A stretch of DNA of 64,000 bases from an uncultured Bacteroidia bacterium (GTDB lineage: Bacteria > Bacteroidota > Bacteroidia > Bacteroidales > UBA932). The notes under the pieces were generated by a model that saw only the letters and a program-made list of their open reading frames with translations, had not been told where the DNA came from and did no database searches. Positions 1-64,000 of the stretch are shown in pieces. Where the stretch lies: NCBI GenBank assembly GCA_902790635.1, contig CADASN010000009.1, forward strand, positions 1 through 64,000, read 5' to 3'. The translations under genes were made by a program, and so were the position numbers. Numbering within the stretch: the stretch's first letter is position 1; each line of letters begins with the position of its first letter.

Positions 1-74
1 TTGTACTTCTCAAGCATCCGCTGTGCCAGAAGCGTCTTTCCCGTGTGGGATGCACCTGTAATCAGAATAACCAT
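1..74 (-). CDS. P-loop kinase-like protein, N-terminal fragment (cut by window edge)
   Basis: Only the first 24 codons are present; the gene runs off the left edge. The peptide begins MVILITGASHTGKTLLAQRM, a beta-strand followed by a Walker A loop (GASHTGKT), so this is the start of a nucleotide-binding kinase-like protein (adenylate or zeta-toxin type small kinases begin this way). The start codon lies three bases after the stop of the upstream acetyltransferase gene, so the two are probably co-transcribed. The substrate cannot be told from the fragment. Confidence 0.6.
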   Translation of the reverse strand, partial: MVILITGASHTGKTLLAQRMLEKY

Positions 75-77
75 ATG

Positions 78-671
78 CTACACCCCGATCTTCTTGATAT
101 GCGTCAAATCACCGCTGGACAGTGCCTCGAAGTTGGCCTCGATCTTCTCGATACCCCAGTCCCACCACTTCAGTTCCAGAAGGTAGGCGATGAACTCGTC
201 GTCAAAGCGTTTCCGGATTACCCTGCAGGGATTTCCGGCAGCAACGGCATACGGAGGAATATCAGAGGCCACGACTGAATTGGCGCCAATGATGGCTCCG
301 TCTCCGATATGGACACCAGGCATCACGGTCACGTTCTGGCCAATCCAGACGTCATTGCCGACAACAGTATCACCCTTCAAAGGAAGTTCGTCCTTCACCG
401 GTGCGATGGCGCTGCCCCAGTCGCCACCCATGATGTAAAACGGATACGTAGTCACGCCATCCATTCTATGGTTAGCGCCGTTCATCACGAACTCGATGCC
501 CTTGGCAATGGCGCAGAACTTCCCGATAATCAGTTTGTCTCCTATGAAATCGTAGAAGTGCGTCACATGCTTCTCGAACTGATCCGCACCGTCCACATCG
601 TCATAGTAGGTGTAGTCTCTGGGATTTGGGAATGCAGCGTTCGGATCGGGCCTGTTGGTAATATTGTTCAT
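78..671 (-). CDS. Vat/CatB-type xenobiotic acetyltransferase (hexapeptide repeat)
   Basis: A 197-residue left-handed beta-helix acetyltransferase of the Vat (streptogramin A acetyltransferase) and CatB family. Visible features are the family signature NGANHRMDG, whose His is the catalytic base in Vat enzymes, hexapeptide-repeat strands such as VVGNDVWIGQNVTVMPGVHIG and IIGANSVV, and the closing AAGNPCRVIRKRF. These enzymes transfer acetyl from acetyl-CoA to a hydroxyl of a small molecule in the cytoplasm. The family is common in gut Bacteroidota and Firmicutes and many members are not proven resistance enzymes, so the substrate is left open. It is followed after three bases by the kinase fragment. 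No clear TAnnTTTG promoter was found upstream. Confidence 0.85.
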   Translation of the reverse strand: MNNITNRPDPNAAFPNPRDYTYYDDVDGADQFEKHVTHFYDFIGDKLIIGKFCAIAKGIEFVMNGANHRMDGVTTYPFYIMGGDWGSAIAPVKDELPLKGDTVVGNDVWIGQNVTVMPGVHIGDGAIIGANSVVASDIPPYAVAAGNPCRVIRKRFDDEFIAYLLELKWWDWGIEKIEANFEALSSGDLTHIKKIGV

Positions 672-757
672 GGTGGAAAATCTCGATTTATCGATGTGAA
701 GATAAGGAGAATGGCAGGAATATCCAAAAGCGGAAATGAACTACATTCGGAGGCCGA

Positions 758-852
758 AGGCCGACCGAAGGGGGACGGCGTCAGCCGTGCGGGGGAATCC
801 TTTCCCCCGTGCCCCACCGGGGCAGCCGCGCAGCGGCGGGGGTTAAAGGACG
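758..852. repeat. Dispersed repeat of about 95 bp, copy A (downstream of tRNA-fMet)
   Basis: The stretch is nearly the same as 36216-36308, with shared blocks such as AGGCCGACCGAAGGGGGACG and GCGGGGGAATCCTTTCCCCC. It contains short hairpins (GGGGGAATCCTTTCCCCC; GCCGCGCAGCGGC). Both copies lie 3' of a tRNA gene and in the same orientation relative to it. Open reading frames across it look like chance frames. Confidence 0.75.
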
Positions 853-907
853 GAGTCCGCCTCCCGCTACGCGAAACGGCAGCCGAACTGGCTGCCGTTT
901 CGTTTCG

Positions 908-924
<17 letters not shown>
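853..924 (-). repeat. Long inverted repeat that includes the 3' end of tRNA-fMet
   Basis: Bases 853-871 are the exact reverse complement of 906-924, and 872-884 of 890-902, with a 5-base loop (885-889) and a 3-base bulge (903-905). That gives 32 paired bases. Positions 908-924 are the last 17 bases of the tRNA, so an unprocessed transcript could fold its acceptor and T-arm 3' strand onto a downstream antisense copy. The inner 13-bp stem may act as a terminator. Confidence 0.85.
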
Positions 925-980
<56 letters not shown>

Positions 981-993
981 ATGTTTGGGACTG

Positions 994-1024
994 CAAAGGT
1001 AGTAATAATTTTCAATAATCCAAA
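994..1024 (-). promoter_or_regulatory. Promoter of tRNA-fMet
   Basis: On the minus strand the -7 box TACCTTTG (994-1001) matches the Bacteroidota consensus TAnnTTTG exactly. A -33 box TTTG (1021-1024) lies 19 bases upstream. The -33 box overlaps the T-tract of the sppA terminator. Confidence 0.8.
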
Positions 1025-1057
1025 AAAAAGGAGATCCCGGGCGCAACCCGGGATCTC
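1022..1057 (-). terminator. Rho-independent terminator of sppA
   Basis: A perfect 11-bp stem (1031-1041 with 1047-1057, GAGATCCCGGG) closes a 5-base loop. On the minus strand it is followed by eight T (1022-1029). It begins 9 bases after the sppA stop codon. Confidence 0.88.
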
Positions 1058-1065
1058 GGAGGGAT

Positions 1066-2835
1066 CTACTGGAAGCGGATGTCGTTGTCCATGCGGGCGA
1101 GCACCTGGGGCTGGGTGAAGCGCTTGAACGCGACGACCAGGGCATTCTGGTCACCGGTATTCTTGCCGAGCATGTCGAACACTTGCTCCATCATGGTCGG
1201 CGGAGCAGGATAGCCCTTCACGTTCCATTTGTCGAGATCAGCCTCGCCGGCCACGACAGCGGCATAGCGGACGGCGTCCTCCAGCGTACCGATCTCATCC
1301 ACGAGGTTGATCTGCAAGGCGTCAGCCCCGGTCCAGACCCGCCCCTGGCCGATGGCGTCCACGGTCTCTTTGGGGATACCGCGGCCTTCGGACACGATGG
1401 TGGTGAAGCGGTCATAGACATTCTCGATGGATGCCAGCATATAATTATACTCTTCCGTATCGAAGGGACGCATCAGTCCGTACATGTCACCGTGCTTGTG
1501 CGAAGAGATTGCCTCCACCCCGACGTGGGCGATATCGTGGATGGTCTTGGAGAAGTCCGGGACAAGCCCGAACACGCCGATGGAACCGGTGAGGGTGGTC
1601 GCGTCAGTGAAGATTTTCTCCGCGTTGTTGGAGATCCAGTATCCGCCGGAAGCGGCGTAATCGCCGTAGGATGCGACGAGCGGCTTCTCCTCCTTGAGGA
1701 GGTCCAGCTCGGTCTTGATCTTTTCGGAAGCGAAGACGCTGCCGCCCGGAGAATTGACGCGCAGCACGACGGCCTTGACGGTGGAGTCATTGCGGACCTT
1801 GTTGATGACGGAAGCGAAGCGGTCGCCGGCGATCTGGGTCTTCCCGCTGCCGTCGATGATCTCGCCGTCGGCATAGATGACGGCGATCTTCTGCTTGATC
1901 TTGGACGGCACGTCCTGCACCTTCACATAATCCGCAAAGTTGATCCACTTGATATCCTTGTATTTATCCACGACGGCGAGGGAGGCAAGCTTGTCCTCCA
2001 GGCCCTGACGGCTCAGGAGCTCGTCTGCCAGTTTGTTGTCAATGAAGTCCTGCGGGAAATTGAGCCGCAATCCCTCGATGATCGCATCCAGTTCCCCGAC
2101 GCTGATTCCGCGGGCCTCGGCGATCTGCGCCCCGATGCTCTCCCAGAGCGAAGCGACCATACGCTGGTACTGCTCCCGGTTCTCGGGGCTGGCGCTGTTG
2201 CGGGTGTACATCTCTCCGGCGGACTTGTACTTGCCGTGGCGGATCAGCTGCATGTTCACGCCGAAACGCTTCAGGAGGTCCCCCAGGAAGACCATCTGGG
2301 AACTCACGCCGTTGAACGTCGAACTGGCTCCGATATAGGAAGTCATATAGATCTTGTCAGCGACGGAAGCGAAATAGTAGCTGCCGGTGCCGGGATTCTC
2401 CATATAGGCCACGACGGGCTTGCCGCTGGCGGCGCGGAAGCGCTTCAATGCTTCTCGAACCTCGCCGAGGGCAGTCACGCCGGTAGCGTTGCCGTCCGTT
2501 TTGATGTAAATGAATTTAACGGCCGGGTCCTCTTCTGCCGCGTGGATGGCCTGCACGGCATCCCAGATGCCGATGGTCGTCGCATCAGTGCCCGTACCGG
2601 AGAGCAACGAATTGGCATCCATGCTGCCGAGGGGGTTGTCCTCCAGCGTCTGCTCGCCGAAGACTACCTTGGACATGTCGATCTTGAGCACGCCGCCGGT
2701 CTTGGGCAGCGAGGGGGTGCCGCTCCCTGTGGCAAGGGCCGCACCGAGGAAACCCATGCTCAGCATGAAACTCAAAACACCGAGAATGATTATGCCGCAA
2801 ATAACGGCCAGAACCATTTTGAAAAAATCTTTCAT
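1066..2835 (-). CDS. sppA: Signal peptide peptidase SppA, long (67K) type
   Basis: A 589-residue membrane-anchored serine protease with one N-terminal membrane span (about residues 7-29). It degrades signal peptides left in the cytoplasmic membrane after export. The tandem-domain long form is shown by its length and by the two catalytic residues in separate halves: Lys204 in HGKYKSAGE and Ser396 in AASGGYWIS, matching the Ser/Lys dyad of E. coli SppA (618 residues). The motif VNSPGGSV (about 360-367) is also conserved. The chosen start is an ATG followed by a typical Met-Lys-hydrophobic N-terminus. It is transcribed alone, divergently from hisS, with its own promoter and terminator. Confidence 0.95.
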   Translation of the reverse strand: MKDFFKMVLAVICGIIILGVLSFMLSMGFLGAALATGSGTPSLPKTGGVLKIDMSKVVFGEQTLEDNPLGSMDANSLLSGTGTDATTIGIWDAVQAIHAAEEDPAVKFIYIKTDGNATGVTALGEVREALKRFRAASGKPVVAYMENPGTGSYYFASVADKIYMTSYIGASSTFNGVSSQMVFLGDLLKRFGVNMQLIRHGKYKSAGEMYTRNSASPENREQYQRMVASLWESIGAQIAEARGISVGELDAIIEGLRLNFPQDFIDNKLADELLSRQGLEDKLASLAVVDKYKDIKWINFADYVKVQDVPSKIKQKIAVIYADGEIIDGSGKTQIAGDRFASVINKVRNDSTVKAVVLRVNSPGGSVFASEKIKTELDLLKEEKPLVASYGDYAASGGYWISNNAEKIFTDATTLTGSIGVFGLVPDFSKTIHDIAHVGVEAISSHKHGDMYGLMRPFDTEEYNYMLASIENVYDRFTTIVSEGRGIPKETVDAIGQGRVWTGADALQINLVDEIGTLEDAVRYAAVVAGEADLDKWNVKGYPAPPTMMEQVFDMLGKNTGDQNALVVAFKRFTQPQVLARMDNDIRFQ

Positions 2836-2857
2836 ATCGAAAAAACGGAAAATTTAA

Positions 2858-2889
2858 CAAAAGTAGGTAAATTTGCGATATAATTCAAA
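2858..2889 (-). promoter_or_regulatory. Promoter of sppA
   Basis: Minus-strand -7 box TACTTTTG (2858-2865) and -33 box TTTG (2886-2889) with a 20-base spacer. The spacer contains the divergent hisS -7 box. Confidence 0.7.
2868..2875 (+). promoter_or_regulatory. -7 box of hisS promoter
   Basis: TAAATTTG fits TAnnTTTG and lies 19 bases before the hisS ATG. No clear -33 box is seen. It overlaps the divergent sppA promoter. Confidence 0.6.
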
Positions 2890-2894
2890 TTCAG

Positions 2895-4247
2895 ATGGCA
2901 CAGAAACCTTCCATACCCAAGGGTACCCGCGACTTCGGTCCCCGGGAGTCTGCGGAACGCAACTATATCTTCGACACGATCCAGTCCGTGTTCCGGACCT
3001 ACGGCTACGCCCAGATCGAAACGCCGGCCATGGAGAACCTCTCCACCCTGCTCGGCAAATACGGCGAAGAGGGCGACAAGCTCCTCTACCGCATCCTCAA
3101 TTCCGGCGATGCCTTCGCAGGCGTGGACCCGGACAAGCCGCTCACCCCGCAGGTCTGCGAAAAGGGCCTCCGCTACGACCTGACGGTCCCCTTCGCCCGT
3201 TTCGTGGTCCAGCACCAGAATGAGCTCTCCTTCCCGTTCAAGCGCTACCAGATCCAGCCGGTCTGGCGGGCGGACCGTCCCCAGAAAGGCCGCTACCGCG
3301 AGTTCTACCAGTGCGACGTGGACGTGATCGGCTCCCGCAGCCAGCTCTGCGAACTGGAACTGGTGCAGATCGTGGACAAGGTCTTCGAAAAGCTGGGCGT
3401 GCGCGTACTCGTCAAGATCAACAACCGCAAGGTCCTGACCGGGCTCGCGGAGATCTGCGGATTCCCCGACAAAGTGGTGGACATCACCGTGGCCATCGAC
3501 AAACTGGACAAGATCGGACTGGATGCCGTCAAGCAGGAGATGCGGGACAAAGGACTCACGGACGAAGCCATCGCCGTGCTGGAACCGGTCCTCACCCTGG
3601 ACGGCACCACCGGGGAAAAGCTCGCGACCATGCGCTCCCTGATGGGCGCTTCCGCGACCGGCCTCAAGGGCCTGGACGAACTGGAAGAACTCTTCGGCTA
3701 CATCGACGCCGCCGGCATCCGCACGGCCGTGGAGATCGACCTGTCCCTGGCCCGCGGGCTCAACTACTACACCGGAGCCATCTTCGAGGTCAAGGCGCTC
3801 GACTGGCAGATTGGCAGCATCTGCGGCGGCGGCCGCTACGACAACCTCACCGGCATCTTCGGCCTGCCCGACATGTCCGGCGTGGGCGTCAGCTTCGGTG
3901 CCGACCGCATCTACGACGTGCTCAAGGGCTTGGACAAATTCCCCAAAGACCTGTGCAGCGCGACCCGGCTGCTGCTGGCCAACATGGGTCCGGACGAGGT
4001 CCGCTACCTGCTGCCGCTGGCCGCGGCCCTGCGGGCTGAAGGCGTGGCGGTGGAGCTCTATCCCGACGCCGCCAAGATCAAGAAGCAGTTCGACTATGCC
4101 GACCGGAAAGCCATCCCGTTCATCTCCATCACCGGCGCGTCCGAGATGGAACAAGGGATCGTGAATCTCAAGGACCTCGCTTCCGGGGAGCAGCGTGCCT
4201 TCGCCAAGGACGACCTGCCCGCCATCCTCGCTTTCCTGGGACAATAA
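2895..4247 (+). CDS. hisS: Histidine--tRNA ligase
   Basis: A 450-residue class II aminoacyl-tRNA synthetase that charges tRNA-His with histidine. Motif 1 lies in the N-terminal [10 protein letters not shown] region, motif 2 is [13 protein letters not shown] followed by [13 protein letters not shown], and the histidine-specific loop is [11 protein letters not shown]-terminal anticodon-binding domain follows (about residues 350-450). Length is within the usual 420-460. The start is the ATG 19 bases after a TAAATTTG box. It is divergent from sppA. The cognate tRNA-His is in the same window at 36.4 kb but not linked to it. Confidence 0.97.
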
Positions 4248-4260
4248 AAAGGAATCCTGC

Positions 4261-5322
4261 TCAGAAGAGCAGCATCACGGCAAAAACATAGAGCAGGAAC
4301 GCCTGCAGTTTCAGGCGGTCGCCGTTGTTCTCCGACAGGAGCGACTCCGTCACGTCGATCCCGGAGAGCTCCTCAAGTTTCGCGCGGTCCGGCAGGCGGC
4401 GGATGCTCCATTTCGTGACGATCAGGCCATCTTCAATATAGGTCGCACCGCCGTTGGAGCGATTGAGCGTGAGAAGTTTCTTGCGGTCCGCGAAATAGGT
4501 GGAGGACAACACCTCCGGGAAGCTGACGAGCTCATCCATCATCGCGGGCGTGGCGGCGACCAGCACCATCGGCGTGTAGCCGAGCAGGGCAGATTCGTGG
4601 ACGAGGGAGTTGATCTTCTCCCAGCCGGAGCCGGAGATCTTTTCCGGATCATAGACGGACACCACCATCAGGTCTCCACTGACCATCAGCGAATCGACAT
4701 ATTCGCCGGTGGCGTCGCTGATCGACAGGGTCGGGGTCCGGTCGTCCGTCGGATCATCGATGTCTTCGGGCAGCATCAGCTCCGCACCGGGTTTGAAGGG
4801 CGTGAAATCCACCAGCGGGATGGACATCGAGGAGTAGAGCAGGAACAGGCAGACCGAAATGGCAACGATCGGGAAACTGACGTACTTCACATACCGGGTA
4901 TGCTCCTGCTTCTTCAGCGGGAAGCAGGCCAGGGCCCACAGGGCCAGGAGCACCAGGTTCTTGAGCAGGCTCTGCAGGTGGGTCAGGTGGATGGCCTCCC
5001 CGAAGCAGCCGCAGTCCATGGACGGGTTCTTGAAATAAAGCAGCGCCGTCAGGATGGTGAAAAAACCGAGGAGCACCCCGGTCACCACGGTCGTGACCTT
5101 GCGCCACACACCCGTCATGAGGGCGGCACCGAGCAAGGTCTCCAGTAGGGCCATGCCCGAGCCGATCAGGCCGGCGATCCCGGTCAGGAAACCGATGTGG
5201 AGGAATTTGAGGTACTCCTCCACCACCAGCTTCGCCCCCACGGGGTCCATCAGCTTGAGGATCCCGCCGAGAAACAGGACGAAGCCGATCAGGACGGCGC
5301 TAATCCTTCGGATAACTCTCAT
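4261..5322 (-). CDS. MauE/DoxX-family membrane protein with a thioredoxin-like domain lacking CxxC
   Basis: A 353-residue membrane protein. The first half has about four membrane spans with the MauE/DoxX signature DCGCFG (about residue 87), a redox-associated membrane family. After a further membrane span (about 124-148) the C-terminal half looks like a periplasmic TlpA/thioredoxin fold, but no CxxC motif is present, so it would not be a dithiol oxidoreductase by itself. The start was set at the ATG giving MRVIRRISAVLIG, which overlaps the 3' end of tmk by 23 bases; the longer reading frame upstream runs in the wrong frame through tmk. It is co-transcribed with tmk. Homologues are common in Bacteroidota; the exact role is unknown. 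Confidence 0.75.
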   Translation of the reverse strand: MRVIRRISAVLIGFVLFLGGILKLMDPVGAKLVVEEYLKFLHIGFLTGIAGLIGSGMALLETLLGAALMTGVWRKVTTVVTGVLLGFFTILTALLYFKNPSMDCGCFGEAIHLTHLQSLLKNLVLLALWALACFPLKKQEHTRYVKYVSFPIVAISVCLFLLYSSMSIPLVDFTPFKPGAELMLPEDIDDPTDDRTPTLSISDATGEYVDSLMVSGDLMVVSVYDPEKISGSGWEKINSLVHESALLGYTPMVLVAATPAMMDELVSFPEVLSSTYFADRKKLLTLNRSNGGATYIEDGLIVTKWSIRRLPDRAKLEELSGIDVTESLLSENNGDRLKLQAFLLYVFAVMLLF

Positions 5323-5983
5323 AGACGGCTTTGATCTTGTTGAAAATGATATCGGGCGGAAGCATCCGGCCCGCAGCATCGCTGCAGTCCACGGGGATGA
5401 AGTGCGGGTCCAGCGCTGCCTGCCGGCGGTACATGTCGCGCACCCGGCGCTGGAAGGCAATGTCCGCTTCGTGGATATCCTGCCGGCCGTGGAGGTAGCC
5501 CCGGTCAGCTCCGCCGCGCTGGGCAGCCAGGCTCTGCTCCACAAAGCCGAGCGGGACGTCCAGGAACAGGTTGAGGTCCGGCCGCGGGAGGCCGAAATGC
5601 CCGTATTCCGTATTGTTGATCCATTCGCGCAGGTCCTCCGCCTCGTCGTCGGAGGCGAGTTTGGCGCATTGGTAGGCGATATTCGAATAGACATAGCGGT
5701 CCAGCAGGACCGTACCGCCTTCGCGGAGCGCCTGCAGGATCTGCGGCGCCGCATCCCGGCGGTCCTCCGCGAAAAGCAGGGCGACCAGCTGCGGGTGCAC
5801 ACGCTCGATAGAGCCGAAGCCGCCGCGCAGGAACTTGCCGATCAGCCCGCCGTAGACCGGTGCGTCATAGCGGGGAAAATGGATGTATTCCAGTCTGGGG
5901 CAGACACTTTCAAGGTATTCCCTGAACAATCTGACCTGGGTGGACTTGCCGGCTCCGTCCAGGCCCTCCAATACTATCAGCAT
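5300..5983 (-). CDS. tmk: Thymidylate kinase
   Basis: A 227-residue P-loop kinase that phosphorylates dTMP to dTDP for DNA synthesis. It begins MLIVLEGLDGAGKSTQVRLF, containing the P-loop GLDGAGKST. The thymidylate-kinase motif DRYVYSNIAYQ sits near residue 97, and a conserved HFPRYD motif near residue 35. The sequence differs somewhat from the classical E. coli type but has the right length and motifs. The ATG lies only 7 bases after a -7 box (TATCTTTG), predicting a very short 5' leader. It is divergent from folP and coupled to the downstream MauE-like gene. Confidence 0.92.
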   Translation of the reverse strand: MLIVLEGLDGAGKSTQVRLFREYLESVCPRLEYIHFPRYDAPVYGGLIGKFLRGGFGSIERVHPQLVALLFAEDRRDAAPQILQALREGGTVLLDRYVYSNIAYQCAKLASDDEAEDLREWINNTEYGHFGLPRPDLNLFLDVPLGFVEQSLAAQRGGADRGYLHGRQDIHEADIAFQRRVRDMYRRQAALDPHFIPVDCSDAAGRMLPPDIIFNKIKAVYESYPKD

Positions 5984-5990
5984 ATCATCA

Positions 5991-5998
5991 CAAAGATA
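5991..5998 (-). promoter_or_regulatory. -7 box of tmk promoter
   Basis: Minus-strand TATCTTTG ends 7 bases before the tmk ATG. The gap between tmk and folP is 40 bases, so the two divergent promoters must overlap. Confidence 0.6.
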
Positions 5999-6011
5999 TG
6001 GAAAAATTCTC

Positions 6012-6019
6012 TAATTTTG
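6012..6019 (+). promoter_or_regulatory. -7 box of folP promoter (leaderless arrangement)
   Basis: TAATTTTG matches TAnnTTTG exactly and ends 4 bases before the folP ATG, so transcription would begin at or next to the start codon. Confidence 0.6.
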
Positions 6020-6023
6020 CGCC

Positions 6024-6833
6024 ATGGCAAAGATAATGGGCATCGTCAACCTGACCCCGGACTCCTTCTTCGCCCCGAGCCGCGTACGCGCATCGGAGGC
6101 ACAGGAGCGGATCCGCACGCTGTGTGCGGACGGCGCCGACATCATCGACCTGGGGGCCGTATCCACGCGCCCCGGAGCGGCGGATGTCTCCCTGCGGGAG
6201 GAATGGCGACGGCTCGCGCCGGTCGTCCGCGCCTGGGACCGCGGCACCGTCCTGTCGGTCGATACGACGCGTGCGGAGATCGTCCGCCGCGTGTACGAAT
6301 ATGCGGGACCCTTCTGGGTCAATGACATCTCGGCAGGCGAGGATGACCCGGAGATGCTCCCCACCGTCGGCCGGCTCGGACTCCCCTACATCGCCATGCA
6401 CAAGCGGGGCAATCCCCGCACGATGGACGCCCGCTGCGACTACCCTGGCGGGGTCGTCGAGGAGCTGAATGCTTATTTCCAGGCATTTGAACGCCGGGCG
6501 GAAGCATACGGCATCCGCGAGTGGATCCTTGATCCGGGCCTGGGCTTCGCCAAGACGCCGGAACAGAACTGGGAGATTCTCCGGCGGCTCGGAGAACTGA
6601 AGGTTTTCGGCCGGCCGGTCCTGGTCGGCGCCGCCGACAAGCGCTTCACCCACACCCCGCCGCCGTTCGCATTTCCGGCTTTGCCGGACGAGACCCCGAC
6701 CGGGCGGGCGCACCGCCTCGCACTCCTGCACGGCGCCGACATCCTCCGCGTGCACGATGTCGCCGCCGCGCGCCGCGCCTTGGCAGACGGTCCGTCCGCA
6801 GCCGCTACAGACGCAGGTACTCCTCCCGCATGA
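6024..6833 (+). CDS. folP: Dihydropteroate synthase
   Basis: A 269-residue TIM-barrel enzyme that condenses p-aminobenzoate with dihydropterin pyrophosphate in folate synthesis; it is the sulfonamide target. The N-terminus MGIVNLTPDSFF is the diagnostic family motif, followed by IIDLGAVSTRPGA (family ID-GgeSTRPga), VNDISAGEDD and the C-terminal RVHDVAAAR. Length is normal. The start codon follows the -7 box by 4 bases. Its 3' end overlaps the convergent LysR-type gene by 29 bases. Confidence 0.95.
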   Translation: MAKIMGIVNLTPDSFFAPSRVRASEAQERIRTLCADGADIIDLGAVSTRPGAADVSLREEWRRLAPVVRAWDRGTVLSVDTTRAEIVRRVYEYAGPFWVNDISAGEDDPEMLPTVGRLGLPYIAMHKRGNPRTMDARCDYPGGVVEELNAYFQAFERRAEAYGIREWILDPGLGFAKTPEQNWEILRRLGELKVFGRPVLVGAADKRFTHTPPPFAFPALPDETPTGRAHRLALLHGADILRVHDVAAARRALADGPSAAATDAGTPPA

Positions 6834-7731
6834 CAGGCGTGAGCAGCGTCGCGGGGATGATGGACTTGATGGCGCGGATCACGACGTTCAGCAGGGATTC
6901 GTGGATGTAGTCCTTGCGGATGGCCAGGCAGATCGTCCGCTTCAGTTCCGGGTCCGCGATCGGGCGGAGGTGCTTCTGCAAGCTGAACAGGATCAAGTCG
7001 ATATGCGTCTCGGGGACCATCGTGAGTCCTCCGCTGTCGTTGACGATCTGGATCAGGGTTCCCACGCGTCCCCCCTCGAAATAGTGCTCGTAGTTGAGCG
7101 CTTCCGACTGCGGAAGCGAACTGGTATCCAGCAGCCTCACCCCGTCTTTCATGATCCACACAGGGCGGCCGATCAGGCTGCGCGCCGGGATGACTTCGCG
7201 GGCATAGGCGGGATCCCTGTCGGAGACATAGGCAAAATAGCGCTCCGTCCACAAGGGGATTTCCAGCAGTTCCGGATCCCCGACCGGTGCAGACAGGATG
7301 CCCATGTCCACTTCCGCCTTGTGCAGGCGGTCGAGGATGGTGTCCGAGAGCATCTCCTTCGTCTGCAGGGAGATGGCCGGGGCGTTGTCGCCGATGTACT
7401 TGAACAGGCCCGGGACCAGGACGGGAGCCACGGTCGAGATCATGGCCAGTTGCAGTGGGCCCGAAAGGATCATCTTCTCGGAGCGGGTCATCTCGGTGAT
7501 CTGCGCAGCATTGTAGAGGACCACCCGGGCCTTGTCGATGACCTTGCTGCCCATCTCCGTGGGCCTCACGGGGTGGGCGTCCCGGTCGAACAGAATCACA
7601 TCCAGTTCTTCTTCGAGCTTTTTCACCATCAGGCTCAGGGTGGACTGCGTCAATCCGCAGGCCTCGGCCGCCTTGCCGAAGTGGCGGTACTGGTCGATGG
7701 ATACGATGTAGCGGAGCTGTTGGAGCGTCAT
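6805..7731 (-). CDS. LysR-family regulator, OxyR-like but without the redox cysteines
   Basis: A 308-residue LysR-type transcription factor: winged HTH at residues 1-60 (MTLQQLRYIVSIDQYRHFGK, then LTQSTLSLMVKKLEEEL), followed by a periplasmic-binding-protein-like effector domain. Overall it resembles Bacteroidota OxyR. The segment equivalent to the peroxide-sensing cysteines of E. coli OxyR (Cys199 in GHCLRD) reads DGVRLLD (about residues 196-202) with no cysteine; the only cysteines seen are Cys25 and one in RTICLAI near the C-terminus. It therefore probably senses something else. The start was set at the ATG of MTLQQL, 22 bases after a TATCTTTG box, rather than a longer frame. It is divergent from trkH, so potassium uptake is a possible target. 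Confidence 0.85.
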   Translation of the reverse strand: MTLQQLRYIVSIDQYRHFGKAAEACGLTQSTLSLMVKKLEEELDVILFDRDAHPVRPTEMGSKVIDKARVVLYNAAQITEMTRSEKMILSGPLQLAMISTVAPVLVPGLFKYIGDNAPAISLQTKEMLSDTILDRLHKAEVDMGILSAPVGDPELLEIPLWTERYFAYVSDRDPAYAREVIPARSLIGRPVWIMKDGVRLLDTSSLPQSEALNYEHYFEGGRVGTLIQIVNDSGGLTMVPETHIDLILFSLQKHLRPIADPELKRTICLAIRKDYIHESLLNVVIRAIKSIIPATLLTPVMREEYLRL

Positions 7732-7753
7732 ATTTTGATTGATTATATCAATG

Positions 7754-7761
7754 CAAAGATA
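7754..7761 (-). promoter_or_regulatory. -7 box of the LysR-type gene
   Basis: Minus-strand TATCTTTG, 22 bases before the chosen ATG. The intergenic region is shared with trkH. Confidence 0.55.
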
Positions 7762-7773
7762 AAAATAATTGTA

Positions 7774-7804
7774 TTGATAAATGATATCCGGCACGATAAC
7801 TTTG
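7774..7804 (+). promoter_or_regulatory. Promoter of trkH
   Basis: -33 TTG (7774-7776) and -7 TAACTTTG (7797-7804) with a 20-base spacer; the ATG is 20 bases further on. The LysR-type regulator is transcribed from the same 93-base gap in the other direction. Confidence 0.65.
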
Positions 7805-7824
7805 CGGCATCCATTTTTCCAGAC

Positions 7825-9279
7825 ATGAACGCGAAGACCATTACCCGTTACGTCGGCATTGCGCTGCTGCTTGTGAGCGCACTGATGACCGTGTCAGGCA
7901 TCATCGCCTGCTACACGCCCGGGGACAACAGCAGGATACCCTTGTTTTTCTCCGCACTCGTCACCGGCGTGGTCGGCATCTACCCGCTCATCTTCATCCC
8001 GGGCGATACGCACAAACTCAACTTCCGCGAAGGCAACAGCATCGTCGTGGCCTCCTGGGTCTTCGGCTGCCTCTTCGGCATGATCCCCTATCTGTGCTAC
8101 GGCGGGGAATTCAATTTCATCAACGCGCTCTTCGAGAGCGTTTCCGGGTTCACGACCACCGGAGCATCCATCCTGACGGATATCGAGGCACTCCCGCGCG
8201 GACTGCAGTTCTGGCGCATCTCGACGGCCTGGGTGGGCGGCATCGGGATCGTCACCCTCTTCTCCCGGCTGCTGATCGGGCGTCCGGAGCAGTCCACCCT
8301 GTCCGGATCGGCCATCTCCAACGTCGCCCGACAGGGGGTCTCCGATGTACGGAGCGAGTTTTTCGCCAATCGGATCCTGATCATCTACATCATTCTCACG
8401 CTGGTGACCTCCGGCGCGATGAAACTCACCGGGCTGGGGTGGTTCGACTCCGTCACCACAGCCATGTCTGCCTGCAGCACCTGCGGGTTCTGCAACCGGA
8501 ACGCCAGCATTGCCTCCTTCGGCAATCCGGCCGCCGAGATCGTGCTGACTTTTGCCATGCTGGCAGCGGGAATCAACTTCGGCTTCATCTTCCTGACCTT
8601 CGTGAAAGGCAGCCGCATGAATGTGTTCAAGTCGGAAGTCTTCCGGATCTTCCTCGGGCTGGTCGCCCTCTGCATCCTGGCAGTCACCACGGACCTGCTG
8701 ATCCACGGAGGTTACCAGTCCGTCGGCACCGCCCTCCGCGATGCCGCCTTCCAGGTGGCATCCATTTCCACCACGACAGGCTTCGCCACACAGGACACCA
8801 CCTTCTGGCCCCCTTTGTCCATGGGGATCCTGCTTGTCTGCTCACTCATCTGCGGTTGCAGCGGCTCCACCTCCGGCGGCATCAAGATGGACCGCCTGAT
8901 CCTCGCGATGAAGGGGATCGTGAACAAACTCCGCCGTTTCATGAATCCCAGCGCCGTTTATTCCATCCGCATGGACGGATTCCAGCGGAGCGACCAGCAG
9001 GTGAATGACGCTTTCATGTTCATTTTCAGCTACCTGGCCATCCTGGTTGTCGGAGGCCTGCTCAACCTGGCAGGGGGCATGGATTTCACGACAGGCCTGA
9101 CGGCCTCCATCGCCTGCATCGGCAATGTCGGTCCCGGATTCGGAGACGTCGGCTCGATGGCGAATTTCGCCGATGTCCCCGTTTTCCTCAAAGTCTCCGG
9201 GATGCTGGAGATGCTCATCGGGCGCCTGGAGATCTTCCCTATCCTCTATCTCCTCCAGGGCTTCCGGAAGAACGGGTGA
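7825..9279 (+). CDS. trkH: TrkH-family potassium uptake protein
   Basis: A 484-residue inner-membrane K+ transporter subunit built of four M1-P-M2 repeats. The four filter loops are visible: GFTTTGAS (about residue 107), STCGFC (about 218), STTTGFA (about 315) and GNVGPGFG (about 433), each with the selectivity glycine. It normally works with a cytoplasmic TrkA nucleotide-binding subunit, which is not in this window. The start is the ATG of MNAKTITRY; the long in-frame extension upstream runs antisense through the regulator gene and is not real. Its end overlaps the convergent glycerate kinase gene by 41 bases. Confidence 0.95.
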   Translation: MNAKTITRYVGIALLLVSALMTVSGIIACYTPGDNSRIPLFFSALVTGVVGIYPLIFIPGDTHKLNFREGNSIVVASWVFGCLFGMIPYLCYGGEFNFINALFESVSGFTTTGASILTDIEALPRGLQFWRISTAWVGGIGIVTLFSRLLIGRPEQSTLSGSAISNVARQGVSDVRSEFFANRILIIYIILTLVTSGAMKLTGLGWFDSVTTAMSACSTCGFCNRNASIASFGNPAAEIVLTFAMLAAGINFGFIFLTFVKGSRMNVFKSEVFRIFLGLVALCILAVTTDLLIHGGYQSVGTALRDAAFQVASISTTTGFATQDTTFWPPLSMGILLVCSLICGCSGSTSGGIKMDRLILAMKGIVNKLRRFMNPSAVYSIRMDGFQRSDQQVNDAFMFIFSYLAILVVGGLLNLAGGMDFTTGLTASIACIGNVGPGFGDVGSMANFADVPVFLKVSGMLEMLIGRLEIFPILYLLQGFRKNG

Positions 9280-10309
9280 GGCGCGCGCATCCTGCGACAA
9301 AGTCCGCGGCGGCGCGGCGGAGGTTCATCCCGGCGATGTCGGGACGGAGGGCCTCCGGCAGAGGCAGCTCCGGCGGGGACACCTCTACCAGGCGAGCGAA
9401 TCCCGCCGCCGACAGCCGCTCCCGATCCCGGATCCGGCCGGAGATGAGCGCGACCGGGACCCCGCTGGCATGGCGGAGCACCCCCATGGGAACTTTCCCG
9501 CCGAGGGTCTGCCGGTCGGAACTGCCCTCCCCTGTCACGATCCAGTCCGCCCGCGCCGCCAGGACGGCGAAATCCAGATAGCCCAGCAGCGTCTCGATCC
9601 CGGGAACGAGTTCCGCGCCCAGGCAGGCATGCAGGGCCCCGGCCAGCCCGCCGGCAGCACCGGCGCCGGGCAGTGCGGACACATCCACCCCCGTCCGGGC
9701 GAACATCACAGCCGCCTGCTCCCGCATCCGGACTTCGAGCAGCTCCACGGCAGCGGCGTCAGCTCCCTTCTGCGGTCCGAAGACGCGGGCGGCACCGGCC
9801 GGGCCGACAAAAGGATTGTCCACGTCACAAAAGGCCCGCAGGGCAATCCGGCCGCGCAGTTCCGCGACCCCGGGCACTCCCATCATCCCCACGCCACCGT
9901 CGCAGGTAGCGCTTCCGCCCAGCCCGACCAGCAGCTCGCGGCACCCGGCACCGGCCGCGGCCAGAAGCAGCTCGCCGACGCCGCGGGTCGTCGTCCGGAG
10001 AGGATCCCGCCGCTCCGGCGGCACCAGGGCGAGGCCGCAGGCGGAGGCCACCTCGATGATGCCGGTCTCCCCTGCTTTCCCGAAAAATGCCTGTACGGGC
10101 GTGCCCAGCGGCCCGGTGACGCGCACCGGGATGCGCCGGCCTCCCAGGGCCGCGGTCAGGATGCCGGCGAAGCCTTCGCCTCCATCGGACAGCGGACAGG
10201 CCGCCACTTCCCAATCCGGCCGCAGCCGGCGGAATTCATCAACCAAGATGCCGCTCACGTGAGCGGCATCCAGGCATTCTTTGAAAGAGTCCGGGGCTAC
10301 GAGGATCAT
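9239..10309 (-). CDS. Glycerate kinase (GarK/GlxK family)
   Basis: A 356-residue kinase that phosphorylates D-glycerate, normally to 2-phosphoglycerate, feeding glycolysis. Family marks are the N-terminal MILVAPDSFKECLDA, CPLSDGGEGF (about residue 57), GLGGSATCDGGVGM (about 148) and the C-terminal TGEGSSDRQTLGGK. Length is slightly below the usual 370-380. Its ATG overlaps the stop of the upstream GH9 gene by 4 bases (ATGA type), so it is translationally coupled to a secreted cellulase, an unexpected partner. Its 3' end overlaps trkH. Confidence 0.93.
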   Translation of the reverse strand: MILVAPDSFKECLDAAHVSGILVDEFRRLRPDWEVAACPLSDGGEGFAGILTAALGGRRIPVRVTGPLGTPVQAFFGKAGETGIIEVASACGLALVPPERRDPLRTTTRGVGELLLAAAGAGCRELLVGLGGSATCDGGVGMMGVPGVAELRGRIALRAFCDVDNPFVGPAGAARVFGPQKGADAAAVELLEVRMREQAAVMFARTGVDVSALPGAGAAGGLAGALHACLGAELVPGIETLLGYLDFAVLAARADWIVTGEGSSDRQTLGGKVPMGVLRHASGVPVALISGRIRDRERLSAAGFARLVEVSPPELPLPEALRPDIAGMNLRRAAADFVAGCARLTRSSGSPGGDRG

Positions 10310-12915
10310 TTGTTGATCGCGCGCGCGATTTCGTCCGCAGCGAGGCAGAGCAGCACATACTGGGGCGCCGTGTTGATGCAGGCCTCGTTCTCACCCCAGT
10401 GGAACGGGTAGTCGTCCTTGTTCTCGAAGAAATCCTCCTTGACCAGCAGGCCAGGCACGATGCCGCCGGGGATGACCGAGTAGTCCGCACGGTTGTTGTT
10501 GTAGGCCACTTTCTTGGTGTTCACACCGACCGCCTCCACGAATGAGACATTGGAATACGGGTGGCAGCCGAAGAGGAAGTTCAGGCCCGCGAACACATAT
10601 TCGGGATCGATCATGTCGGGGAAGTATTTCCAGACGCGATAGCAGTTGTAGGCGCCGTTGATGACCGAGGCGTTGCCGGCCCAGCTCGCACCGCCGATCG
10701 AGACGCCGTAAGGGTTGTCCTTGCCGCCCATCGTGATCGCTTCGACATAAGCGGGGATGAGGGCCTTCACCTTGGCCTGGAATTTCTTGTCCATATACGG
10801 GTAGATCTTGAGGGCTGCCGTGAGGTTCGGTCCGCCGAAGAAGCCGCTGGAGAACATGCCGTTCTGCACGTTGGCATTGGCCCGGGCAGGCGCCGGCTTG
10901 GCGTCCAGCTGCTTCTCCACGATCGGGAGGAAGAAGTCCTTGTATTTCTGGTCGCCCGTGGCGATCCAGAGCTCGATGGCGGCATTCAGGCGCGGGTCCC
11001 CGCCACCGCCCCAGCGGCCGAAGTTGTTGGCGTTCTGGTTCCTGGCCGGATCAGCGGCGTCGAAATACTTGTTCCACAGCATGATGGCGTTCTTGAGAGA
11101 GCGCTCCGCCTCCTCGGGATAGTAGTCCTTCAGGGCCGGGTAGGCGGCTGCGAGGGACACGATGTCCTGCATCGTGCCGGCCGGGCTGAAACGGCTGGTG
11201 AACACGAAGCGGTCGTCGAGGGTGCCGGAGCGGTCGCCCTTCACCTCGTAGGGGGCGAGCGTCGGGTCATAGAACTTGCCGTCGGTCAGGGTCATGGCAT
11301 CGCCGAGGTGATGGTAGTGGTGCATGTCCGGCTGGCCGATGACCTGCGCCACGAAGCCGATGTTTTCCACCTGGGCGTTGATGTTGAGCGTACCGTGCAT
11401 GATCAGCTGGACATTGTCGGGGACCCCGTCAGGGACATGGATGTCAGCATATTGCGTCTTCTGGTCGATGAGCGTCTGGTCACGCATCGGCTGGAACTCA
11501 CGCCATACGTAGGCGAGGTCCTGGGTGGTGTTGAGCACGGAATTGGCCTGGATGTCGAAGTCGCCGGCATCGTACCAGCCGCCGACCGCCAGTCCGGGGA
11601 TATGCTCCAGCGGCTTGTATTTGTCGTTGGTCTCGTCGCCCTGGAAGTAGCCGTCGTGCAGGCGGACGTTGGCCGGGGCCTGCAGGGCGTCGTCCATGTT
11701 GGCGCGGCCATGCCAGATCCTGTAGGCCTCATTGACCTCCATGTGGTCCATGTTGACCACGAGGGAGATGTCCATCGTCGGGTGCCACTTGTCGCTGTAG
11801 ACGCCCTTGTCGATCGGGAAAGCGTTGGTCACGACGCCCTGGTAGTCAATGCAATAGAGGCCTGGCTCGCGGACATCGGTGAAGTCCAGCTGCACGTAGT
11901 TGTAGCGGTGGTGATACTCGCCCCAGAACTTGGCCGGGATCTCCTTGGCCACGGTCTTGGAGCCGTCAGGATTGACTTTCAGCAGCTTTGCGGTCGCGGC
12001 CGGCGTGGCATTCTTGTCAAGTTCGGCCACGGCCACCTTCTTCTGGGCGGGTGTGTAACCGACCTGGGAGAAGCCGATATTGGCAGGACGGATCCAGTCT
12101 TTGGAGATGCTCGGCTCCAGGAACCACTCGAGGACCTTGCCGGTCTTGCCGCCAGGCAGCAGGGAGCGGAGCACAAAAGTACCGTTCTGCGCGAGATGGC
12201 GACCGTCGAAAATACTGATATCCAAGTCGGAAGATACGCTGACGCGGAGGGCGTCATCCTCCGGGGCCATCACGATCCGGCGGCCGGTGGACATGGGCAG
12301 CGCCACCAGGAAGTCACCCCGTCCGCGGTCATCGAAGGTGGATTCGCCGAAGTACTGCGGGATCTTCTCGGACACCGGGTGCACCTCGGTATCATGCATC
12401 GGATACTTGGGCAGGATGCGGGCCTGCCCGTCCACGAGGTAGTTGTGGCCGAAATACGACGCCGGGAAGAACTCGAGGTTCATGCCGGCCTTGCCCACCA
12501 GTTCGGCAGGAACGGGCTTGTCGAGCCAGATCTGCACCAGGACGCCGTCGCCCTTGGGCAGGACCTTGAGTTTGGGGGCGAAGCCATAATCCTCATAGGT
12601 CAGGTTCACCGCCACGCTGCTCTCGGCGCGGTCGATCTCGCGGGGGCTCACCACGCCAAAGATGTCCCACTGCTCGGGGGTGTTCATCAGGCGGACGCCT
12701 CCGCCCGTGGCGATACGCTCGCCACGCTGGATGATCTCCAGGCCGGCAAACTTCTCGTCATAGAAGGAGCCGTTGTAGAGGTTGTTGTACACGAGCACGT
12801 TCGTGCCGCGTGCCTCGAAATAACCGAGGTCGTTGAGTTTCATGGTCTGGGCCTGGGCACCCAGCGCCAGCGCAGCGGACAGCGCCGCTGCGGCGACAAA
12901 AGACAGTCCTTTCAT
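10306..12915 (-). CDS. Glycoside hydrolase family 9 (cellulase-type), exported
   Basis: An 869-residue exported enzyme with signal peptide (residues 1-22, ending AQAQ). A long N-terminal beta region (to about 290) is followed by an immunoglobulin-like CelD_N-type module (about 295-390) beginning GFSQVGYTP. The (alpha/alpha)6 GH9 catalytic domain then runs to the end. The catalytic Asp pair lies in GGWYDAGDFD (about residues 446-455) and the acid Glu in WGENEACINTAPQY (about 842). The motif FLFGCHPYSNVSFVEAVG is the typical GH9 C-terminal block. GH9 enzymes cut beta-1,4-glucans such as cellulose or xyloglucan. It is the first gene of a unit with glycerate kinase. Confidence 0.92.
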   Translation of the reverse strand: MKGLSFVAAAALSAALALGAQAQTMKLNDLGYFEARGTNVLVYNNLYNGSFYDEKFAGLEIIQRGERIATGGGVRLMNTPEQWDIFGVVSPREIDRAESSVAVNLTYEDYGFAPKLKVLPKGDGVLVQIWLDKPVPAELVGKAGMNLEFFPASYFGHNYLVDGQARILPKYPMHDTEVHPVSEKIPQYFGESTFDDRGRGDFLVALPMSTGRRIVMAPEDDALRVSVSSDLDISIFDGRHLAQNGTFVLRSLLPGGKTGKVLEWFLEPSISKDWIRPANIGFSQVGYTPAQKKVAVAELDKNATPAATAKLLKVNPDGSKTVAKEIPAKFWGEYHHRYNYVQLDFTDVREPGLYCIDYQGVVTNAFPIDKGVYSDKWHPTMDISLVVNMDHMEVNEAYRIWHGRANMDDALQAPANVRLHDGYFQGDETNDKYKPLEHIPGLAVGGWYDAGDFDIQANSVLNTTQDLAYVWREFQPMRDQTLIDQKTQYADIHVPDGVPDNVQLIMHGTLNINAQVENIGFVAQVIGQPDMHHYHHLGDAMTLTDGKFYDPTLAPYEVKGDRSGTLDDRFVFTSRFSPAGTMQDIVSLAAAYPALKDYYPEEAERSLKNAIMLWNKYFDAADPARNQNANNFGRWGGGGDPRLNAAIELWIATGDQKYKDFFLPIVEKQLDAKPAPARANANVQNGMFSSGFFGGPNLTAALKIYPYMDKKFQAKVKALIPAYVEAITMGGKDNPYGVSIGGASWAGNASVINGAYNCYRVWKYFPDMIDPEYVFAGLNFLFGCHPYSNVSFVEAVGVNTKKVAYNNNRADYSVIPGGIVPGLLVKEDFFENKDDYPFHWGENEACINTAPQYVLLCLAADEIARAINK

Positions 12916-13218
12916 ACTAATACAGTTAATAATCAGTTCTTTTCGTCAAGGACCGGGAGGCGATGGGACAGCGCTCAAAGCGGGGGTATTGTGGGAATTT
13001 AAAAATTCACGGCAAGTTAACGAATAATCCGCTCTAAAGCAAGAGTCGGGGGAGAGAAAAAATATTTTTGGTTTTTTCATATATTTTTTTAAGAAACTAT
13101 GTGATAAATTGAATTTTTATTATTAATTTGCGCCCGTAAGGATTAGTTCATCATATTATTTATTAATAAGAAACTTATTCCTGAAAAATTTTATTAACCA
13201 GTTATCTACAAAGGGGAC
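12916..13218. other. Divergent intergenic region of 303 bp
   Basis: It separates the GH9 gene (minus) from a lipoprotein gene (plus). The right half (about 13060-13200) is very AT-rich. A near-consensus -7 box TTAATTTG lies about 13124-13131 for the plus strand. No convincing box was found for the GH9 gene, and no RNA gene or reading frame was seen. Confidence 0.5.
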
Positions 13219-14541
13219 ATGAAACGGAGCCTGGCTCTCGTGAGCGCCATCCTGGCCCTGCTGTCCTGCAGCAAGGTCACCCTGGACCTGCCCGGTGAAG
13301 GGCCGGACTCCCCCACCGTTTTCAACCTGGAGCTCAGACATCCCGCCGGCACCAGCACCAAAGCCGTGAAGAAGGCCTGGTCCGAGCGGGATATTGTATA
13401 TGTATTCTTCGAAGGCGACCAGGCCAACTACCTCAAAATGACCCGCACCGACTCCGGCTGGGACTACGAGCAGAAGCCCGGCAAGGTCCAGCTCGGGTCC
13501 GGCAGGCGACTGACCGCCATCTACCTTCCCTTCAACACGGACGAACCCGTCTACGACCGCGGGTGGAAGTTCCCGCAGTGCTTCGCCTACTACCTGGCCG
13601 CTGAAGCCATCCCTTACACCATTGAGGCCGACCCTCGTACTGACGCGCGCGTCGTGAACGTCTCCGCCACCCTGCGGACACCGGACGCAATCGTGCGGTT
13701 CCTGATCCCGGACGAGGCGCCCGTCTCTGGGAAATACTTCCTGATGGAGCCCGGCGTCACGCCCACTTCCTGCGGAGCCATCGTCCCCGGCGGGACGGTC
13801 GGACGGATTGACCTGCGCCAGGGCGACCCGATGCCGGCCATGGCCGTCCCCGGTGAGGGATACTATTTCTACGGCATTCTGGACGCCGCGAAGCGCGGCA
13901 CGCCGCAGGATTACGACTTTTCCCTCGTGGAAACGGATCCCGTCACGGGATTCGCCGTAACCACATCCACCCAGTCCTTCCTTGGCAAAACACTCTACAC
14001 AGAAGAGGAAGGCTTCCTCTGGGATGTTGGCGTCCGGTTCAAGACCGCCTTCGAAGCACCCATCCGATTCGTGGACCTCGGCCTGCCCTCCAGGCTGAAA
14101 TGGGCCACCGGCAACGTCAAGGACGGCGGGATCACGGCCCCCAACGAGATCGGTACCTATTTCAGCTGGATGCGCGCCTCGTACGACCGGGACGGCACGG
14201 GCGGCACGGATACGGCGGCCGACCTGCTCGGCAATGACTGGCGCATGCCATCCCGAGAGGAGTTCCAGGAACTGCTCGACCTTTGCCGCTGGACCTGGAC
14301 CACCGTGGGCGACCTGTCCGGCTGCCAGGTCACCGGTCCCAACGGCCTGTCCATCTTCCTGCCGGCCGCCGGACAGATCCTGGACGGCATGCACGGCAAC
14401 GCCCACGAGAGCCTGTACTGGTCTTCGACGCCGGGTGAGCAAGGCACGGCCTACCACCTGCATGTCTCCAGCGATGAGATCATCACCCATCTCACCTATG
14501 GCACGGACGGTCTGCTCGTCCGTCCCGTCTATCTCCGGTAG
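13219..14541 (+). CDS. Lipoprotein with C-terminal Fibrobacter-type (DUF1566-like) domain
   Basis: A 440-residue surface or periplasmic lipoprotein. The signal peptide ends in a lipobox (LALLSC, Cys17). The middle is a beta-rich region recalling Bacteroidota fimbrillin-like proteins. The C-terminal 170 residues carry FVDLGLPSRLKWATGNV, GNDWRMPSREEFQELL and a final GLLVRPVYLR, the pattern of the DUF1566/Fib_succ_major domain found on many Bacteroidota surface proteins. The binding partner is unknown. It stands alone, with a strong hairpin 38 bases after the stop. Confidence 0.75.
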   Translation: MKRSLALVSAILALLSCSKVTLDLPGEGPDSPTVFNLELRHPAGTSTKAVKKAWSERDIVYVFFEGDQANYLKMTRTDSGWDYEQKPGKVQLGSGRRLTAIYLPFNTDEPVYDRGWKFPQCFAYYLAAEAIPYTIEADPRTDARVVNVSATLRTPDAIVRFLIPDEAPVSGKYFLMEPGVTPTSCGAIVPGGTVGRIDLRQGDPMPAMAVPGEGYYFYGILDAAKRGTPQDYDFSLVETDPVTGFAVTTSTQSFLGKTLYTEEEGFLWDVGVRFKTAFEAPIRFVDLGLPSRLKWATGNVKDGGITAPNEIGTYFSWMRASYDRDGTGGTDTAADLLGNDWRMPSREEFQELLDLCRWTWTTVGDLSGCQVTGPNGLSIFLPAAGQILDGMHGNAHESLYWSSTPGEQGTAYHLHVSSDEIITHLTYGTDGLLVRPVYLR

Positions 14542-14579
14542 GCGGCTCCCCGCTTGACGGATTATTGAAAGCAATTGAA

Positions 14580-14606
14580 CCGCCGGGGCCATCAGGGCCC
14601 CGGCGG
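14580..14606 (+). terminator. Hairpin terminator after the lipoprotein gene
   Basis: A perfect 11-bp GC stem (CCGCCGGGGCC) with a 5-base loop, followed by T-rich sequence (ATTTGTTATTTTT). The T-rich tail includes the -7 box of the next gene. Confidence 0.8.
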
Positions 14607-14612
14607 ATTTGT

Positions 14613-14620
14613 TATTTTTG
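14613..14620 (+). promoter_or_regulatory. -7 box of the DUF4380-like gene
   Basis: TATTTTTG, exact match to TAnnTTTG, 21 bases before the ATG and inside the T-rich tail of the preceding terminator. Confidence 0.6.
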
Positions 14621-14641
14621 CGTTAACAAAACCGCAAGATC

Positions 14642-15523
14642 ATGAAAAGAATCCTTCTTCTGCTGCTCGCCGCCCTCTGCCTGGGCTGCCTGTCAGCCTC
14701 CGCCCAGAACGTACAGTCCCTGGAAGACTCCAGATACAGCCTCAGCAACGGCGACGTCACGATGGTCGTCGACGCCGCGCACGGCGGCAAGATCCTCTCC
14801 TTCAAGCTCGGAGACCGGGAGGTCCTCAACCAGGGCCGCTTCCCGAACTCTTTCGGCAGCACATTCTGGACCAGCCCGCAGGCAGAATGGAACTGGCCGC
14901 CGGTGGCCGAATATGATACCAAGCCTTTCGAAGCCACCGTACAGGACGGCTGCCTGCTGCTGACCGGCCAGAAGTCGGAGCGTTTCGGCTACCGCATCCG
15001 CAAAGAGTTCCGTGTGGACCCGAAAGACGGCGCATTCGTCCTCAAGTACACGATCGTCAACGAGTCCGGAGAGACCCGCCAGGTGGCGCCGTGGGAGATC
15101 TCCCGCGTGCCCAATGACGGCGTGCTCTTCTTCGAAGCAAAGGCCGTGGAGCCCGCCAACAACATGGCAGGTCTCCCCTTTGAGTTCAAGCACAAGGCTG
15201 CCTGGTACGTGATGGACGAGGCCCGCGAGAACCGCAAGATCAACGCCGACGGCAAAGGCTGGCTCGCCTACTGCGCCGGCGGCCTGCTCTTCGTCAAGAA
15301 GTTCCAGGACCTGAAGACCGGCGAACCCGCTCCCGCGGAAGCCGAGATCCAGGCCTATGCCAATCCCGGCAAAACCTTCGTCGAGATCGAGGAACAGGGA
15401 CCCTTCAAGACCCTGGAAAACGGCGCCGAACTCGACTGGACCGTCCGCTGGTACCTCCTGCCCTATGACGGAGCCGCACCGTCGAAAGCCTTGCTGAAGA
15501 AAGCCCGCAAGATTGCTCGTTAA
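14642..15523 (+). CDS. Exported DUF4380-like protein (mutarotase-like beta fold)
   Basis: A 293-residue exported protein with signal peptide (residues 1-21, SASAQ). The body fits the DUF4380 family, a galactose-mutarotase-like beta-sandwich: LSNGDVTMVVDAAHGGKI near residue 35, then FGSTFWTSPQAEWNWPP near residue 77. No catalytic role is established for the family, though relatives sit in polysaccharide-use loci. It has its own promoter inside the preceding terminator. An imperfect hairpin separates it from the panE-like gene. Confidence 0.75.
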   Translation: MKRILLLLLAALCLGCLSASAQNVQSLEDSRYSLSNGDVTMVVDAAHGGKILSFKLGDREVLNQGRFPNSFGSTFWTSPQAEWNWPPVAEYDTKPFEATVQDGCLLLTGQKSERFGYRIRKEFRVDPKDGAFVLKYTIVNESGETRQVAPWEISRVPNDGVLFFEAKAVEPANNMAGLPFEFKHKAAWYVMDEARENRKINADGKGWLAYCAGGLLFVKKFQDLKTGEPAPAEAEIQAYANPGKTFVEIEEQGPFKTLENGAELDWTVRWYLLPYDGAAPSKALLKKARKIAR

Positions 15524-15528
15524 GCTTT

Positions 15529-15560
15529 TGCAAAATAAGCGCAGAAGCGCTATTTTTGCA
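15529..15560 (+). terminator. Hairpin between the DUF4380-like and panE-like genes, overlapping a promoter
   Basis: Arms 15529-15542 and 15547-15560 pair over 14 positions with two mismatches around a 4-base loop. The right arm contains the -7 box of the next gene. Confidence 0.5.
15551..15558 (+). promoter_or_regulatory. -7 box of the panE-like gene (leaderless arrangement)
   Basis: TATTTTTG ends 4 bases before the ATG, the same spacing as at folP and rpiB. Confidence 0.55.
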
Positions 15561-15562
15561 CT

Positions 15563-16570
15563 ATGAGATCAGCCATTTACGGCGCCGGATCGTTGGGAAC
15601 GGTCCTCGGCGCCTTCATCACCAAGAACGGCGGCCAGGTCGAACTCATCAACCGGAACCGCCCTCACATCGCTGCCCTGCAGGAGCACGGCGCCCACATC
15701 ACCGGCACGATGGAATTCACCCAGCCCGTCACGGCCTACACCCCGGATGAGATGTCCGGCAGCTACGATGTCATCTTCCTGATGACCAAGCAGCAGCAGA
15801 ACGAAGAGGTCGTCCGTTTCCTGAAAGATTTCCTAGCCCCGGACGGCGCCATCGTCACCATGCAGAACGGCCTGCCCGAACCGCAGATCGCAGAAATCGT
15901 GGGCGAAGAGCGCGTGCTGGGCTGCACCGTAGCGTGGGGTGCCACGATGCAGGAGCCGGGCGTTTGCGAGCTGACCAGCGCACCCGACAGCCTGACTTTC
16001 TCGCTCGGGTCGTTCGCCGTCAGGCCGCACCCGCACCTGCTCGAGGTCAAGCGCCTGCTCTCCCTGATGGGCCCTGTGGACCTGGAGTCCAATTTCATCG
16101 GCACCCGCTGGAGCAAGCTCCTGATCAACGCTTCCTTCTCCGGGATGAGCGCCGTGCTGGGCTGCACCTTCGGCGAAGCTGCCGGCGACAAAGCCTCACG
16201 CAAGATCGTCCAGGCCCTGATCAAGGAATGCATCGACGTCTGCGACAAGGGCGGCATCCGTATCGAGCCCGTCCAGGGAAAGGACATCGTCAAGCTGCTG
16301 GACTACAAGGGGCCCGTCAAGAAAGCCGTCGCCTACATGATCATCCCGCTGGCCATCCGCAAGCACGCCCGGCTCAAAGCCAGTATGCTCCAGGACCTCG
16401 AAAAGGGCAAGAAGACCGAAGTGGATGCCATCAACGGCGCCGTCTCGGCCTACGGCCGCAAGGTCGGCTGCCCCACTCCCTGCAACGACAAAGTCGTGGA
16501 GATCATCCACCGGATCGAGGCGGGAGAATTGCGTCCCGGCATGGATAATTTGAAGTTTTTCACCATTTGA
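15563..16570 (+). CDS. panE: 2-dehydropantoate 2-reductase (ketopantoate reductase) family
   Basis: A 335-residue NADPH-dependent reductase of the PanE/ApbA family, which reduces ketopantoate to pantoate for coenzyme A synthesis. The Rossmann nucleotide loop is AIYGAGSLGTVLG at residues 4-16. The family segment MQNGLPE lies near residue 98, and the catalytic-lysine helix GTRWSKLLINASFSG near residue 179. The C-terminal KARLKASMLQDL-type helix has the form HARLKASMLQDLEKGKKTEVD. Family paralogues can act on other 2-oxo acids, so pantoate is likely but not certain. The start codon follows a -7 box by 4 bases; a strong terminator follows the gene. Confidence 0.85.
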   Translation: MRSAIYGAGSLGTVLGAFITKNGGQVELINRNRPHIAALQEHGAHITGTMEFTQPVTAYTPDEMSGSYDVIFLMTKQQQNEEVVRFLKDFLAPDGAIVTMQNGLPEPQIAEIVGEERVLGCTVAWGATMQEPGVCELTSAPDSLTFSLGSFAVRPHPHLLEVKRLLSLMGPVDLESNFIGTRWSKLLINASFSGMSAVLGCTFGEAAGDKASRKIVQALIKECIDVCDKGGIRIEPVQGKDIVKLLDYKGPVKKAVAYMIIPLAIRKHARLKASMLQDLEKGKKTEVDAINGAVSAYGRKVGCPTPCNDKVVEIIHRIEAGELRPGMDNLKFFTI

Positions 16571-16597
16571 CAGTCAGTTTTAACATTATGAAAGTCC

Positions 16598-16624
16598 ATC
16601 CCACCGTAGAACGGTGGGATTTTT
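16598..16624 (+). terminator. Rho-independent terminator after the panE-like gene
   Basis: A perfect 10-bp stem (ATCCCACCGT) with loop AGA and five T. It isolates the 17.6-kb gene array that begins 28 bases later. Confidence 0.88.
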
Positions 16625-16626
16625 CG

Positions 16627-16634
16627 TATCTTGA
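16627..16634 (+). promoter_or_regulatory. Possible -7 box of the 17.6-kb array
   Basis: TATCTTGA differs from TAnnTTTG only near the end and lies 18 bases before the ATG of the first zinc-ribbon gene. No good -33 box is seen. Confidence 0.35.
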
Positions 16635-16652
16635 TGCTCAAATTGCATGCAT

Positions 16653-17411
16653 ATGAAATACTGTCCGAATTGTGGTGCACAGCTGCCGGACGATGCCCGG
16701 TTCTGTGGTAATTGCGGGGCTACCCTCCCCGCTGCGGAAGCCCCCGCCCAACAAGCTTATCCGCAGGCACCGCCTGCCTATCCATCCGCCGAACCTGCCT
16801 ACCAGCCCCCCGCACCGGAGGAGCTCAGCGGGGCGGTCCAGCTCTGCCAGGACGGCATGTACCGCTGGGTCTATGAAGTCAAGATGCTCAAGACCCCGGC
16901 CATGCTGTTCACGGTCCTCAAGGTCTTCGGCATCGCCATCGCCGCCATCTGGCTGCTGGTCAGCATCATGAGCGGCTTCGACGACTTCCTGGAGATGACG
17001 AAGATCTTCCTGATCATCCTGGCCGGCGCCGCCGTGCTGTCCGTGCTGGCATACCTGATTATCGCAGCCATCAACGGCGGCAAATACTGTGTCCTCTTCG
17101 AGATGAACGAGACCGGCCTGCGGCACATCCAGGTGCCTCGGCAGTTCAAGAAAGCGCAGGTAGTCAGCTGGATCACCATGCTGGCCGGCGCCATCGCCGG
17201 CAACCCGACCGTCACCGGCGCCGGCATCCTCGCCGCCAGCCGCAACAGCCTGGCGACCGAGTTCCCCAAGGTGCGCAGCATCAAGCCTATCCCGGCGCAG
17301 CACCTGATCAAAGTCAATTCCCCCTTCAGCAAGAACCAGGTCTTCGTTGACGAACAAGGCTACGATTTCGTGCTGAATTTCATCCGTTCCCATTGTCCCA
17401 AAGCCAATTAA
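16653..17411 (+). CDS. Zinc-ribbon membrane protein with PH-like C-terminal domain
   Basis: A 252-residue protein of unknown function. Residues 1-24 form a zinc ribbon (CPNCG and CGNCG, two CxxC pairs), then a Pro/Ala-rich linker (about 25-60). The block LCQDGMYRWVYE is followed by two membrane spans (about 88-108 and 120-143), then a soluble domain that may be PH-like. The C-terminal end DFVLNFIRSHCPKAN recurs in the gene at 17691. Lack of a signal peptide suggests the ribbon is cytoplasmic. An ATG two codons upstream (16647) is an alternative start. First gene of the 11-gene array; three bases separate it from the next. Confidence 0.7.
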   Translation: MKYCPNCGAQLPDDARFCGNCGATLPAAEAPAQQAYPQAPPAYPSAEPAYQPPAPEELSGAVQLCQDGMYRWVYEVKMLKTPAMLFTVLKVFGIAIAAIWLLVSIMSGFDDFLEMTKIFLIILAGAAVLSVLAYLIIAAINGGKYCVLFEMNETGLRHIQVPRQFKKAQVVSWITMLAGAIAGNPTVTGAGILAASRNSLATEFPKVRSIKPIPAQHLIKVNSPFSKNQVFVDEQGYDFVLNFIRSHCPKAN

Positions 17412-17414
17412 GCC

Positions 17415-17672
17415 ATGAAGTATTGTCCCAATTGCGGAGCCCAGCTCCCTGACAACGCCATGTTCTGCTCTGCCTGCGGCGCCCGCTTCGGCGCCCCCCA
17501 GCAGAATTACCAGCAACCCCAATACCAGCAGCCGCAATACCAGCAGCCCCAGAAGATGACCTATTGGGAGAAGGTCAAAGCCGCCCAGAAGAAGCAGAAG
17601 ATCAAGTGGTGGATGTGGCCCATCATCGCCGTCGGCACCTACCTGCTGCTCCAGTTGTTCCCCATCAGTTAA
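17415..17672 (+). CDS. Small zinc-ribbon protein with Tyr-Gln-Pro linker and membrane anchor
   Basis: An 85-residue protein: zinc ribbon (CPNCG, CSACG) at residues 1-25, a short QQP-type repeat (NYQQPQYQQPQYQQP), a basic segment (KVKAAQKKQKIK) and one C-terminal membrane span (about 66-83). No enzyme domain. The ribbon should face the cytoplasm. It lies between two genes that share the two-span/PH-like body, in the same array. Confidence 0.7.
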   Translation: MKYCPNCGAQLPDNAMFCSACGARFGAPQQNYQQPQYQQPQYQQPQKMTYWEKVKAAQKKQKIKWWMWPIIAVGTYLLLQLFPIS

Positions 17673-17690
17673 CCCTCGCTTCGTCGGAAA

Positions 17691-18359
17691 ATGGAAAATC
17701 ACAGCGACACACGCCTGCCCCTGGAATCCGTAGGATACGAGGGCAGTCGCGTCCGTCTCTGCCAGGACGGGAAATACCGCTGGACCTATGAGTTCAATAT
17801 GCTGAAGAATCCCGCCATCATCCTGGTGGTGTACAAGCTTTTCGGCGTCCTGCTGAGCATCCCTTTCCTGATCAACGTGATCAGCCTCGCCTCCAAGGGC
17901 GAATTGCAGAAGGAATGGAACGACCGGCTCTGGAGCGGCAGCAACCCCAAGATCTGGCTGGTGCTGATCGCTGTCTTTGTCGTCATCATCCTGATCGCCT
18001 ACCTGATCGTCGCCTGGACGTACGGCGGCAAGTACATCGTACACTTCACGATGGATGAGAAGGAGATCATCCACGAACAGGAAGCCGTCCAGTTTGACCG
18101 GGCGCGCAAACTCGCTTTCGTGACCTTCCTCGTCGGAATGTTCGCCAAGAAACCCGGCATGATGGGCCAGGGCATGCTCATCGCCTCCAAGAGCACGTCC
18201 ACCTCCGATTTCGCCAACGTCCGGCGGATCAAGCCCCGCCGTCTGATGGAACTCATCAAGGTCAACAAACTGCTCGACCGCAACCAGGTCTATGTCCCGA
18301 AGGAGGACTTCGACTTCGTCCTGGATTTCATCCGTCAACACTGTCCCAAAGCCAAATAA
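17691..18359 (+). CDS. Two-span membrane protein, paralogue of the first array gene without the zinc ribbon
   Basis: A 222-residue protein that aligns along its length with the gene at 16653: LCQDGKYRWTYEFNMLKNPA, two membrane spans (about 40-65 and 88-108), YGGKYIVHFTMDE, RIKPRRLMELIKVNK and the end FIRQHCPKAK. The N-terminal zinc ribbon is missing and replaced by about 20 polar residues. This shows that ribbon and body are separable modules. Function unknown; the soluble part may be PH-like. Confidence 0.7.
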   Translation: MENHSDTRLPLESVGYEGSRVRLCQDGKYRWTYEFNMLKNPAIILVVYKLFGVLLSIPFLINVISLASKGELQKEWNDRLWSGSNPKIWLVLIAVFVVIILIAYLIVAWTYGGKYIVHFTMDEKEIIHEQEAVQFDRARKLAFVTFLVGMFAKKPGMMGQGMLIASKSTSTSDFANVRRIKPRRLMELIKVNKLLDRNQVYVPKEDFDFVLDFIRQHCPKAK

Positions 18360-18362
18360 GAC

Positions 18363-18614
18363 ATGAAGTACTGTCCCAACTGTGGAGCCCAGCTCTCTGA
18401 CGACGCCATGTTCTGCCCTGCCTGCGGCGCCCGGTTCGGCGCGCCTCAGCAGCCCTATCAGCAGCAACCTTATCAGCAACAGCCCCAGTATCCGCAGCAG
18501 CCTCAGTATCCGCAGCAGGACGCCCCCGTGAAGGGGAAAAAGCGGTCCATCGTGGGCTGGGTGGTCGCGATCCTGGTCGGCGTCGCCATGGTGGCGATGA
18601 AGATGGGCTGGTAG
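18363..18614 (+). CDS. Small zinc-ribbon protein with Gln-Pro linker and membrane anchor
   Basis: An 83-residue protein nearly the twin of the gene at 17415: zinc ribbon CPNCG/CPACG, linker of repeated YQQ and YPQQPQ, a basic KGKKRS segment and one C-terminal membrane span (VGWVVAILVGVAMVAM). It starts three bases after the preceding stop. The alternation body/ribbon/body/ribbon suggests an ancestral two-gene duplication. Function unknown. Confidence 0.7.
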   Translation: MKYCPNCGAQLSDDAMFCPACGARFGAPQQPYQQQPYQQQPQYPQQPQYPQQDAPVKGKKRSIVGWVVAILVGVAMVAMKMGW

Positions 18615-18646
18615 CTTTCACGTATATCATCAAACACCTCCAAACT

Positions 18647-19345
18647 ATGGCATTCTGCACCCACTGCGGCGCCCAGCTTCCCGACGGCGCCAGATTCTGC
18701 ACCAGCTGCGGCACACCGGTTGCCGCCGCACCCACCGTCAACCCGGCTCCCCAGCCGCAGGCGCCTGTCCAACAGGCCCCTCAGCCCCAGGCACCGCAAT
18801 ACAACCAGCCTGTCCAGCCCCGGCCCACGCCGCAACCAGCCGCAGAGCCACCCAGGGGTGTCGTGATCGATGCTCCCGCGGACGCGACAGTGACGATTTC
18901 CGATGACGTCCCGCCGACGGAAGCTTCCACCAGCGCCCCCGCCGAAAAGGGCGAGTTCGTCGTCGCCAGCTGGTCCTCCCCCAAAAAGCAGACCCCGCAA
19001 CCCCAGGCCCCCGCGGCACCGCAGCAACCGTCCTATCAGCAGCCGCAGTACCCACAGCAACCGCAATATCCACAGTACCCGCAGCAGCCTTATCAGCAGG
19101 CTCCGCAGTATCCCCGGCAGCAACCCTATCAGCAGGCTCCGCAGCAACCGGCTGCAAACGGCCCGATGACCTTCAAGCAAGCGCTCAACAAAAGCAAGAA
19201 CGACGTCCTCGGCCGGTTCCAGAAGAAACCGGCCCAGCCAAATGCCGCGCCCGCAGTCAAGCCGAAGCGCAAATGGTATTTCTGGCTGATCGTCGCCCTC
19301 CTGGTCATCTGGATTATCTACTATCTTCTCAAAATCTTTGGTTAG
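18647..19345 (+). CDS. Zinc-ribbon protein with long Pro/Gln-rich region and C-terminal membrane anchor
   Basis: A 232-residue protein. The zinc ribbon (CTHCG, CTSCG) occupies residues 1-25. A long disordered Pro/Gln/Ala-rich stretch (about 26-175) follows, with repeats of PQYPQQ and YQQAPQ. Then come a short helical part (FKQALNKSKNDVLGRFQKK), a basic patch and a final membrane span (WYFWLIVALLVIWIIYYLL). It resembles the last gene of the array (33834). Such layouts suit a cytoplasmic scaffold or adaptor on the inner membrane, but no function is known. Six bases separate it from the first large gene. Confidence 0.7.
   Translation: MAFCTHCGAQLPDGARFCTSCGTPVAAAPTVNPAPQPQAPVQQAPQPQAPQYNQPVQPRPTPQPAAEPPRGVVIDAPADATVTISDDVPPTEASTSAPAEKGEFVVASWSSPKKQTPQPQAPAAPQQPSYQQPQYPQQPQYPQYPQQPYQQAPQYPRQQPYQQAPQQPAANGPMTFKQALNKSKNDVLGRFQKKPAQPNAAPAVKPKRKWYFWLIVALLVIWIIYYLLKIFG
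19021..19150 (+). repeat. Degenerate Pro/Gln/Tyr codon repeat
   Basis: Imperfect short tandem units such as CAGCAACC, CCGCAGTA and TATCAGCAG, encoding YQQP-like peptides. Related tracts occur at 17503-17553, 18445-18525 and 33916-34029. It is a coding low-complexity tract and not a CRISPR array. Confidence 0.7.
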
Positions 19346-19351
19346 ACCATC

Positions 19352-22300
19352 ATGCACCCCGGAACGACTCGTGTAGCCCACCGCGCGGCCTGGACGCTGT
19401 GTCTCCTGTTGCTGACCACAGCGGCCGGCGAGGCGCAGTCCGGCAATCGCTCGAAGGAGGAGCAGAAGAGTTACTGGGTTCTGGACCATGTGGAGACCGT
19501 CAGGAGCCAGGACATCCCTTGCGTCATCGTCTCCGAGAACGGCACCGTTTACTCGCGCACGACCACCTGGAGCAAAATCGTGCCCAACGAACATGGCGCC
19601 TTGGTCAATTCAGTCCGTTCGACGGACAATTTCCTGGTCAATGAGTCCTGGTCCTCCCCGCCCGGACGCATCGAGTACGGAAAGGAGGGCACGATCTCTG
19701 TCGATTACGGTTTCAATTCCTCTCCGGGGTTGGATGAATACAACCACCGCTACGCACTCCGTTATCAGATAGCTCTCTCCGCGGTCGTATCCAACCCGGC
19801 CTTCGAAGCGCTCCGTTTCGTCTGGGACTCCAACAGTGAGTCCTTCACGCCGTTCGTCGAAGGCGCCACCTCCGAGCGCGGCACACTGAAGATGAACAGG
19901 ACGCCCGCGGAGTCCCAGCTGCAGCTATATCTCTCCGACGAACCAAACTACCACCCGGATGGCAGCTGGCAGATGCTGGTCTATGTCTGGACCAGCATCT
20001 TCGACGACGCTAAATTCGGCGCTGACGACCTCTATAGCGACGACTACGGCAAGTACAAGTCCAACCTGGAGATCACCCAGCGCTACTGGTACCGATTCGA
20101 AGGGCCGGACCATGAAATCATCGAAGAGCATATCACAGGCACCGGTGAGAAAGGCGAATTCAACGGGCTACTCATTCCCCTGGCCATCCTGGGGCTGACG
20201 GCGGGTGCCGCCTTCGTCGTGAACCGGAAACGGCGGCCGAAGAATCTCGACCAGGCTGTTCTGCGAAAGACCACCCCGGATCCGGAGCCGAAGAAAGAGA
20301 AAAAGAAGAAGGACAATAAGAAAAAAGACGACAAGAAGAAGTCCGCGAAAGAAGAGCCGGAAGAAGAACCTTACCAGCCGCCCAGCACCTACCAGATCAT
20401 CTTCTGGAAGGATTTCGAGGACTCGCTCGTACTGGACGATCCGCCCGTGGTCATAGGCGCCCGCGTCGAAGAGATCACGCCGGAAGGCGTCCACAAAGAG
20501 CGGCCCGATATGACACGCAACATCTGGATCAGCGGCGAAGAGCACTGTGAGGTCACCGGGCAAAAGTTCGATGGCCGTTATATGACGGGCAAGGTCACTG
20601 CGCTGCGCAACCCGGATAAGAGTTGCCCGGAGACGGCCACGATACTTGTCAGCCTCAACGCCACCAAAGGCCGCATGCTTACCCACGTCCACTGCCTGGT
20701 CGAGGACGCCGCCGCCATCCTGGTCGAGCCGCAGATCACCTTTGCCGCCGGAGAAGGCAAGACCCTTTTCATGGAGTTCATGCTCTATGGTGCGGCCTCG
20801 TCACCGGAAAGCGTGGAGATCACGCTGGACCAGAAGGGTTATGAGCATTTCTCGTCCGAGTTGGAGCAGGACGAGAATGACCCGGATCTCTTCCGCATCA
20901 ACCTGACCGAACACGGCAAGGACGAAGACCTCCCCGGCACCGTGGAGGATTACCTCTGCCGCATCGAGGTAAAGCCGCGCATGGAACGGCCACCGGTCGT
21001 GGAGACCTTCCACATCAACCGCATCCACCTGGGCCTCCGTGTCGAACTGCAGGCCCTGAAGGCTTTCGCCGTGGAGCTGGAGAGCACCTTCGACCACGAC
21101 ATCCTGCCGCCGCGCGGCTCCACGCGCCGCGTCAAACCAGCCGAGAGCCGCATCGACATGCAACTGGTCGTGGTGGATGAGGAGCACGACAACAGGATCG
21201 GGCCCGTCAAGCCCGACAAAGGTCCCTTCTTCACCTTTGAAGACGTATTGGAGGGAAGCACGCTCTTCACGAAGAATCCGCATGCGGGTTATGTCCCCAG
21301 TTCAGGCGATTTCTATCTGTATGAAAATCTTTTCTTCCGGGACCCGGAGGGGAAGGATATCGGCTCTCCCTGCCAGACGCTCGATTTCAAGTACGAATTC
21401 CGCGACTGGACGAAGGACGGGGTTTTCTGGGGCGTCATCCGCCCCACCGGCGGATTCATGGTCTCGCCCAACCGCTGCCACGCCAAGGTCACGGTGCGGA
21501 TGGAGTGGCACGGGCAGGAGTTCAAGAAGGAGTTCATCGTCCCGGTCAACTCCCAGCCCTACCGCATCGTGGACATCCCTCCCGGCGGCGACCTCACCCG
21601 CGCCCTCGCCCGATATGAAAACGAAGACCTCCGGCGGATGGAGAACCTGGTCGATATCCGCCGCAAGATCGTCCTCGACACGAACTTCCGCGGACTGAGT
21701 CCGTTGTTCTACAAACTGTCCGTGATGATCGAAGGCCACGATGTGGCGTTCGGCTTCGACGACGCCGACTACAACGGCATCATGTCCATCTTCGACCGCT
21801 ACTGCCAGGGGAAGATCGGATATGCCTTTGCCGTCAAGGATTTGGCCTCGACAGGCGACGAAGACCTTGATGCGGCCCTTGCCACCATCGCCGCGATGGA
21901 CCGCTCCATCCCCGTCATCGTCCTGCGCATCGGACTGGGCATCGTGACGGCAGGAGCGTCGGAGGTCGTCCTGACCCCGCTCAGCGCCATCACGGAGTTG
22001 AAGGAGTACGTGGACAGTGGCGGCGACAGCGTATGGGGCGGATTCAAACAGGTCAGTGTCAAGATCATCGCCTGGGAAGCCGGCTTCGCCATCGCCGGCA
22101 AGGTCCTCAAGAGAGTCGCCAAGACCCAATTGGCTCAAAAGCTCAAGCAGAAGTGCGCTGAGAAACTCAAAGACCTCGGCAAGAAACTCGGTATCCTCGG
22201 AGAGAACGCCTCCAAAGCGCACGACGCCGCCAAGGCCAACCGGTCCCTGGCCGGCCGCAAGCCGTACAGCAGCGCGCCAAAGGCCGACCGGATCGCCGCC

Positions 22301-23428
22301 GGCGCGAGCAAGACCAAAAACATGGTCAAGACGGCCACGGAGATGGGTGACGACGCCATCAAGAATATGCGCAGCAAACCCCTCTCCTCGAAATCGATCT
22401 TTGCCGAGACCTGCGCCAAGGAAGCCCGCAAGGATGCGCAGAAGATTGTGGACAATTTCAAGAGCGTCATGAACAATCCCACGGCCACCAAGGAAGAGGT
22501 CCGCCGCGCCACCCTGGCCCTGCAGGGCAACAAAACCGCCCAGAACATCCTGCGCAGCCAGCCATCCGATATGCTCCGGGCCTCTTTCAACGCCGAGATG
22601 AGGAGCATTTACAAGGAGGTGGACGAGGTTGCCGTCAAGCGCCTGAAGGAGCGGCTCAAGGTCATGGGCGTTGAGAATCCCGAGATCCGCATCAGCAGCG
22701 CCACCGGCAACGCCGGGGACGACTTGCTGCAGGGCCGGAAAATTGCCGCCGACCGCGACGCCACCTTCCAGTTCAAGAACAAGAAGGGCAAGTGGGTGGA
22801 CCTGAATGAAGAAGTGATGAAGGACGCCTACGGAGAAGCGTTCAACCAGACGCAATACAATTTCATCCCGACCGACCGGAAGGAGATGCTCAAGACCCTG
22901 ACCAAGTCCGACCAGGCCCTGGTCAACGGAGCCTACGGACTGGAATCGTACGGAGACGATCTCGGCCGCATCATCGACCCGACCCGGGCCACGGAAAAGC
23001 TTTTGGACGCCAACCGCGTCGCTGACGCTTATGTGTACAAATGCAAGGAATGGCTGAAGCAGGGCGCCGAAGCAAAAGCCCAGGCCGAGAGACTGCTGGA
23101 GCAGGGGTTCCGCGACGAGGCTATGCACATCATCGGTTATGGTGATGCGCTTATCGAGGAGGGCATGCGCCAGAACGTCAAACAGTTCAAGCGCATCTTG
23201 GTCCCGCGCATAGAAGCCGCCGCCGCAAAGGGCGTTGCAAAAGACTATACCCAGCTGATGGCCAAGATGCGCGTGCTTGAGAGCATGGGCACGCCGCCTC
23301 CTGCCGGGGCTATCTCCATCACGCTGGAAGAAGCCCGCGTCACCCTGGAGACCCAGTTCGGGACCACCATAGAAAAAGTCATTGAAGAGTGCGGCCAGGC
23401 TGTTCGCGATGTCAATGCAGTATTATAG
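19352..23428 (+). CDS. Large single-span membrane protein, array paralogue 1 (function unknown)
   Basis: A 1358-residue protein with no recognised family. Order of parts: signal peptide (1-29); exported beta-rich domain (about 35-260) beginning SYWVLDHVE; membrane span (272-290) followed by NRKRR; a Lys-rich then Glu-rich linker (about 313-345); and beta domains (about 346-740) opening with KDFEDSLVLDDPP and GARVEEITPEG. A helical region follows with a hydrophobic stretch IPVIVLRIGLGIVTAGASEV (about 853-872) and Lys/Ala-rich helices. The C-terminal domain (about 1050-1358) holds ATGN, then KIAADRDAT (Asp1134 and Asp1136), then YGLESYGDDLGRIIDPTR. The positive charges after the span predict an outside N-domain and about 1,070 residues in the cytoplasm. 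It aligns almost end to end with the next gene. Confidence 0.8.
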   Translation: MHPGTTRVAHRAAWTLCLLLLTTAAGEAQSGNRSKEEQKSYWVLDHVETVRSQDIPCVIVSENGTVYSRTTTWSKIVPNEHGALVNSVRSTDNFLVNESWSSPPGRIEYGKEGTISVDYGFNSSPGLDEYNHRYALRYQIALSAVVSNPAFEALRFVWDSNSESFTPFVEGATSERGTLKMNRTPAESQLQLYLSDEPNYHPDGSWQMLVYVWTSIFDDAKFGADDLYSDDYGKYKSNLEITQRYWYRFEGPDHEIIEEHITGTGEKGEFNGLLIPLAILGLTAGAAFVVNRKRRPKNLDQAVLRKTTPDPEPKKEKKKKDNKKKDDKKKSAKEEPEEEPYQPPSTYQIIFWKDFEDSLVLDDPPVVIGARVEEITPEGVHKERPDMTRNIWISGEEHCEVTGQKFDGRYMTGKVTALRNPDKSCPETATILVSLNATKGRMLTHVHCLVEDAAAILVEPQITFAAGEGKTLFMEFMLYGAASSPESVEITLDQKGYEHFSSELEQDENDPDLFRINLTEHGKDEDLPGTVEDYLCRIEVKPRMERPPVVETFHINRIHLGLRVELQALKAFAVELESTFDHDILPPRGSTRRVKPAESRIDMQLVVVDEEHDNRIGPVKPDKGPFFTFEDVLEGSTLFTKNPHAGYVPSSGDFYLYENLFFRDPEGKDIGSPCQTLDFKYEFRDWTKDGVFWGVIRPTGGFMVSPNRCHAKVTVRMEWHGQEFKKEFIVPVNSQPYRIVDIPPGGDLTRALARYENEDLRRMENLVDIRRKIVLDTNFRGLSPLFYKLSVMIEGHDVAFGFDDADYNGIMSIFDRYCQGKIGYAFAVKDLASTGDEDLDAALATIAAMDRSIPVIVLRIGLGIVTAGASEVVLTPLSAITELKEYVDSGGDSVWGGFKQVSVKIIAWEAGFAIAGKVLKRVAKTQLAQKLKQKCAEKLKDLGKKLGILGENASKAHDAAKANRSLAGRKPYSSAPKADRIAAGASKTKNMVKTATEMGDDAIKNMRSKPLSSKSIFAETCAKEARKDAQKIVDNFKSVMNNPTATKEEVRRATLALQGNKTAQNILRSQPSDMLRASFNAEMRSIYKEVDEVAVKRLKERLKVMGVENPEIRISSATGNAGDDLLQGRKIAADRDATFQFKNKKGKWVDLNEEVMKDAYGEAFNQTQYNFIPTDRKEMLKTLTKSDQALVNGAYGLESYGDDLGRIIDPTRATEKLLDANRVADAYVYKCKEWLKQGAEAKAQAERLLEQGFRDEAMHIIGYGDALIEEGMRQNVKQFKRILVPRIEAAAAKGVAKDYTQLMAKMRVLESMGTPPPAGAISITLEEARVTLETQFGTTIEKVIEECGQAVRDVNAVL

Positions 23429-23453
23429 CCACGAATTTTAACACAGTCCGCCT

Positions 23454-27485
<4,032 letters not shown>

Positions 27486-27540
27486 ATAAAACGGTATTCA
27501 ATTTGTATATATTTATAATATTTGACTTAATAACACTGAA

Positions 27541-28683
27541 ATGAAAAGAATTGCATTACTCCTTGCCGGCCTGCTGCTCTGCGGCACGGCCCTGCTGGCC
27601 CAGCGGCCCGCCAGGGAAACCTTTACCGGTCGCGTCTCCTGCGCTATGGGCAGTGAATCCTCGGCACCCGTTTCCTTTACCGTGGACAACACCACGGGAG
27701 ATTTCTCCTTCACATCCAAAGGCAACGGCGGACGTGTGGGCGCTTTCACCTGGAAAGGCAAGATGCCTTCCGTCAAGAGCCAGAATCTTGCTGCGAACGG
27801 CGCTGTATGGACTTTCCAACTCACCGAATGGTCTGATTTCACTGTAGGAACCCGGGAGAAAGACCGAGCCACTGGCAAAATGGTCGACACAACAACCCGT
27901 CTCAAGAAGGTCCAACGTAGCGGCAATACCACCGCGCCCGGCTTTGGAACCAGCGACGGCAATAGCATCACCCTGAATATCCGGATTCCGTACCAAATCA
28001 GCAGCCAGAACGAAGCCGTCCCGATCACGTTCACCGTCACCCTGGATGTCTCGAAAGGTTATAAGGGCCCCATCAGTTCGGCTCCCAGTTCGACCGGCGG
28101 CAACACCTTACGCATGCCCACAGGCACAAATGATCCCGTCCATATCGATTATGAGAACGGTATTTCCATCGGCGGCACCGGCAATTCCACCACCCGCGTT
28201 AGCCGCGCTTCCGTCGGCGGCGTCTCGTTTGCCCTGGCACCCGATTATTCCGTCAGGAGGGAGAACAACCTGGGCGGCGGCGAGAGCATCCGGATTTCTT
28301 CCAAGTCCAACCCGAATGATTTCCTGTACGCGGAAGTCCAGAAAGAGGGGCTGTCCAATCTCCGCAACCTCAGCTCCGACCAGGTGGCGGACCTGCTCGC
28401 CGTCCGGGTGCAGTATCTGAACACTGTGATGCCGGGCGTGCGGATGTCCGAAGAGCCGAAGATCTACTTTGACGACAATTCGGACGGTTACTACCACCAG
28501 CACGCCTACTCCTACGGAAAGGGAAAGGATTCCCAGGGCCGGAATGTCCAGGTATACTGCGAGGCCACGAGTGTCAACAAAAAGATGATCACCGCCGGCT
28601 ATGCCGTCGCTGCCGACCAGGGCGAGCTCAACGCGCTCACAGACATCTATGTTGACGTCGTCAATGCGGCAGCCGGGAAATAG
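27541..28683 (+). CDS. Exported protein with C-terminal GGxTF domain
   Basis: A 380-residue exported protein: signal peptide (residues 1-20, ALLAQ), an N-terminal beta-rich region of about 170 residues with no recognised family, a Gly/Thr/Ser-rich linker, then a domain (about 225-380) beginning VGGVSFALAPDYSVR. This domain, here called GGxTF, recurs at the C-terminus of the next gene and twice in the gene at 41487. No lipobox and no membrane anchor, so probably periplasmic or secreted. A 55-base AT-rich gap precedes it, the largest gap in the array, and might hold an internal promoter. Confidence 0.7.
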   Translation: MKRIALLLAGLLLCGTALLAQRPARETFTGRVSCAMGSESSAPVSFTVDNTTGDFSFTSKGNGGRVGAFTWKGKMPSVKSQNLAANGAVWTFQLTEWSDFTVGTREKDRATGKMVDTTTRLKKVQRSGNTTAPGFGTSDGNSITLNIRIPYQISSQNEAVPITFTVTLDVSKGYKGPISSAPSSTGGNTLRMPTGTNDPVHIDYENGISIGGTGNSTTRVSRASVGGVSFALAPDYSVRRENNLGGGESIRISSKSNPNDFLYAEVQKEGLSNLRNLSSDQVADLLAVRVQYLNTVMPGVRMSEEPKIYFDDNSDGYYHQHAYSYGKGKDSQGRNVQVYCEATSVNKKMITAGYAVAADQGELNALTDIYVDVVNAAAGK

Positions 28684-28685
28684 TC

Positions 28686-29864
28686 ATGAGAAAGTTCCTG
28701 ATTATCACCGCGCTGGCCCTATGCCTGCCCACGACCCTCCCGGCCCTCGCCCAGATCAAGCCGGGAGGAAAATGGGTCATGCACGATGTGAAAATCATCA
28801 ACAAGTCCAGCAATCCGAATTACACCTACACCCCCACATCGGTCTCGTACAAAAACGAGCGGACCTATTCCTATATTGCCAACCGCAAAGGCGAAGACGG
28901 CAAGGTGCACACCATTTCGGATGTCGCGACCGTCTCCCTGTCGTGGGGAGCCCCTCCTCCCATCATCAAATCCACCGAAGAAGGGAAACTCCAGATCGGC
29001 TATGAACTGGAGACAGCGCCTGCCCTGTACGAAGACGAGGTTTACCGGCGCATGAGGCCGGCTCCCTCTTACGACCTCGACATAAAACTGATCCTCACGC
29101 GTGTGGACGGCAAATTGGGTTTCCAGAATCCGGAGTGGAGATACATGCCCAAATTGCCCGCCTGGGGGTCCGCATCCGGCCAGATTCCCCTGCTTTATTC
29201 GGGAGAAGAGTTTAGTTTCTACGGTATCGACGTGACGGACGGGAAGTGGCAGCTGGTCCTGCGCATCATGGCCAGCGTCGGAGGCTACGAGGAGGTAGAA
29301 TACGATGAGGAGAAAGAATGGCACAGCACCTATGTTATCGAGCATTACTATCGGTACGAGACCGACAAGACCAACTTCAGGCGCGTATCCGCAGGAGGCC
29401 TCACCTTCGAGCTGGACAGCGATTTCACCATTTCGGAAAGGTCGCCGCTGAATCCCGGAGAGACCCTGGTGATCGTCCCGGAAGGCAAGCGCAGCAAGAA
29501 CGACCAGATGTTCCTGATCCTGAACACGGACGTGCTTTCCGGCATCGACGTGAATGCGATTCCTGCCGAAAAACTGTCAGACATGATGAAGACAGCCGCA
29601 AATAAACTCGCAGACACGGCTGCCGGCAGCTATGAATTCACCAAGAAGTCCGAGATCAGCTACTACATGGACGGCCGGTATCCGACCGCATACACAGAGC
29701 TCAAGGGCAAGGATGCCAAGGGGAATCCCATCACCTGCCGCGTGGAGAGCAAACTGGTGAACGGGAGCGTCGTTTCCGCCTGCTCCATCGCATCCGACAA
29801 GGAGATGCTCTCCGGGATGCGGGGCATTTATGGCAAAGTCGTCTCCGCCGCCGCTGACCGCTAG
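28686..29864 (+). CDS. Exported protein joining a large-protein N-domain to a GGxTF domain
   Basis: A 392-residue exported protein with signal peptide (1-22, PALAQ). Residues about 25-225 resemble the exported domains of the large paralogues: GKWVMHDVKI at the start, SWGAPPPIIKSTEEGKLQIGYELETAP in the middle, DGKWQLVLRIMAS and a closing VIEHYYRYE. Residues about 235-392 are a GGxTF domain (AGGLTFELDSDFTISE, then a final SDKEMLSGMRGIYGKV). It looks like a soluble version of the exported sensor part. It starts two bases after the preceding stop, so the two are surely co-translated. Confidence 0.7.
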   Translation: MRKFLIITALALCLPTTLPALAQIKPGGKWVMHDVKIINKSSNPNYTYTPTSVSYKNERTYSYIANRKGEDGKVHTISDVATVSLSWGAPPPIIKSTEEGKLQIGYELETAPALYEDEVYRRMRPAPSYDLDIKLILTRVDGKLGFQNPEWRYMPKLPAWGSASGQIPLLYSGEEFSFYGIDVTDGKWQLVLRIMASVGGYEEVEYDEEKEWHSTYVIEHYYRYETDKTNFRRVSAGGLTFELDSDFTISERSPLNPGETLVIVPEGKRSKNDQMFLILNTDVLSGIDVNAIPAEKLSDMMKTAANKLADTAAGSYEFTKKSEISYYMDGRYPTAYTELKGKDAKGNPITCRVESKLVNGSVVSACSIASDKEMLSGMRGIYGKVVSAAADR

Positions 29865-29885
29865 TATGATCCAATCCCGCTGTCA

Positions 29886-32800
29886 ATGAAACGAAAAGTC
29901 CTTCCTTTCCTCCTGGTCCTGCTGGGCCTTCTGTCCACCCTGCCGCTTCCGGCGAACGAGGGTAAGTGGGTCCTGCAGAAAAACAACGTTTTGGGCGGGT
30001 CCGGCCCCAAAGCCTTCCGTTTCAAGGTCGGGAAGGCTTCCGCCACCGTAGTCTCCACCGGTTCGGCGAACGGCACTACCTTCACCTGGGTGGACCCCGC
30101 CGACGAGATCAAGTTCGGAGACGAGGCCAAGCTTGGGTTCCCGGTCGAGATCAACTGTCTCGATCCGGCGACGACCCGGCTGATGCGGAACCAGAAGATG
30201 ATGAGCCTGACCGTCACGGTCGAGATGTGGGATCCGTATGAATGCGCGGACTACACGAAGGACAACAACCCGTTCAAATGGCGGACGGAAGTGACCGAGA
30301 GCGGCATGGTGACCCGCAGGCCGGATGTGGATATGCGGGAGGAGTACTTCACCCCCACGGCAGAATCCATCCTGACCATCACGGTCGTCGCTTCGCTCAA
30401 CACGCCCATCACCATCGACGGGAAATCGGTTTCCGGACTCGTCGGAGGCAGGACTTATATTTATAAATATGTAGGGGACAAACCCATTTACGATGTAAAG
30501 AACGAAGGCAAGAAAAAGCCCGGCGAATTCGGGAAAACCACGATTCCGACCGCCCTGTTCTGGATCGGCGGCACCCTGGTGGGCGTCATCGGGGCGAACG
30601 AGATCCGCAAGGGCCTGAAGAAGAAAAAGAAAAAAGACGGCAAGGATCCCGAACCGGAGGAAGAGAAGCCCGAAAAGCATCCCAGCACCTTCCGGATGGT
30701 CCTCTACAAGGAGTTCGGCGACACGCTGACGGTAGGCGCCGAGCCGAAAGTCGTAGGCGCCCGCATCGAAGAGCAGACCCACGACGGACGGATCGTGGAT
30801 CGGCCGGACCTGTCCCGCACGATCCGCATCCTCGAAGGCGAAAACATCCAGCTGCTCTCCACGGGTTTTGACGGCAAATATATGTCCGGATCCATCTGCG
30901 TGTCGGAGCCGAAGCAGTCGGCTATCCCGCCCAAGGGGACGGTCATCTTCTACTTCGAGACGCCCACCGGCATCCTGCGCAACCACGTGGAATTCTATAT
31001 CGAAGACAGCAAGAGAATCGTTTTCACCCAGCAGAACATCACCTTCGTAGCCGGGCACCAGAGCGCTGAGACCGTCTATTTCTATGTAGTCGGCCTCGGC
31101 AACGAACCCGTCTTCGATGTCAAGTTGGAGGATGGCAAGAATAAATCTTTCGAGATCATCTCCCACGTCCGGCCCGACAAGGAAGGATCCTGGAGCGTAG
31201 ACCTGAAGGACTGCCTGACGGAGATTCCCGAGCAGATGGCCGGCAATATGGACAACTGCTATCTCGCCGTCACGGCCAAACAGATCCTCAAGGACGGCGA
31301 GCGGGAGATCACCGAACGCCTGCCCGTCCACCGCTTCTACGAAGGCCTGCGCATGGTCGTCGATCACGTCAAGGCCTACGCCGTCGTGGCGGGCACCGAG
31401 TCCATCAACTGCACGGAGGAGATTCTCAAGAGCCAGAACCAGATCCTGAGAGAGAACCAGAGCCTGAAAGGCATGGCGAACTGGGACGAGAGCGATGTGT
31501 CCATCGTCCCCGCCCACACCCGGCTGGAGCTGACGCTCTTCGCCTGGAACAAAGAGAAAAACATGATCGGTTCGCCCTCACCTCAGGACATCAATATCGT
31601 CTTCGAGGATGTGAGCGAGTCGCTGGAATGGTTCGGCAAGAAGGGGGCCGAGATCACCGAGCCGGTCCGGGCGCTGGGCTTCAAGGTGGAACAGTTCGGT
31701 ATCGACTCCCGACCGATCAGCCAGCGTTCCGACGTGTCGGGACACACGATGACCTATGTTTATGAGATCATCCCTTCGGCCATCATGGTGCCGCCCAACC
31801 GCTGCAAGGTCGCCATCACGGCCACCGCTTCCTACGATGGACGCACCTTCGAGGACAAGCAGACGCTGATGGTTATCTCGATGCCTATGCGCTATGCGCC
31901 GGACATGGAGTCTCTCACCAATATGATGAAATTCGATGCGCAGGTCCAGGACAGGCTGGTGATGATGATTACCAAGCTGACGAACCTGCCCCAGGCGCCC
32001 CAGTTCAATGCCCTGATCTGCAAATGCCGCCTGATGCTCGACTCCTTCGACGAGCGTTTCGGATTCTATATGCCGGACTTCTACACCGCCAAGTCGCTCT
32101 ATCTGCGCACGATGCGGGGCGAGATCGGTCCCCTGTATGTCGCCGAGCACACGTATTGCTGGGAAGAAGTGTATTTCGGAGATGCTTTCAACATGTGTAT
32201 GGAGACCTTTGAGGAGCACGAACCGAAGACCGTCATGGGCCGGATACTGCTCGGCATCGTCACGCTGGGCTACTCGGAGATCCTTTACTACACGCCGAAA
32301 CGCTTCCTGCTCGAATGTCAGAAAGCCGGCGAGAACTACGACAACAATTTCTTCGACAATTTTGCGGTAGGCGCTAAGTTCGCTTACTTCGAGGCGTGCC
32401 AGAACTGGGCCGGGCAGAAAGTGATCGGCGGAGCCATGAGCGAGATTTCCTCCACCCAGTTCGGCCAGGCGCTCAAGGAGATGGCCCATGAGATCCACCG
32501 GGACATCCGGTCCGTCGAGCGGAGTCTCTGCAAGAACTATTCTTCCATCAACTTCGTCAGCAAGCTGGCCCGCAACGGCCGCAAACTTGCCCAGATGAAA
32601 ATCGACGGAAGCAAGCTCGGTTTGAAAAAGCTGGAAATCGGCAAATACAAGATGGAGTCTTCCCCCGACCTGAAGGAGCTGAAAGCCATCGCCGACCGGG
32701 CCCAGAAACTGGGCGAAGCCAAGGTCAAGCAGTTCATCAAGGCCTGCCAGGACCCGAACATCCCGCCCGAAGAACTCAAGAAACTGGTGCTCTCCATCCA

Positions 32801-33806
32801 GTGCGACCACTACGCCAAGACCTATCTTAACTCCGCCAAGGTCATCGACAAATACCGCTTCCGCTTCACCACGGAGAATACGATCCTGCACGAGAACGTG
32901 AAGCGGGCGCTCAAGAAGCAGCTGGCGAAGGATTTCAACGTACACGAGTCCCAGATCACCTTCTTCGAGGCCACGGGCAATGCGACCAAGGTCAATGCCG
33001 TCAATTGCAAGAAAATCGGCATGGACCACGACTATACCATCCGGGTCAACGGCAAAGACCTGCCCGAGGAAGTGGCCGGCCGTTACTGGAACGACGAATA
33101 CTGCTACCAGGCCACCGGCAGCAGGAACTTCTCGCCCTGGGATGCCGACAAGCTGGCCTACCAGGCCGAACAGACCGCCGTCTCCAACATAGGCCCCGAA
33201 TCCTTCGGGTCTGACGTGAAGAAAGTGATCGATCCCAAGGGAACCGCCACGGAAGCCTTCGACGATGCGCAGTTGGTCCAGGATGTCCAGACCTACAAGA
33301 TCCGGGAGCCGCTTAACAAGTTTGAAGAATATATGAGGAAGGCCTCCCAGGCCCCGGATCCGCAATGGAGAGAGGCATTCGAGGCCGAAGCCTTGAAGAA
33401 ACTGCGCGAAGCCTGCCGACAGCTGCCCAAGGGAATGGACCGCACCATGGAGAGCAAACTGCAGGTGGTCGCGGACTGGGGCAAACTCGACAAACTCAAT
33501 CCGGAGAAGCTCCGCGCTGCATACGAACTCCGCGGACGCATCGAGCATATGCTTTCCCGCACCAGCGAAGGCGACAGCAAGGCGCTGGTCGAGCTATATG
33601 CCTCTTACCAGATGGACGGGAAGTCTCTCGGCAAGGAAGCGGAGAAAGCTTTCTCGCTCATCACGGAGGTGGACGAGATCATCGCGAAAGGCCCGGACCC
33701 TTCCAATTATATCAGGATCAGGGAAGAAGACGTGGAGCGGGCTGTTGTCCAGTCCATCAAAGGCGGCTTCCATGAGAAACTGGACAACGATTCAGACTGG
33801 TGTTAA
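29886..33806 (+). CDS. Large single-span membrane protein, array paralogue 3 (divergent)
   Basis: A 1306-residue divergent paralogue of the genes at 19352 and 23454. Signal peptide (1-23, PLPAN), an exported domain beginning GKWVLQKNN, span (about 222-240), linker KKKKKKDG then Glu-rich. Next is the beta module STFRMVLYKEFGDTL with GARIEEQTHDG, further beta domains, a helical region (about 670-960) unusually rich in Cys, and the C-terminal domain with EATGN, KKIGMDHDYT (Asp1047 and Asp1049) and FGSDVKKVIDPKG. The C-terminal 130 residues differ from the other two. Keeping the ATGN and DxD motifs despite wide divergence marks them as functional. Confidence 0.78.
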   Translation: MKRKVLPFLLVLLGLLSTLPLPANEGKWVLQKNNVLGGSGPKAFRFKVGKASATVVSTGSANGTTFTWVDPADEIKFGDEAKLGFPVEINCLDPATTRLMRNQKMMSLTVTVEMWDPYECADYTKDNNPFKWRTEVTESGMVTRRPDVDMREEYFTPTAESILTITVVASLNTPITIDGKSVSGLVGGRTYIYKYVGDKPIYDVKNEGKKKPGEFGKTTIPTALFWIGGTLVGVIGANEIRKGLKKKKKKDGKDPEPEEEKPEKHPSTFRMVLYKEFGDTLTVGAEPKVVGARIEEQTHDGRIVDRPDLSRTIRILEGENIQLLSTGFDGKYMSGSICVSEPKQSAIPPKGTVIFYFETPTGILRNHVEFYIEDSKRIVFTQQNITFVAGHQSAETVYFYVVGLGNEPVFDVKLEDGKNKSFEIISHVRPDKEGSWSVDLKDCLTEIPEQMAGNMDNCYLAVTAKQILKDGEREITERLPVHRFYEGLRMVVDHVKAYAVVAGTESINCTEEILKSQNQILRENQSLKGMANWDESDVSIVPAHTRLELTLFAWNKEKNMIGSPSPQDINIVFEDVSESLEWFGKKGAEITEPVRALGFKVEQFGIDSRPISQRSDVSGHTMTYVYEIIPSAIMVPPNRCKVAITATASYDGRTFEDKQTLMVISMPMRYAPDMESLTNMMKFDAQVQDRLVMMITKLTNLPQAPQFNALICKCRLMLDSFDERFGFYMPDFYTAKSLYLRTMRGEIGPLYVAEHTYCWEEVYFGDAFNMCMETFEEHEPKTVMGRILLGIVTLGYSEILYYTPKRFLLECQKAGENYDNNFFDNFAVGAKFAYFEACQNWAGQKVIGGAMSEISSTQFGQALKEMAHEIHRDIRSVERSLCKNYSSINFVSKLARNGRKLAQMKIDGSKLGLKKLEIGKYKMESSPDLKELKAIADRAQKLGEAKVKQFIKACQDPNIPPEELKKLVLSIQCDHYAKTYLNSAKVIDKYRFRFTTENTILHENVKRALKKQLAKDFNVHESQITFFEATGNATKVNAVNCKKIGMDHDYTIRVNGKDLPEEVAGRYWNDEYCYQATGSRNFSPWDADKLAYQAEQTAVSNIGPESFGSDVKKVIDPKGTATEAFDDAQLVQDVQTYKIREPLNKFEEYMRKASQAPDPQWREAFEAEALKKLREACRQLPKGMDRTMESKLQVVADWGKLDKLNPEKLRAAYELRGRIEHMLSRTSEGDSKALVELYASYQMDGKSLGKEAEKAFSLITEVDEIIAKGPDPSNYIRIREEDVERAVVQSIKGGFHEKLDNDSDWC

Positions 33807-33833
33807 TGAATGATTAATGATATATAATTGATT

Positions 33834-34304
33834 ATGGCTTTTTGTTCAAAATGCGGCGCCAACCTGCCTGACGGCGCCAGATTCTGCAACGTCTGCGGCG
33901 CACCGCAGAACAATGCTCCGGCACAGCCGTACCAACAACCTTATCAGCAACCTCAACCCTATCAGCAGGCACCGCCGTACCAGCAGCCTCAATACTTCCA
34001 GCAGGCTCCGCCGGTGCAGCCTTATCAGCAGGCACCACAGGCCCAAAGGCCTCCCAGGAAGAAGAAACGCGGTGGTTTTATCCGGCTTCTCCTGTTCCTG
34101 ATCCTGATTGGCGGCGGCTACTTCGGCTACAAGTGGATGAAGGATCAAGGCCTTTTCGATATGGGCAAGGATCCGCTTCCGCGCGAGAATGTCTTCCCCG
34201 ATGATACGGACTATCCGGGAGAAACGGACTACTACGACAACGCTGAAGACGAAGGCGATTACTCCTCCATCCGGGATTTCCTCCTCGGCGGGGGTGATGA
34301 CTAG
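33834..34304 (+). CDS. Zinc-ribbon protein with Gln/Pro-rich linker, membrane span and acidic tail
   Basis: A 156-residue protein closing the array: zinc ribbon CSKCG/CNVCG (residues 1-25), a Tyr/Gln/Pro repeat region (about 30-70), basic patch RPPRKKKRGG, one membrane span (FIRLLLFLILIGGGYFGY, about 82-98) and an acidic tail of about 55 residues rich in Asp/Glu. It is close to the gene at 18647 but has a tail beyond the membrane. An ATG two codons upstream is a possible alternative start. It ends 5 bases before the convergent HTH gene. Confidence 0.7.
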   Translation: MAFCSKCGANLPDGARFCNVCGAPQNNAPAQPYQQPYQQPQPYQQAPPYQQPQYFQQAPPVQPYQQAPQAQRPPRKKKRGGFIRLLLFLILIGGGYFGYKWMKDQGLFDMGKDPLPRENVFPDDTDYPGETDYYDNAEDEGDYSSIRDFLLGGGDD

Positions 34305-34309
34305 TATTA

Positions 34310-34510
34310 TCAATCATTCTCATCCAGCTCGAAGATAGCATCGGTCGGCTTGCCGAAATACCGTGCTATCTTCAGGGCAAGTACAGTGGACGGAACGTAC
34401 TTGCCGGATTCGATGGAATTGATGGTGTTGCGGCTGACCCCGATGGCGTCGGCCAGTTGCTGCTGGGTTATATCCAGGATGGCGCGCTCTACCCTTACCG
34501 TGTTTTTCAT
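34310..34510 (-). CDS. Small XRE-family HTH regulator
   Basis: A 66-residue DNA-binding protein that is almost only a helix-turn-helix: MKNTVRVERAILDITQQQLA, then GVSRNTINSIESGKYVPS and KIARYFGKPTDAIFEL. It resembles the stand-alone Cro/CI-type regulators often paired with a membrane protein gene. The ATG overlaps the end of the upstream membrane protein gene by 4 bases, so the pair is translationally coupled. The chosen start excludes a longer frame that runs out of phase through the membrane gene. Targets unknown; self-regulation is likely for such pairs. Confidence 0.88.
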   Translation of the reverse strand: MKNTVRVERAILDITQQQLADAIGVSRNTINSIESGKYVPSTVLALKIARYFGKPTDAIFELDEND

Positions 34511-34980
34511 AAGCCTTGTCCTTTGCGGGTACTGCGAAGCATCCCCTTGAATAACAGATAGTAAAGTGCCACGGCTACGAATGGGAGCAGCATTTGCACC
34601 ACATTTTTCACCTGAAACAGGACCGCAGGGAGATCTCCCTTCCGGAACCCGTGTGCAAAGGCGGCGAGAATGAAGAGAACTATCAGGAGAACGAAGCAGA
34701 CATAGGCGGTAATACCCACTGCCTTCAGCCGGTATTGTGCGATCATCTCGTCCTCGACTTTTTCCTTTGAGAGGCAGATGAAAAATGCCGAAAGGGCCAG
34801 TACGATATAGGAGACCATCGTGATGAACCGGCTGTTGTCGTTGACCGTGGCGAACAGATGAGTCTCCCGGAAACAGGAATACAGAATCTGGTAGAAGCCG
34901 TACATCAGCGGGATGAGCAGCAGGATCCACCAGCCTATTTTCTGGCAGGCGTGAGGCATAAGGATACTTTTCTTATTCAT
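34507..34980 (-). CDS. Four-span membrane protein, partner of the HTH regulator
   Basis: A 157-residue integral membrane protein of unknown function with about four membrane spans: WWILLLIPLMYGFYQIL, FITMVSYIVLALSAFFICL, ITAYVCFVLLIVLFILAAF and VVQMLLPFVAVALYYLLF. The start MNKKSILM was chosen because it lies 27 bases after a full promoter; the longer frame would begin inside the promoter region. Small HTH plus membrane protein pairs of this type are widespread and poorly understood. Confidence 0.75.
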   Translation of the reverse strand: MNKKSILMPHACQKIGWWILLLIPLMYGFYQILYSCFRETHLFATVNDNSRFITMVSYIVLALSAFFICLSKEKVEDEMIAQYRLKAVGITAYVCFVLLIVLFILAAFAHGFRKGDLPAVLFQVKNVVQMLLPFVAVALYYLLFKGMLRSTRKGQGL

Positions 34981-35007
34981 AGTGCAATCTGATTTGTTTT
35001 CTGGATG

Positions 35008-35038
35008 CAAAGGTAAGTATATTTTTCATAATGACAAA
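35008..35038 (-). promoter_or_regulatory. Promoter of the membrane protein/HTH pair
   Basis: Minus-strand -7 box TACCTTTG (35008-35015) and -33 box TTTG (35035-35038) with a 19-base spacer, the same layout as both tRNA promoters. Confidence 0.75.
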
Positions 35039-35074
35039 TAAACTTTACATTTTTCCAAGAAAAATTGTACGGGA

Positions 35075-35105
35075 TTGGATTTTTAGCGCAGAATATATAA
35101 CTTTG
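35075..35105 (+). promoter_or_regulatory. Promoter of the TlpA-like gene
   Basis: -33 TTG (35075-35077) and -7 TAACTTTG (35098-35105), 20-base spacer; the ATG is 31 bases on. Confidence 0.65.
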
Positions 35106-35136
35106 GTTTTGACAACCATTCGCAATCTGTAAATAT

Positions 35137-36177
35137 ATGAAAACGAACTTTTTGTACCTGGCCGCCGCACTGCTGCTGGCAGGTTGTACATCCAAGTCTT
35201 TTACCCTTACCTGTGACATGTCTCCCATGCTGGCCATGTACCAGGAGGGCTCGACGGTTGACTCCGTCCTGGTCCAGTATATGCTGCCCGACGGCGAGTA
35301 TGCGACCCTTGGCCGGGCTGAAGTAACGGAAAGCATTGCGCACTATTCAGGAAAGATTGACAAGCCAGAGCTTGGGAAATTGCAATTCTTCATGATGGTG
35401 CCGGGGGGAACCGGCTCTTCCGAGTGCAATTTGATTATCGAACCAGGGGATATCTCCACGGACGAGAAGCTCACTTTCCATGGTTCCAAGGGAAACGATG
35501 CCGTGAATGCCGCTCTGGACAAACTTGCGTTGTGCGCCGATGACCCGCAGGCCGTCCAGGCCCTGTTCGAAGACCTCCAAAGCAGGCACGGCGACGTGGC
35601 GACGGCGGTCTGTTTTGCCAAGTCTATCTCGCTGTTGGGTTTGGAACGTTGGGCCGATATGCTGGAATCGATGAGCGACGGTGTCAGGAATCATCCGTAT
35701 ATCAAGAATTTATCCAAGAGCGTCAACAAGGCGCTTACTGCCCAGCACGCCCAGGAAGCTATGTCTCCGGGAGCACAATACAGGGATTTCCAGGGAACAT
35801 GGGAAGGGAAAGAGTATAAACTGTCTGACTTCGTAAGCCGTGGCAAGTATGTCCTTGTTGATTTCTGGGCCTCCTGGTGCAACCCTTGTCGCAAGGAGAT
35901 TCCGAACATCATCCGCACATACAACAAGTATAAAGGCAAAGGTCTTGAAGTAATCGGCGTCGCCGTCTCCGACAAGCCGGAAGATACGGCCAAGGCAGTG
36001 AAGGAACTGGGGATCAACTATACCGTGTTTAACGAAACGGACGACAGCGCGTCAGCGGCATATGGCATACAGTCCATACCGCAAATACTCCTCATTGGCC
36101 CTGATGGCACCATCCTCAAGCAGGACCTCCGTGGCGAGAATATCGCCGACGCCGTGAAGGAGGCGCTGGGGCTCTAG
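35137..36177 (+). CDS. TlpA/ResA-like thioredoxin-domain lipoprotein
   Basis: A 346-residue lipoprotein (lipobox LLAGC, Cys17). The N-terminal half looks like the DUF4369 domain that precedes thioredoxin domains in Bacteroidota. The C-terminal thioredoxin fold (about 205-346) has the redox motif WCNPC (Cys248 and Cys251) and a cis-proline in SIPQILLI. It probably works as a periplasmic disulfide reductase, for example in cytochrome c maturation or thiol repair; the substrate cannot be told. It has its own promoter and stands alone. Confidence 0.88.
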   Translation: MKTNFLYLAAALLLAGCTSKSFTLTCDMSPMLAMYQEGSTVDSVLVQYMLPDGEYATLGRAEVTESIAHYSGKIDKPELGKLQFFMMVPGGTGSSECNLIIEPGDISTDEKLTFHGSKGNDAVNAALDKLALCADDPQAVQALFEDLQSRHGDVATAVCFAKSISLLGLERWADMLESMSDGVRNHPYIKNLSKSVNKALTAQHAQEAMSPGAQYRDFQGTWEGKEYKLSDFVSRGKYVLVDFWASWCNPCRKEIPNIIRTYNKYKGKGLEVIGVAVSDKPEDTAKAVKELGINYTVFNETDDSASAAYGIQSIPQILLIGPDGTILKQDLRGENIADAVKEALGL

Positions 36178-36215
36178 GCCCGCACCCTATTTTGTCCTTC
36201 CGGCTCTGAGCCGTC

Positions 36216-36308
36216 AGGCCGACCGAAGGGGGACGGCGCAGCCGTGCGGGGGAATCCTTTCCCCCGTCGCCCCTGGGGGCAGCCGCGAAGCGGCGGGGGT
36301 CGAAGGAG
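36216..36308. repeat. Dispersed repeat of about 95 bp, copy B (downstream of tRNA-His)
   Basis: Second copy of the element at 758-852, sharing AGGCCGACCGAAGGGGGACG and GCGGGGGAATCCTTTCCCCC. Differences are small base changes and short indels. It again lies beyond the 3' end of a minus-strand tRNA. Confidence 0.75.
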
Positions 36309-36309
36309 C

Positions 36310-36333
36310 AGCGCTGGGCGGCAGCCCAGCGCT
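36310..36333. repeat. 10-bp perfect hairpin next to repeat copy B
   Basis: AGCGCTGGGC pairs perfectly with 36324-36333 around a 4-base loop. It sits between repeat copy B and the antisense arm of the tRNA-His trailer hairpin. Confidence 0.7.
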
Positions 36334-36388
36334 CGCGCCCCCAAGCAAAAAAGCCTCCCGAAAGGGAGGCCGTTTGCTTGGGGGTGCG
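36334..36388 (-). repeat. Inverted repeat that includes the 3' end of tRNA-His
   Basis: Arms 36334-36349 and 36373-36388 are complementary over 16 bases with one mismatch. The right arm covers 36383-36388, the last six bases of the tRNA. A terminator hairpin lies inside it. Confidence 0.75.
36347..36370 (-). terminator. Terminator after tRNA-His
   Basis: On the minus strand a 7-bp stem GCCTCCC with loop TTTC is followed by six T, 13 bases after the tRNA 3' end. Confidence 0.8.
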
Positions 36389-36456
36389 ATATCGGGCTCG
36401 AACCGATGACACCCAGAACCACAATCTGGTGCTCTACCAACTGAACTAATCGCACC
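36383..36456 (-). tRNA. tRNA-His, anticodon GTG
   Basis: Minus-strand cloverleaf with acceptor GTGCGAT/ATCGCAC, anticodon loop containing GTG, and T-loop GGTTCGAGCC. The extra G at position -1 opposite C73, the identity element of histidine tRNA, is encoded. CCA is not encoded. Confidence 0.95.
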
Positions 36457-36473
36457 GTTTTCAGAAGGAGTGA

Positions 36474-36503
36474 CAAAGGTACAAAAATATTTTGTGTATG
36501 CAA
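36474..36503 (-). promoter_or_regulatory. Promoter of tRNA-His
   Basis: Minus-strand -7 box TACCTTTG (36474-36481), identical to that of tRNA-fMet, and TTG (36501-36503) after a 19-base spacer. Confidence 0.75.
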
Positions 36504-36524
36504 GGGCGGGACAAATAAATTTAT

Positions 36525-36532
36525 TATCTTTG
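36525..36532 (+). promoter_or_regulatory. -7 box of the oadA-like gene
   Basis: TATCTTTG, 31 bases before the ATG. The -33 position has no clear TTTG. Confidence 0.55.
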
Positions 36533-36563
36533 TGAGATTGCAATCTTGACCAATTACCGAATT

Positions 36564-38345
36564 ATGGCAAAAGAAATAAAGTTCTCCCTCGTTTACAGGG
36601 ATATGTGGCAGTCCTCCGGCAAGTACCAGCCGCGCGTGGACCAGCTGGTCCGGGTCGCCCCGGCCATCGTTGACATGGGATGCTTCGACCGCGTGGAAAC
36701 CAACGGCGGCGCGTTCGAGCAGGTAAACCTCCTCTACGGTGAGAATCCGAATGTTTCCGTCCGCCAGTGGACGGCTCCCCTCCGCAAGGCAGGCATCCAA
36801 ACCCATATGCTGGAGCGCGGCCTCAACGCCATCCGCATGTACCCGGTACCCGCGGATGTGCGTGAGCTCATGTTCAAGGTCAAGAAAAAGCAAGGCACCG
36901 ACATCGCCCGTTCCTTCTGCGGGCTTAACGACCACCGCAACCTCAAGCTCTCCATCGAGTATGCGAAGAAGGCCGGGATGATCTCCCAGGCGGCCCTCTC
37001 CATCACCCACTCCCCCGTACACACGGTCGAGTATTACCTCAAGCTGGTCGACCAGCTGGTCGAATACGGCACCGAGGAGATCTGCCTCAAGGATATGGCA
37101 GGCGTCGGCCGTCCGACGGAGCTCGGACAGATCGTCGCCGGCATCAAGAAGGCCCATCCGCACATCAAGGTCCAGTACCACGGCCACAGCGGCCCGGGCT
37201 TCTCCCCCGCTTCGATGCTGGAAGTCGCCCGCGCCGGCGCCGACTACCTCGACGTCGCCGTGGAGCCCCTCGCCTGGGGCAAGGTCCACCCGGACGTGAT
37301 CACCATCCAGCAGATGATGAAGGCCGACGGCTTCCTCGTCAAGGACATCAACATGGACGCCTACATGGAAGTCCGCCGCCTCACCCAGGAGTTCATCGAC
37401 GACTTCCTCGGCTACTGGATCAACCCGACCAACTCCCAGATGACCTCCCTGCTCGTCGGCTGCGGCCTGCCGGGCGGCATGATGGGCTCCATGATGGCCG
37501 ACCTGACGGGCTTCAAGGCCGCGATCAACGCCTCCGAGCGCGCCAACGGCAAGCCGGAGAGCAGCCTCGATTCGCTGATGGTCCAGCTCTTCAACGAAGT
37601 CGAATACGTGTGGCCGCGCCTGGGCTACCCGCCCCTCGTGACCCCGTTCAGCCAGTATGTCAAGAACACGGCCCTGATGAACCTCCTCGCGATGGCGCAG
37701 AACAAGCCGCGCTTCTCCACGATCGACAAGGACACCTGGGGGATGATCCTCGGCAAGATGGGCCGCCTCCCCGGTCCCCTCGCCCCGGAGATCGTCGACC
37801 TGGCCAAGGAAAAGGGCATGGAGTTCTTCACCGGCAACCCGCAGGATGAGTATCCCGATGAGCTTCCGAAGTTCCGCGAGATGATGAAGGAAGAAGGCTG
37901 GGACTGCGGCGAGGACGACGAAGAGCTGCTGAACATGGCCATGTTCGAGCGCCAGTACCGCGACTACAAGAGCGGCGTGGCGAAGGAGCGTTTCAACAAG
38001 GACCTCGAGGCCTTCAAGGAGAAAGCCGGCGCCCCGATCGTCGTCAAGCGTGCGGTCGTGGAAATGCCCGAATACGATTTGAACGCGCTGTTGGCCAAGT
38101 ATCCCAAGGCCACCCCGGTACAGGCTCCCGTCAAGGGCCAGATGCTCTGGCAGGTGGATGTGGACGGTCCGTCCAAGGCTCCCGCAGTCGGCACCAAGGT
38201 GGCCGCCGGCAAGCCTTGCGGCTATGTCCAGGCCTGGTACGGCATGGAGGAGCTCCTCCCCGCCGTGGACGGCCTGGTGGTCGCCGTCACCGCCCCGCAG
38301 GGCAAGACGGTTGAGAAAGGCGAAATTGTCGCACTTATTCAGTAA
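36564..38345 (+). CDS. Carboxytransferase of the oxaloacetate decarboxylase alpha / pyruvate carboxylase B type, biotinyl lysine absent
   Basis: A 593-residue protein. The N-terminal TIM barrel keeps the family residues: Arg12-Asp13 and Gln16 in YRDMWQ, the carbamylated-lysine motif LKDMAG (Lys176) and the metal-binding YHGHSG. A PYC/OADA-type helical domain follows. The C-terminal domain (about 515-593) has the fold pattern of a biotinyl carrier, ending ALIQ. Where carriers have AMKM, this protein has QAWYGME (556-562), with no lysine, so it cannot carry biotin on this site. It may use a separate carrier protein or do a biotin-independent reaction. The start is the ATG of MAKEIKF. It is followed after two bases by an outer-membrane protein gene. 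Confidence 0.85.
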   Translation: MAKEIKFSLVYRDMWQSSGKYQPRVDQLVRVAPAIVDMGCFDRVETNGGAFEQVNLLYGENPNVSVRQWTAPLRKAGIQTHMLERGLNAIRMYPVPADVRELMFKVKKKQGTDIARSFCGLNDHRNLKLSIEYAKKAGMISQAALSITHSPVHTVEYYLKLVDQLVEYGTEEICLKDMAGVGRPTELGQIVAGIKKAHPHIKVQYHGHSGPGFSPASMLEVARAGADYLDVAVEPLAWGKVHPDVITIQQMMKADGFLVKDINMDAYMEVRRLTQEFIDDFLGYWINPTNSQMTSLLVGCGLPGGMMGSMMADLTGFKAAINASERANGKPESSLDSLMVQLFNEVEYVWPRLGYPPLVTPFSQYVKNTALMNLLAMAQNKPRFSTIDKDTWGMILGKMGRLPGPLAPEIVDLAKEKGMEFFTGNPQDEYPDELPKFREMMKEEGWDCGEDDEELLNMAMFERQYRDYKSGVAKERFNKDLEAFKEKAGAPIVVKRAVVEMPEYDLNALLAKYPKATPVQAPVKGQMLWQVDVDGPSKAPAVGTKVAAGKPCGYVQAWYGMEELLPAVDGLVVAVTAPQGKTVEKGEIVALIQ

Positions 38346-38347
38346 CA

Positions 38348-39643
38348 ATGAAGAATCGTTTACCACTGCTTTTACTCCCGTTGCTGATCAGCGCGGGAGT
38401 TTTTGCGCAGGAGTCCTACACCGTCCCTGCCAAGACCGGATGGAAGATCAGCCCCTTCCCTGCCGTGTCGTACAACTCCAACAACGGCTTCCAATATGGT
38501 GTCTTCGGGGACATCTACAACTATGGCAAAGGCTACACCTATCCTGACCCGCTGCAGAAGATCTCCTTCGAGGCCTCCCACTTCACCAAGGGTCGTACCC
38601 GGCTGCGCCTGACCTTCGACAGCAAGTACCTGATCCCCCGGATGCGCCTCACCGTATCGACCATCTACTGCCACGACCCGCTCTACCAGTTCTACGGATT
38701 CAACGGGCCAGCCAGCCCCTATGACCCAGCGTTGAATGACCGGTATTCGGGTATCCTCTACAACAGCATGCGGAGGACCTTCTTCCAGGCTTTCGCCAAT
38801 TTCCAGGGTGAGATCACGGACCACCTCAACTGGGCGGCCGGCACTACCTACTGGTACTACAAGACCGGGCAGTTCGACGGCCAGAAATTCGGGGCCGACC
38901 AGGCCTATACCTTATATCAATACTACGTGAACGCAGGCGCAATTGGGCGGGAAGAAATGTACGGCGGCCATATCCTGGAGCTACGTGGCGGCTTCGTATT
39001 CGACAGCCGGGACATCGAGGCAGCCCCCAACCGCGGCATCAACGCCGACGTCTTCCTCAATGGAGCCCCCGATTTCACCAGAAGCGGACACGCCTACCTG
39101 CGCCTGTGCGCCAATTTCTCCCAGTTCCTCCGCATCCCGGTAGGGTTCATCAGGGCGGGAGATCCGGTCTTCGCCTACCACCTGGGCTACCAGCACACCT
39201 GGGGCGACGCCCCGTTCTACATCCAGCAGAATGTCCCGCAGCTGGTCCCCCGCCGCGTCCTGTCCGAAGGACTGGGCGGCAGCACCACCATCCGCGGCCT
39301 GTATGATAACCGCATCATCGCCGACGGCTTCGCCTGGGCCAATCTCGAACTGCGTGTCAAACTGGTGGCGTTCCAGCTATTCCGGCAGGACTTCTACATC
39401 GCAGCCAATCCGTTCTTCGACTGCGGCATGGTCACCAAGACCTACCGGATGGACCGGATGCCTGCCACCCGGTTTATGTACGCGGGCGGGAATGCGCAGG
39501 CCTTCGTGATGTCTGCCGGCGGCGGACTCAAGCTGGCCTGGAACGAGAATTTCATCCTCTCCGTGGAGCTGGCCCATTGCATCAAGCCCGTCGGAATGGG
39601 CGAGAAACTCTGGCTCAACATCTCCACCAATTATTCCTTCTAA
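38348..39643 (+). CDS. BamA/Omp85-like outer membrane barrel protein
   Basis: A 431-residue outer-membrane protein: signal peptide (1-20, VFAQ) and then a beta-barrel of the bacterial surface antigen (Omp85 C-terminal) type. Signs are alternating hydrophobic strands, the loop GLGGSTTIRGLYDNRIIADG (about 313-332; Omp85 proteins have a conserved RGY/RG-containing segment here) and a C-terminal Phe (TNYSF) used as outer-membrane insertion signal. No POTRA domains, so it is the short, barrel-only form frequent in Bacteroidota. Function unknown. It is probably co-transcribed with the upstream gene and ends 3 bases from the convergent pectate lyase gene. Confidence 0.8.
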   Translation: MKNRLPLLLLPLLISAGVFAQESYTVPAKTGWKISPFPAVSYNSNNGFQYGVFGDIYNYGKGYTYPDPLQKISFEASHFTKGRTRLRLTFDSKYLIPRMRLTVSTIYCHDPLYQFYGFNGPASPYDPALNDRYSGILYNSMRRTFFQAFANFQGEITDHLNWAAGTTYWYYKTGQFDGQKFGADQAYTLYQYYVNAGAIGREEMYGGHILELRGGFVFDSRDIEAAPNRGINADVFLNGAPDFTRSGHAYLRLCANFSQFLRIPVGFIRAGDPVFAYHLGYQHTWGDAPFYIQQNVPQLVPRRVLSEGLGGSTTIRGLYDNRIIADGFAWANLELRVKLVAFQLFRQDFYIAANPFFDCGMVTKTYRMDRMPATRFMYAGGNAQAFVMSAGGGLKLAWNENFILSVELAHCIKPVGMGEKLWLNISTNYSF

Positions 39644-39646
39644 GGA

Positions 39647-40888
39647 TTATTTCACCAGCGAGTTGAGATAATCTTCGATATCGGAGTATCTGTGCTCCAG
39701 GGCATCCGGGATGCCGTTTCTGTTCTGGTCTGGCCGGGGCGCCTTGTGGCGCAGCTCCGGCCAGCCGCCGCATTCGTCCGGGCTGTTGACGAAGCCCCGG
39801 TCGCCCCAGGGAGCCGTTCCCTTGCGCACCTGCTGCACGACCGCCTTGTCGAAGGCATCACGCCGGTAGCTGCAGCCGACGCCCTTGAGCACGGACTTCA
39901 GCAGCGCGGCCGGCTTCGCCTCCAGCGGGAAATCCATCCGCGGGAACTCCGTGTCCACCACGGCGACCTCCGGGTTCTTGCCCCCGACGGCCAGGCGATT
40001 GTCTGCCGTCACGGCCGGCTGGCCGTCGATGTAGTTGCCCTGCACGAAATAGCGGCTCGTCCCGTCGTCCGACACATTCAGGATGTGGTCGGGATGGTCC
40101 GTGCCCGGTCCGGCCTTGTAGTAGTTGTAGCAGAAATTGATCTTGCCGCCGCGGCCGCCGCCATACGCAGGCATGAAACCCCAGTTGTACACCACGTTGC
40201 CGCGATAGTCCACATTTTCCGTCCCTTCGACGGAAGAGAAACGGGGATTGCGGCTGGAGTGGTGGGCCAGCAGGTTGTGGTGGAAGGTGGCATTGAGCCC
40301 GCCCCAGATGCCTCCGAAGCCATGCTGCCCCTTGGTATGCTTGGATGCGCGCAGGCTGCACGCGATCAGGCACCACTGGACCGTCAGGTTCTCGGTCTTG
40401 TAGATGGAGAAGCATTCGTCGATGGACCAGGACGCGCTGATGTGGTCCAGGATGACGTTCTTCTGGCCGTAGCGGCCGCCGCCCACCGCATCGGAATCGT
40501 GGGTGTACTTGTCGCCAAGACGGCAGCGGATATAGCGGATGATGACATTGCTGGCATCAATGGTCAGCTGGCTGTCGCACAGGCAGATCCCGTCACCCGG
40601 GGCGCTCTGGCCGGCGATGGTGATGTCGTCGTTCTCGATGCGCAGGGGCGTCTCCAGATGGATGTCGCCGTCCACTTCGAAAACGACGATGCGCGGTCCG
40701 CTGGCCTCCACGGCTTCCCGGAGGCTTCCGGGGCCATGGTCATCCAGGTTGGTCACGATCATCACCCGGCCGCCGCGGCCGCCGGTCGTGTATTTGCCGA
40801 AGCCCTCGGCGCCGGGGAATGCAAGGGGTTGTGCGGCTGAGCCCAGGCACACGCCCAGGGTCAGCAGGGGGATCAAAAGAAATCTCAT
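39647..40888 (-). CDS. Pectate lyase-like secreted protein (PL1-type beta-helix)
   Basis: A 413-residue exported right-handed beta-helix. Signal peptide 1-19 (GSAAQ). The mature protein opens with LAFPGAEGFGKYTTGGRGG, the family start of polysaccharide lyase family 1 pectate lyases. It continues with VTNLDDHGPGSLREAV, TIAGQSAPGDGI and DHISASWSIDE, then SSRNPRFS, which would hold the catalytic Arg. Such enzymes cut polygalacturonate by beta-elimination. The start MRFLLIPL was chosen over an upstream ATG that would put about 29 residues before the signal peptide. It complements the GH28/GH105 set near 61 kb. Confidence 0.85.
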   Translation of the reverse strand: MRFLLIPLLTLGVCLGSAAQPLAFPGAEGFGKYTTGGRGGRVMIVTNLDDHGPGSLREAVEASGPRIVVFEVDGDIHLETPLRIENDDITIAGQSAPGDGICLCDSQLTIDASNVIIRYIRCRLGDKYTHDSDAVGGGRYGQKNVILDHISASWSIDECFSIYKTENLTVQWCLIACSLRASKHTKGQHGFGGIWGGLNATFHHNLLAHHSSRNPRFSSVEGTENVDYRGNVVYNWGFMPAYGGGRGGKINFCYNYYKAGPGTDHPDHILNVSDDGTSRYFVQGNYIDGQPAVTADNRLAVGGKNPEVAVVDTEFPRMDFPLEAKPAALLKSVLKGVGCSYRRDAFDKAVVQQVRKGTAPWGDRGFVNSPDECGGWPELRHKAPRPDQNRNGIPDALEHRYSDIEDYLNSLVK

Positions 40889-40917
40889 CGACAGATAATA
40901 ATTGGTTGTCTTTTGGA

Positions 40918-40925
40918 CAAAGATA
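40918..40925 (-). promoter_or_regulatory. -7 box of the pectate lyase gene
   Basis: Minus-strand TATCTTTG, 29 bases before the chosen ATG, which supports that start. Confidence 0.55.
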
Positions 40926-40957
40926 AACAAAATCGTCGGATTCTTCCGAAAAATCAG

Positions 40958-40965
40958 TAAGTTTG
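40958..40965 (+). promoter_or_regulatory. -7 box of the 150-residue exported protein gene
   Basis: TAAGTTTG, 31 bases before the ATG, divergent from the pectate lyase promoter. Confidence 0.55.
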
Positions 40966-40996
40966 CATAATCCATAACAGAAAAAAAACTTTTATC

Positions 40997-41449
40997 ATGA
41001 AACGACTTTTACTTTTCATCGCTGCAGCCCTGGTGGCACTGCCGCTCGCGGCTCAGACGAAAACCTGGCAGATTGCAGAGACCGGCTGGGGACGCATTGA
41101 GAGAGCGGCCAGAATCGGAGTTGCCGGCTCTACCGCACTCGGGGAGATGAACATCCCCCGCTGGCGCAAGACCGACGGAGCCCTGCGGATCGATTTTGAT
41201 AAAAAAGAAGCCGTCCTCTCGTTGAAAAACAAAAAGGACAAAAGCTACTATCTGCTGACCGAGAGCCGTCCCTTCGAAACCCGTGACGGCTGGACCTATG
41301 TCGAATACGAGACCCTGGACGAGAGAAATGCCGGCTGCCGCTTCTGGCTCGGCGTCCACGAAGGCGGCATGGAACGCCTGCTGATCCTGTATCCCTTCAG
41401 CAATCCTGACACCGTCTACGGCTACCTCCTCTCCCCGGATGAATCATAG
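40997..41449 (+). CDS. Small exported protein of unknown function
   Basis: A 150-residue protein with signal peptide (1-20, PLAAQ) and a mature part of about 130 residues with alternating beta-strand pattern (DGALRIDFDKKEAVLSL; GWTYVEYETLDE). No family recognised. It precedes the double GGxTF gene by 37 bases and may be co-transcribed with it, which links it loosely to the large array. Confidence 0.6.
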   Translation: MKRLLLFIAAALVALPLAAQTKTWQIAETGWGRIERAARIGVAGSTALGEMNIPRWRKTDGALRIDFDKKEAVLSLKNKKDKSYYLLTESRPFETRDGWTYVEYETLDERNAGCRFWLGVHEGGMERLLILYPFSNPDTVYGYLLSPDES

Positions 41450-41486
41450 TCCCTTTATTCAGTCCCTTCTATAAAATACACGTTGA

Positions 41487-42545
41487 ATGAAAAGTAAACT
41501 GACCACCCTCTGCGGCATGCTCTGCCTGGCTGCACTCCTGTGCGTCCAGCAGTCCGCTTCCGCCGGCACCCCGGTGACTGTCGGCGGCGTCACCTTCTCC
41601 CTCACTGACGGTTACAGCATCAAGGGCCGCACCCAGTTGAATTCTGGCGAATCCGTCATGATCTGCCCTGACACCAATCCCAACAACGACCGGCTGATCA
41701 TGAATATCTATCCGGATGTCCTGGCCGGCATCAACGGCCTTACTTCCGAAGAAGTCTCAGACATGCTGACCGATGCCGTGAACAAGCTGGCGGGGGTCAT
41801 CGCGCGCGAGGATTCCGGATTCAAACTGGACAAAGCCTATCGCGTCCTCTTCAGGGATGACCCCGACTGCCCTACCGCCTATTCGAGCCTCAGCGGCCTG
41901 GACAAGAACGGAAAGCCTTTCCAGCTCAGCTCTGAAGCCATGCTCGTCCATGGCAACATCATCAGCGGCTGTGCGATCGGGTCCAGCCAGAAAGCCCTCG
42001 ACAAACTGGTCGGTATCTTCCGGAATGCGATTGCCGACCAGGACGCTGTGACCGTTGTGGAAGCGGGAACCTATCCCGTTTCTGTGGACGGCCTCACCTT
42101 CGAGGTGTATGACCATTTCTCTTTGATCAAAAGAGAACCGCTGGATCCGGGCGCGAGCCTCGTATTCGTCCCGGACGACAGCGATGCCTACCAGTTGTAT
42201 CTGATTGTCATGCCGGACATTATCCCCACAAGCGCCAATGTCGCCGACACCAGGGTGACGGAGATGCTGAAAAATGCTACGAAAAAACTGGCGGATGCCG
42301 TTGTCGGCACCTTCAGACTCAAGGAGAACTACGAGCTCGAGTATGACAACGCAGGACTCACCCCCCTGGCATATGCCAATCTGGAAGGCAAAACCCCGGA
42401 GGGATTCTCCTTTATGTGCCACGCCGAGAGTACGCTCGCCAACGGCACCGTGATCTCCGTCTGCGCCGTTGCTGCCGATGACAAGATGCTCTCCGAGATG
42501 GTCGGCATCTACGAAGGCTCTGTCGGCGCCGCTCTCCGAAGGTAG
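41487..42545 (+). CDS. Exported protein with two GGxTF domains
   Basis: A 352-residue exported protein: signal peptide (about 1-26, SASAG) and two tandem domains. The first (about 30-190) begins VGGVTFSLTDGYSIK and the second (about 195-352) VDGLTFEVYDHFSLI. Each contains a stretch like VLAGIN...SDMLTDAVNKLA, a region with an aromatic/proline motif (PTAYSSLSG; PLAYANLEG) and ends in a helix (KALDKLVGIF; KMLSEMVGIY). The same domain closes the proteins at 27541 and 28686. Unknown function, probably periplasmic. A strong terminator follows. Confidence 0.7.
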   Translation: MKSKLTTLCGMLCLAALLCVQQSASAGTPVTVGGVTFSLTDGYSIKGRTQLNSGESVMICPDTNPNNDRLIMNIYPDVLAGINGLTSEEVSDMLTDAVNKLAGVIAREDSGFKLDKAYRVLFRDDPDCPTAYSSLSGLDKNGKPFQLSSEAMLVHGNIISGCAIGSSQKALDKLVGIFRNAIADQDAVTVVEAGTYPVSVDGLTFEVYDHFSLIKREPLDPGASLVFVPDDSDAYQLYLIVMPDIIPTSANVADTRVTEMLKNATKKLADAVVGTFRLKENYELEYDNAGLTPLAYANLEGKTPEGFSFMCHAESTLANGTVISVCAVAADDKMLSEMVGIYEGSVGAALRR

Positions 42546-42574
42546 CCGCCGGATTCTTCATAACTGATTCCATG

Positions 42575-42612
42575 CTCCTTGTGCCGATCGCACAAGGAGT
42601 TTTTCTTTTTTT
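42575..42612 (+). terminator. Rho-independent terminator before the dcw cluster
   Basis: A 10-bp perfect stem (CTCCTTGTGC) with loop CGATC, followed by TTTTTCTTTTTTT. Confidence 0.9.
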
Positions 42613-42630
42613 ACCTGAACTCCTGCAGAA

Positions 42631-42670
42631 AAGTGGAAAAAAATGTAAGTAAATGGAAGAAAATGGAAAA
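42631..42670 (+). promoter_or_regulatory. Putative MraZ operator: four 10-bp direct repeats
   Basis: Four consecutive 10-base units, each starting with AAGTGG, AAATGT, AAATGG and AAATGG, lie just upstream of the mraZ -7 box. MraZ is known to repress its own operon by binding short TGG-containing repeats spaced one helical turn apart. Confidence 0.65.
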
Positions 42671-42677
42671 ATTTCCT

Positions 42678-42685
42678 TATCTTTG
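42678..42685 (+). promoter_or_regulatory. -7 box of the dcw cluster promoter
   Basis: TATCTTTG, exact consensus, 8 bases after the last 10-bp box and 27 bases before the mraZ ATG. Confidence 0.65.
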
Positions 42686-42712
42686 TCCATTGCGTATAAG
42701 AATTGATTAACC

Positions 42713-43165
42713 ATGGTCACTTTCATCGGCGAATATACCTCCAAAGTGGACGACAAGGGGAGACTCGTTTTCCCCGCGCCGCTCAAGGGGGCGATGCCGC
42801 CCGGAAGCGATATGAGGTTCGTCATCAAGAAAGATTTATTCGAACCCTGCCTGGAGATGTACTCCTTCGAAGAGTGGGAGCGGCAGTCCGGCCGGGTCAA
42901 AGACAGCCTCGACCTGACTTTCAACCGACAACACGCAACCTTCTGGAGAGAATACATGCGTGACCGGGACATCGTAGAGCCTGACGCCAAGTTCGGGCGC
43001 ATCTCGATCAGCCGCAAACTCCTTGATTCCATCGGTGTGAACAAAGAAGTGGTTTTCTCCGGCAATGATTTCAAAATTGAAATCTGGGCCAAAGAGCGGT
43101 TCGAGACTTCCAGATTATCCAACGACGAATTCATTGCCATCGCGGAAAGCCTCTCCAAGCAATAG
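42713..43165 (+). CDS. mraZ: Transcriptional regulator MraZ
   Basis: A 150-residue protein with two AbrB/SpoVT-like halves. It forms ring-shaped oligomers that bind repeated boxes upstream of the division and cell-wall cluster and repress it. The N-terminal half reads FIGEYTSKVDDKGRLVFPAP and the C-terminal half FGRISISRKLLDSIGV, both with the DxKGR/xGRI pattern. It is the first gene of the cluster, as usual. The start is the first ATG after the promoter. Confidence 0.95.
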   Translation: MVTFIGEYTSKVDDKGRLVFPAPLKGAMPPGSDMRFVIKKDLFEPCLEMYSFEEWERQSGRVKDSLDLTFNRQHATFWREYMRDRDIVEPDAKFGRISISRKLLDSIGVNKEVVFSGNDFKIEIWAKERFETSRLSNDEFIAIAESLSKQ

Positions 43166-43178
43166 GGGGCTCCGCGAG

Positions 43179-44084
43179 ATGTCTGAATACCACCAGCCTG
43201 TACTCCTCAAACCCAGCGTTGACGCCCTGGTCCTCAACCCGGACGGCTTCTATGCCGACGCCACCTTCGGCGGCGGCGGGCACAGCCGCGAGATCCTCTC
43301 CCGGCTCTCCCCGAAGGGGCGCCTGATGGCTTTCGACCGCGACGAGGACGCCCTCGCCCAGGCGCCGGACGATCCACGCTTTATTCTTATACACAACAAT
43401 TTCCGCTTCATCCACAACTATACCCTCCTCCACGCGGAAGGAGGGCTCGACGGGATCCTCGCCGACCTGGGCGTGAGCTCCCACCAGTTCGATACGGCGG
43501 ACAGAGGTTTCTCTTTCCGCTTCCCCCAGGCCCCGCTTGATATGCGAATGAACGTGCAGGGTGGTAAGACCGCTGCTGACATCGTCAATTCTTATACGCA
43601 AGAAGAATTGGAAAAGATTTTCCGGCTCTACGGCGAGCTCGACAACGCCCGCCGGGTGGCGCAACTCGTTGCGACCGCCCGCGTGGCCGCGCCGATCCTC
43701 ACCACGGACGACCTCGACCATGCCATCGCGGCAGCCCTGCCCTCATTCGCCGAACATAAGTACCTCGCCAAGGTCTATCAGGCCCTGCGCATCGAGGTCA
43801 ACGAGGAGATGCGCGCGCTGGAGAAGTTCCTCTCCGGCGCCGCCGCCTCGCTCAAACCCGGCGGCCGCCTGGCCGTCATCACCTACCATTCCCTCGAAGA
43901 CCGGATGGTCAAGAACTTCATCCGTTCCGGCAACATCGGGGGCGCGGAGGAGAAGGACATGTACGGACGGAGCAGTGCGCCCCTGAAAGCCGTGGACCGC
44001 AAGCCGGTCGTACCCGACGAAGCGGAGATCGCAGCCAACACCCGCGCACGCAGCGCCAAACTCAGAATCGCGGAAAAGCTATGA
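43179..44084 (+). CDS. rsmH: 16S rRNA (cytosine(1402)-N4)-methyltransferase
   Basis: A 301-residue SAM-dependent methyltransferase that modifies C1402 in the ribosomal P site. SAM motif: ADATFGGGGHSREIL (about residues 27-41). Other family blocks are ILADLGVSSHQFD, FRFPQAPLDMRMN and the C-terminal ITYHSLEDRMVKNF. The start MSEYHQPVLL was chosen because the motif begins directly after it; the longer frame overlaps mraZ out of phase. Its stop overlaps the next start by 4 bases. Confidence 0.96.
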   Translation: MSEYHQPVLLKPSVDALVLNPDGFYADATFGGGGHSREILSRLSPKGRLMAFDRDEDALAQAPDDPRFILIHNNFRFIHNYTLLHAEGGLDGILADLGVSSHQFDTADRGFSFRFPQAPLDMRMNVQGGKTAADIVNSYTQEELEKIFRLYGELDNARRVAQLVATARVAAPILTTDDLDHAIAAALPSFAEHKYLAKVYQALRIEVNEEMRALEKFLSGAAASLKPGGRLAVITYHSLEDRMVKNFIRSGNIGGAEEKDMYGRSSAPLKAVDRKPVVPDEAEIAANTRARSAKLRIAEKL

Positions 44085-44428
44085 AGACCTGGAAGATAGC
44101 AGATATCGGCCTGTTCTTCAAGAACAGTTTCCGCGCGATGCTCAAGGGGGAGTTCCTGCTCCGCCTCAACGTCGGGCGCTACTTCATCCACATCGCCTAC
44201 ACCTTCCTGCTGTTCGGGCTCATCATCTGGTTCAGCCTGATGATCGAGACCACGATGTCCAAGGTGGAGAAGAACAAGGCGGTGCTGAAAGAACTCGAGA
44301 TCGTCCATTCGCAGAAGGTCTTCGAGGTAGTCAACGTAAGCCGCCGGTCCAGCGTCCAGGAGATGCTGGAGCGGATGGGATCCCAGGTCACGGAACCGGA
44401 CAAACCTGCAGCAGTCGTCAAGAAATGA
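44081..44428 (+). CDS. ftsL: Cell division protein FtsL-like
   Basis: A 115-residue small bitopic membrane protein in the canonical ftsL place between rsmH and ftsI. A cytoplasmic N-tail of about 40 residues is followed by one span (about 35-57, FIHIAYTFLLFGLIIWFSLMI) and a short periplasmic part with a heptad-like helix (about 58-95). The sequence is poorly conserved, as is normal for FtsL, so the call leans on position and topology. ATGA overlaps couple it to both neighbours. Confidence 0.85.
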   Translation: MKTWKIADIGLFFKNSFRAMLKGEFLLRLNVGRYFIHIAYTFLLFGLIIWFSLMIETTMSKVEKNKAVLKELEIVHSQKVFEVVNVSRRSSVQEMLERMGSQVTEPDKPAAVVKK

Positions 44429-46332
44429 GCACGGAAGCCACAACACCCAAACCCAAGAAACGGGACAGGATCGGCGTGATCCTGTACCTGCTCTACGTGG
44501 CGCTGCTCATCGCCGCGCTGGTCCTCATTTTCCGGCTTGCCGGCATCCAGCTGTTCTGGCGTCCCGAGCCCAAGATCGCCGAAGCGCTGACCCCTTCGAA
44601 CTCCGTCAGCATCATCGAGCCCGCCCGCGGCAACATCCTCGACGCCGAGGGCCGACTGCTCGCCATCTCCTGCCCGATCTACCAGTTCTACATGGACTGC
44701 ACCGTGCGCAAGGATACCAACACCCCGGAGCAGGAGCAGCAATGGCTCGCCAAAGCCCGCGAACTCGCGTCCGGGCTGTCCGCCGAGTTCCAGGACAAGA
44801 CCGCCGACCAGTACTACAAGCTGATCCTGGACAGCCGCGCCGCAGGCAAGAAATACGTGCGCATCGGCCGGCCGGTGGACCGCAACGCCTACAACCGCAT
44901 CATCGAACTCCCGCTCTTCCGCGAAGGCCGCTACCGCAGCGGCATGATCGTGGAGCAGGAGCAGATCCGCCAATACCCTTACGGGAAACTCGCCCGGCGC
45001 ACCATCGGCTTCGTGCGCAACAACAAGTCGGACGTCGCCAACACGCACATCGGCCTGGAAGGCAAATTCGACTACATCCTGCACGGCCAGGAAGGCCGCG
45101 AATGGATGCGCGTGACCGACTACGGCCGCGTGCGCAACAGCGACAGCGCCTACGTCAAGGCCGTGGACGGCCAGGACCTGCGCATCACCCTCAACATCGA
45201 CTACCAGGACATCGCCGACAAGGCGCTCCGCGAGCAGATCGTGGAGGAGCCGGACCTCGAGGGCGCCTGCCTCGTGCTGATGGAGGTCAAGACCGGCGCC
45301 ATCCGCGCCATGGTCAACCTCGTGCGCGAAGACGGCACCGGCCCCTTCGAGGAGATCCAGAACCTGGCCATCGGCCGCAAGGGCGAGCCGGGCTCCGTCT
45401 TCAAGACCGTGACCCTGATGTCTGTGCTCAACGACGGCTTCATCCACAGCCTCGAAGAGACCCTGCCGGCGACCAACGGCCACGTGGCCGGGACCACCAT
45501 CAACGACAACCACATCCCCGACTTCGCCCGCCAGCACAAGACCAACCGCATCTCGATCCTGGACGGCTTCAAGATCTCGTCCAACTACGTCTTCGCCACC
45601 CTGGCGGTCAAGAACTACGGCATCGAGAAGGGCCGGGGACGCGGAAACGGCCTCGAGAAGACCGAGCGCTTCCTGCAGAACATCTACAACTACAAGCTCG
45701 GCGAGGCCTTCGCCTTCGACCTTGACGGCCTGCAGACGCCGACCATCCCGAGCCCGTCCACGCGCTACTGGACGGACACTGACCTGGGATCCATTGGCTT
45801 CGGCTACAGCACCGAGGAGACGCCCCTGCACATCCTGACCTTCTACAACGCCATCGCCAACAAGGGGCGGATGATGAAGCCCTACCTGGTCGAGAGCATC
45901 GAGGAGCACGGGACCGTCACCGAGCGCCGCGGACCCGGCGTGCTCAACGCCGCCGTCTGCTCCAAGGCCGTCGCGGACACCATCACCCGCGCGCTCAAGG
46001 CCGTCACCGAGGAAGGCACGGCCAAGCGGCTCAAGGACGCGAAATGCGCGGTCGCCGGCAAGACCGGCACCTCCTTCGGGACCTTCCCCAACGGACAATA
46101 CCAGGACGCCCTCGGGCGCCGCAAATACCAGGGCACCTTCGTCGGGTTCTTCCCGGCGGACGCCCCGCAATACAGCATCATCTGCTCGGTGTACTCCAAG
46201 CCCACGGGCAAAAGTTTCCAGGGCGGCGGCATCCCCGCACGCGCCATCCGCACCGTCATCGACAAGCTGTACAACATAGACCCGGTTTTCCGGGAAACCC
46301 TCAAAAAGAATCCGACCCATGAGACTCAGTGA
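44425..46332 (+). CDS. ftsI: Peptidoglycan transpeptidase FtsI (penicillin-binding protein 3)
   Basis: A 635-residue class B penicillin-binding protein that crosslinks septal peptidoglycan. N-terminal span (about 20-43), pedestal domain opening with EPARGNILDAEGRLLA, then the transpeptidase domain with the three active-site motifs: SVFK (about 324-327), SSN (about 386) and KTG (about 546, in AGKTGTSFG). No PASTA domains at the C-terminus, unlike many Bacteroidota homologues. It overlaps murE by 14 bases. Confidence 0.95.
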   Translation: MSTEATTPKPKKRDRIGVILYLLYVALLIAALVLIFRLAGIQLFWRPEPKIAEALTPSNSVSIIEPARGNILDAEGRLLAISCPIYQFYMDCTVRKDTNTPEQEQQWLAKARELASGLSAEFQDKTADQYYKLILDSRAAGKKYVRIGRPVDRNAYNRIIELPLFREGRYRSGMIVEQEQIRQYPYGKLARRTIGFVRNNKSDVANTHIGLEGKFDYILHGQEGREWMRVTDYGRVRNSDSAYVKAVDGQDLRITLNIDYQDIADKALREQIVEEPDLEGACLVLMEVKTGAIRAMVNLVREDGTGPFEEIQNLAIGRKGEPGSVFKTVTLMSVLNDGFIHSLEETLPATNGHVAGTTINDNHIPDFARQHKTNRISILDGFKISSNYVFATLAVKNYGIEKGRGRGNGLEKTERFLQNIYNYKLGEAFAFDLDGLQTPTIPSPSTRYWTDTDLGSIGFGYSTEETPLHILTFYNAIANKGRMMKPYLVESIEEHGTVTERRGPGVLNAAVCSKAVADTITRALKAVTEEGTAKRLKDAKCAVAGKTGTSFGTFPNGQYQDALGRRKYQGTFVGFFPADAPQYSIICSVYSKPTGKSFQGGGIPARAIRTVIDKLYNIDPVFRETLKKNPTHETQ

Positions 46333-47824
46333 TATCATACGGGACTGCGACGTCCTCTCCGTCCAGGGCAACCCGGACATCGAGATCACCTCGCTGACCA
46401 ACGACTCCCGCCGCGTGCAGCCGGGCAGCCTGTTCATTGCCGTGAACGGCTGCGGCAATGACGGCCGACAGTATATCGACAAGGCCATCGAAGCCGGTGC
46501 CGTGGCTGTTATGTACGAGAGCGCCGACGAGCGTCCCGATGTGCCTGCGGCTGAGCTTTCGCCGTCAGGCAACACCGGCGACGCTGCTCCGTCGGCGGTC
46601 GTGATTGTCAGGGACAGCCGCAAGGCGGTGGCGATGGCGGCGGACGCCTACTACGACCACCCGAGCGGCAAACTGCAGCTCGTCGGCATCACCGGCACCA
46701 ACGGCAAGACCACGACCGTCACGCTGCTCTACCACCTCTTCCGCAGCCTGGGCTACGAGTGCGGCCTGCTCTCCACCATCGCCAACTACGTGGGCACCCG
46801 CCGCAGCGAGACCGCCAACACCACGTCCGACCCCGTCACGCTCAACGCCCTGCTCGCCGAGATGGTCGAGGCCGGCTGCAGCTATTGCTTCATGGAAGTC
46901 AGCTCGATCGGGGTGGACCAGGAGCGGATCGCCGGACTCGAATTCCGCGTAGCGATCTTCTCCAACCTCACCCACGACCACCTCGACTACCACGGCACTT
47001 TCGCGGAGTACCTCCGCTGCAAGAAGCGCTTCTTCGACATGCTCCCCGCCAGCGCCGCCGCCGTCATCAACCTGGACGACAAGCACGGCGAAGTGATGGT
47101 CCAGAACACCCGGGCGAAAGTCGTCGGCTACTCCTGCCGGGCCGCCGCCGACCACAGCGCCCGCATCCTCGAAGAGAGTTTCGAAGGCATGCTCCTGCGG
47201 ATCGACGGCCGCGAGGTCTGGACGCGCCTGATCGGCGCGCACAATGCCTACAACCTGCTGGCCATCTACACCACGGCGCTCGTACTCGGCGTCCCCGCCG
47301 AAGAAGCCCTCGTGGCCATCTCCAAGCTCGAATCCGCAAAAGGCCGCCTGGAGACCCTCCGGGGGCCGCGCGACCTCAGCGTCGTCATCGACTACGCGCA
47401 CACCCCGGACGCCCTGGAGAACGTCCTGAAGACCCTGCGCGACGTCGCCCCCGAGCGGCAGCTGATCTGCCTGTTCGGCTGCGGCGGCGACCGCGACAAG
47501 ACCAAGCGCCCGGAGATGGGCGCAGTGGCGGGCCGCCTCGCGGACCGCATTTTCCTCACCTCCGACAACAGCCGGAGCGAACGCACGGAAGACATCCTCG
47601 AAGACATCAAGGCCGGACTGGACGCTTCCGCCCTGGCCCGCACCGTCTGCATCGCCGACCGGCGCGAAGCCATCCGGACCGCCCTCCTGCTCGCCCCCAG
47701 GGGAGCCACCCTCCTGCTCGCAGGCAAGGGCCACGAGACCTACCAGATCCTCGGCAAGGTCAAGAGCCACTTCGACGAACGTGAAATCGTACTGGAAACC
47801 TTCAAAACCCTCGAATCATGCTGA
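46319..47824 (+). CDS. murE: UDP-N-acetylmuramoyl-tripeptide synthetase MurE
   Basis: A 501-residue ATP-dependent ligase that adds the third amino acid to UDP-MurNAc-L-Ala-D-Glu. P-loop GITGTNGKTTTV (about 124-135), Mur-ligase blocks TSDPVTL, FSNLTHDHLDYHGT and DYAHTPDALE. The selectivity loop reads DNSRSE where the meso-diaminopimelate enzymes have DNPR; the Arg favours diaminopimelate over lysine. It overlaps ftsI (14 bases) and mraY (7 bases), so translation is coupled. Confidence 0.95.
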   Translation: MRLSDIIRDCDVLSVQGNPDIEITSLTNDSRRVQPGSLFIAVNGCGNDGRQYIDKAIEAGAVAVMYESADERPDVPAAELSPSGNTGDAAPSAVVIVRDSRKAVAMAADAYYDHPSGKLQLVGITGTNGKTTTVTLLYHLFRSLGYECGLLSTIANYVGTRRSETANTTSDPVTLNALLAEMVEAGCSYCFMEVSSIGVDQERIAGLEFRVAIFSNLTHDHLDYHGTFAEYLRCKKRFFDMLPASAAAVINLDDKHGEVMVQNTRAKVVGYSCRAAADHSARILEESFEGMLLRIDGREVWTRLIGAHNAYNLLAIYTTALVLGVPAEEALVAISKLESAKGRLETLRGPRDLSVVIDYAHTPDALENVLKTLRDVAPERQLICLFGCGGDRDKTKRPEMGAVAGRLADRIFLTSDNSRSERTEDILEDIKAGLDASALARTVCIADRREAIRTALLLAPRGATLLLAGKGHETYQILGKVKSHFDEREIVLETFKTLESC

Positions 47825-48975
47825 ATCACCTCATAGACTGGCTGGAAGCCCTGGGGATCCATCTCCCGGGCGCAGGCCTGATGAACTACCTCTCCTTCCG
47901 CGCCATGGCGGCCGCCGTCATCAGCATGCTGATCGCCTTCTTCGCAGGCAAAGGCATCATCCGGCGACTGCAGCGCCACCAGATCGGCGAGGATATCCGC
48001 GACCTCGGCCTCGAAGGCCAGATGCAGAAAAAGGGCACTCCCACGATGGGCGGCGTGATCATCATCATCGCCGTGCTGGGCTCCGCCCTGCTGATCTGCC
48101 GGCTGGACAGCATCTACACCTTCCTGCTCATCCTGACCACCCTCTGGAGCGGCGCCATCGGATTCGCCGATGACTATATCAAGGTGTTCAAGCACAACAA
48201 GGAAGGCATGAGCGAACGCGGCAAGCTGATCCTCCAGTTCGGTCTCGGCCTGGTCATCGCGCTGACGGTCTGCGTCAGTCCCTCCATCCCGACCGACCGC
48301 CTCGTGACCACGATCCCCTTCGTCAAGGCCCACGAGTTCGACTACTCCTGGCTCTCCCCGTTCCGGGGCCAGCTGGGCGTCTATTGCTCCTGGGGCATCT
48401 ACATGCTGATGATCATCTTCGTGATGCTCGCCTGCACCAACGGGGCCAACCTCACCGACGGCATGGACGGCCTGGCCGTCGGGACCTCCGCCATCGTCGG
48501 CGTCGCCCTGGGCATCATGGCCTGGCTGAGCGGTGACGCCTTGAACGCCAAGTACCTCAACATCATGCTCATCCCCGGAGCCGGCGAAGTGGCCATCTAC
48601 ATGGCCGCCTTCGTGGGCGCGCTGATCGGTTTCCTGTGGTACAACACCTTCCCGGCCCAGGTCTTCATGGGAGACACGGGGAGCCTGACCATCGGCGGGG
48701 TGATCGGCGTGACCGCCGTGCTCATCCGCAAGGAGCTGCTGCTGCCCGTGCTGTGCGGCATCTTCCTGATGGAGAGCCTGTCCGTGCTCATCCAGCGGCG
48801 GTATTTCAAATACACCAAGCGCAAATACGGCGAGGGCCGGCGCGTCTTCCTGATGGCCCCGCTGCACCACCACTACCAGAAGCAGGGCATCCCGGAGCCG
48901 CGGATCGTCACCCGCTTCTGGATCATCGGCATCATCCTCGCGGTCAGCACGCTGGCCCTGTTGAAAATCAGATAA
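47818..48975 (+). CDS. mraY: Phospho-N-acetylmuramoyl-pentapeptide transferase MraY
   Basis: A 385-residue polytopic inner-membrane enzyme (about 10 spans) that makes lipid I from UDP-MurNAc-pentapeptide and undecaprenyl phosphate. Conserved blocks: KKGTPTMGG, GFADDYIKV (Asp pair), NLTDGMDGLA and FMGDTGSLTIGG, then PLHHHYQ before the last spans. Length is typical of the Bacteroidota form, which has extra residues near the middle. murD follows after 15 bases. Confidence 0.97.
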   Translation: MLNHLIDWLEALGIHLPGAGLMNYLSFRAMAAAVISMLIAFFAGKGIIRRLQRHQIGEDIRDLGLEGQMQKKGTPTMGGVIIIIAVLGSALLICRLDSIYTFLLILTTLWSGAIGFADDYIKVFKHNKEGMSERGKLILQFGLGLVIALTVCVSPSIPTDRLVTTIPFVKAHEFDYSWLSPFRGQLGVYCSWGIYMLMIIFVMLACTNGANLTDGMDGLAVGTSAIVGVALGIMAWLSGDALNAKYLNIMLIPGAGEVAIYMAAFVGALIGFLWYNTFPAQVFMGDTGSLTIGGVIGVTAVLIRKELLLPVLCGIFLMESLSVLIQRRYFKYTKRKYGEGRRVFLMAPLHHHYQKQGIPEPRIVTRFWIIGIILAVSTLALLKIR

Positions 48976-48990
48976 TAAGAGACAAAAGAT

Positions 48991-50331
48991 ATGGCAAGAA
49001 TCGTAGTATTGGGAGGAGCTGAGAGCGGCGTGGGCGCCGCGGTGCTCGCGAAAGTCAAGGGATTCGACGTCTTCCTGTCCGACAACGGGAAGATCAAGGA
49101 CGAGTACCTCGCCACCCTCCGGCAGTGGGACATCCCCTTCGAACAGGGCGGACACACGCCCGAACTCGTCCTCAACGCGGACGAGGTGGTCAAGAGCCCG
49201 GGCATCCCCGCCACGGCCCCGATGGTCGCGGCGCTGCGCGAGCAGGGCACGCACATCATCTCCGAGATCGAATTCGCGGCCCGGTACGACACGGCCAAGA
49301 AGATCTGCATCACCGGATCCAACGGCAAGACCACGACCACGTCCCTGATCTACTACCTGCTCCGGGAAGCCGGCCTCGACGCGGGGCTGGGCGGCAATAT
49401 CGGCAAGAGCTACGCCCTGCAGGTCGCCACCGAGAAGCACGACTATTACGTACTGGAGATCAGCAGCTTCCAGCTGGATGACGCCTACGATTTCCGTCCG
49501 GACATCGCCATCATCACCAACATCACGCCGGACCACCTCGACCGCTACGACCACAAGATCGAGAACTACGCCCAGGCGAAATTCCGCATCACACGCAACC
49601 TCCGTCCGGAGGACTGCTTCATCTTCGACTCCGACGACGCCATCACGATCGCCCAGCTGGACGAGATCGTCGTCAAGGCCCGGATGCTCCCGTTCTCCCA
49701 GGAGAAAGAAGTCCCGCAGGGCGCCTTCCTGCGCGACGACCGCATCGTCGTGCGCTACGAGGAGGAAGAGAGCGAATTCTTCCTGCAGGAGCTGGCCCTC
49801 GGCGGACGCCACAACATCTACAACTCCATGGCCGCGGCGCTCGCCGCCAAGGCCACCGGCATCAGCAACGAAGTGATCCGCAAGAGCCTGAAGACCTTCT
49901 CCCCGATCGAGCACCGGCTGGAGCCCGTGCTCAGCATCCGGGACGTCCTCTATATCAATGACTCCAAGGCGACCAACACCGACGCCGCCTGGTACGCGCT
50001 CGAGTGCCAGACCCGGCCGGTCGTCTGGATCGTCGGCGGCAAGGACAAGGGCAACGACTACAGCACCCTCGAGGAAGTGGTCCGCAAGCACGTCAAGGCC
50101 ATCGTCTGCCTCGGCGTGGACAACGCCAAGATCCACGCTGCGTTCGAGGGCATCGTCGGGACCGACCGCATCGTCGATACCCAGTCCGCCACGGATGCGG
50201 TGCGCGCCTCCGCGCGTTTCGCCGACCCGGGCGACGTGGTGCTGCTGAGCCCCTGCTGCGCCAGCTTCGACCTCTTCCAGAACTACGAAGACCGCGGCCG
50301 CCAGTTCAAGGAAGCCGTCAGACATCTGTAA
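48991..50331 (+). CDS. murD: UDP-N-acetylmuramoylalanine--D-glutamate ligase MurD
   Basis: A 446-residue Mur ligase adding D-glutamate. N-terminal Rossmann-like part (VVLGGAESGVGAAVL), P-loop ITGSNGKTTTTSL (about 108-120), ELxS-type motif LEISSFQLDD, NITPDHLDRY, and C-terminal YINDSKATNTDA with WIVGGKDKG. All family marks are present and the length is normal. It is the sixth gene after mraZ in the usual order. Confidence 0.96.
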   Translation: MARIVVLGGAESGVGAAVLAKVKGFDVFLSDNGKIKDEYLATLRQWDIPFEQGGHTPELVLNADEVVKSPGIPATAPMVAALREQGTHIISEIEFAARYDTAKKICITGSNGKTTTTSLIYYLLREAGLDAGLGGNIGKSYALQVATEKHDYYVLEISSFQLDDAYDFRPDIAIITNITPDHLDRYDHKIENYAQAKFRITRNLRPEDCFIFDSDDAITIAQLDEIVVKARMLPFSQEKEVPQGAFLRDDRIVVRYEEEESEFFLQELALGGRHNIYNSMAAALAAKATGISNEVIRKSLKTFSPIEHRLEPVLSIRDVLYINDSKATNTDAAWYALECQTRPVVWIVGGKDKGNDYSTLEEVVRKHVKAIVCLGVDNAKIHAAFEGIVGTDRIVDTQSATDAVRASARFADPGDVVLLSPCCASFDLFQNYEDRGRQFKEAVRHL

Positions 50332-50343
50332 TAGCACAAGGAC

Positions 50344-51714
50344 ATGGCTACGGGCACGAAAAAGAAAAGTTCATTCTGGACCTTTGCAGACCACTTTGAA
50401 GGAGACAAGGTGGTGTGGATCATCGTGCTCATGCTGATCCTGTTCTCCATCGTCTGCATGTTCTCCTCCTCATCCCGGCTGCTGCGCGACGGGATGACCC
50501 GCCTGGACCTGGTCAAGGGGCAGTTCCTCATCGTGCTCGTCGGCCTGGCCGTCATCATTGTCCTCTACAATATCAAGAACATCCGCTTCTTCCGCTGGTG
50601 CAGCCAGTGGGGCTTCCCGCTCTCGCTGCTGCTCCTGCTGCTGCTGGACCTCCACATCGACCTGCCCTTCCTCAAGGCGCTCTACATCAACAATGCCTAC
50701 CGCATCCTGTCCATCGGCGGGTTCCAGGTGCACGTCTTCGAAGTGGTCAAGATCGCGATGGTCCTCTACCTGGCCTGGGCGATGGACGCCCTCAAGCAGG
50801 GTGAGCTCAGGCTCGCCAAGCAGGAGATCTGGCAGAAGATCTGGTTCCTGTATCTCCCCTTCCTGCTTATCTTCGGGCTCATCATCCCCGGATCCAACTC
50901 CAGCGCGCTCATCATCGGCCTGCTGATGTTCGTGATGATCCTGCTGGGCGGCGGCAACCTCCGGGACATGACCATCCTGGCCCTGGCCGCCGTCTTGCTG
51001 ATCGGCATCATCTTCGGCCTGTACAGCGCCACGAAGCACAACGAGCATCCCTGGTTCTCGCGCATCGGCACCGGCATCGCCCGTATCTTCGAGGAGGACC
51101 ACTGGGAGCAGCAGGCCCTCGACGCCCCCAAGGGGACCATTTCCTACCAGGAAGCCATCGACGCCATCCGCCAGCCCTACAGCGCCAAGATCGCGGTCAA
51201 GCAGGGCGGGCTGATCGGCAAAGGCCCCGGACAGAGCACCCAGCGCTACGTGGTGCCCGACATGTCCGAGGACTATATGTACAGTTTCATCATCGAAGAA
51301 TACGGCCTGATCGGCGGCATCTTCGTGATCTTCCTCTACGTTTCCCTGCTCGCGCGCGGCTCGATCATCGTGCGCAACTGCGGAAATGACCACTACGCCA
51401 AACTGACCGTGGCGGGCCTCTGCCTGCTCATCACGGGCCAGGCCTTCCTGCACATGTTCGTCAACGCGGACATCGGCCCGATGACCGGCCAGACCCTGCC
51501 CCTGATCAGCCACGGCAACAGCGCCTTCCTCTGCTTCAGCATCGCCTTCGGCATCATCCTGTCCTTCAGCCGCATCGCCACGCGCCGGATCGACAAGGAG
51601 ACCCGCAATGCAGCTCCGCTCGTGGAGATGCACGAGAGTGCCGTGCAGGACCGGCTGAACGACCTGGACGCCTACGAATCCGGACAATTGGACAACAACG
51701 ACTATGGAGTATAA
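50344..51714 (+). CDS. ftsW: Septal peptidoglycan glycosyltransferase FtsW
   Basis: A 456-residue SEDS-family membrane protein (about 10 spans) that polymerises lipid II with FtsI at the septum. It begins with a cytoplasmic tail (about 25 residues) and the span VVWIIVLMLILFSIV. The SEDS signatures are GGFQVHVFEVVKI, QGGLIGKGPGQSTQRYVVPDMSEDYMYS in two adjoining blocks (with the catalytic acidic residue region) and GQTLPLISHGNSA. Its C-terminus overlaps murG by 11 bases. Placement next to murG fits FtsW rather than RodA. Confidence 0.95.
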   Translation: MATGTKKKSSFWTFADHFEGDKVVWIIVLMLILFSIVCMFSSSSRLLRDGMTRLDLVKGQFLIVLVGLAVIIVLYNIKNIRFFRWCSQWGFPLSLLLLLLLDLHIDLPFLKALYINNAYRILSIGGFQVHVFEVVKIAMVLYLAWAMDALKQGELRLAKQEIWQKIWFLYLPFLLIFGLIIPGSNSSALIIGLLMFVMILLGGGNLRDMTILALAAVLLIGIIFGLYSATKHNEHPWFSRIGTGIARIFEEDHWEQQALDAPKGTISYQEAIDAIRQPYSAKIAVKQGGLIGKGPGQSTQRYVVPDMSEDYMYSFIIEEYGLIGGIFVIFLYVSLLARGSIIVRNCGNDHYAKLTVAGLCLLITGQAFLHMFVNADIGPMTGQTLPLISHGNSAFLCFSIAFGIILSFSRIATRRIDKETRNAAPLVEMHESAVQDRLNDLDAYESGQLDNNDYGV

Positions 51715-52828
51715 GAAACTACGCGTCATCATCAGCGGCGGCGGCACGGGCGGGCACATCTTCCCGGCCATCTCGATCGCCGGCAAACTCAAGGAGGCCA
51801 ATCCCGACACGGAGATCCTCTTCGTCGGGGCCGAAGGCAAGATGGAGATGGAGAAAGTCCCCGCGGCCGGCTACGAGATCGTGGGCCTGCCCATTGCGGG
51901 GCTCCAGCGGCAGTTTGTCTGGGAGAACATCCGCAACAACCTGCGGGTCCCCGCCAAAGTGGCGAACAGCCTGCACCAGGCGGGCCGCATCATCGACCGC
52001 TTCAAGCCCGACATCGCCATCGGCGTGGGCGGCTACGCCAGCGGACCCCTGCTCCTGCAGGCCACCCGCCGGCACCTCCCCACCCTGATCCAGGAGCAGA
52101 ACGGCTTCGCAGGGCTGACCAACAAGATCCTCGGCCGCCGCGTGGACCGCATCTGCGTAGCCTACGACGGCATGGAGCGATTCTTCCCCGCCGACAAGAT
52201 CGTCTTCAGCGGCAACCCCATCCGGCCGGAGATCCACCCCTACACGGCGGAGGACCGGGCGGCCGGCCTCGAATACTATGGCCTGAGCGAAGGAAAGCGC
52301 CACCTGTTCGTGGTCGGCGGCAGCCTCGGTGCAGGCACGCTCAACCGCGCGATGCGCGCCTGGATCGATGCCGGGTGCCCGGGCGGAGGAAACGTGGAAG
52401 TCATCTGGCAATGCGGCCGCCAGTACAAGGCCGGTGTCGATGAGTTCATGCAGGGCCGGGACCTCCCGCAGATCCACTACACCGATTTCATCGGCCGGAT
52501 GGACCTGGCATACGCCTGCTCCGACGTGATCATCAGCCGCGCCGGCGCCTCCTCGGTCTCCGAGATCTGCGCCGCGCAGAAGGCCGCCGTCTTCGTCCCC
52601 TCGCCCAATGTGGCGGAGGATCACCAGACGCACAACGCGATGGCCCTCGTCCGCAAGGACGCCGCACTCATCGTACCCGACTCCGAAGCCGCGGAGCGGC
52701 TGCTCCCCACCGCGCTCGGACTCCTGGGCGACGAGACGCTCATCCATGAGATCGAGCACAATATCGCGCCGCTGGCACGGCTGGACGCTGCGCAGACCAT
52801 CATCGACGAAGTTTACAAACTGGTATGA
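51704..52828 (+). CDS. murG: Lipid II synthase MurG
   Basis: A 374-residue GT28 glycosyltransferase that adds GlcNAc to lipid I on the cytoplasmic side of the membrane. N-terminal GGGTGGHIFPAISIA, then VGGYASGP, LIQEQNGFAGLTN, VVGGSLGAGTLN and the UDP-sugar block ISRAGASSVSEI, all in family order. Couples with murC by a 4-base ATGA overlap. Confidence 0.96.
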   Translation: MEYKKLRVIISGGGTGGHIFPAISIAGKLKEANPDTEILFVGAEGKMEMEKVPAAGYEIVGLPIAGLQRQFVWENIRNNLRVPAKVANSLHQAGRIIDRFKPDIAIGVGGYASGPLLLQATRRHLPTLIQEQNGFAGLTNKILGRRVDRICVAYDGMERFFPADKIVFSGNPIRPEIHPYTAEDRAAGLEYYGLSEGKRHLFVVGGSLGAGTLNRAMRAWIDAGCPGGGNVEVIWQCGRQYKAGVDEFMQGRDLPQIHYTDFIGRMDLAYACSDVIISRAGASSVSEICAAQKAAVFVPSPNVAEDHQTHNAMALVRKDAALIVPDSEAAERLLPTALGLLGDETLIHEIEHNIAPLARLDAAQTIIDEVYKLV

Positions 52829-54180
52829 GATACAACGACATCTATTTCATCGGGATCGGCGGGATCGGCATGAGCGCCATCGCCCGCTACTACAAATTCA
52901 AGGGCATGGCCGTCTCCGGCTATGACCGGACCCCCTCGGACCTGACCCATGCGCTCGAGGCGGAAGGCATCCCCGTCCACTACGAGGACGACCCCGGACG
53001 GATCCCGACAGACGCCAGACGCACCCTGGTGGTGTACACCCCGGCCGTCCCGGCCGACCTTGCCGAGCTCTGCTACGTACGCGAGCACGGCTACCGCGTG
53101 ATCAAGCGCTCCCAGATGCTGGGCGAGATCACGGCCGGCCAGACCTGCCTCGCCGTCGCGGGCACCCACGGCAAGACCACCACCTCCACCCTCGTCGCCC
53201 ACATCCTGACCGAAGGCGGCGCGGGCTGCTCCGCCTTCCTGGGCGGCATCTCCAAGAACTACGGCACCAACATGCTGATGAGCCACACCCCGACCGTGGT
53301 CGTCGAAGCGGACGAGTTCGACCGTTCCTTCCATCAGCTGCACCCGGCCATCGCAGCCATCACCGCGATGGATGCGGACCACCTCGACATCTACGGCGAC
53401 CTCGCCCACGTGCAGGAAGCCTTCCGCATCTTCGCCTCGCAGGTCAGCGAGACCCTGATCCTCAAATACGGGCTGCCGATCCGCCGCGAGGACACCCCCG
53501 CCAAGATCTTCACTTACCATTTCGACGACCCGCGCGCCGACTTCCACAGCAAGAACCTGCGCCTGGACGCCACCGGCCACTACACCTACGACCTCGCCTA
53601 TCCGGGCGGCGTGCTGTCCGACATCCGCGTCGGCGCCCTCGGCTGGGTCAACGTGGAGAACAGCATCGCCGCGGCAGCCATCTGCCTCTGCTACGGGCTG
53701 GACGCCCAGAAAGTCCGGCACGCCGTCGGCACCTTCGAAGGCGCCCGGCGCCGGCTGGACCTGCATATCGGCACGCCGACACTCACCTACATCGACGACT
53801 ACGCCCATCATCCGGCCGAGCTGGAGAGCGCCATCTCCTCCATCCGGCAGATCTACCCGGGCCGCAAGATCACCGGCATCTTCCAGCCGCACCTCTACAC
53901 CCGGACGCGGGACTTCGCGTCCGAATTTGCCCGCGCCCTGAGCGGGCTGGACAAACTCATCCTCCTGGACATCTACCCGGCCCGCGAGGAGCCCATCCCC
54001 GGCGTGACTTCGGAAATCATCTTCCGGGACGTCACCGCCCCGGAGAAAGTGCTCCTGCAGCGCGACGAACTCATGTCCTACCTCGAGAAGGAGCCCGTCG
54101 ACGTGCTGGTCACGCTGGGCGCCGGCAACATCGACCGTTTCATCGATCCCATCACCGAAATGCTCAACCAACGGCTGTAG
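52825..54180 (+). CDS. murC: UDP-N-acetylmuramate--L-alanine ligase MurC
   Basis: A 451-residue Mur ligase that starts the peptide stem by adding L-alanine. FIGIGGIGMSAIA at the N-terminus, P-loop VAGTHGKTTTSTL (about 111-123), VVEADEFDRSF, TAMDADHLDIYG, YIDDYAHHPAELESAI and FQPHLYTRT. Everything expected is present. One base separates its stop from the ftsQ start. murF, which should act later in the pathway, is not in this cluster. Confidence 0.97.
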   Translation: MRYNDIYFIGIGGIGMSAIARYYKFKGMAVSGYDRTPSDLTHALEAEGIPVHYEDDPGRIPTDARRTLVVYTPAVPADLAELCYVREHGYRVIKRSQMLGEITAGQTCLAVAGTHGKTTTSTLVAHILTEGGAGCSAFLGGISKNYGTNMLMSHTPTVVVEADEFDRSFHQLHPAIAAITAMDADHLDIYGDLAHVQEAFRIFASQVSETLILKYGLPIRREDTPAKIFTYHFDDPRADFHSKNLRLDATGHYTYDLAYPGGVLSDIRVGALGWVNVENSIAAAAICLCYGLDAQKVRHAVGTFEGARRRLDLHIGTPTLTYIDDYAHHPAELESAISSIRQIYPGRKITGIFQPHLYTRTRDFASEFARALSGLDKLILLDIYPAREEPIPGVTSEIIFRDVTAPEKVLLQRDELMSYLEKEPVDVLVTLGAGNIDRFIDPITEMLNQRL

Positions 54181-54181
54181 G

Positions 54182-54967
54182 ATGAAGAAAGCTGTCCGAT
54201 ATTCCATCGCCCTCGCGCTGGTCCTCCTGTTCTTCTTCGGGATGGGTTCCCTCTACCGCCATGTCCGGCAGGAGCGGGCCCAGGCCGTCTGCGGCACGCT
54301 GCAGGTCCATTTCACGGACAGCCTGCAGTTCGTCAGCGAACAGGATATCCGGGAGTATCTCGACACCAACTACGGCGCCTACATCGGAGCACGGCTGGAC
54401 AGCGTGCAGCTCAGCCGGATCGAAGACATCCTCGAGAACCGCAGCGCCGTGATGAACTGCGAGGCCTGGACGACCGACGACGGCACCCTGCACCTGGACA
54501 TCACGCAGCGGGCGCCCGTCCTGCGCTTCCAGAACGGGGAGCGAGGCTTCTACGTGGATGAGCGGGGCTACATCTTCCCGCTCCACAAGACTTTCTCGGT
54601 GGACGTCCCCATGGTCGAGGGCGCCATCCCCGTGGAAGTTCCGGACGGCTACAAAGGGGAAGCGCCCGACGAGGCCGCCCGCGCCTGGATCGCCGGCGTG
54701 CTGGCGATGCACCGCTATATCTCGGGTTCGCGCTCCTGGCAGCGCAGCATCAAGCACATCCGCGTCCGGCCGGACGGCGACCTGCTCCTCACCCTCGACG
54801 GGCGCAGCGAAGAGTTCATCGTCGGCCAGCCGGAGAACATCCCCGACAAGCTGATGCGCATCGACCGTTACCTGGGCTACATCGCCCCGTCCAAAGCCGA
54901 GGGATACTACAGAACCGTGAACGTAAAATACAATCAACAAATCATATGCAGGCAGAAAGATACATAG
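54182..54967 (+). CDS. ftsQ: Cell division protein FtsQ-like
   Basis: A 261-residue bitopic membrane protein between murC and ftsA. Short cytoplasmic N-tail, one span (about 8-24), a POTRA-like domain (LQVHFTDSLQFVSEQDIREYL, about 38-105) and a beta-rich C-terminal domain. FtsQ links early and late divisome proteins in the periplasm. Sequence conservation is low, as usual in Bacteroidota, so the name rests on order and architecture. It overlaps ftsA by 22 bases. Confidence 0.87.
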   Translation: MKKAVRYSIALALVLLFFFGMGSLYRHVRQERAQAVCGTLQVHFTDSLQFVSEQDIREYLDTNYGAYIGARLDSVQLSRIEDILENRSAVMNCEAWTTDDGTLHLDITQRAPVLRFQNGERGFYVDERGYIFPLHKTFSVDVPMVEGAIPVEVPDGYKGEAPDEAARAWIAGVLAMHRYISGSRSWQRSIKHIRVRPDGDLLLTLDGRSEEFIVGQPENIPDKLMRIDRYLGYIAPSKAEGYYRTVNVKYNQQIICRQKDT

Positions 54968-56412
54968 CAGCAGCCGACCTTGGCTCCTCCAAGATTGCCC
55001 TGAGCGTAGCCAAGATCGAGGGAGATGACATCCAGATCATCTACTACAAGGAGACTCCGTCCGACGGAATCCGCTACAGCTGCGTCTTCAACCCGAAGCG
55101 CGCGGCCGTCCCCCTTCGCAACGCCATCCGAGAGGCGGAAGAAGAACTCAACATCAAGATCCTCCAGGTGGTGGTCGGCCTGCCCCGTTACAACGTGCGG
55201 CAGGAGATCGCCAGCGCCCGGATGGAGCGCAGCGATCCCTCTTCCTGCATCACCAAGGAAGAGGTCAACACGCTCAAGAGCATCGCCATCGACTCCTACC
55301 CGCTCAGCGACGACGCCAAGGAGGAGATCTACGGCGCCGTGGCCCAGTCCTTCTCCGCGGACGAGGAGCTCGTCTGCGCGAGTGAGAACGACGTCGTGGG
55401 TGTCACCGCCGACGCCCTCGAAGGCAATTTCAAGGTCTTCGTCGGGGCCCAGAAGGCGGTGAGCAACATCGACATCATGCTCAACGACACCGGCGTGGCC
55501 CCCGCCCGCAAACTCTTCCTGCCCAATGCGGTCGCCAAGGCCGTCCTCACCGACGGGGAGAAGGAGAACGGCGTGGCGCTGGTCGAGATCGGCGCCGGCG
55601 TGACCTCGCTCACCATCTACCGGGGCAAGATCCTCCGCCACTACTCCTCCATCCCCTTCGCCGGCCGCGTCATCACCACGGACATCAAGTACGAATGCGG
55701 CTTCAACGAAGCCCTGGCGGAGAACATCAAGCTTGCCTTCGGCGCCTGCATGCCCGACAAGCTGCAGTCACTCAGCGAGAAAGTCATCCAGATCAACGAT
55801 GACGAGAACGGCTCCTACGAGCAGCTTCCCGTCAAGTACCTCTCCGAGATCATCACCTGCCGCGTCCGCGAGATCGTCGACGCCGTCCTCTTCCAGATCC
55901 AGGACAGCGGCTACGCCGACAAGCTCCGCAACGGCATCGTGCTCACCGGCGGCGGCGCAAACCTGGTCAACATCGCCAACCTCATCAAGGAGATGTCCGG
56001 CTATACCGTGCGCATCGGCTATCCGCGCAGCCAGGCTTTCAGCGCCGTGGGCTGCTCGGGCGTTGGCGAGACCAGCGCCGTGGCCACGATCGGCATGATC
56101 CTCGAGGCGGGGAAGGACTTCCGCCTCAACTGCATCGAAGACGCCGACAAGCCGGCCGCCCCGGCAGTTGACGCACAGCAGAGTCCGGAGCAGCCCGCCG
56201 GGCAGGAGGAAAGCACCCAGACCAACCTGTTCTCCGCTGATCCCAGCTACGACACCGAGGTGATCACGCCCCGCCGGGGCAATCAGCCCGCCCGGCCTCC
56301 GAAGGAGCACAAGCTGGTCAAGTGGATCCGCCAGCAGACCAAGAAGATGGGAGAAGCCGCCGAAGGTGCCTTCGACAGCACGGTCGGCAGCCTGTTCGAT
56401 GACATGAAATAA
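54946..56412 (+). CDS. ftsA: Cell division protein FtsA
   Basis: A 488-residue actin-like ATPase that tethers FtsZ to the membrane. Phosphate loops AAADLGSSKIALSV (about 6-19) and LVEIGAGVTSLTIY (about 210-223), adenosine motif IVLTGGGANLVNI (about 331-343). A variable linker (about 400-465) leads to a C-terminal amphipathic helix (KLVKWIRQQTKKMGEAAEGAF), which is the membrane-targeting sequence. Normal for Bacteroidota in length and end. Confidence 0.95.
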   Translation: MQAERYIAAADLGSSKIALSVAKIEGDDIQIIYYKETPSDGIRYSCVFNPKRAAVPLRNAIREAEEELNIKILQVVVGLPRYNVRQEIASARMERSDPSSCITKEEVNTLKSIAIDSYPLSDDAKEEIYGAVAQSFSADEELVCASENDVVGVTADALEGNFKVFVGAQKAVSNIDIMLNDTGVAPARKLFLPNAVAKAVLTDGEKENGVALVEIGAGVTSLTIYRGKILRHYSSIPFAGRVITTDIKYECGFNEALAENIKLAFGACMPDKLQSLSEKVIQINDDENGSYEQLPVKYLSEIITCRVREIVDAVLFQIQDSGYADKLRNGIVLTGGGANLVNIANLIKEMSGYTVRIGYPRSQAFSAVGCSGVGETSAVATIGMILEAGKDFRLNCIEDADKPAAPAVDAQQSPEQPAGQEESTQTNLFSADPSYDTEVITPRRGNQPARPPKEHKLVKWIRQQTKKMGEAAEGAFDSTVGSLFDDMK

Positions 56413-56426
56413 AAAAACGAAGCATT

Positions 56427-57674
56427 ATGATAGACGACACCATGATCGATGCGATCGCCCCGATGGACTGGGCGACCTCCGACGAAATCATCAAGGTCCT
56501 CGGCGTGGGCGGAGGCGGCTGCAATGCCGTCAACTACATGTACACCCGGGGGATCACCGGATGCAGTTTCGTGGTTTGCAACACGGACTCGCAGGCACTC
56601 AAGGGCAGTCCGGTTCCGGTCAAGATCCAGATGGGCCGCGGCCTCGGGGCCGGGACCAACCCGATCAACGGCCGCAACGCCGCGCTCGAGAGCCAGGACC
56701 AGATCGAAAAGATCGTCCTGGACACGCACACCAAGATGCTCTTCATCACCGCCGGCATGGGCGGCGGCACCGGCACGGGCGCCGCGCCGGTCATCGCCAA
56801 GATGGCCAAGGACCGCGGCATCCTCACCGTAGCCGTGGTGACCCTCCCCTTCCTCAACGAAGGCAACGAGGCGCTCTCCCGCGCCATCGACGGCATCCAC
56901 GAGCTCGAGAAGAACGTGGACAGCCTGCTGATGATCAACAACGAGAAACTCCACGAATACTACGGCAACCAGCTCATCCAGGATGCCTTCCCGCAGGCGG
57001 ACGAGGTGCTCGCCACGGCCGTGCGCGGCATCGTGGAGATCATCAAGAAGCCGGGCTATATCAACGTGGACTTCAAGGACGTGGAGACGATGATGAAGAA
57101 CAGCGGCATGGCCCTGATGGGCTGCGGCGTCGGATCCGGCAAGGAACGTATCGAGCAGGCCGTAAAGGCCGCGTTCGAGTCCCCGCTCCTCAACGATTTC
57201 GACCTCAAGTCCGCCAAGAAGGTCCTCGTCAACATCACCTGCGGCCACAACGACCAGGGCCTGACGATGGACGACCTCAACGAGATCAACAAGAAGATCG
57301 ACGAATACACCGGCCGGGCCAACAACTTCAAGCGCGGCCTGATCTGGGACGACGACCCCGAGATCGGCGACTCCATCCGCATCACTTCCATCGTGACGGG
57401 ACTGCGCTTCTCCGATGTCATCGGACCCGCCAAGGACATGGGCAACTACATCATGATCAGCCGGAACTTCGTCTACAACAAGGCAGCTGCCGCGCGCGGG
57501 GAAGGCATTCCCCTCTACGAGGACGCCGGCTCCCAGCAGATCGGCTTCAACACCAAGAGCAACGTACGCACCTTCCGCTTCGATCCCGACGAGAAGCCGG
57601 CCCTGATCGTGGCCAAGGGCGAACGCCTGGCCGAACTGGAGAACGTTCCCGCCATCCGGAGGACCCAGGTATGA
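56427..57674 (+). CDS. ftsZ: Cell division protein FtsZ
   Basis: A 415-residue tubulin-like GTPase that forms the division ring. GTP-binding blocks GVGGGGCNAVNYMY (about 30-43) and the tubulin signature GMGGGTGTGAAPV (about 110-122), with the T7 catalytic segment further on. After the core (about residue 335) a linker of about 70 residues leads to the short C-terminal peptide VPAIRRTQV, the docking site for FtsA. Its stop codon overlaps the gltX start as ATGA, an unusual junction. Confidence 0.97.
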   Translation: MIDDTMIDAIAPMDWATSDEIIKVLGVGGGGCNAVNYMYTRGITGCSFVVCNTDSQALKGSPVPVKIQMGRGLGAGTNPINGRNAALESQDQIEKIVLDTHTKMLFITAGMGGGTGTGAAPVIAKMAKDRGILTVAVVTLPFLNEGNEALSRAIDGIHELEKNVDSLLMINNEKLHEYYGNQLIQDAFPQADEVLATAVRGIVEIIKKPGYINVDFKDVETMMKNSGMALMGCGVGSGKERIEQAVKAAFESPLLNDFDLKSAKKVLVNITCGHNDQGLTMDDLNEINKKIDEYTGRANNFKRGLIWDDDPEIGDSIRITSIVTGLRFSDVIGPAKDMGNYIMISRNFVYNKAAAARGEGIPLYEDAGSQQIGFNTKSNVRTFRFDPDEKPALIVAKGERLAELENVPAIRRTQV

Positions 57675-59302
57675 GACCGACCCGCGTAAGATTCGCCCCG
57701 TCTCCGACCGGGCCGCTGCACATGGGCGGCGTACGCACCGCCCTCTACAACTATCTCTACGCCAAGCAGCACGGGGGGACCTTCATCCTCCGCATCGAAG
57801 ATACGGACTCCAACCGCTTCGTGCCCGGAGCCGAGCAGTACATCATCGAGGCGCTGCGCTGGTGCGGCATCTACCCCGACGAGGGCGTGGACGCCGCGGG
57901 GAAGGTCGTGGAGGAAGCCTCCGAAGCGCATCCCCACGCTCCCTACCGCCAGAGCCAGCGGCGCATCATCTACCGCAATTACGCCGAGCAGCTGGTCGCC
58001 TCCGGCCATGCCTACTACGCCTTCGACACGGCCGAAGAGCTGGAGAAAGCGCGCGCCGATGCCGAGGCGGAGGGCCAGACCTTCATCTACGGACAGGACA
58101 CCCGCGGCAGCCTGCGCAACTCGCTGACCCTGCCGGAAGACGAAGTCAAACGCCTGCTGGAAGAGCGCAGCGACTGGACCATCCGTTTCCGGATGCCCGA
58201 GAGCCGCATCGTCGCCATGGACGACCTGATCCGCGGACACATCGAAGTGGACACCGCCACCCTGGACGACAAGGTCCTCTGGAAACGGGCCGACGAACTC
58301 CCGACCTACCACCTCGCCAACATCGTGGACGACCACTTGATGGAGATCACCGAGGTCATCCGCGGCGAAGAGTGGCTGCCGTCCCTGCCGCTCCACTACC
58401 TCCTGTACGAGGCCTTCGGCTGGCAGGGCAGCCAGCCGCGTTTCGCCCACCTCCCGCTGCTGCTCAAGCCGGTCGGCAACGGCAAGCTGAGCAAACGCGA
58501 CGGTGACAAGATGGGCTTTCCCGTCTTCCCGCTCCGCTGGACTTCGCCCACGACGGGAGAGACCTCCCGCGGCTACCGCGAGGATGGGTATTTCCCGGAC
58601 GCTTTCGTCAACCTGCTGGCCATGCTGGGCTGGAATCCCGGGACGGAGCAGGAGATCTTCTCCCTGCCCGAGCTCGTGGAGGCATTTTCCCTGGACAAAG
58701 TCGGCAAAGCCGGCGCGAAATTCAACCCCGACAAGGCGAAATGGTTCAACCGCGAATACCTGCGTATGCGCTCCGACAGCGAGCTGGCTTCCCTCTTCCT
58801 GCCCATCCTGGCGGAGAAAGGCATTGACGCCGCTCCCACGTTCGTGGAGCGGGTCGTGAGCCTGACCAAGGAGCGCGCTACCTTCGTGCAGGATTTCTGG
58901 ACCATCGCGTCCTACCTGTTCATCGCGCCGAAGGATTTCGCGCGGTACGGCGTCAAGGCAGGCGCGGCTTCCGAGAAACCGGCCGACCCCGCCCGGCCCG
59001 CCGATCCCCGCGCCAAGGTCTGGGACGACGCGGCTACGGCCCCCTTCCTGGCCAAGGATGTGGACAAATTCTACAAACCGGAGATCTATGCCGCAGCCCT
59101 GGAGGCGATGGAAAACGCGGACGCGGACACGCTCGAAGAGTATATCCGTTCGCACGACATGCCGGTCGGCAAAGTGATGAACTGCATCCGCCTGGCGCTC
59201 AGCGGCGCCTCCAGCGGCCTCGGGATCGCTGACATCCTCGGCTTCATCGGCATGGACGAGGGCCTCGCCCGGATGCATTACATCAAAACAGTTCTCGGTT
59301 AG
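57671..59302 (+). CDS. gltX: Glutamate--tRNA ligase
   Basis: A 543-residue class I aminoacyl-tRNA synthetase charging tRNA-Glu. HIGH-type motif is HMGG in FAPSPTGPLHMGGVRTALYN; the KMSKS-type motif is KLSKRDG (about 276). The insertion after it (GFPVFPLRW) and the extended C-terminal anticodon domain with a Pro/Ala/Asp-rich linker (about 435-450) make it longer than E. coli GltX (471) but normal for Bacteroidota (about 500-540). The start is the ATG overlapping the ftsZ stop; a much longer frame upstream runs out of phase through ftsZ and is not real. It ends the dcw transcription unit. Confidence 0.96.
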   Translation: MRPTRVRFAPSPTGPLHMGGVRTALYNYLYAKQHGGTFILRIEDTDSNRFVPGAEQYIIEALRWCGIYPDEGVDAAGKVVEEASEAHPHAPYRQSQRRIIYRNYAEQLVASGHAYYAFDTAEELEKARADAEAEGQTFIYGQDTRGSLRNSLTLPEDEVKRLLEERSDWTIRFRMPESRIVAMDDLIRGHIEVDTATLDDKVLWKRADELPTYHLANIVDDHLMEITEVIRGEEWLPSLPLHYLLYEAFGWQGSQPRFAHLPLLLKPVGNGKLSKRDGDKMGFPVFPLRWTSPTTGETSRGYREDGYFPDAFVNLLAMLGWNPGTEQEIFSLPELVEAFSLDKVGKAGAKFNPDKAKWFNREYLRMRSDSELASLFLPILAEKGIDAAPTFVERVVSLTKERATFVQDFWTIASYLFIAPKDFARYGVKAGAASEKPADPARPADPRAKVWDDAATAPFLAKDVDKFYKPEIYAAALEAMENADADTLEEYIRSHDMPVGKVMNCIRLALSGASSGLGIADILGFIGMDEGLARMHYIKTVLG

Positions 59303-59306
59303 CCCA

Positions 59307-59385
59307 GGCATCAACGGCCTTACCCCCAGCGGGCAGAAAAAACAGCTTTCGCTAAATGCCCGCTGGGGGTAAGCCGTTGCCTGCC
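59307..59385. repeat. Long inverted repeat between gltX and truB
   Basis: Arms of 29 bases (59307-59335 and 59357-59385) pair perfectly over the inner 16 bases and imperfectly outside, around a 21-base loop. It sits between two convergent genes and may stop transcription from both sides, though no T-tract follows either arm. Confidence 0.7.
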
Positions 59386-59400
59386 GGACCTGCTTTTCCG

Positions 59401-60234
59401 TCATGCCCGACCTGATCGGGCATCTCCGAAGGCAAGTAATACTTCTTCCAGGGAAACGGCGTCTTCGATCCCGAAGCCGCCGTTTTTCGTACGGCGCAGC
59501 GAGCTCAGGAAGGCCCCGCTGCCGAGGGCTTCACCCAGGTCGCGCGCCAGGGCGCGGATGTAAGTTCCTTTGCTGCAGGCCACGCGGATCCGGGCCGTGG
59601 GCAGCACCAGCCCCTCCACCGACGCCACGCGGATCCGGCCCGTGCCGTCGTCCCGGAAATCCTGCTGCAGCGTGTCGCTCCAGGAGAGCAGTTCCAGCTC
59701 GGAGATGGTGATGCGGTTGGACTGCAGGAGGTCGCCGGGATCAAAGGGCCGGCCCGCGCGCTGTGCCTCGCGCAGCAGCCGCCGGGCCGTCTCGTAGGCC
59801 CGTACGCCGTCCACCGATTTCGCGCTGAACAGCGGCGCGACCTGGTCCTGCTCGCCGACGAAACCCGGCAGGACTGCGCGCAGGGCCGCTTCGCTGACCC
59901 CGTCCAGGGGACAGCGGCGGTCGATCTCCTTCTCCAGGTCGTAGGATGGGGTCGTAGCGCCAAAACTGACGCCGGCGATGTATTCTTTCGGGGAGCCTTG
60001 CAAAGCCTCGGCCCGCCGGGTGGCAGGGCCGATGCAGACCAGCAGGATGCCGGTCGCGAGGGGATCGAGCGTCCCCGCGTGGCCGACTTTGAGGTTCTTC
60101 TTGCCGAAGTGGCGGATGGCCGCGTACTTGATCTTGCGGATCACGTCCGCGGAGGTCCAGCGGTACGGCTTGTCCACCGGCAGGACGATCCCGTCCGGGT
60201 AGTCCTCGATGCTATGGCTGAACGATCTTGCCAA
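59401..60234 (-). CDS. truB: tRNA pseudouridine(55) synthase TruB
   Basis: A 277-residue enzyme that makes pseudouridine 55 in the tRNA T-loop. The catalytic motif is VGHAGTLDPLATGIL (Asp in TLDP, about residue 57). KPYRWTSADVIRKIK near the N-terminus and CSKGTYIRALARDLGE near residue 220 are also typical. It begins inside the end of rpiB (23-base overlap), so translation is coupled. A small 8-bp palindrome lies in its last codons (59403-59423). Confidence 0.95.
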   Translation of the reverse strand: MARSFSHSIEDYPDGIVLPVDKPYRWTSADVIRKIKYAAIRHFGKKNLKVGHAGTLDPLATGILLVCIGPATRRAEALQGSPKEYIAGVSFGATTPSYDLEKEIDRRCPLDGVSEAALRAVLPGFVGEQDQVAPLFSAKSVDGVRAYETARRLLREAQRAGRPFDPGDLLQSNRITISELELLSWSDTLQQDFRDDGTGRIRVASVEGLVLPTARIRVACSKGTYIRALARDLGEALGSGAFLSSLRRTKNGGFGIEDAVSLEEVLLAFGDARSGRA

Positions 60235-60643
60235 TTCTTCTCTGGTGCCTGCCGCCGGCGAACGCCGTGAGCAGCCAGGTCCGCACCATCATCACCGCCA
60301 TCCGGTAGGAGACGAAACGGGCCGGCATCACGAGGACGTTGGCGTTGTTGTGTTCCTTGACCAGGCGGGCGACTTCCTGGTTCCATGCCAGGCCCGCCCG
60401 GATCCCTTTGTGGTGGTTGAGCGCAAGGGCCATCCCATTGCCGGTGCCGCAGAGCGCGATCCCGGCGTCCAGGTCCCCCGCCTCGATGGCGGACGCCATC
60501 GGATGGGCGAAATCCGGATAGTCACAACTCTCCGGGCTGTCGGTGCCGAAATTGACGACTTCGTAGCCTTTGCCCAGCAGATAGGCGATCAGCCGGGACT
60601 TGTATTCCAGACCTGTATGGTCGCTGCAGATTCCGATTCTCAT
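60212..60643 (-). CDS. rpiB: Ribose-5-phosphate isomerase B (RpiB/LacB family)
   Basis: A 143-residue isomerase interconverting ribose 5-phosphate and ribulose 5-phosphate. Marks are IGICSDHTGLEYKSRL at the N-terminus (Asp-His for ring opening; E. coli has DHAG), VVNFGTDSPESCDYPDFA, and ALCGTGNGMALALNH, whose Cys is the catalytic base. It ends RRIGKIVQP. The start MRIGICSD was chosen because it lies 4 bases after a -7 box; the upstream frame would begin before the promoter. It is the first gene of a pair with truB. Confidence 0.93.
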   Translation of the reverse strand: MRIGICSDHTGLEYKSRLIAYLLGKGYEVVNFGTDSPESCDYPDFAHPMASAIEAGDLDAGIALCGTGNGMALALNHHKGIRAGLAWNQEVARLVKEHNNANVLVMPARFVSYRMAVMMVRTWLLTAFAGGRHQRRIGKIVQP

Positions 60644-60647
60644 AGTA

Positions 60648-60655
60648 CAAAGATA
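60648..60655 (-). promoter_or_regulatory. -7 box of rpiB promoter (leaderless arrangement)
   Basis: Minus-strand TATCTTTG ends 4 bases before the rpiB ATG. Confidence 0.6.
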
Positions 60656-60728
60656 AGCATTCTTTCGGGCCCCTCCTTCAAAATTTGTTTCTTTGTCTTT
60701 CAAAATTTTTTATTTCATGGAAAAACCG

Positions 60729-60736
60729 TATCTTTG
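60729..60736 (+). promoter_or_regulatory. -7 box of the GH28 gene
   Basis: TATCTTTG, 23 bases before the chosen ATG; it supports that start over an upstream one that would lie before the promoter. Confidence 0.55.
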
Positions 60737-60759
60737 AGGTTGACCAAATCTATCCACCA

Positions 60760-62298
60760 ATGAAACATAACCAAATTCTGTTCCCGGTCTTGGTTGCGGC
60801 CTGTGCAGCCCTCCTGGCTGCCTGTACCCCGAAGGGAGGCGATGAATTCGCCTATCTCTACAAGGATCTTCCCTTCGAGATGCCCCGGGTCGCACGTCCC
60901 GCCATCCCCGCGTATACCGTAGACCTTTCCGATTTCGGCGCAGTCGGCGACGGAGTCACCCTCAATACCGAGGCTTTCGCCCAGGCGATGAAGCACCTCG
61001 CCGATAAGGGCGGCGGGCACCTCAACGTCCCCGCCGGCCTGTGGCTCACCGGTCCCATTGAGATCCTGAGCCGCTGCGACCTCCACCTCACGGACAACGC
61101 CGTCATCATTTTCTCGCCCGAGCGCTCCCTGTATCCGATCATCAGCACCGTCTTCGAAGGGCTGGACACGCGCCGCTGCGAGTCCCCCATCCATGCTGAC
61201 GGCGCGAAGGACATCTCCATCACCGGCACCGGCGTGATCGACGGCAACGGCGATGCCTGGCGCATGGTCAAGAAGAGCAAGATGGCCGAAGGCGAATGGG
61301 CCCGGCTGCTCGCGTCCGGCGGCGTCCTCAGCGAGGACGGCAAGACCTGGTACCCCGACGAGGGCTTCCTCAAGGCCACCCGCATGAGCAACATGAACGT
61401 CCCCCGCGGCGACCTGTCCGATGCCGAATGGGACGAGATCAAGAGCTTCCTGCGCCCGAACCTCGTCCAGATCCGCAACTGCGAGAATGTCCTGCTCGAA
61501 GGTGTGACCTTCCAGAACTCCCCCTGCTGGAACGTCCATCCCCTCCTCTGCAAGAACTTGATAGTCAACAAAGTCAATATCCGCAACCCCTGGTATTCGC
61601 AGAACGGCGACGCCATCGACGTGGACAGCTGTGAGAACGTCCTGATCGTCAACTCCTCCTTCGACGCCGGAGACGACGGCATCTGCATCAAGTCCGGCAA
61701 GGACGCCGACGGCCGCCGCCGCGCCCGTCCCTGCAAGAACCTCATCGTCGACAACTGCATCGTCTATCACGGCCACGGCGGCTTCACCGTCGGCTCCGAG
61801 ATGAGCGGCGGCGTGGAGAACATCAAGGTGTCCAACTGCCGCTTCCTCGGCACGGACGTCGGCCTGCGCTTCAAGAGCACCCGCGGCCGCGGCGGCGTGG
61901 TACGCAACATCCACATTGACAACATCTACATGAAGGACATCCTCGCCGAAGGCGTTCTCTTCGACCTCTTCTATGGCGGCAAATCCGCCGTGGACGCCGC
62001 TGCTGACGGCAGCCCGATTATCGAAGAACCCGCCCGTCCCGTGGACGAGACCACCCCGGCCTTCCGCGACATCTACATCAACGACGTCTATTGCAACGGC
62101 GCCGCCCGCGCCATGTTCTTCAACGGCCTCCCCGAGATGCCCGTCACCAACATCAACATCACCAACTGCACCATCACCGCCCACACGGGCATCGACCTGC
62201 GCAACTCCGAGGACATCACCTTCAAGAACGTCCAGTGCTTCCCCGAGGAGGGCGCGCCCATCAACACATACAAAGTCAAAAACTTCACCAACGAATAG
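60760..62298 (+). CDS. Glycoside hydrolase family 28 (polygalacturonase-like) lipoprotein
   Basis: A 512-residue right-handed beta-helix enzyme. Lipobox LLAAC (Cys22) predicts a lipoprotein. GH28 residues appear in order: NGDAIDVD (where classical enzymes have NTD), DAGDDGICIKSG (the DD pair), YHGHGGFTVGSEMSGG (GHG) and LRFKST (RIK site). It probably trims galacturonate residues from pectin or rhamnogalacturonan oligosaccharides, exo type being common for this size. It precedes a GH105 gene by 5 bases. Confidence 0.93.
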   Translation: MKHNQILFPVLVAACAALLAACTPKGGDEFAYLYKDLPFEMPRVARPAIPAYTVDLSDFGAVGDGVTLNTEAFAQAMKHLADKGGGHLNVPAGLWLTGPIEILSRCDLHLTDNAVIIFSPERSLYPIISTVFEGLDTRRCESPIHADGAKDISITGTGVIDGNGDAWRMVKKSKMAEGEWARLLASGGVLSEDGKTWYPDEGFLKATRMSNMNVPRGDLSDAEWDEIKSFLRPNLVQIRNCENVLLEGVTFQNSPCWNVHPLLCKNLIVNKVNIRNPWYSQNGDAIDVDSCENVLIVNSSFDAGDDGICIKSGKDADGRRRARPCKNLIVDNCIVYHGHGGFTVGSEMSGGVENIKVSNCRFLGTDVGLRFKSTRGRGGVVRNIHIDNIYMKDILAEGVLFDLFYGGKSAVDAAADGSPIIEEPARPVDETTPAFRDIYINDVYCNGAARAMFFNGLPEMPVTNINITNCTITAHTGIDLRNSEDITFKNVQCFPEEGAPINTYKVKNFTNE

Positions 62299-62303
62299 TC
62301 CCT

Positions 62304-63491
62304 ATGAAAAAGATATTTACCGCCATCCTTGCACTCGCCGCGCTCGTGTCCTGCGGCAAGAAAGCCGAACCGCTCTCGGAGCAGATGGTCCACTCCCAGA
62401 TGTCCCGCTGCGGTGACGCCACCTATCTCGACTACACCGACGGCCGCCTCAAGTGGAACTACACACCCGGCCTGGAGCTCCGCTCCTTCCTGGATGTCTA
62501 TGAAGCCTACGGCGACCAGGCCATCTACGACTTCGTCTATAAATGGTACGACGGCATCGTCAACGAAGACGGCACGATCCAGGGCTATTCCGTCGACAAA
62601 TACAGCACCGACCTGATCTGCCCCGGCAAGTCGCTTTTCTATTTCTATGACAAGACGGGCAACGAGAAGTACCGCAAGGCCATCGAACTGGTCAAGAGCC
62701 AGATCGACGGGCAGCCGCGCACGAATGCCGGTGCCTTCTGGCACAAGCAGGTCTATCCCAACCAGGTCTGGCTCGACGGCGTCTATATGGCGGAGCCCTT
62801 CTACGTGGAGTATGCTACCCGCTACATGGACGGAGCGGCCCGCATCGAAGCCTACGATGACATCGTCAACGAGTTCGTTGTAGCGGCCGAGAAGACCTAC
62901 GATCCGGCCACCCAGCTTTACCGCCATGCCTGGGACGAGTCCGAGAGCATGTTCTGGTGCGACCCCGCCACCCACGGCCAGTCTTTCCACTGCTGGGGCC
63001 GCGCCCTCGGCTGGTACTGCATGGCCCTGGTGGATGTGCTTGACTGGCTGCCTGAGGACTATGCCCCCCGGCAGAAACTGATCGACATCCTGCGCAAGAT
63101 CTGCGCCGAGCTTCCCAAGTGGGCCGACGAGAAGACCGGTGTCTGGTATCAGGTCCTGGACCAGCCCGGACGCGAAGGCAACTACCTCGAATCCACCTGC
63201 TCCGCGATGTTCAGCTTTACCTTCCTGAAGGGCGTGCGCATGGGCTACCTCGACGCGGACCTGCTTCCTTACGCCAAGAAGCTCTATGAGGACGTCGTGC
63301 GCGAATTCATATCCACCGACGACCAGGGCCGCATCAGCATCGAGAAATGCTGCTCCGTCGGCGGCCTGGGCGGCTCCTCCAACCGCATGGGCGACTTCGC
63401 CTACTACCTCAGCGAGCCCATCCGCCCCAACGACTCCAAGGGCGTCGGCCCCTTCATCTGGGCCTCCCTCGAAATGGAACGACTGAAATAA
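62304..63491 (+). CDS. Glycoside hydrolase family 105 (unsaturated rhamnogalacturonyl hydrolase) lipoprotein
   Basis: A 395-residue (alpha/alpha)6-barrel protein with lipobox LVSC (about residue 17). Family marks are VWLDGVYMAEPFY (the catalytic Asp, aligned with Asp143 of YteR) and SFHCWGRALGWY (HFWGRANGW type). GH105 enzymes remove the unsaturated uronic acid left by pectate or rhamnogalacturonan lyases. This fits the pectate lyase at 40 kb and the GH28 before it. The start is the ATG of MKKIFTAIL; the longer frame runs out of phase through the GH28 gene. Confidence 0.92.
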   Translation: MKKIFTAILALAALVSCGKKAEPLSEQMVHSQMSRCGDATYLDYTDGRLKWNYTPGLELRSFLDVYEAYGDQAIYDFVYKWYDGIVNEDGTIQGYSVDKYSTDLICPGKSLFYFYDKTGNEKYRKAIELVKSQIDGQPRTNAGAFWHKQVYPNQVWLDGVYMAEPFYVEYATRYMDGAARIEAYDDIVNEFVVAAEKTYDPATQLYRHAWDESESMFWCDPATHGQSFHCWGRALGWYCMALVDVLDWLPEDYAPRQKLIDILRKICAELPKWADEKTGVWYQVLDQPGREGNYLESTCSAMFSFTFLKGVRMGYLDADLLPYAKKLYEDVVREFISTDDQGRISIEKCCSVGGLGGSSNRMGDFAYYLSEPIRPNDSKGVGPFIWASLEMERLK

Positions 63492-63517
63492 CAATCATAT
63501 AACAATCATCAACACTT

Positions 63518-64000
<483 letters not shown>

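Follow-up and report, generated by a model that had tools for sequence, protein, structure and literature searches.

An eleven-gene array from an uncultured Bacteroidales bacterium, with giant proteins that join variable heads to a conserved C-terminal domain and a possible role in signalling

The window analyzed here, a stretch of 64,000 nucleotides from an uncultured Bacteroidia bacterium, probably of ruminant-gut origin (Bacteroidales, UBA932; contig CADASN010000009.1 of assembly GCA_902790635.1), contains an array of 11 ORFs (16653–34304, all on the + strand) that comprises five zinc-ribbon genes, one ribbon-less body gene, three paralogous giants (1306–1358 aa), and two exported proteins, and that, with its 17.7 kb, takes up ~0.8% of a 2.24-Mb draft genome. 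Members of this gene set recur together in other genomes, its homology reaches beyond the phylum, and its giants combine a conserved C-terminus with diversified and exchanged heads, all under purifying selection. Tentatively, and as a serious possibility short of a probable one, we read the cluster as an inner-membrane receptor-like signalling module with interchangeable periplasmic heads, a conserved cytoplasmic effector domain, and membrane-anchored zinc-ribbon adaptors. In this reading the topology is predicted from hydropathy and from charges, weakly so in the case of giant 2, the supposed physical interaction comes from gene linkage, and sensing, catalysis and a target are likewise presumed.

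A sequence-only reading of the window had described 11 same-strand genes with gaps of 2–55 bp, bounded by a terminator on the left and by a convergent gene on the right, and all ORFs and gap lengths were recovered (from gene 1 to gene 11: 3, 18, 3, 32, 6, 25, 55, 2, 21, and 27 bp). The left boundary has a terminator-like hairpin (16598..16620, +; 10 pairs, TTTT tail), though the scan as a whole returned 20 sites vs. 20.3 in shuffled sequences, i.e., no excess over chance, and on the right an ORF from 34310 runs in the opposite orientation. An empty-site comparison around the gene at 36546 with four cluster-free congeners was discarded, as these lack a conserved neighbourhood there and insertion is thus indistinguishable from loss.

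The five zinc-ribbon proteins and the ribbon-less body of the earlier reading were also recovered, with Zn_Ribbon_1 (PF13240) above the Pfam cut-off in genes 1, 2, 4, 5, and 11. Gene 1 (16653..17411, +; 252 aa) joins an N-terminal ribbon (E 6.7e-11) to a body with two hydrophobic spans and is 39% identical to a protein of Acetoanaerobium noterae, and gene 3 (17691..18359, +; 222 aa) is its paralogue without Zn_Ribbon_1, 42% identical to the gene-1 body. By Pfam and hydropathy, gene 2 (17415..17672, +; 85 aa; Q/P-rich linker), gene 4 (18363..18614, +; 83 aa) and gene 5 (18647..19345, +; 232 aa; long Q/P-rich linker) consist of a ribbon, a linker, and a C-terminal TM, and in gene 11 (33834..34304, +; 156 aa; alternative TTG start upstream at 33828) an acidic tail follows the TM. 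TcaA (NF053815) is likewise a membrane-anchored protein whose N-terminus carries a CxxCG...CxxCG ribbon, but its match to gene 1 is limited to the ribbon (residues 1–34, 15.4 bits vs. an NCBIfam cut-off of 550) with no similarity beyond it, and genes 2, 4, and 5, unlike TcaA-type proteins, end at the TM and have no extracellular domain. Gene 1 also gave a sub-threshold Pfam match to DUF2207_C (E 0.006, 16.7 bits vs. a cut-off of 33), and in L147 a DUF2207 protein (PF09972/PF20990) sits one gene from a body gene; a DUF2207 origin of the body was rejected, the body-family profile reaching an hhalign probability of 3% against that protein.

Gene 8 (27541..28683, +; 380 aa) and gene 9 (28686..29864, +; 392 aa) are the two secreted proteins for which domains shared with the giants had been noted; their C-termini resemble each other (E 1e-12), and the head-like N-terminus of gene 9 resembles the giant-2 ectodomain (E 5e-10). 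The three 1.3-kaa proteins, gene 6 (giant 1, BIG1; 19352..23428, +; 1358 aa), gene 7 (giant 2, BIG2; 23454..27485, +; 1343 aa) and gene 10 (giant 3, BIG3; 29886..33806, +; 1306 aa), are paralogues as had been read, giants 1 and 2 sharing ~54% identity and giant 3 ~24–25% with both.

Giant 1 is laid out as an exported head, an anchor at ~272–290, a beta-like region, a helical region, and the conserved C-terminal domain. A single membrane span had been ascribed to all three giants; ahead of the cytoplasmic part, hydropathy identifies it clearly in giant 1 (2.26) and fairly well in giant 3 (1.56), but does not support it in giant 2 (maximum 0.98 in the 130 residues preceding the cytoplasmic part), where the anchor was assigned by alignment with giant 1 and a Lys run downstream of it. 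In a set of 43 giants from Bacteroidales, the most hydrophobic stretch before the cytoplasmic part reached ≥ 1.6 in 16 and ≥ 1.2 in 34, K/R were richer after the anchor stretch than before it in 42, and the N-terminus was hydrophobic in 36. A further contact with the membrane may be made by a second hydrophobic stretch (~residues 828–873), which exceeds 1.6 in 12 of 29 giants. The topology predicted from hydropathy and positive charges puts the C-terminal domain in the producer's cytoplasm, and is compatible with the exported and cytoplasmic parts proposed before (weakly for giant 2).

The C-terminal domain (~350–400 residues) is preceded by a conserved hydrophobic stretch of the GLGIVTxGxSE type, and its near-invariant set is DxDx[T/S], K, and ExxRQxxK. 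Among the giants compared, DxDx[T/S] is kept in 45/45 and ExxRQxxK in 41/45. The first motif reads DRDAT in giant 1 (22751..22765, +), DRDVT in giant 2 (26808..26822, +), DHDYT in giant 3 (33024..33038, +), and DFDGT in the divergent giant L135. In profile A4, which like A2 was built from the giant-2 C-terminal region (26331..27482, +), both Asp are invariant in 24 rows, and ExxRQxxK (27216..27239, + in giant 2) falls on invariant columns. Judging by their conservation, these charged residues look like an active site.

The giant C-terminal domain was found in 26 of 400 same-genus genomes, a lower bound, as the search missed at least one existing giant (G1060; L135, 149 bits to A4); in the wider samples it was found only in the window's own genome (1/393 for the order, 1/395 for the phylum), and given that missed giant, negatives in genome samples are not proof of absence. 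Giants were counted from the collected set after leaving out partials (L030, L040, L042, the second of L031, fragments) and duplicates. A body gene lies on 25 of the 37 giant-bearing contigs, in 24 of the 25 on the same strand, and is present in 23/26 giant-positive vs. 18/374 giant-negative same-genus genomes (Fisher p 3e-23, only indicative because related genomes were treated as independent). Since 17 of those 18 giant-negative genomes have no giant in the stretch examined, the body is no dedicated partner of the giants, and for five giants (G957:C13, G1063:C8, G1005:C80, G1005:C13, and G889:C72) the stretch examined contained no body gene. Small zinc-ribbon genes adjoin giants, and certain neighbouring genes turn up next to several of the clusters; in most relatives' loci genes were called by codon usage, which missed short Q/P-rich ones. 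The carriers are known here mainly from metagenome assemblies.

One record, A. noterae (NZ_CP154629.1, ~1.700–1.707 Mb; L051), reached via gene 3 in the plasmid search, contained the clostridial relatives found: a body, a zinc-ribbon protein, and a giant on one strand, in a region where the record has no annotated feature. Its body is 39% identical (E 2e-56) and its giant C-terminus aligns with an hhalign probability of 99.7% (E 1.3e-26; 100 bits to A2), vs. 0.1–0.3% for a 1044-aa HEXXH-type, a 961-aa zinc-ribbon and a 731-aa protein, which served as controls and were rejected as giant relatives. It differs in the multi-TM N-terminus of the giant, whose head falls in no common cluster, and in the C-terminal position of the ribbon in its 366-aa zinc-ribbon protein. 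The alignments thus show homology that spans two distant phyla, with members in Bacteroidales and Clostridia. Had the genes never been found together elsewhere, the earlier reading would have lost its footing; they do recur, in the body–giant linkage and in A. noterae. The cluster is no chance assembly, and, as far as gene content tells, its reduced recurring unit is body plus giant, which the array of eleven genes expands.

The two ends of the giants differ in diversity, the C-termini of 44 giants forming one cluster and 42 heads nine clusters at E 1e-3 (eight at 1e-2), with the short heads of L081 and L083 left out as their start codons were possibly miscalled. Between L028 and L032, residues 7–491 share 43–68% amino acid identity with 35–52% difference at fourfold sites, residues 492–1211 share 94–99% with 0–16% fourfold difference, and the last segment 85% with 26%. 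Between L034 and L035, the first two segments share 18–44% identity and the third segment 64%, and beyond residue 395 the two are 87–96% identical. Such mosaics indicate that some heads are exchanged by recombination, and exchange also affected the C-terminus of giant 3 of the window. Values of dN/dS for 4 regions in 12 pairs, except for two heads in which it was not computable, lay at 0.02–0.52 and imply purifying selection; the head had the highest of the four regions in 6/10 pairs and was not the fastest in 4/10. Heads that are varied and swapped over a conserved inside form the pattern expected of receptors. The swaps themselves do not reveal what is recognised, and dN/dS is well below 1.

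The earlier impression that the cluster matches no characterised family or system was upheld by the profile searches. With Pfam, only the zinc ribbons passed the cut-off among all eleven array genes, and 0/10 heads did. NCBIfam, PADLOC, and PHROGs (run without genes 2 and 4, PHROGs also without 5 and 11) gave nothing above cut-off beyond ribbons; below it, genes 1, 5, and 11 matched SCO2400_fam, GltJ, and phrog_2546 through their ribbons or linkers. No known enzyme matched the inner domains among the hits listed from Pfam, NCBIfam or profile searches vs. the PDB, and the best PDB hits of the profiles (a gp10 chain, E 0.25; LRO-C2-35, E 0.74) were both weak. The matches listed from the open-access literature, as far as their text was available, contained no description of such a cluster. 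This novelty is one of sequence profiles, and a fold could place the cluster in a known kind.

In the proposed module, each giant would begin with a signal peptide and expose ~200–250 residues to the periplasm as its head, cross the membrane by one anchor with a Lys-rich stretch behind it, and place ~1000 residues in the cytoplasm, comprising beta-rich-looking domains, a helical region with the conserved hydrophobic stretch, and the C-terminal domain. The head, possibly together with the exported products of genes 8 and 9 (the latter with its head-like domain), would meet a periplasmic signal. This signal would alter the C-terminal domain, which is most likely enzymatic and would act in the cytoplasm. 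The TM-anchored zinc-ribbon proteins, with their ribbons toward the cytoplasm, and the body protein may cluster or scaffold the giants, and head swapping would change specificity. The suggestion in the sequence-only reading of a membrane-spanning complex that senses something outside and acts inside is therefore still plausible. That the cluster further represents an undescribed transmembrane receptor class of Bacteroidales and Clostridia, in which swappable heads control a novel enzymatic domain (DxDx[T/S]...K...ExxRQxxK) in the cytoplasm and zinc-ribbon adaptors assemble the giants, we consider unlikely. If true, it would be a receptor architecture without counterpart in the libraries searched, shared by two distant phyla, with head exchange in gut bacteria. 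Should its heads detect rivals, phages or molecules of the host, it would behave like a bacterial set of modular receptors for immunity or sensing.

Purifying selection throughout, body genes that often stand alone, and flanking genes that recur beside clusters would also suit an envelope-maintenance or mechanical complex, in which the giants would link the inner membrane to structures of the periplasm, their inner part would serve as a scaffold and the ribbons as assembly factors, with no signalling; we hold this to be rather unlikely, since patchy occurrence (26/400 congeners) and heads swapped onto near-identical bodies better fit a facultative, specificity-changing system, and the conserved charged residues resemble an active site. 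The same patchiness, together with several paralogues per locus and head exchange, speaks for anti-phage or anti-competitor defence receptors whose heads detect envelope perturbation and whose C-terminal domain triggers an abortive response. This is distinctly unlikely, as PADLOC matched none of the nine array proteins compared (all but those of genes 2 and 4) at E ≤ 1 and one of six relatives at chance level (E 0.15), relatives were found neither in phages nor in viral contigs (in the plasmid set, A. noterae only), and dN/dS gave no sign of positive selection.

The C-terminal domain could belong, as a divergent member, to a known enzyme superfamily, either the nucleotidyltransferases of Pol-beta type or the HAD-type hydrolases, which we judge quite improbable. 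By eye, a strand-like IRVF, an ATGN loop and, 13–14 residues on, DxD opening a strand-like run (by crude propensities) recall the former, and DxDx[T/S], including DFDGT in L135, resembles HAD motif I. The DxD is conserved, but the ATGN loop has no Gly-Ser pair, the conserved K follows, rather than precedes, the Asp that could be HAD motif IV, A. noterae has a much longer spacing between the motifs, and neither superfamily appeared for 24 members (L135 excluded) among the Pfam matches listed or in profile searches vs. the PDB.

The cluster shares with polymorphic toxin systems its giant multi-domain proteins with swapped modules, mosaic recombination and several paralogues per locus, and the GLGIVTxGxSE-type stretch and C-terminal domain could be a translocation region and warhead of a delivered toxin with small immunity neighbours. 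The variable part of polymorphic toxins is reported to be their C-terminus (PMC3482391), so this is very improbable for giants in which the mosaic is mainly reversed, with a variable N-terminal head and a constant C-terminus that is predicted to lie in the producer's cytoplasm and has no standout Pfam toxin domain in 24 members (best 25 of 58 weak families).

The cluster occupies positions 16653-34304 of contig C9 (CADASN010000009.1), part of a draft genome of 2.24 Mb with 83% completeness, and comprises eleven genes, all on the + strand and 2-55 bp apart. Zn_Ribbon_1 exceeded the curated Pfam cut-off in genes 1, 2, 4, 5 and 11, and the same-strand array of zinc-ribbon proteins and giants described in the sequence-only reading was thus borne out by open reading frames, gaps and Pfam ribbons. 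A body with two hydrophobic spans is common to genes 1 and 3 (42% identity); genes 2, 4 and 5 run from ribbon through a Q/P-rich linker to a terminal transmembrane (TM) segment, a layout to which gene 11 adds an acidic tail. The giants are genes 6, 7 and 10. The N-termini of genes 8 and 9 resemble signal peptides, and one C-terminal domain is common to both; gene 9 has a head-like domain as well. In every computable case dN/dS was 0.02-0.52, and the cluster genes therefore behave as working genes.

Ribbons aside, no cut-off was passed in Pfam (all eleven genes searched) or in NCBIfam and PADLOC (nine genes each), as the claim of no known function had anticipated, and PHROGs gave weak matches only (seven genes searched). 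Ten heads, the N-terminal parts of the giants that are predicted to be exported, had no Pfam match above cut-off, and 24 C-terminal domains drew only weak and scattered hits to Pfam, the best with E 8e-4 for a single member, among the first 25 of 58 families listed. Profiles of the cytoplasmic part or the C-terminus had no convincing match among solved structures; the apparent novelty of the cluster is one of sequence.

The C-terminal 360 residues of 44 giants formed one BLAST cluster, whereas 42 usable heads fell into nine (29, 3, 3 and 2 members, and five single), and different heads were found on otherwise near-identical giants (L028/L032; L034/L035). Between loci L028 and L032, identity was 43-68% and fourfold-site difference 35-52% up to residue 491, 94-99% and 0-16% from there to residue 1211, and 85% and 26% past it; between L034 and L035, segments 1 and 2 had 18% and 44% identity, segment 3 64%, and the sequence from residue 395 87-96%. 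Because silent sites jump as well, the head differences probably arose by recombination, not by selection alone. Exchange reaches the C-terminal end too: giant 3 of the window and its counterpart in L028 share 93-98% identity, apart from a single segment, starting at residue 1081, where identity is 74%. When four regions were compared, dN/dS was highest in the head for six of ten pairs, all ratios being <1.

In the C-terminal domain (26331-27482 in giant 2), the divergent 24-row profile A4 has eight invariant columns: one for the Ala of an AT pair, two for the Asp residues of DxD, one for a Lys, and four for the E, R, Q and K in ExxRQxxK. Among 45 giants read in three batches (40, four and one), DxDx[T/S] occurred in all and ExxRQxxK in 41, the exceptions being Glu to Asp in three and a shifted Lys in one; the giant L135 of genome G1060 has DFDGT at the DxDxT place, without the Ala of A4. 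These residues look like an active site, with putative catalysis. By eye, they would permit an NTase-like or HAD-like assignment, for which no profile support was found (24 members against Pfam, among the families listed; profile against PDB).

The body was present on 25 of the 37 giant-bearing contigs, on the same strand in 24, and nine of the 12 contigs without it belong to genomes with a body elsewhere. By genome, it occurred in 23/26 giant-positive versus 18/374 giant-negative ones, and one of these 18, G1060, does carry a giant. Two observations count against such a unit: for five giants (L084, L086, L089, L093, L095) the stretch fetched contained no body, and for 17 of the 18 genomes with a body only, no giant was found in the stretches fetched, some of them on contigs of 4-7 kb. 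Divergent loci (L080, L081, L082, L083, L087, L088, L092) hold, according to our own gene caller, little beyond the body and one giant; of the eleven-gene array proposed as a system, the recurrence of body and giant therefore stands, while its full make-up is an expansion of this smaller unit.

A scan of GTDB contigs returned 21 loci (Bacteroidales, Bacteroidia, one Prevotellaceae), several on contigs of genomes also counted in the same-genus survey; by title, six of these records (L027, L028, L034, L035, L044, L046) come from ruminant stomachs (yak, goat, roe deer), and the other 15 titles name no organ. Profile A2 of the C-terminal domain was found in 26/400 same-genus genomes, own genome included (11/150 of the better ones), and solely in the own genome in the order (n = 393) and phylum (n = 395) samples; profile A5 of the body matched 41/400 same-genus genomes and, in the phylum sample (n = 345), the own genome only. 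The same-genus A2 search overlooked at least the G1060 giant, so these counts are lower bounds. That giant (L135:10966-14865, - strand) scores 149 bits against A4.

A search with gene 3 picked up Acetoanaerobium noterae (Clostridia). Successive genes on one strand encode there, in order, a ribbon-body protein (39% identity to gene 1, E 2e-56), a membrane protein of 142 aa, a protein of 366 aa whose ribbon is C-terminal, and a giant of 1576 aa. The C-terminus of this giant matched profile A3 with 99.7% probability (E 1.3e-26) and A2 with 100 bits; as controls, three large but unrelated proteins encoded at such loci scored 0.1-0.3%, and a divergent true giant not in A3 100%. The N-terminal part of the A. 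noterae giant is multi-TM and lies outside all head clusters. Judged from these alignments, a counterpart spanning Bacteroidales and Clostridia is real, the cross-phylum match being one record. That record (L051, NZ_CP154629.1), filed as a plasmid, has 2.63 Mb and four listed features, and looks like a chromosome.

Other body genes adjoin different large proteins: a 1044-aa TM protein with a HEXXH-like motif (HELFHHRQ) and a DUF2207 protein (L147:9394-14774), and a similar, cut-off TM protein (L140:269-3909). A 731-aa protein near a body gene, on the opposite strand (L138:10951-13146), and a 961-aa protein with an N-terminal zinc ribbon adjoining a giant (L041:276-3161) share 32% identity over 537 aligned columns, forming a second large membrane-protein family. 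The variety of partners suggests that ribbon and body proteins are a wider toolkit serving several large membrane proteins.

The N-terminus was hydrophobic in 36/43 giants, the stretch preceding the cytoplasmic part reached hydropathy ≥ 1.2 in 34 and ≥ 1.6 in 16, and K/R were more abundant after it than before in 42; in giant 2, hydropathy of this stretch gave no clear anchor. Together these features place the head probably in the periplasm and the remainder inside. The cluster is real, recurrent, cross-phylum and modular, and exchangeable outer parts on a fixed inner part would most simply make the giants receptors, in which changing the outer part alters specificity and the inner part keeps the output. 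The products of genes 8 and 9 would be candidate soluble periplasmic partners, and the zinc-ribbon proteins would be located at the inner membrane, their ribbons facing inwards. We hold this receptor scheme as a whole only tentatively, at somewhat less than even confidence; the earlier suggestion of sensing outside and acting inside is plausible. A structural envelope complex is unlikely, though still a serious contender; a defence receptor, in purpose a sub-case of the receptor scheme, is more doubtful, and a toxin system appears improbable.

To the right, the array meets a convergent segment (34310-34980, - strand) with a small HTH-type gene, presumably XRE-type, and a small membrane-protein gene. 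The flanking site was not conserved among the four cluster-free congeners compared. Flanking genes of the window (14642-16570 and 36546-38345) turn up again beside related clusters: a 293-aa gene at L027 and L029-L032, one that we take to be PanE-like at L031 and L032, and a presumably oadA-like one at L029, L043, L046 and L047.
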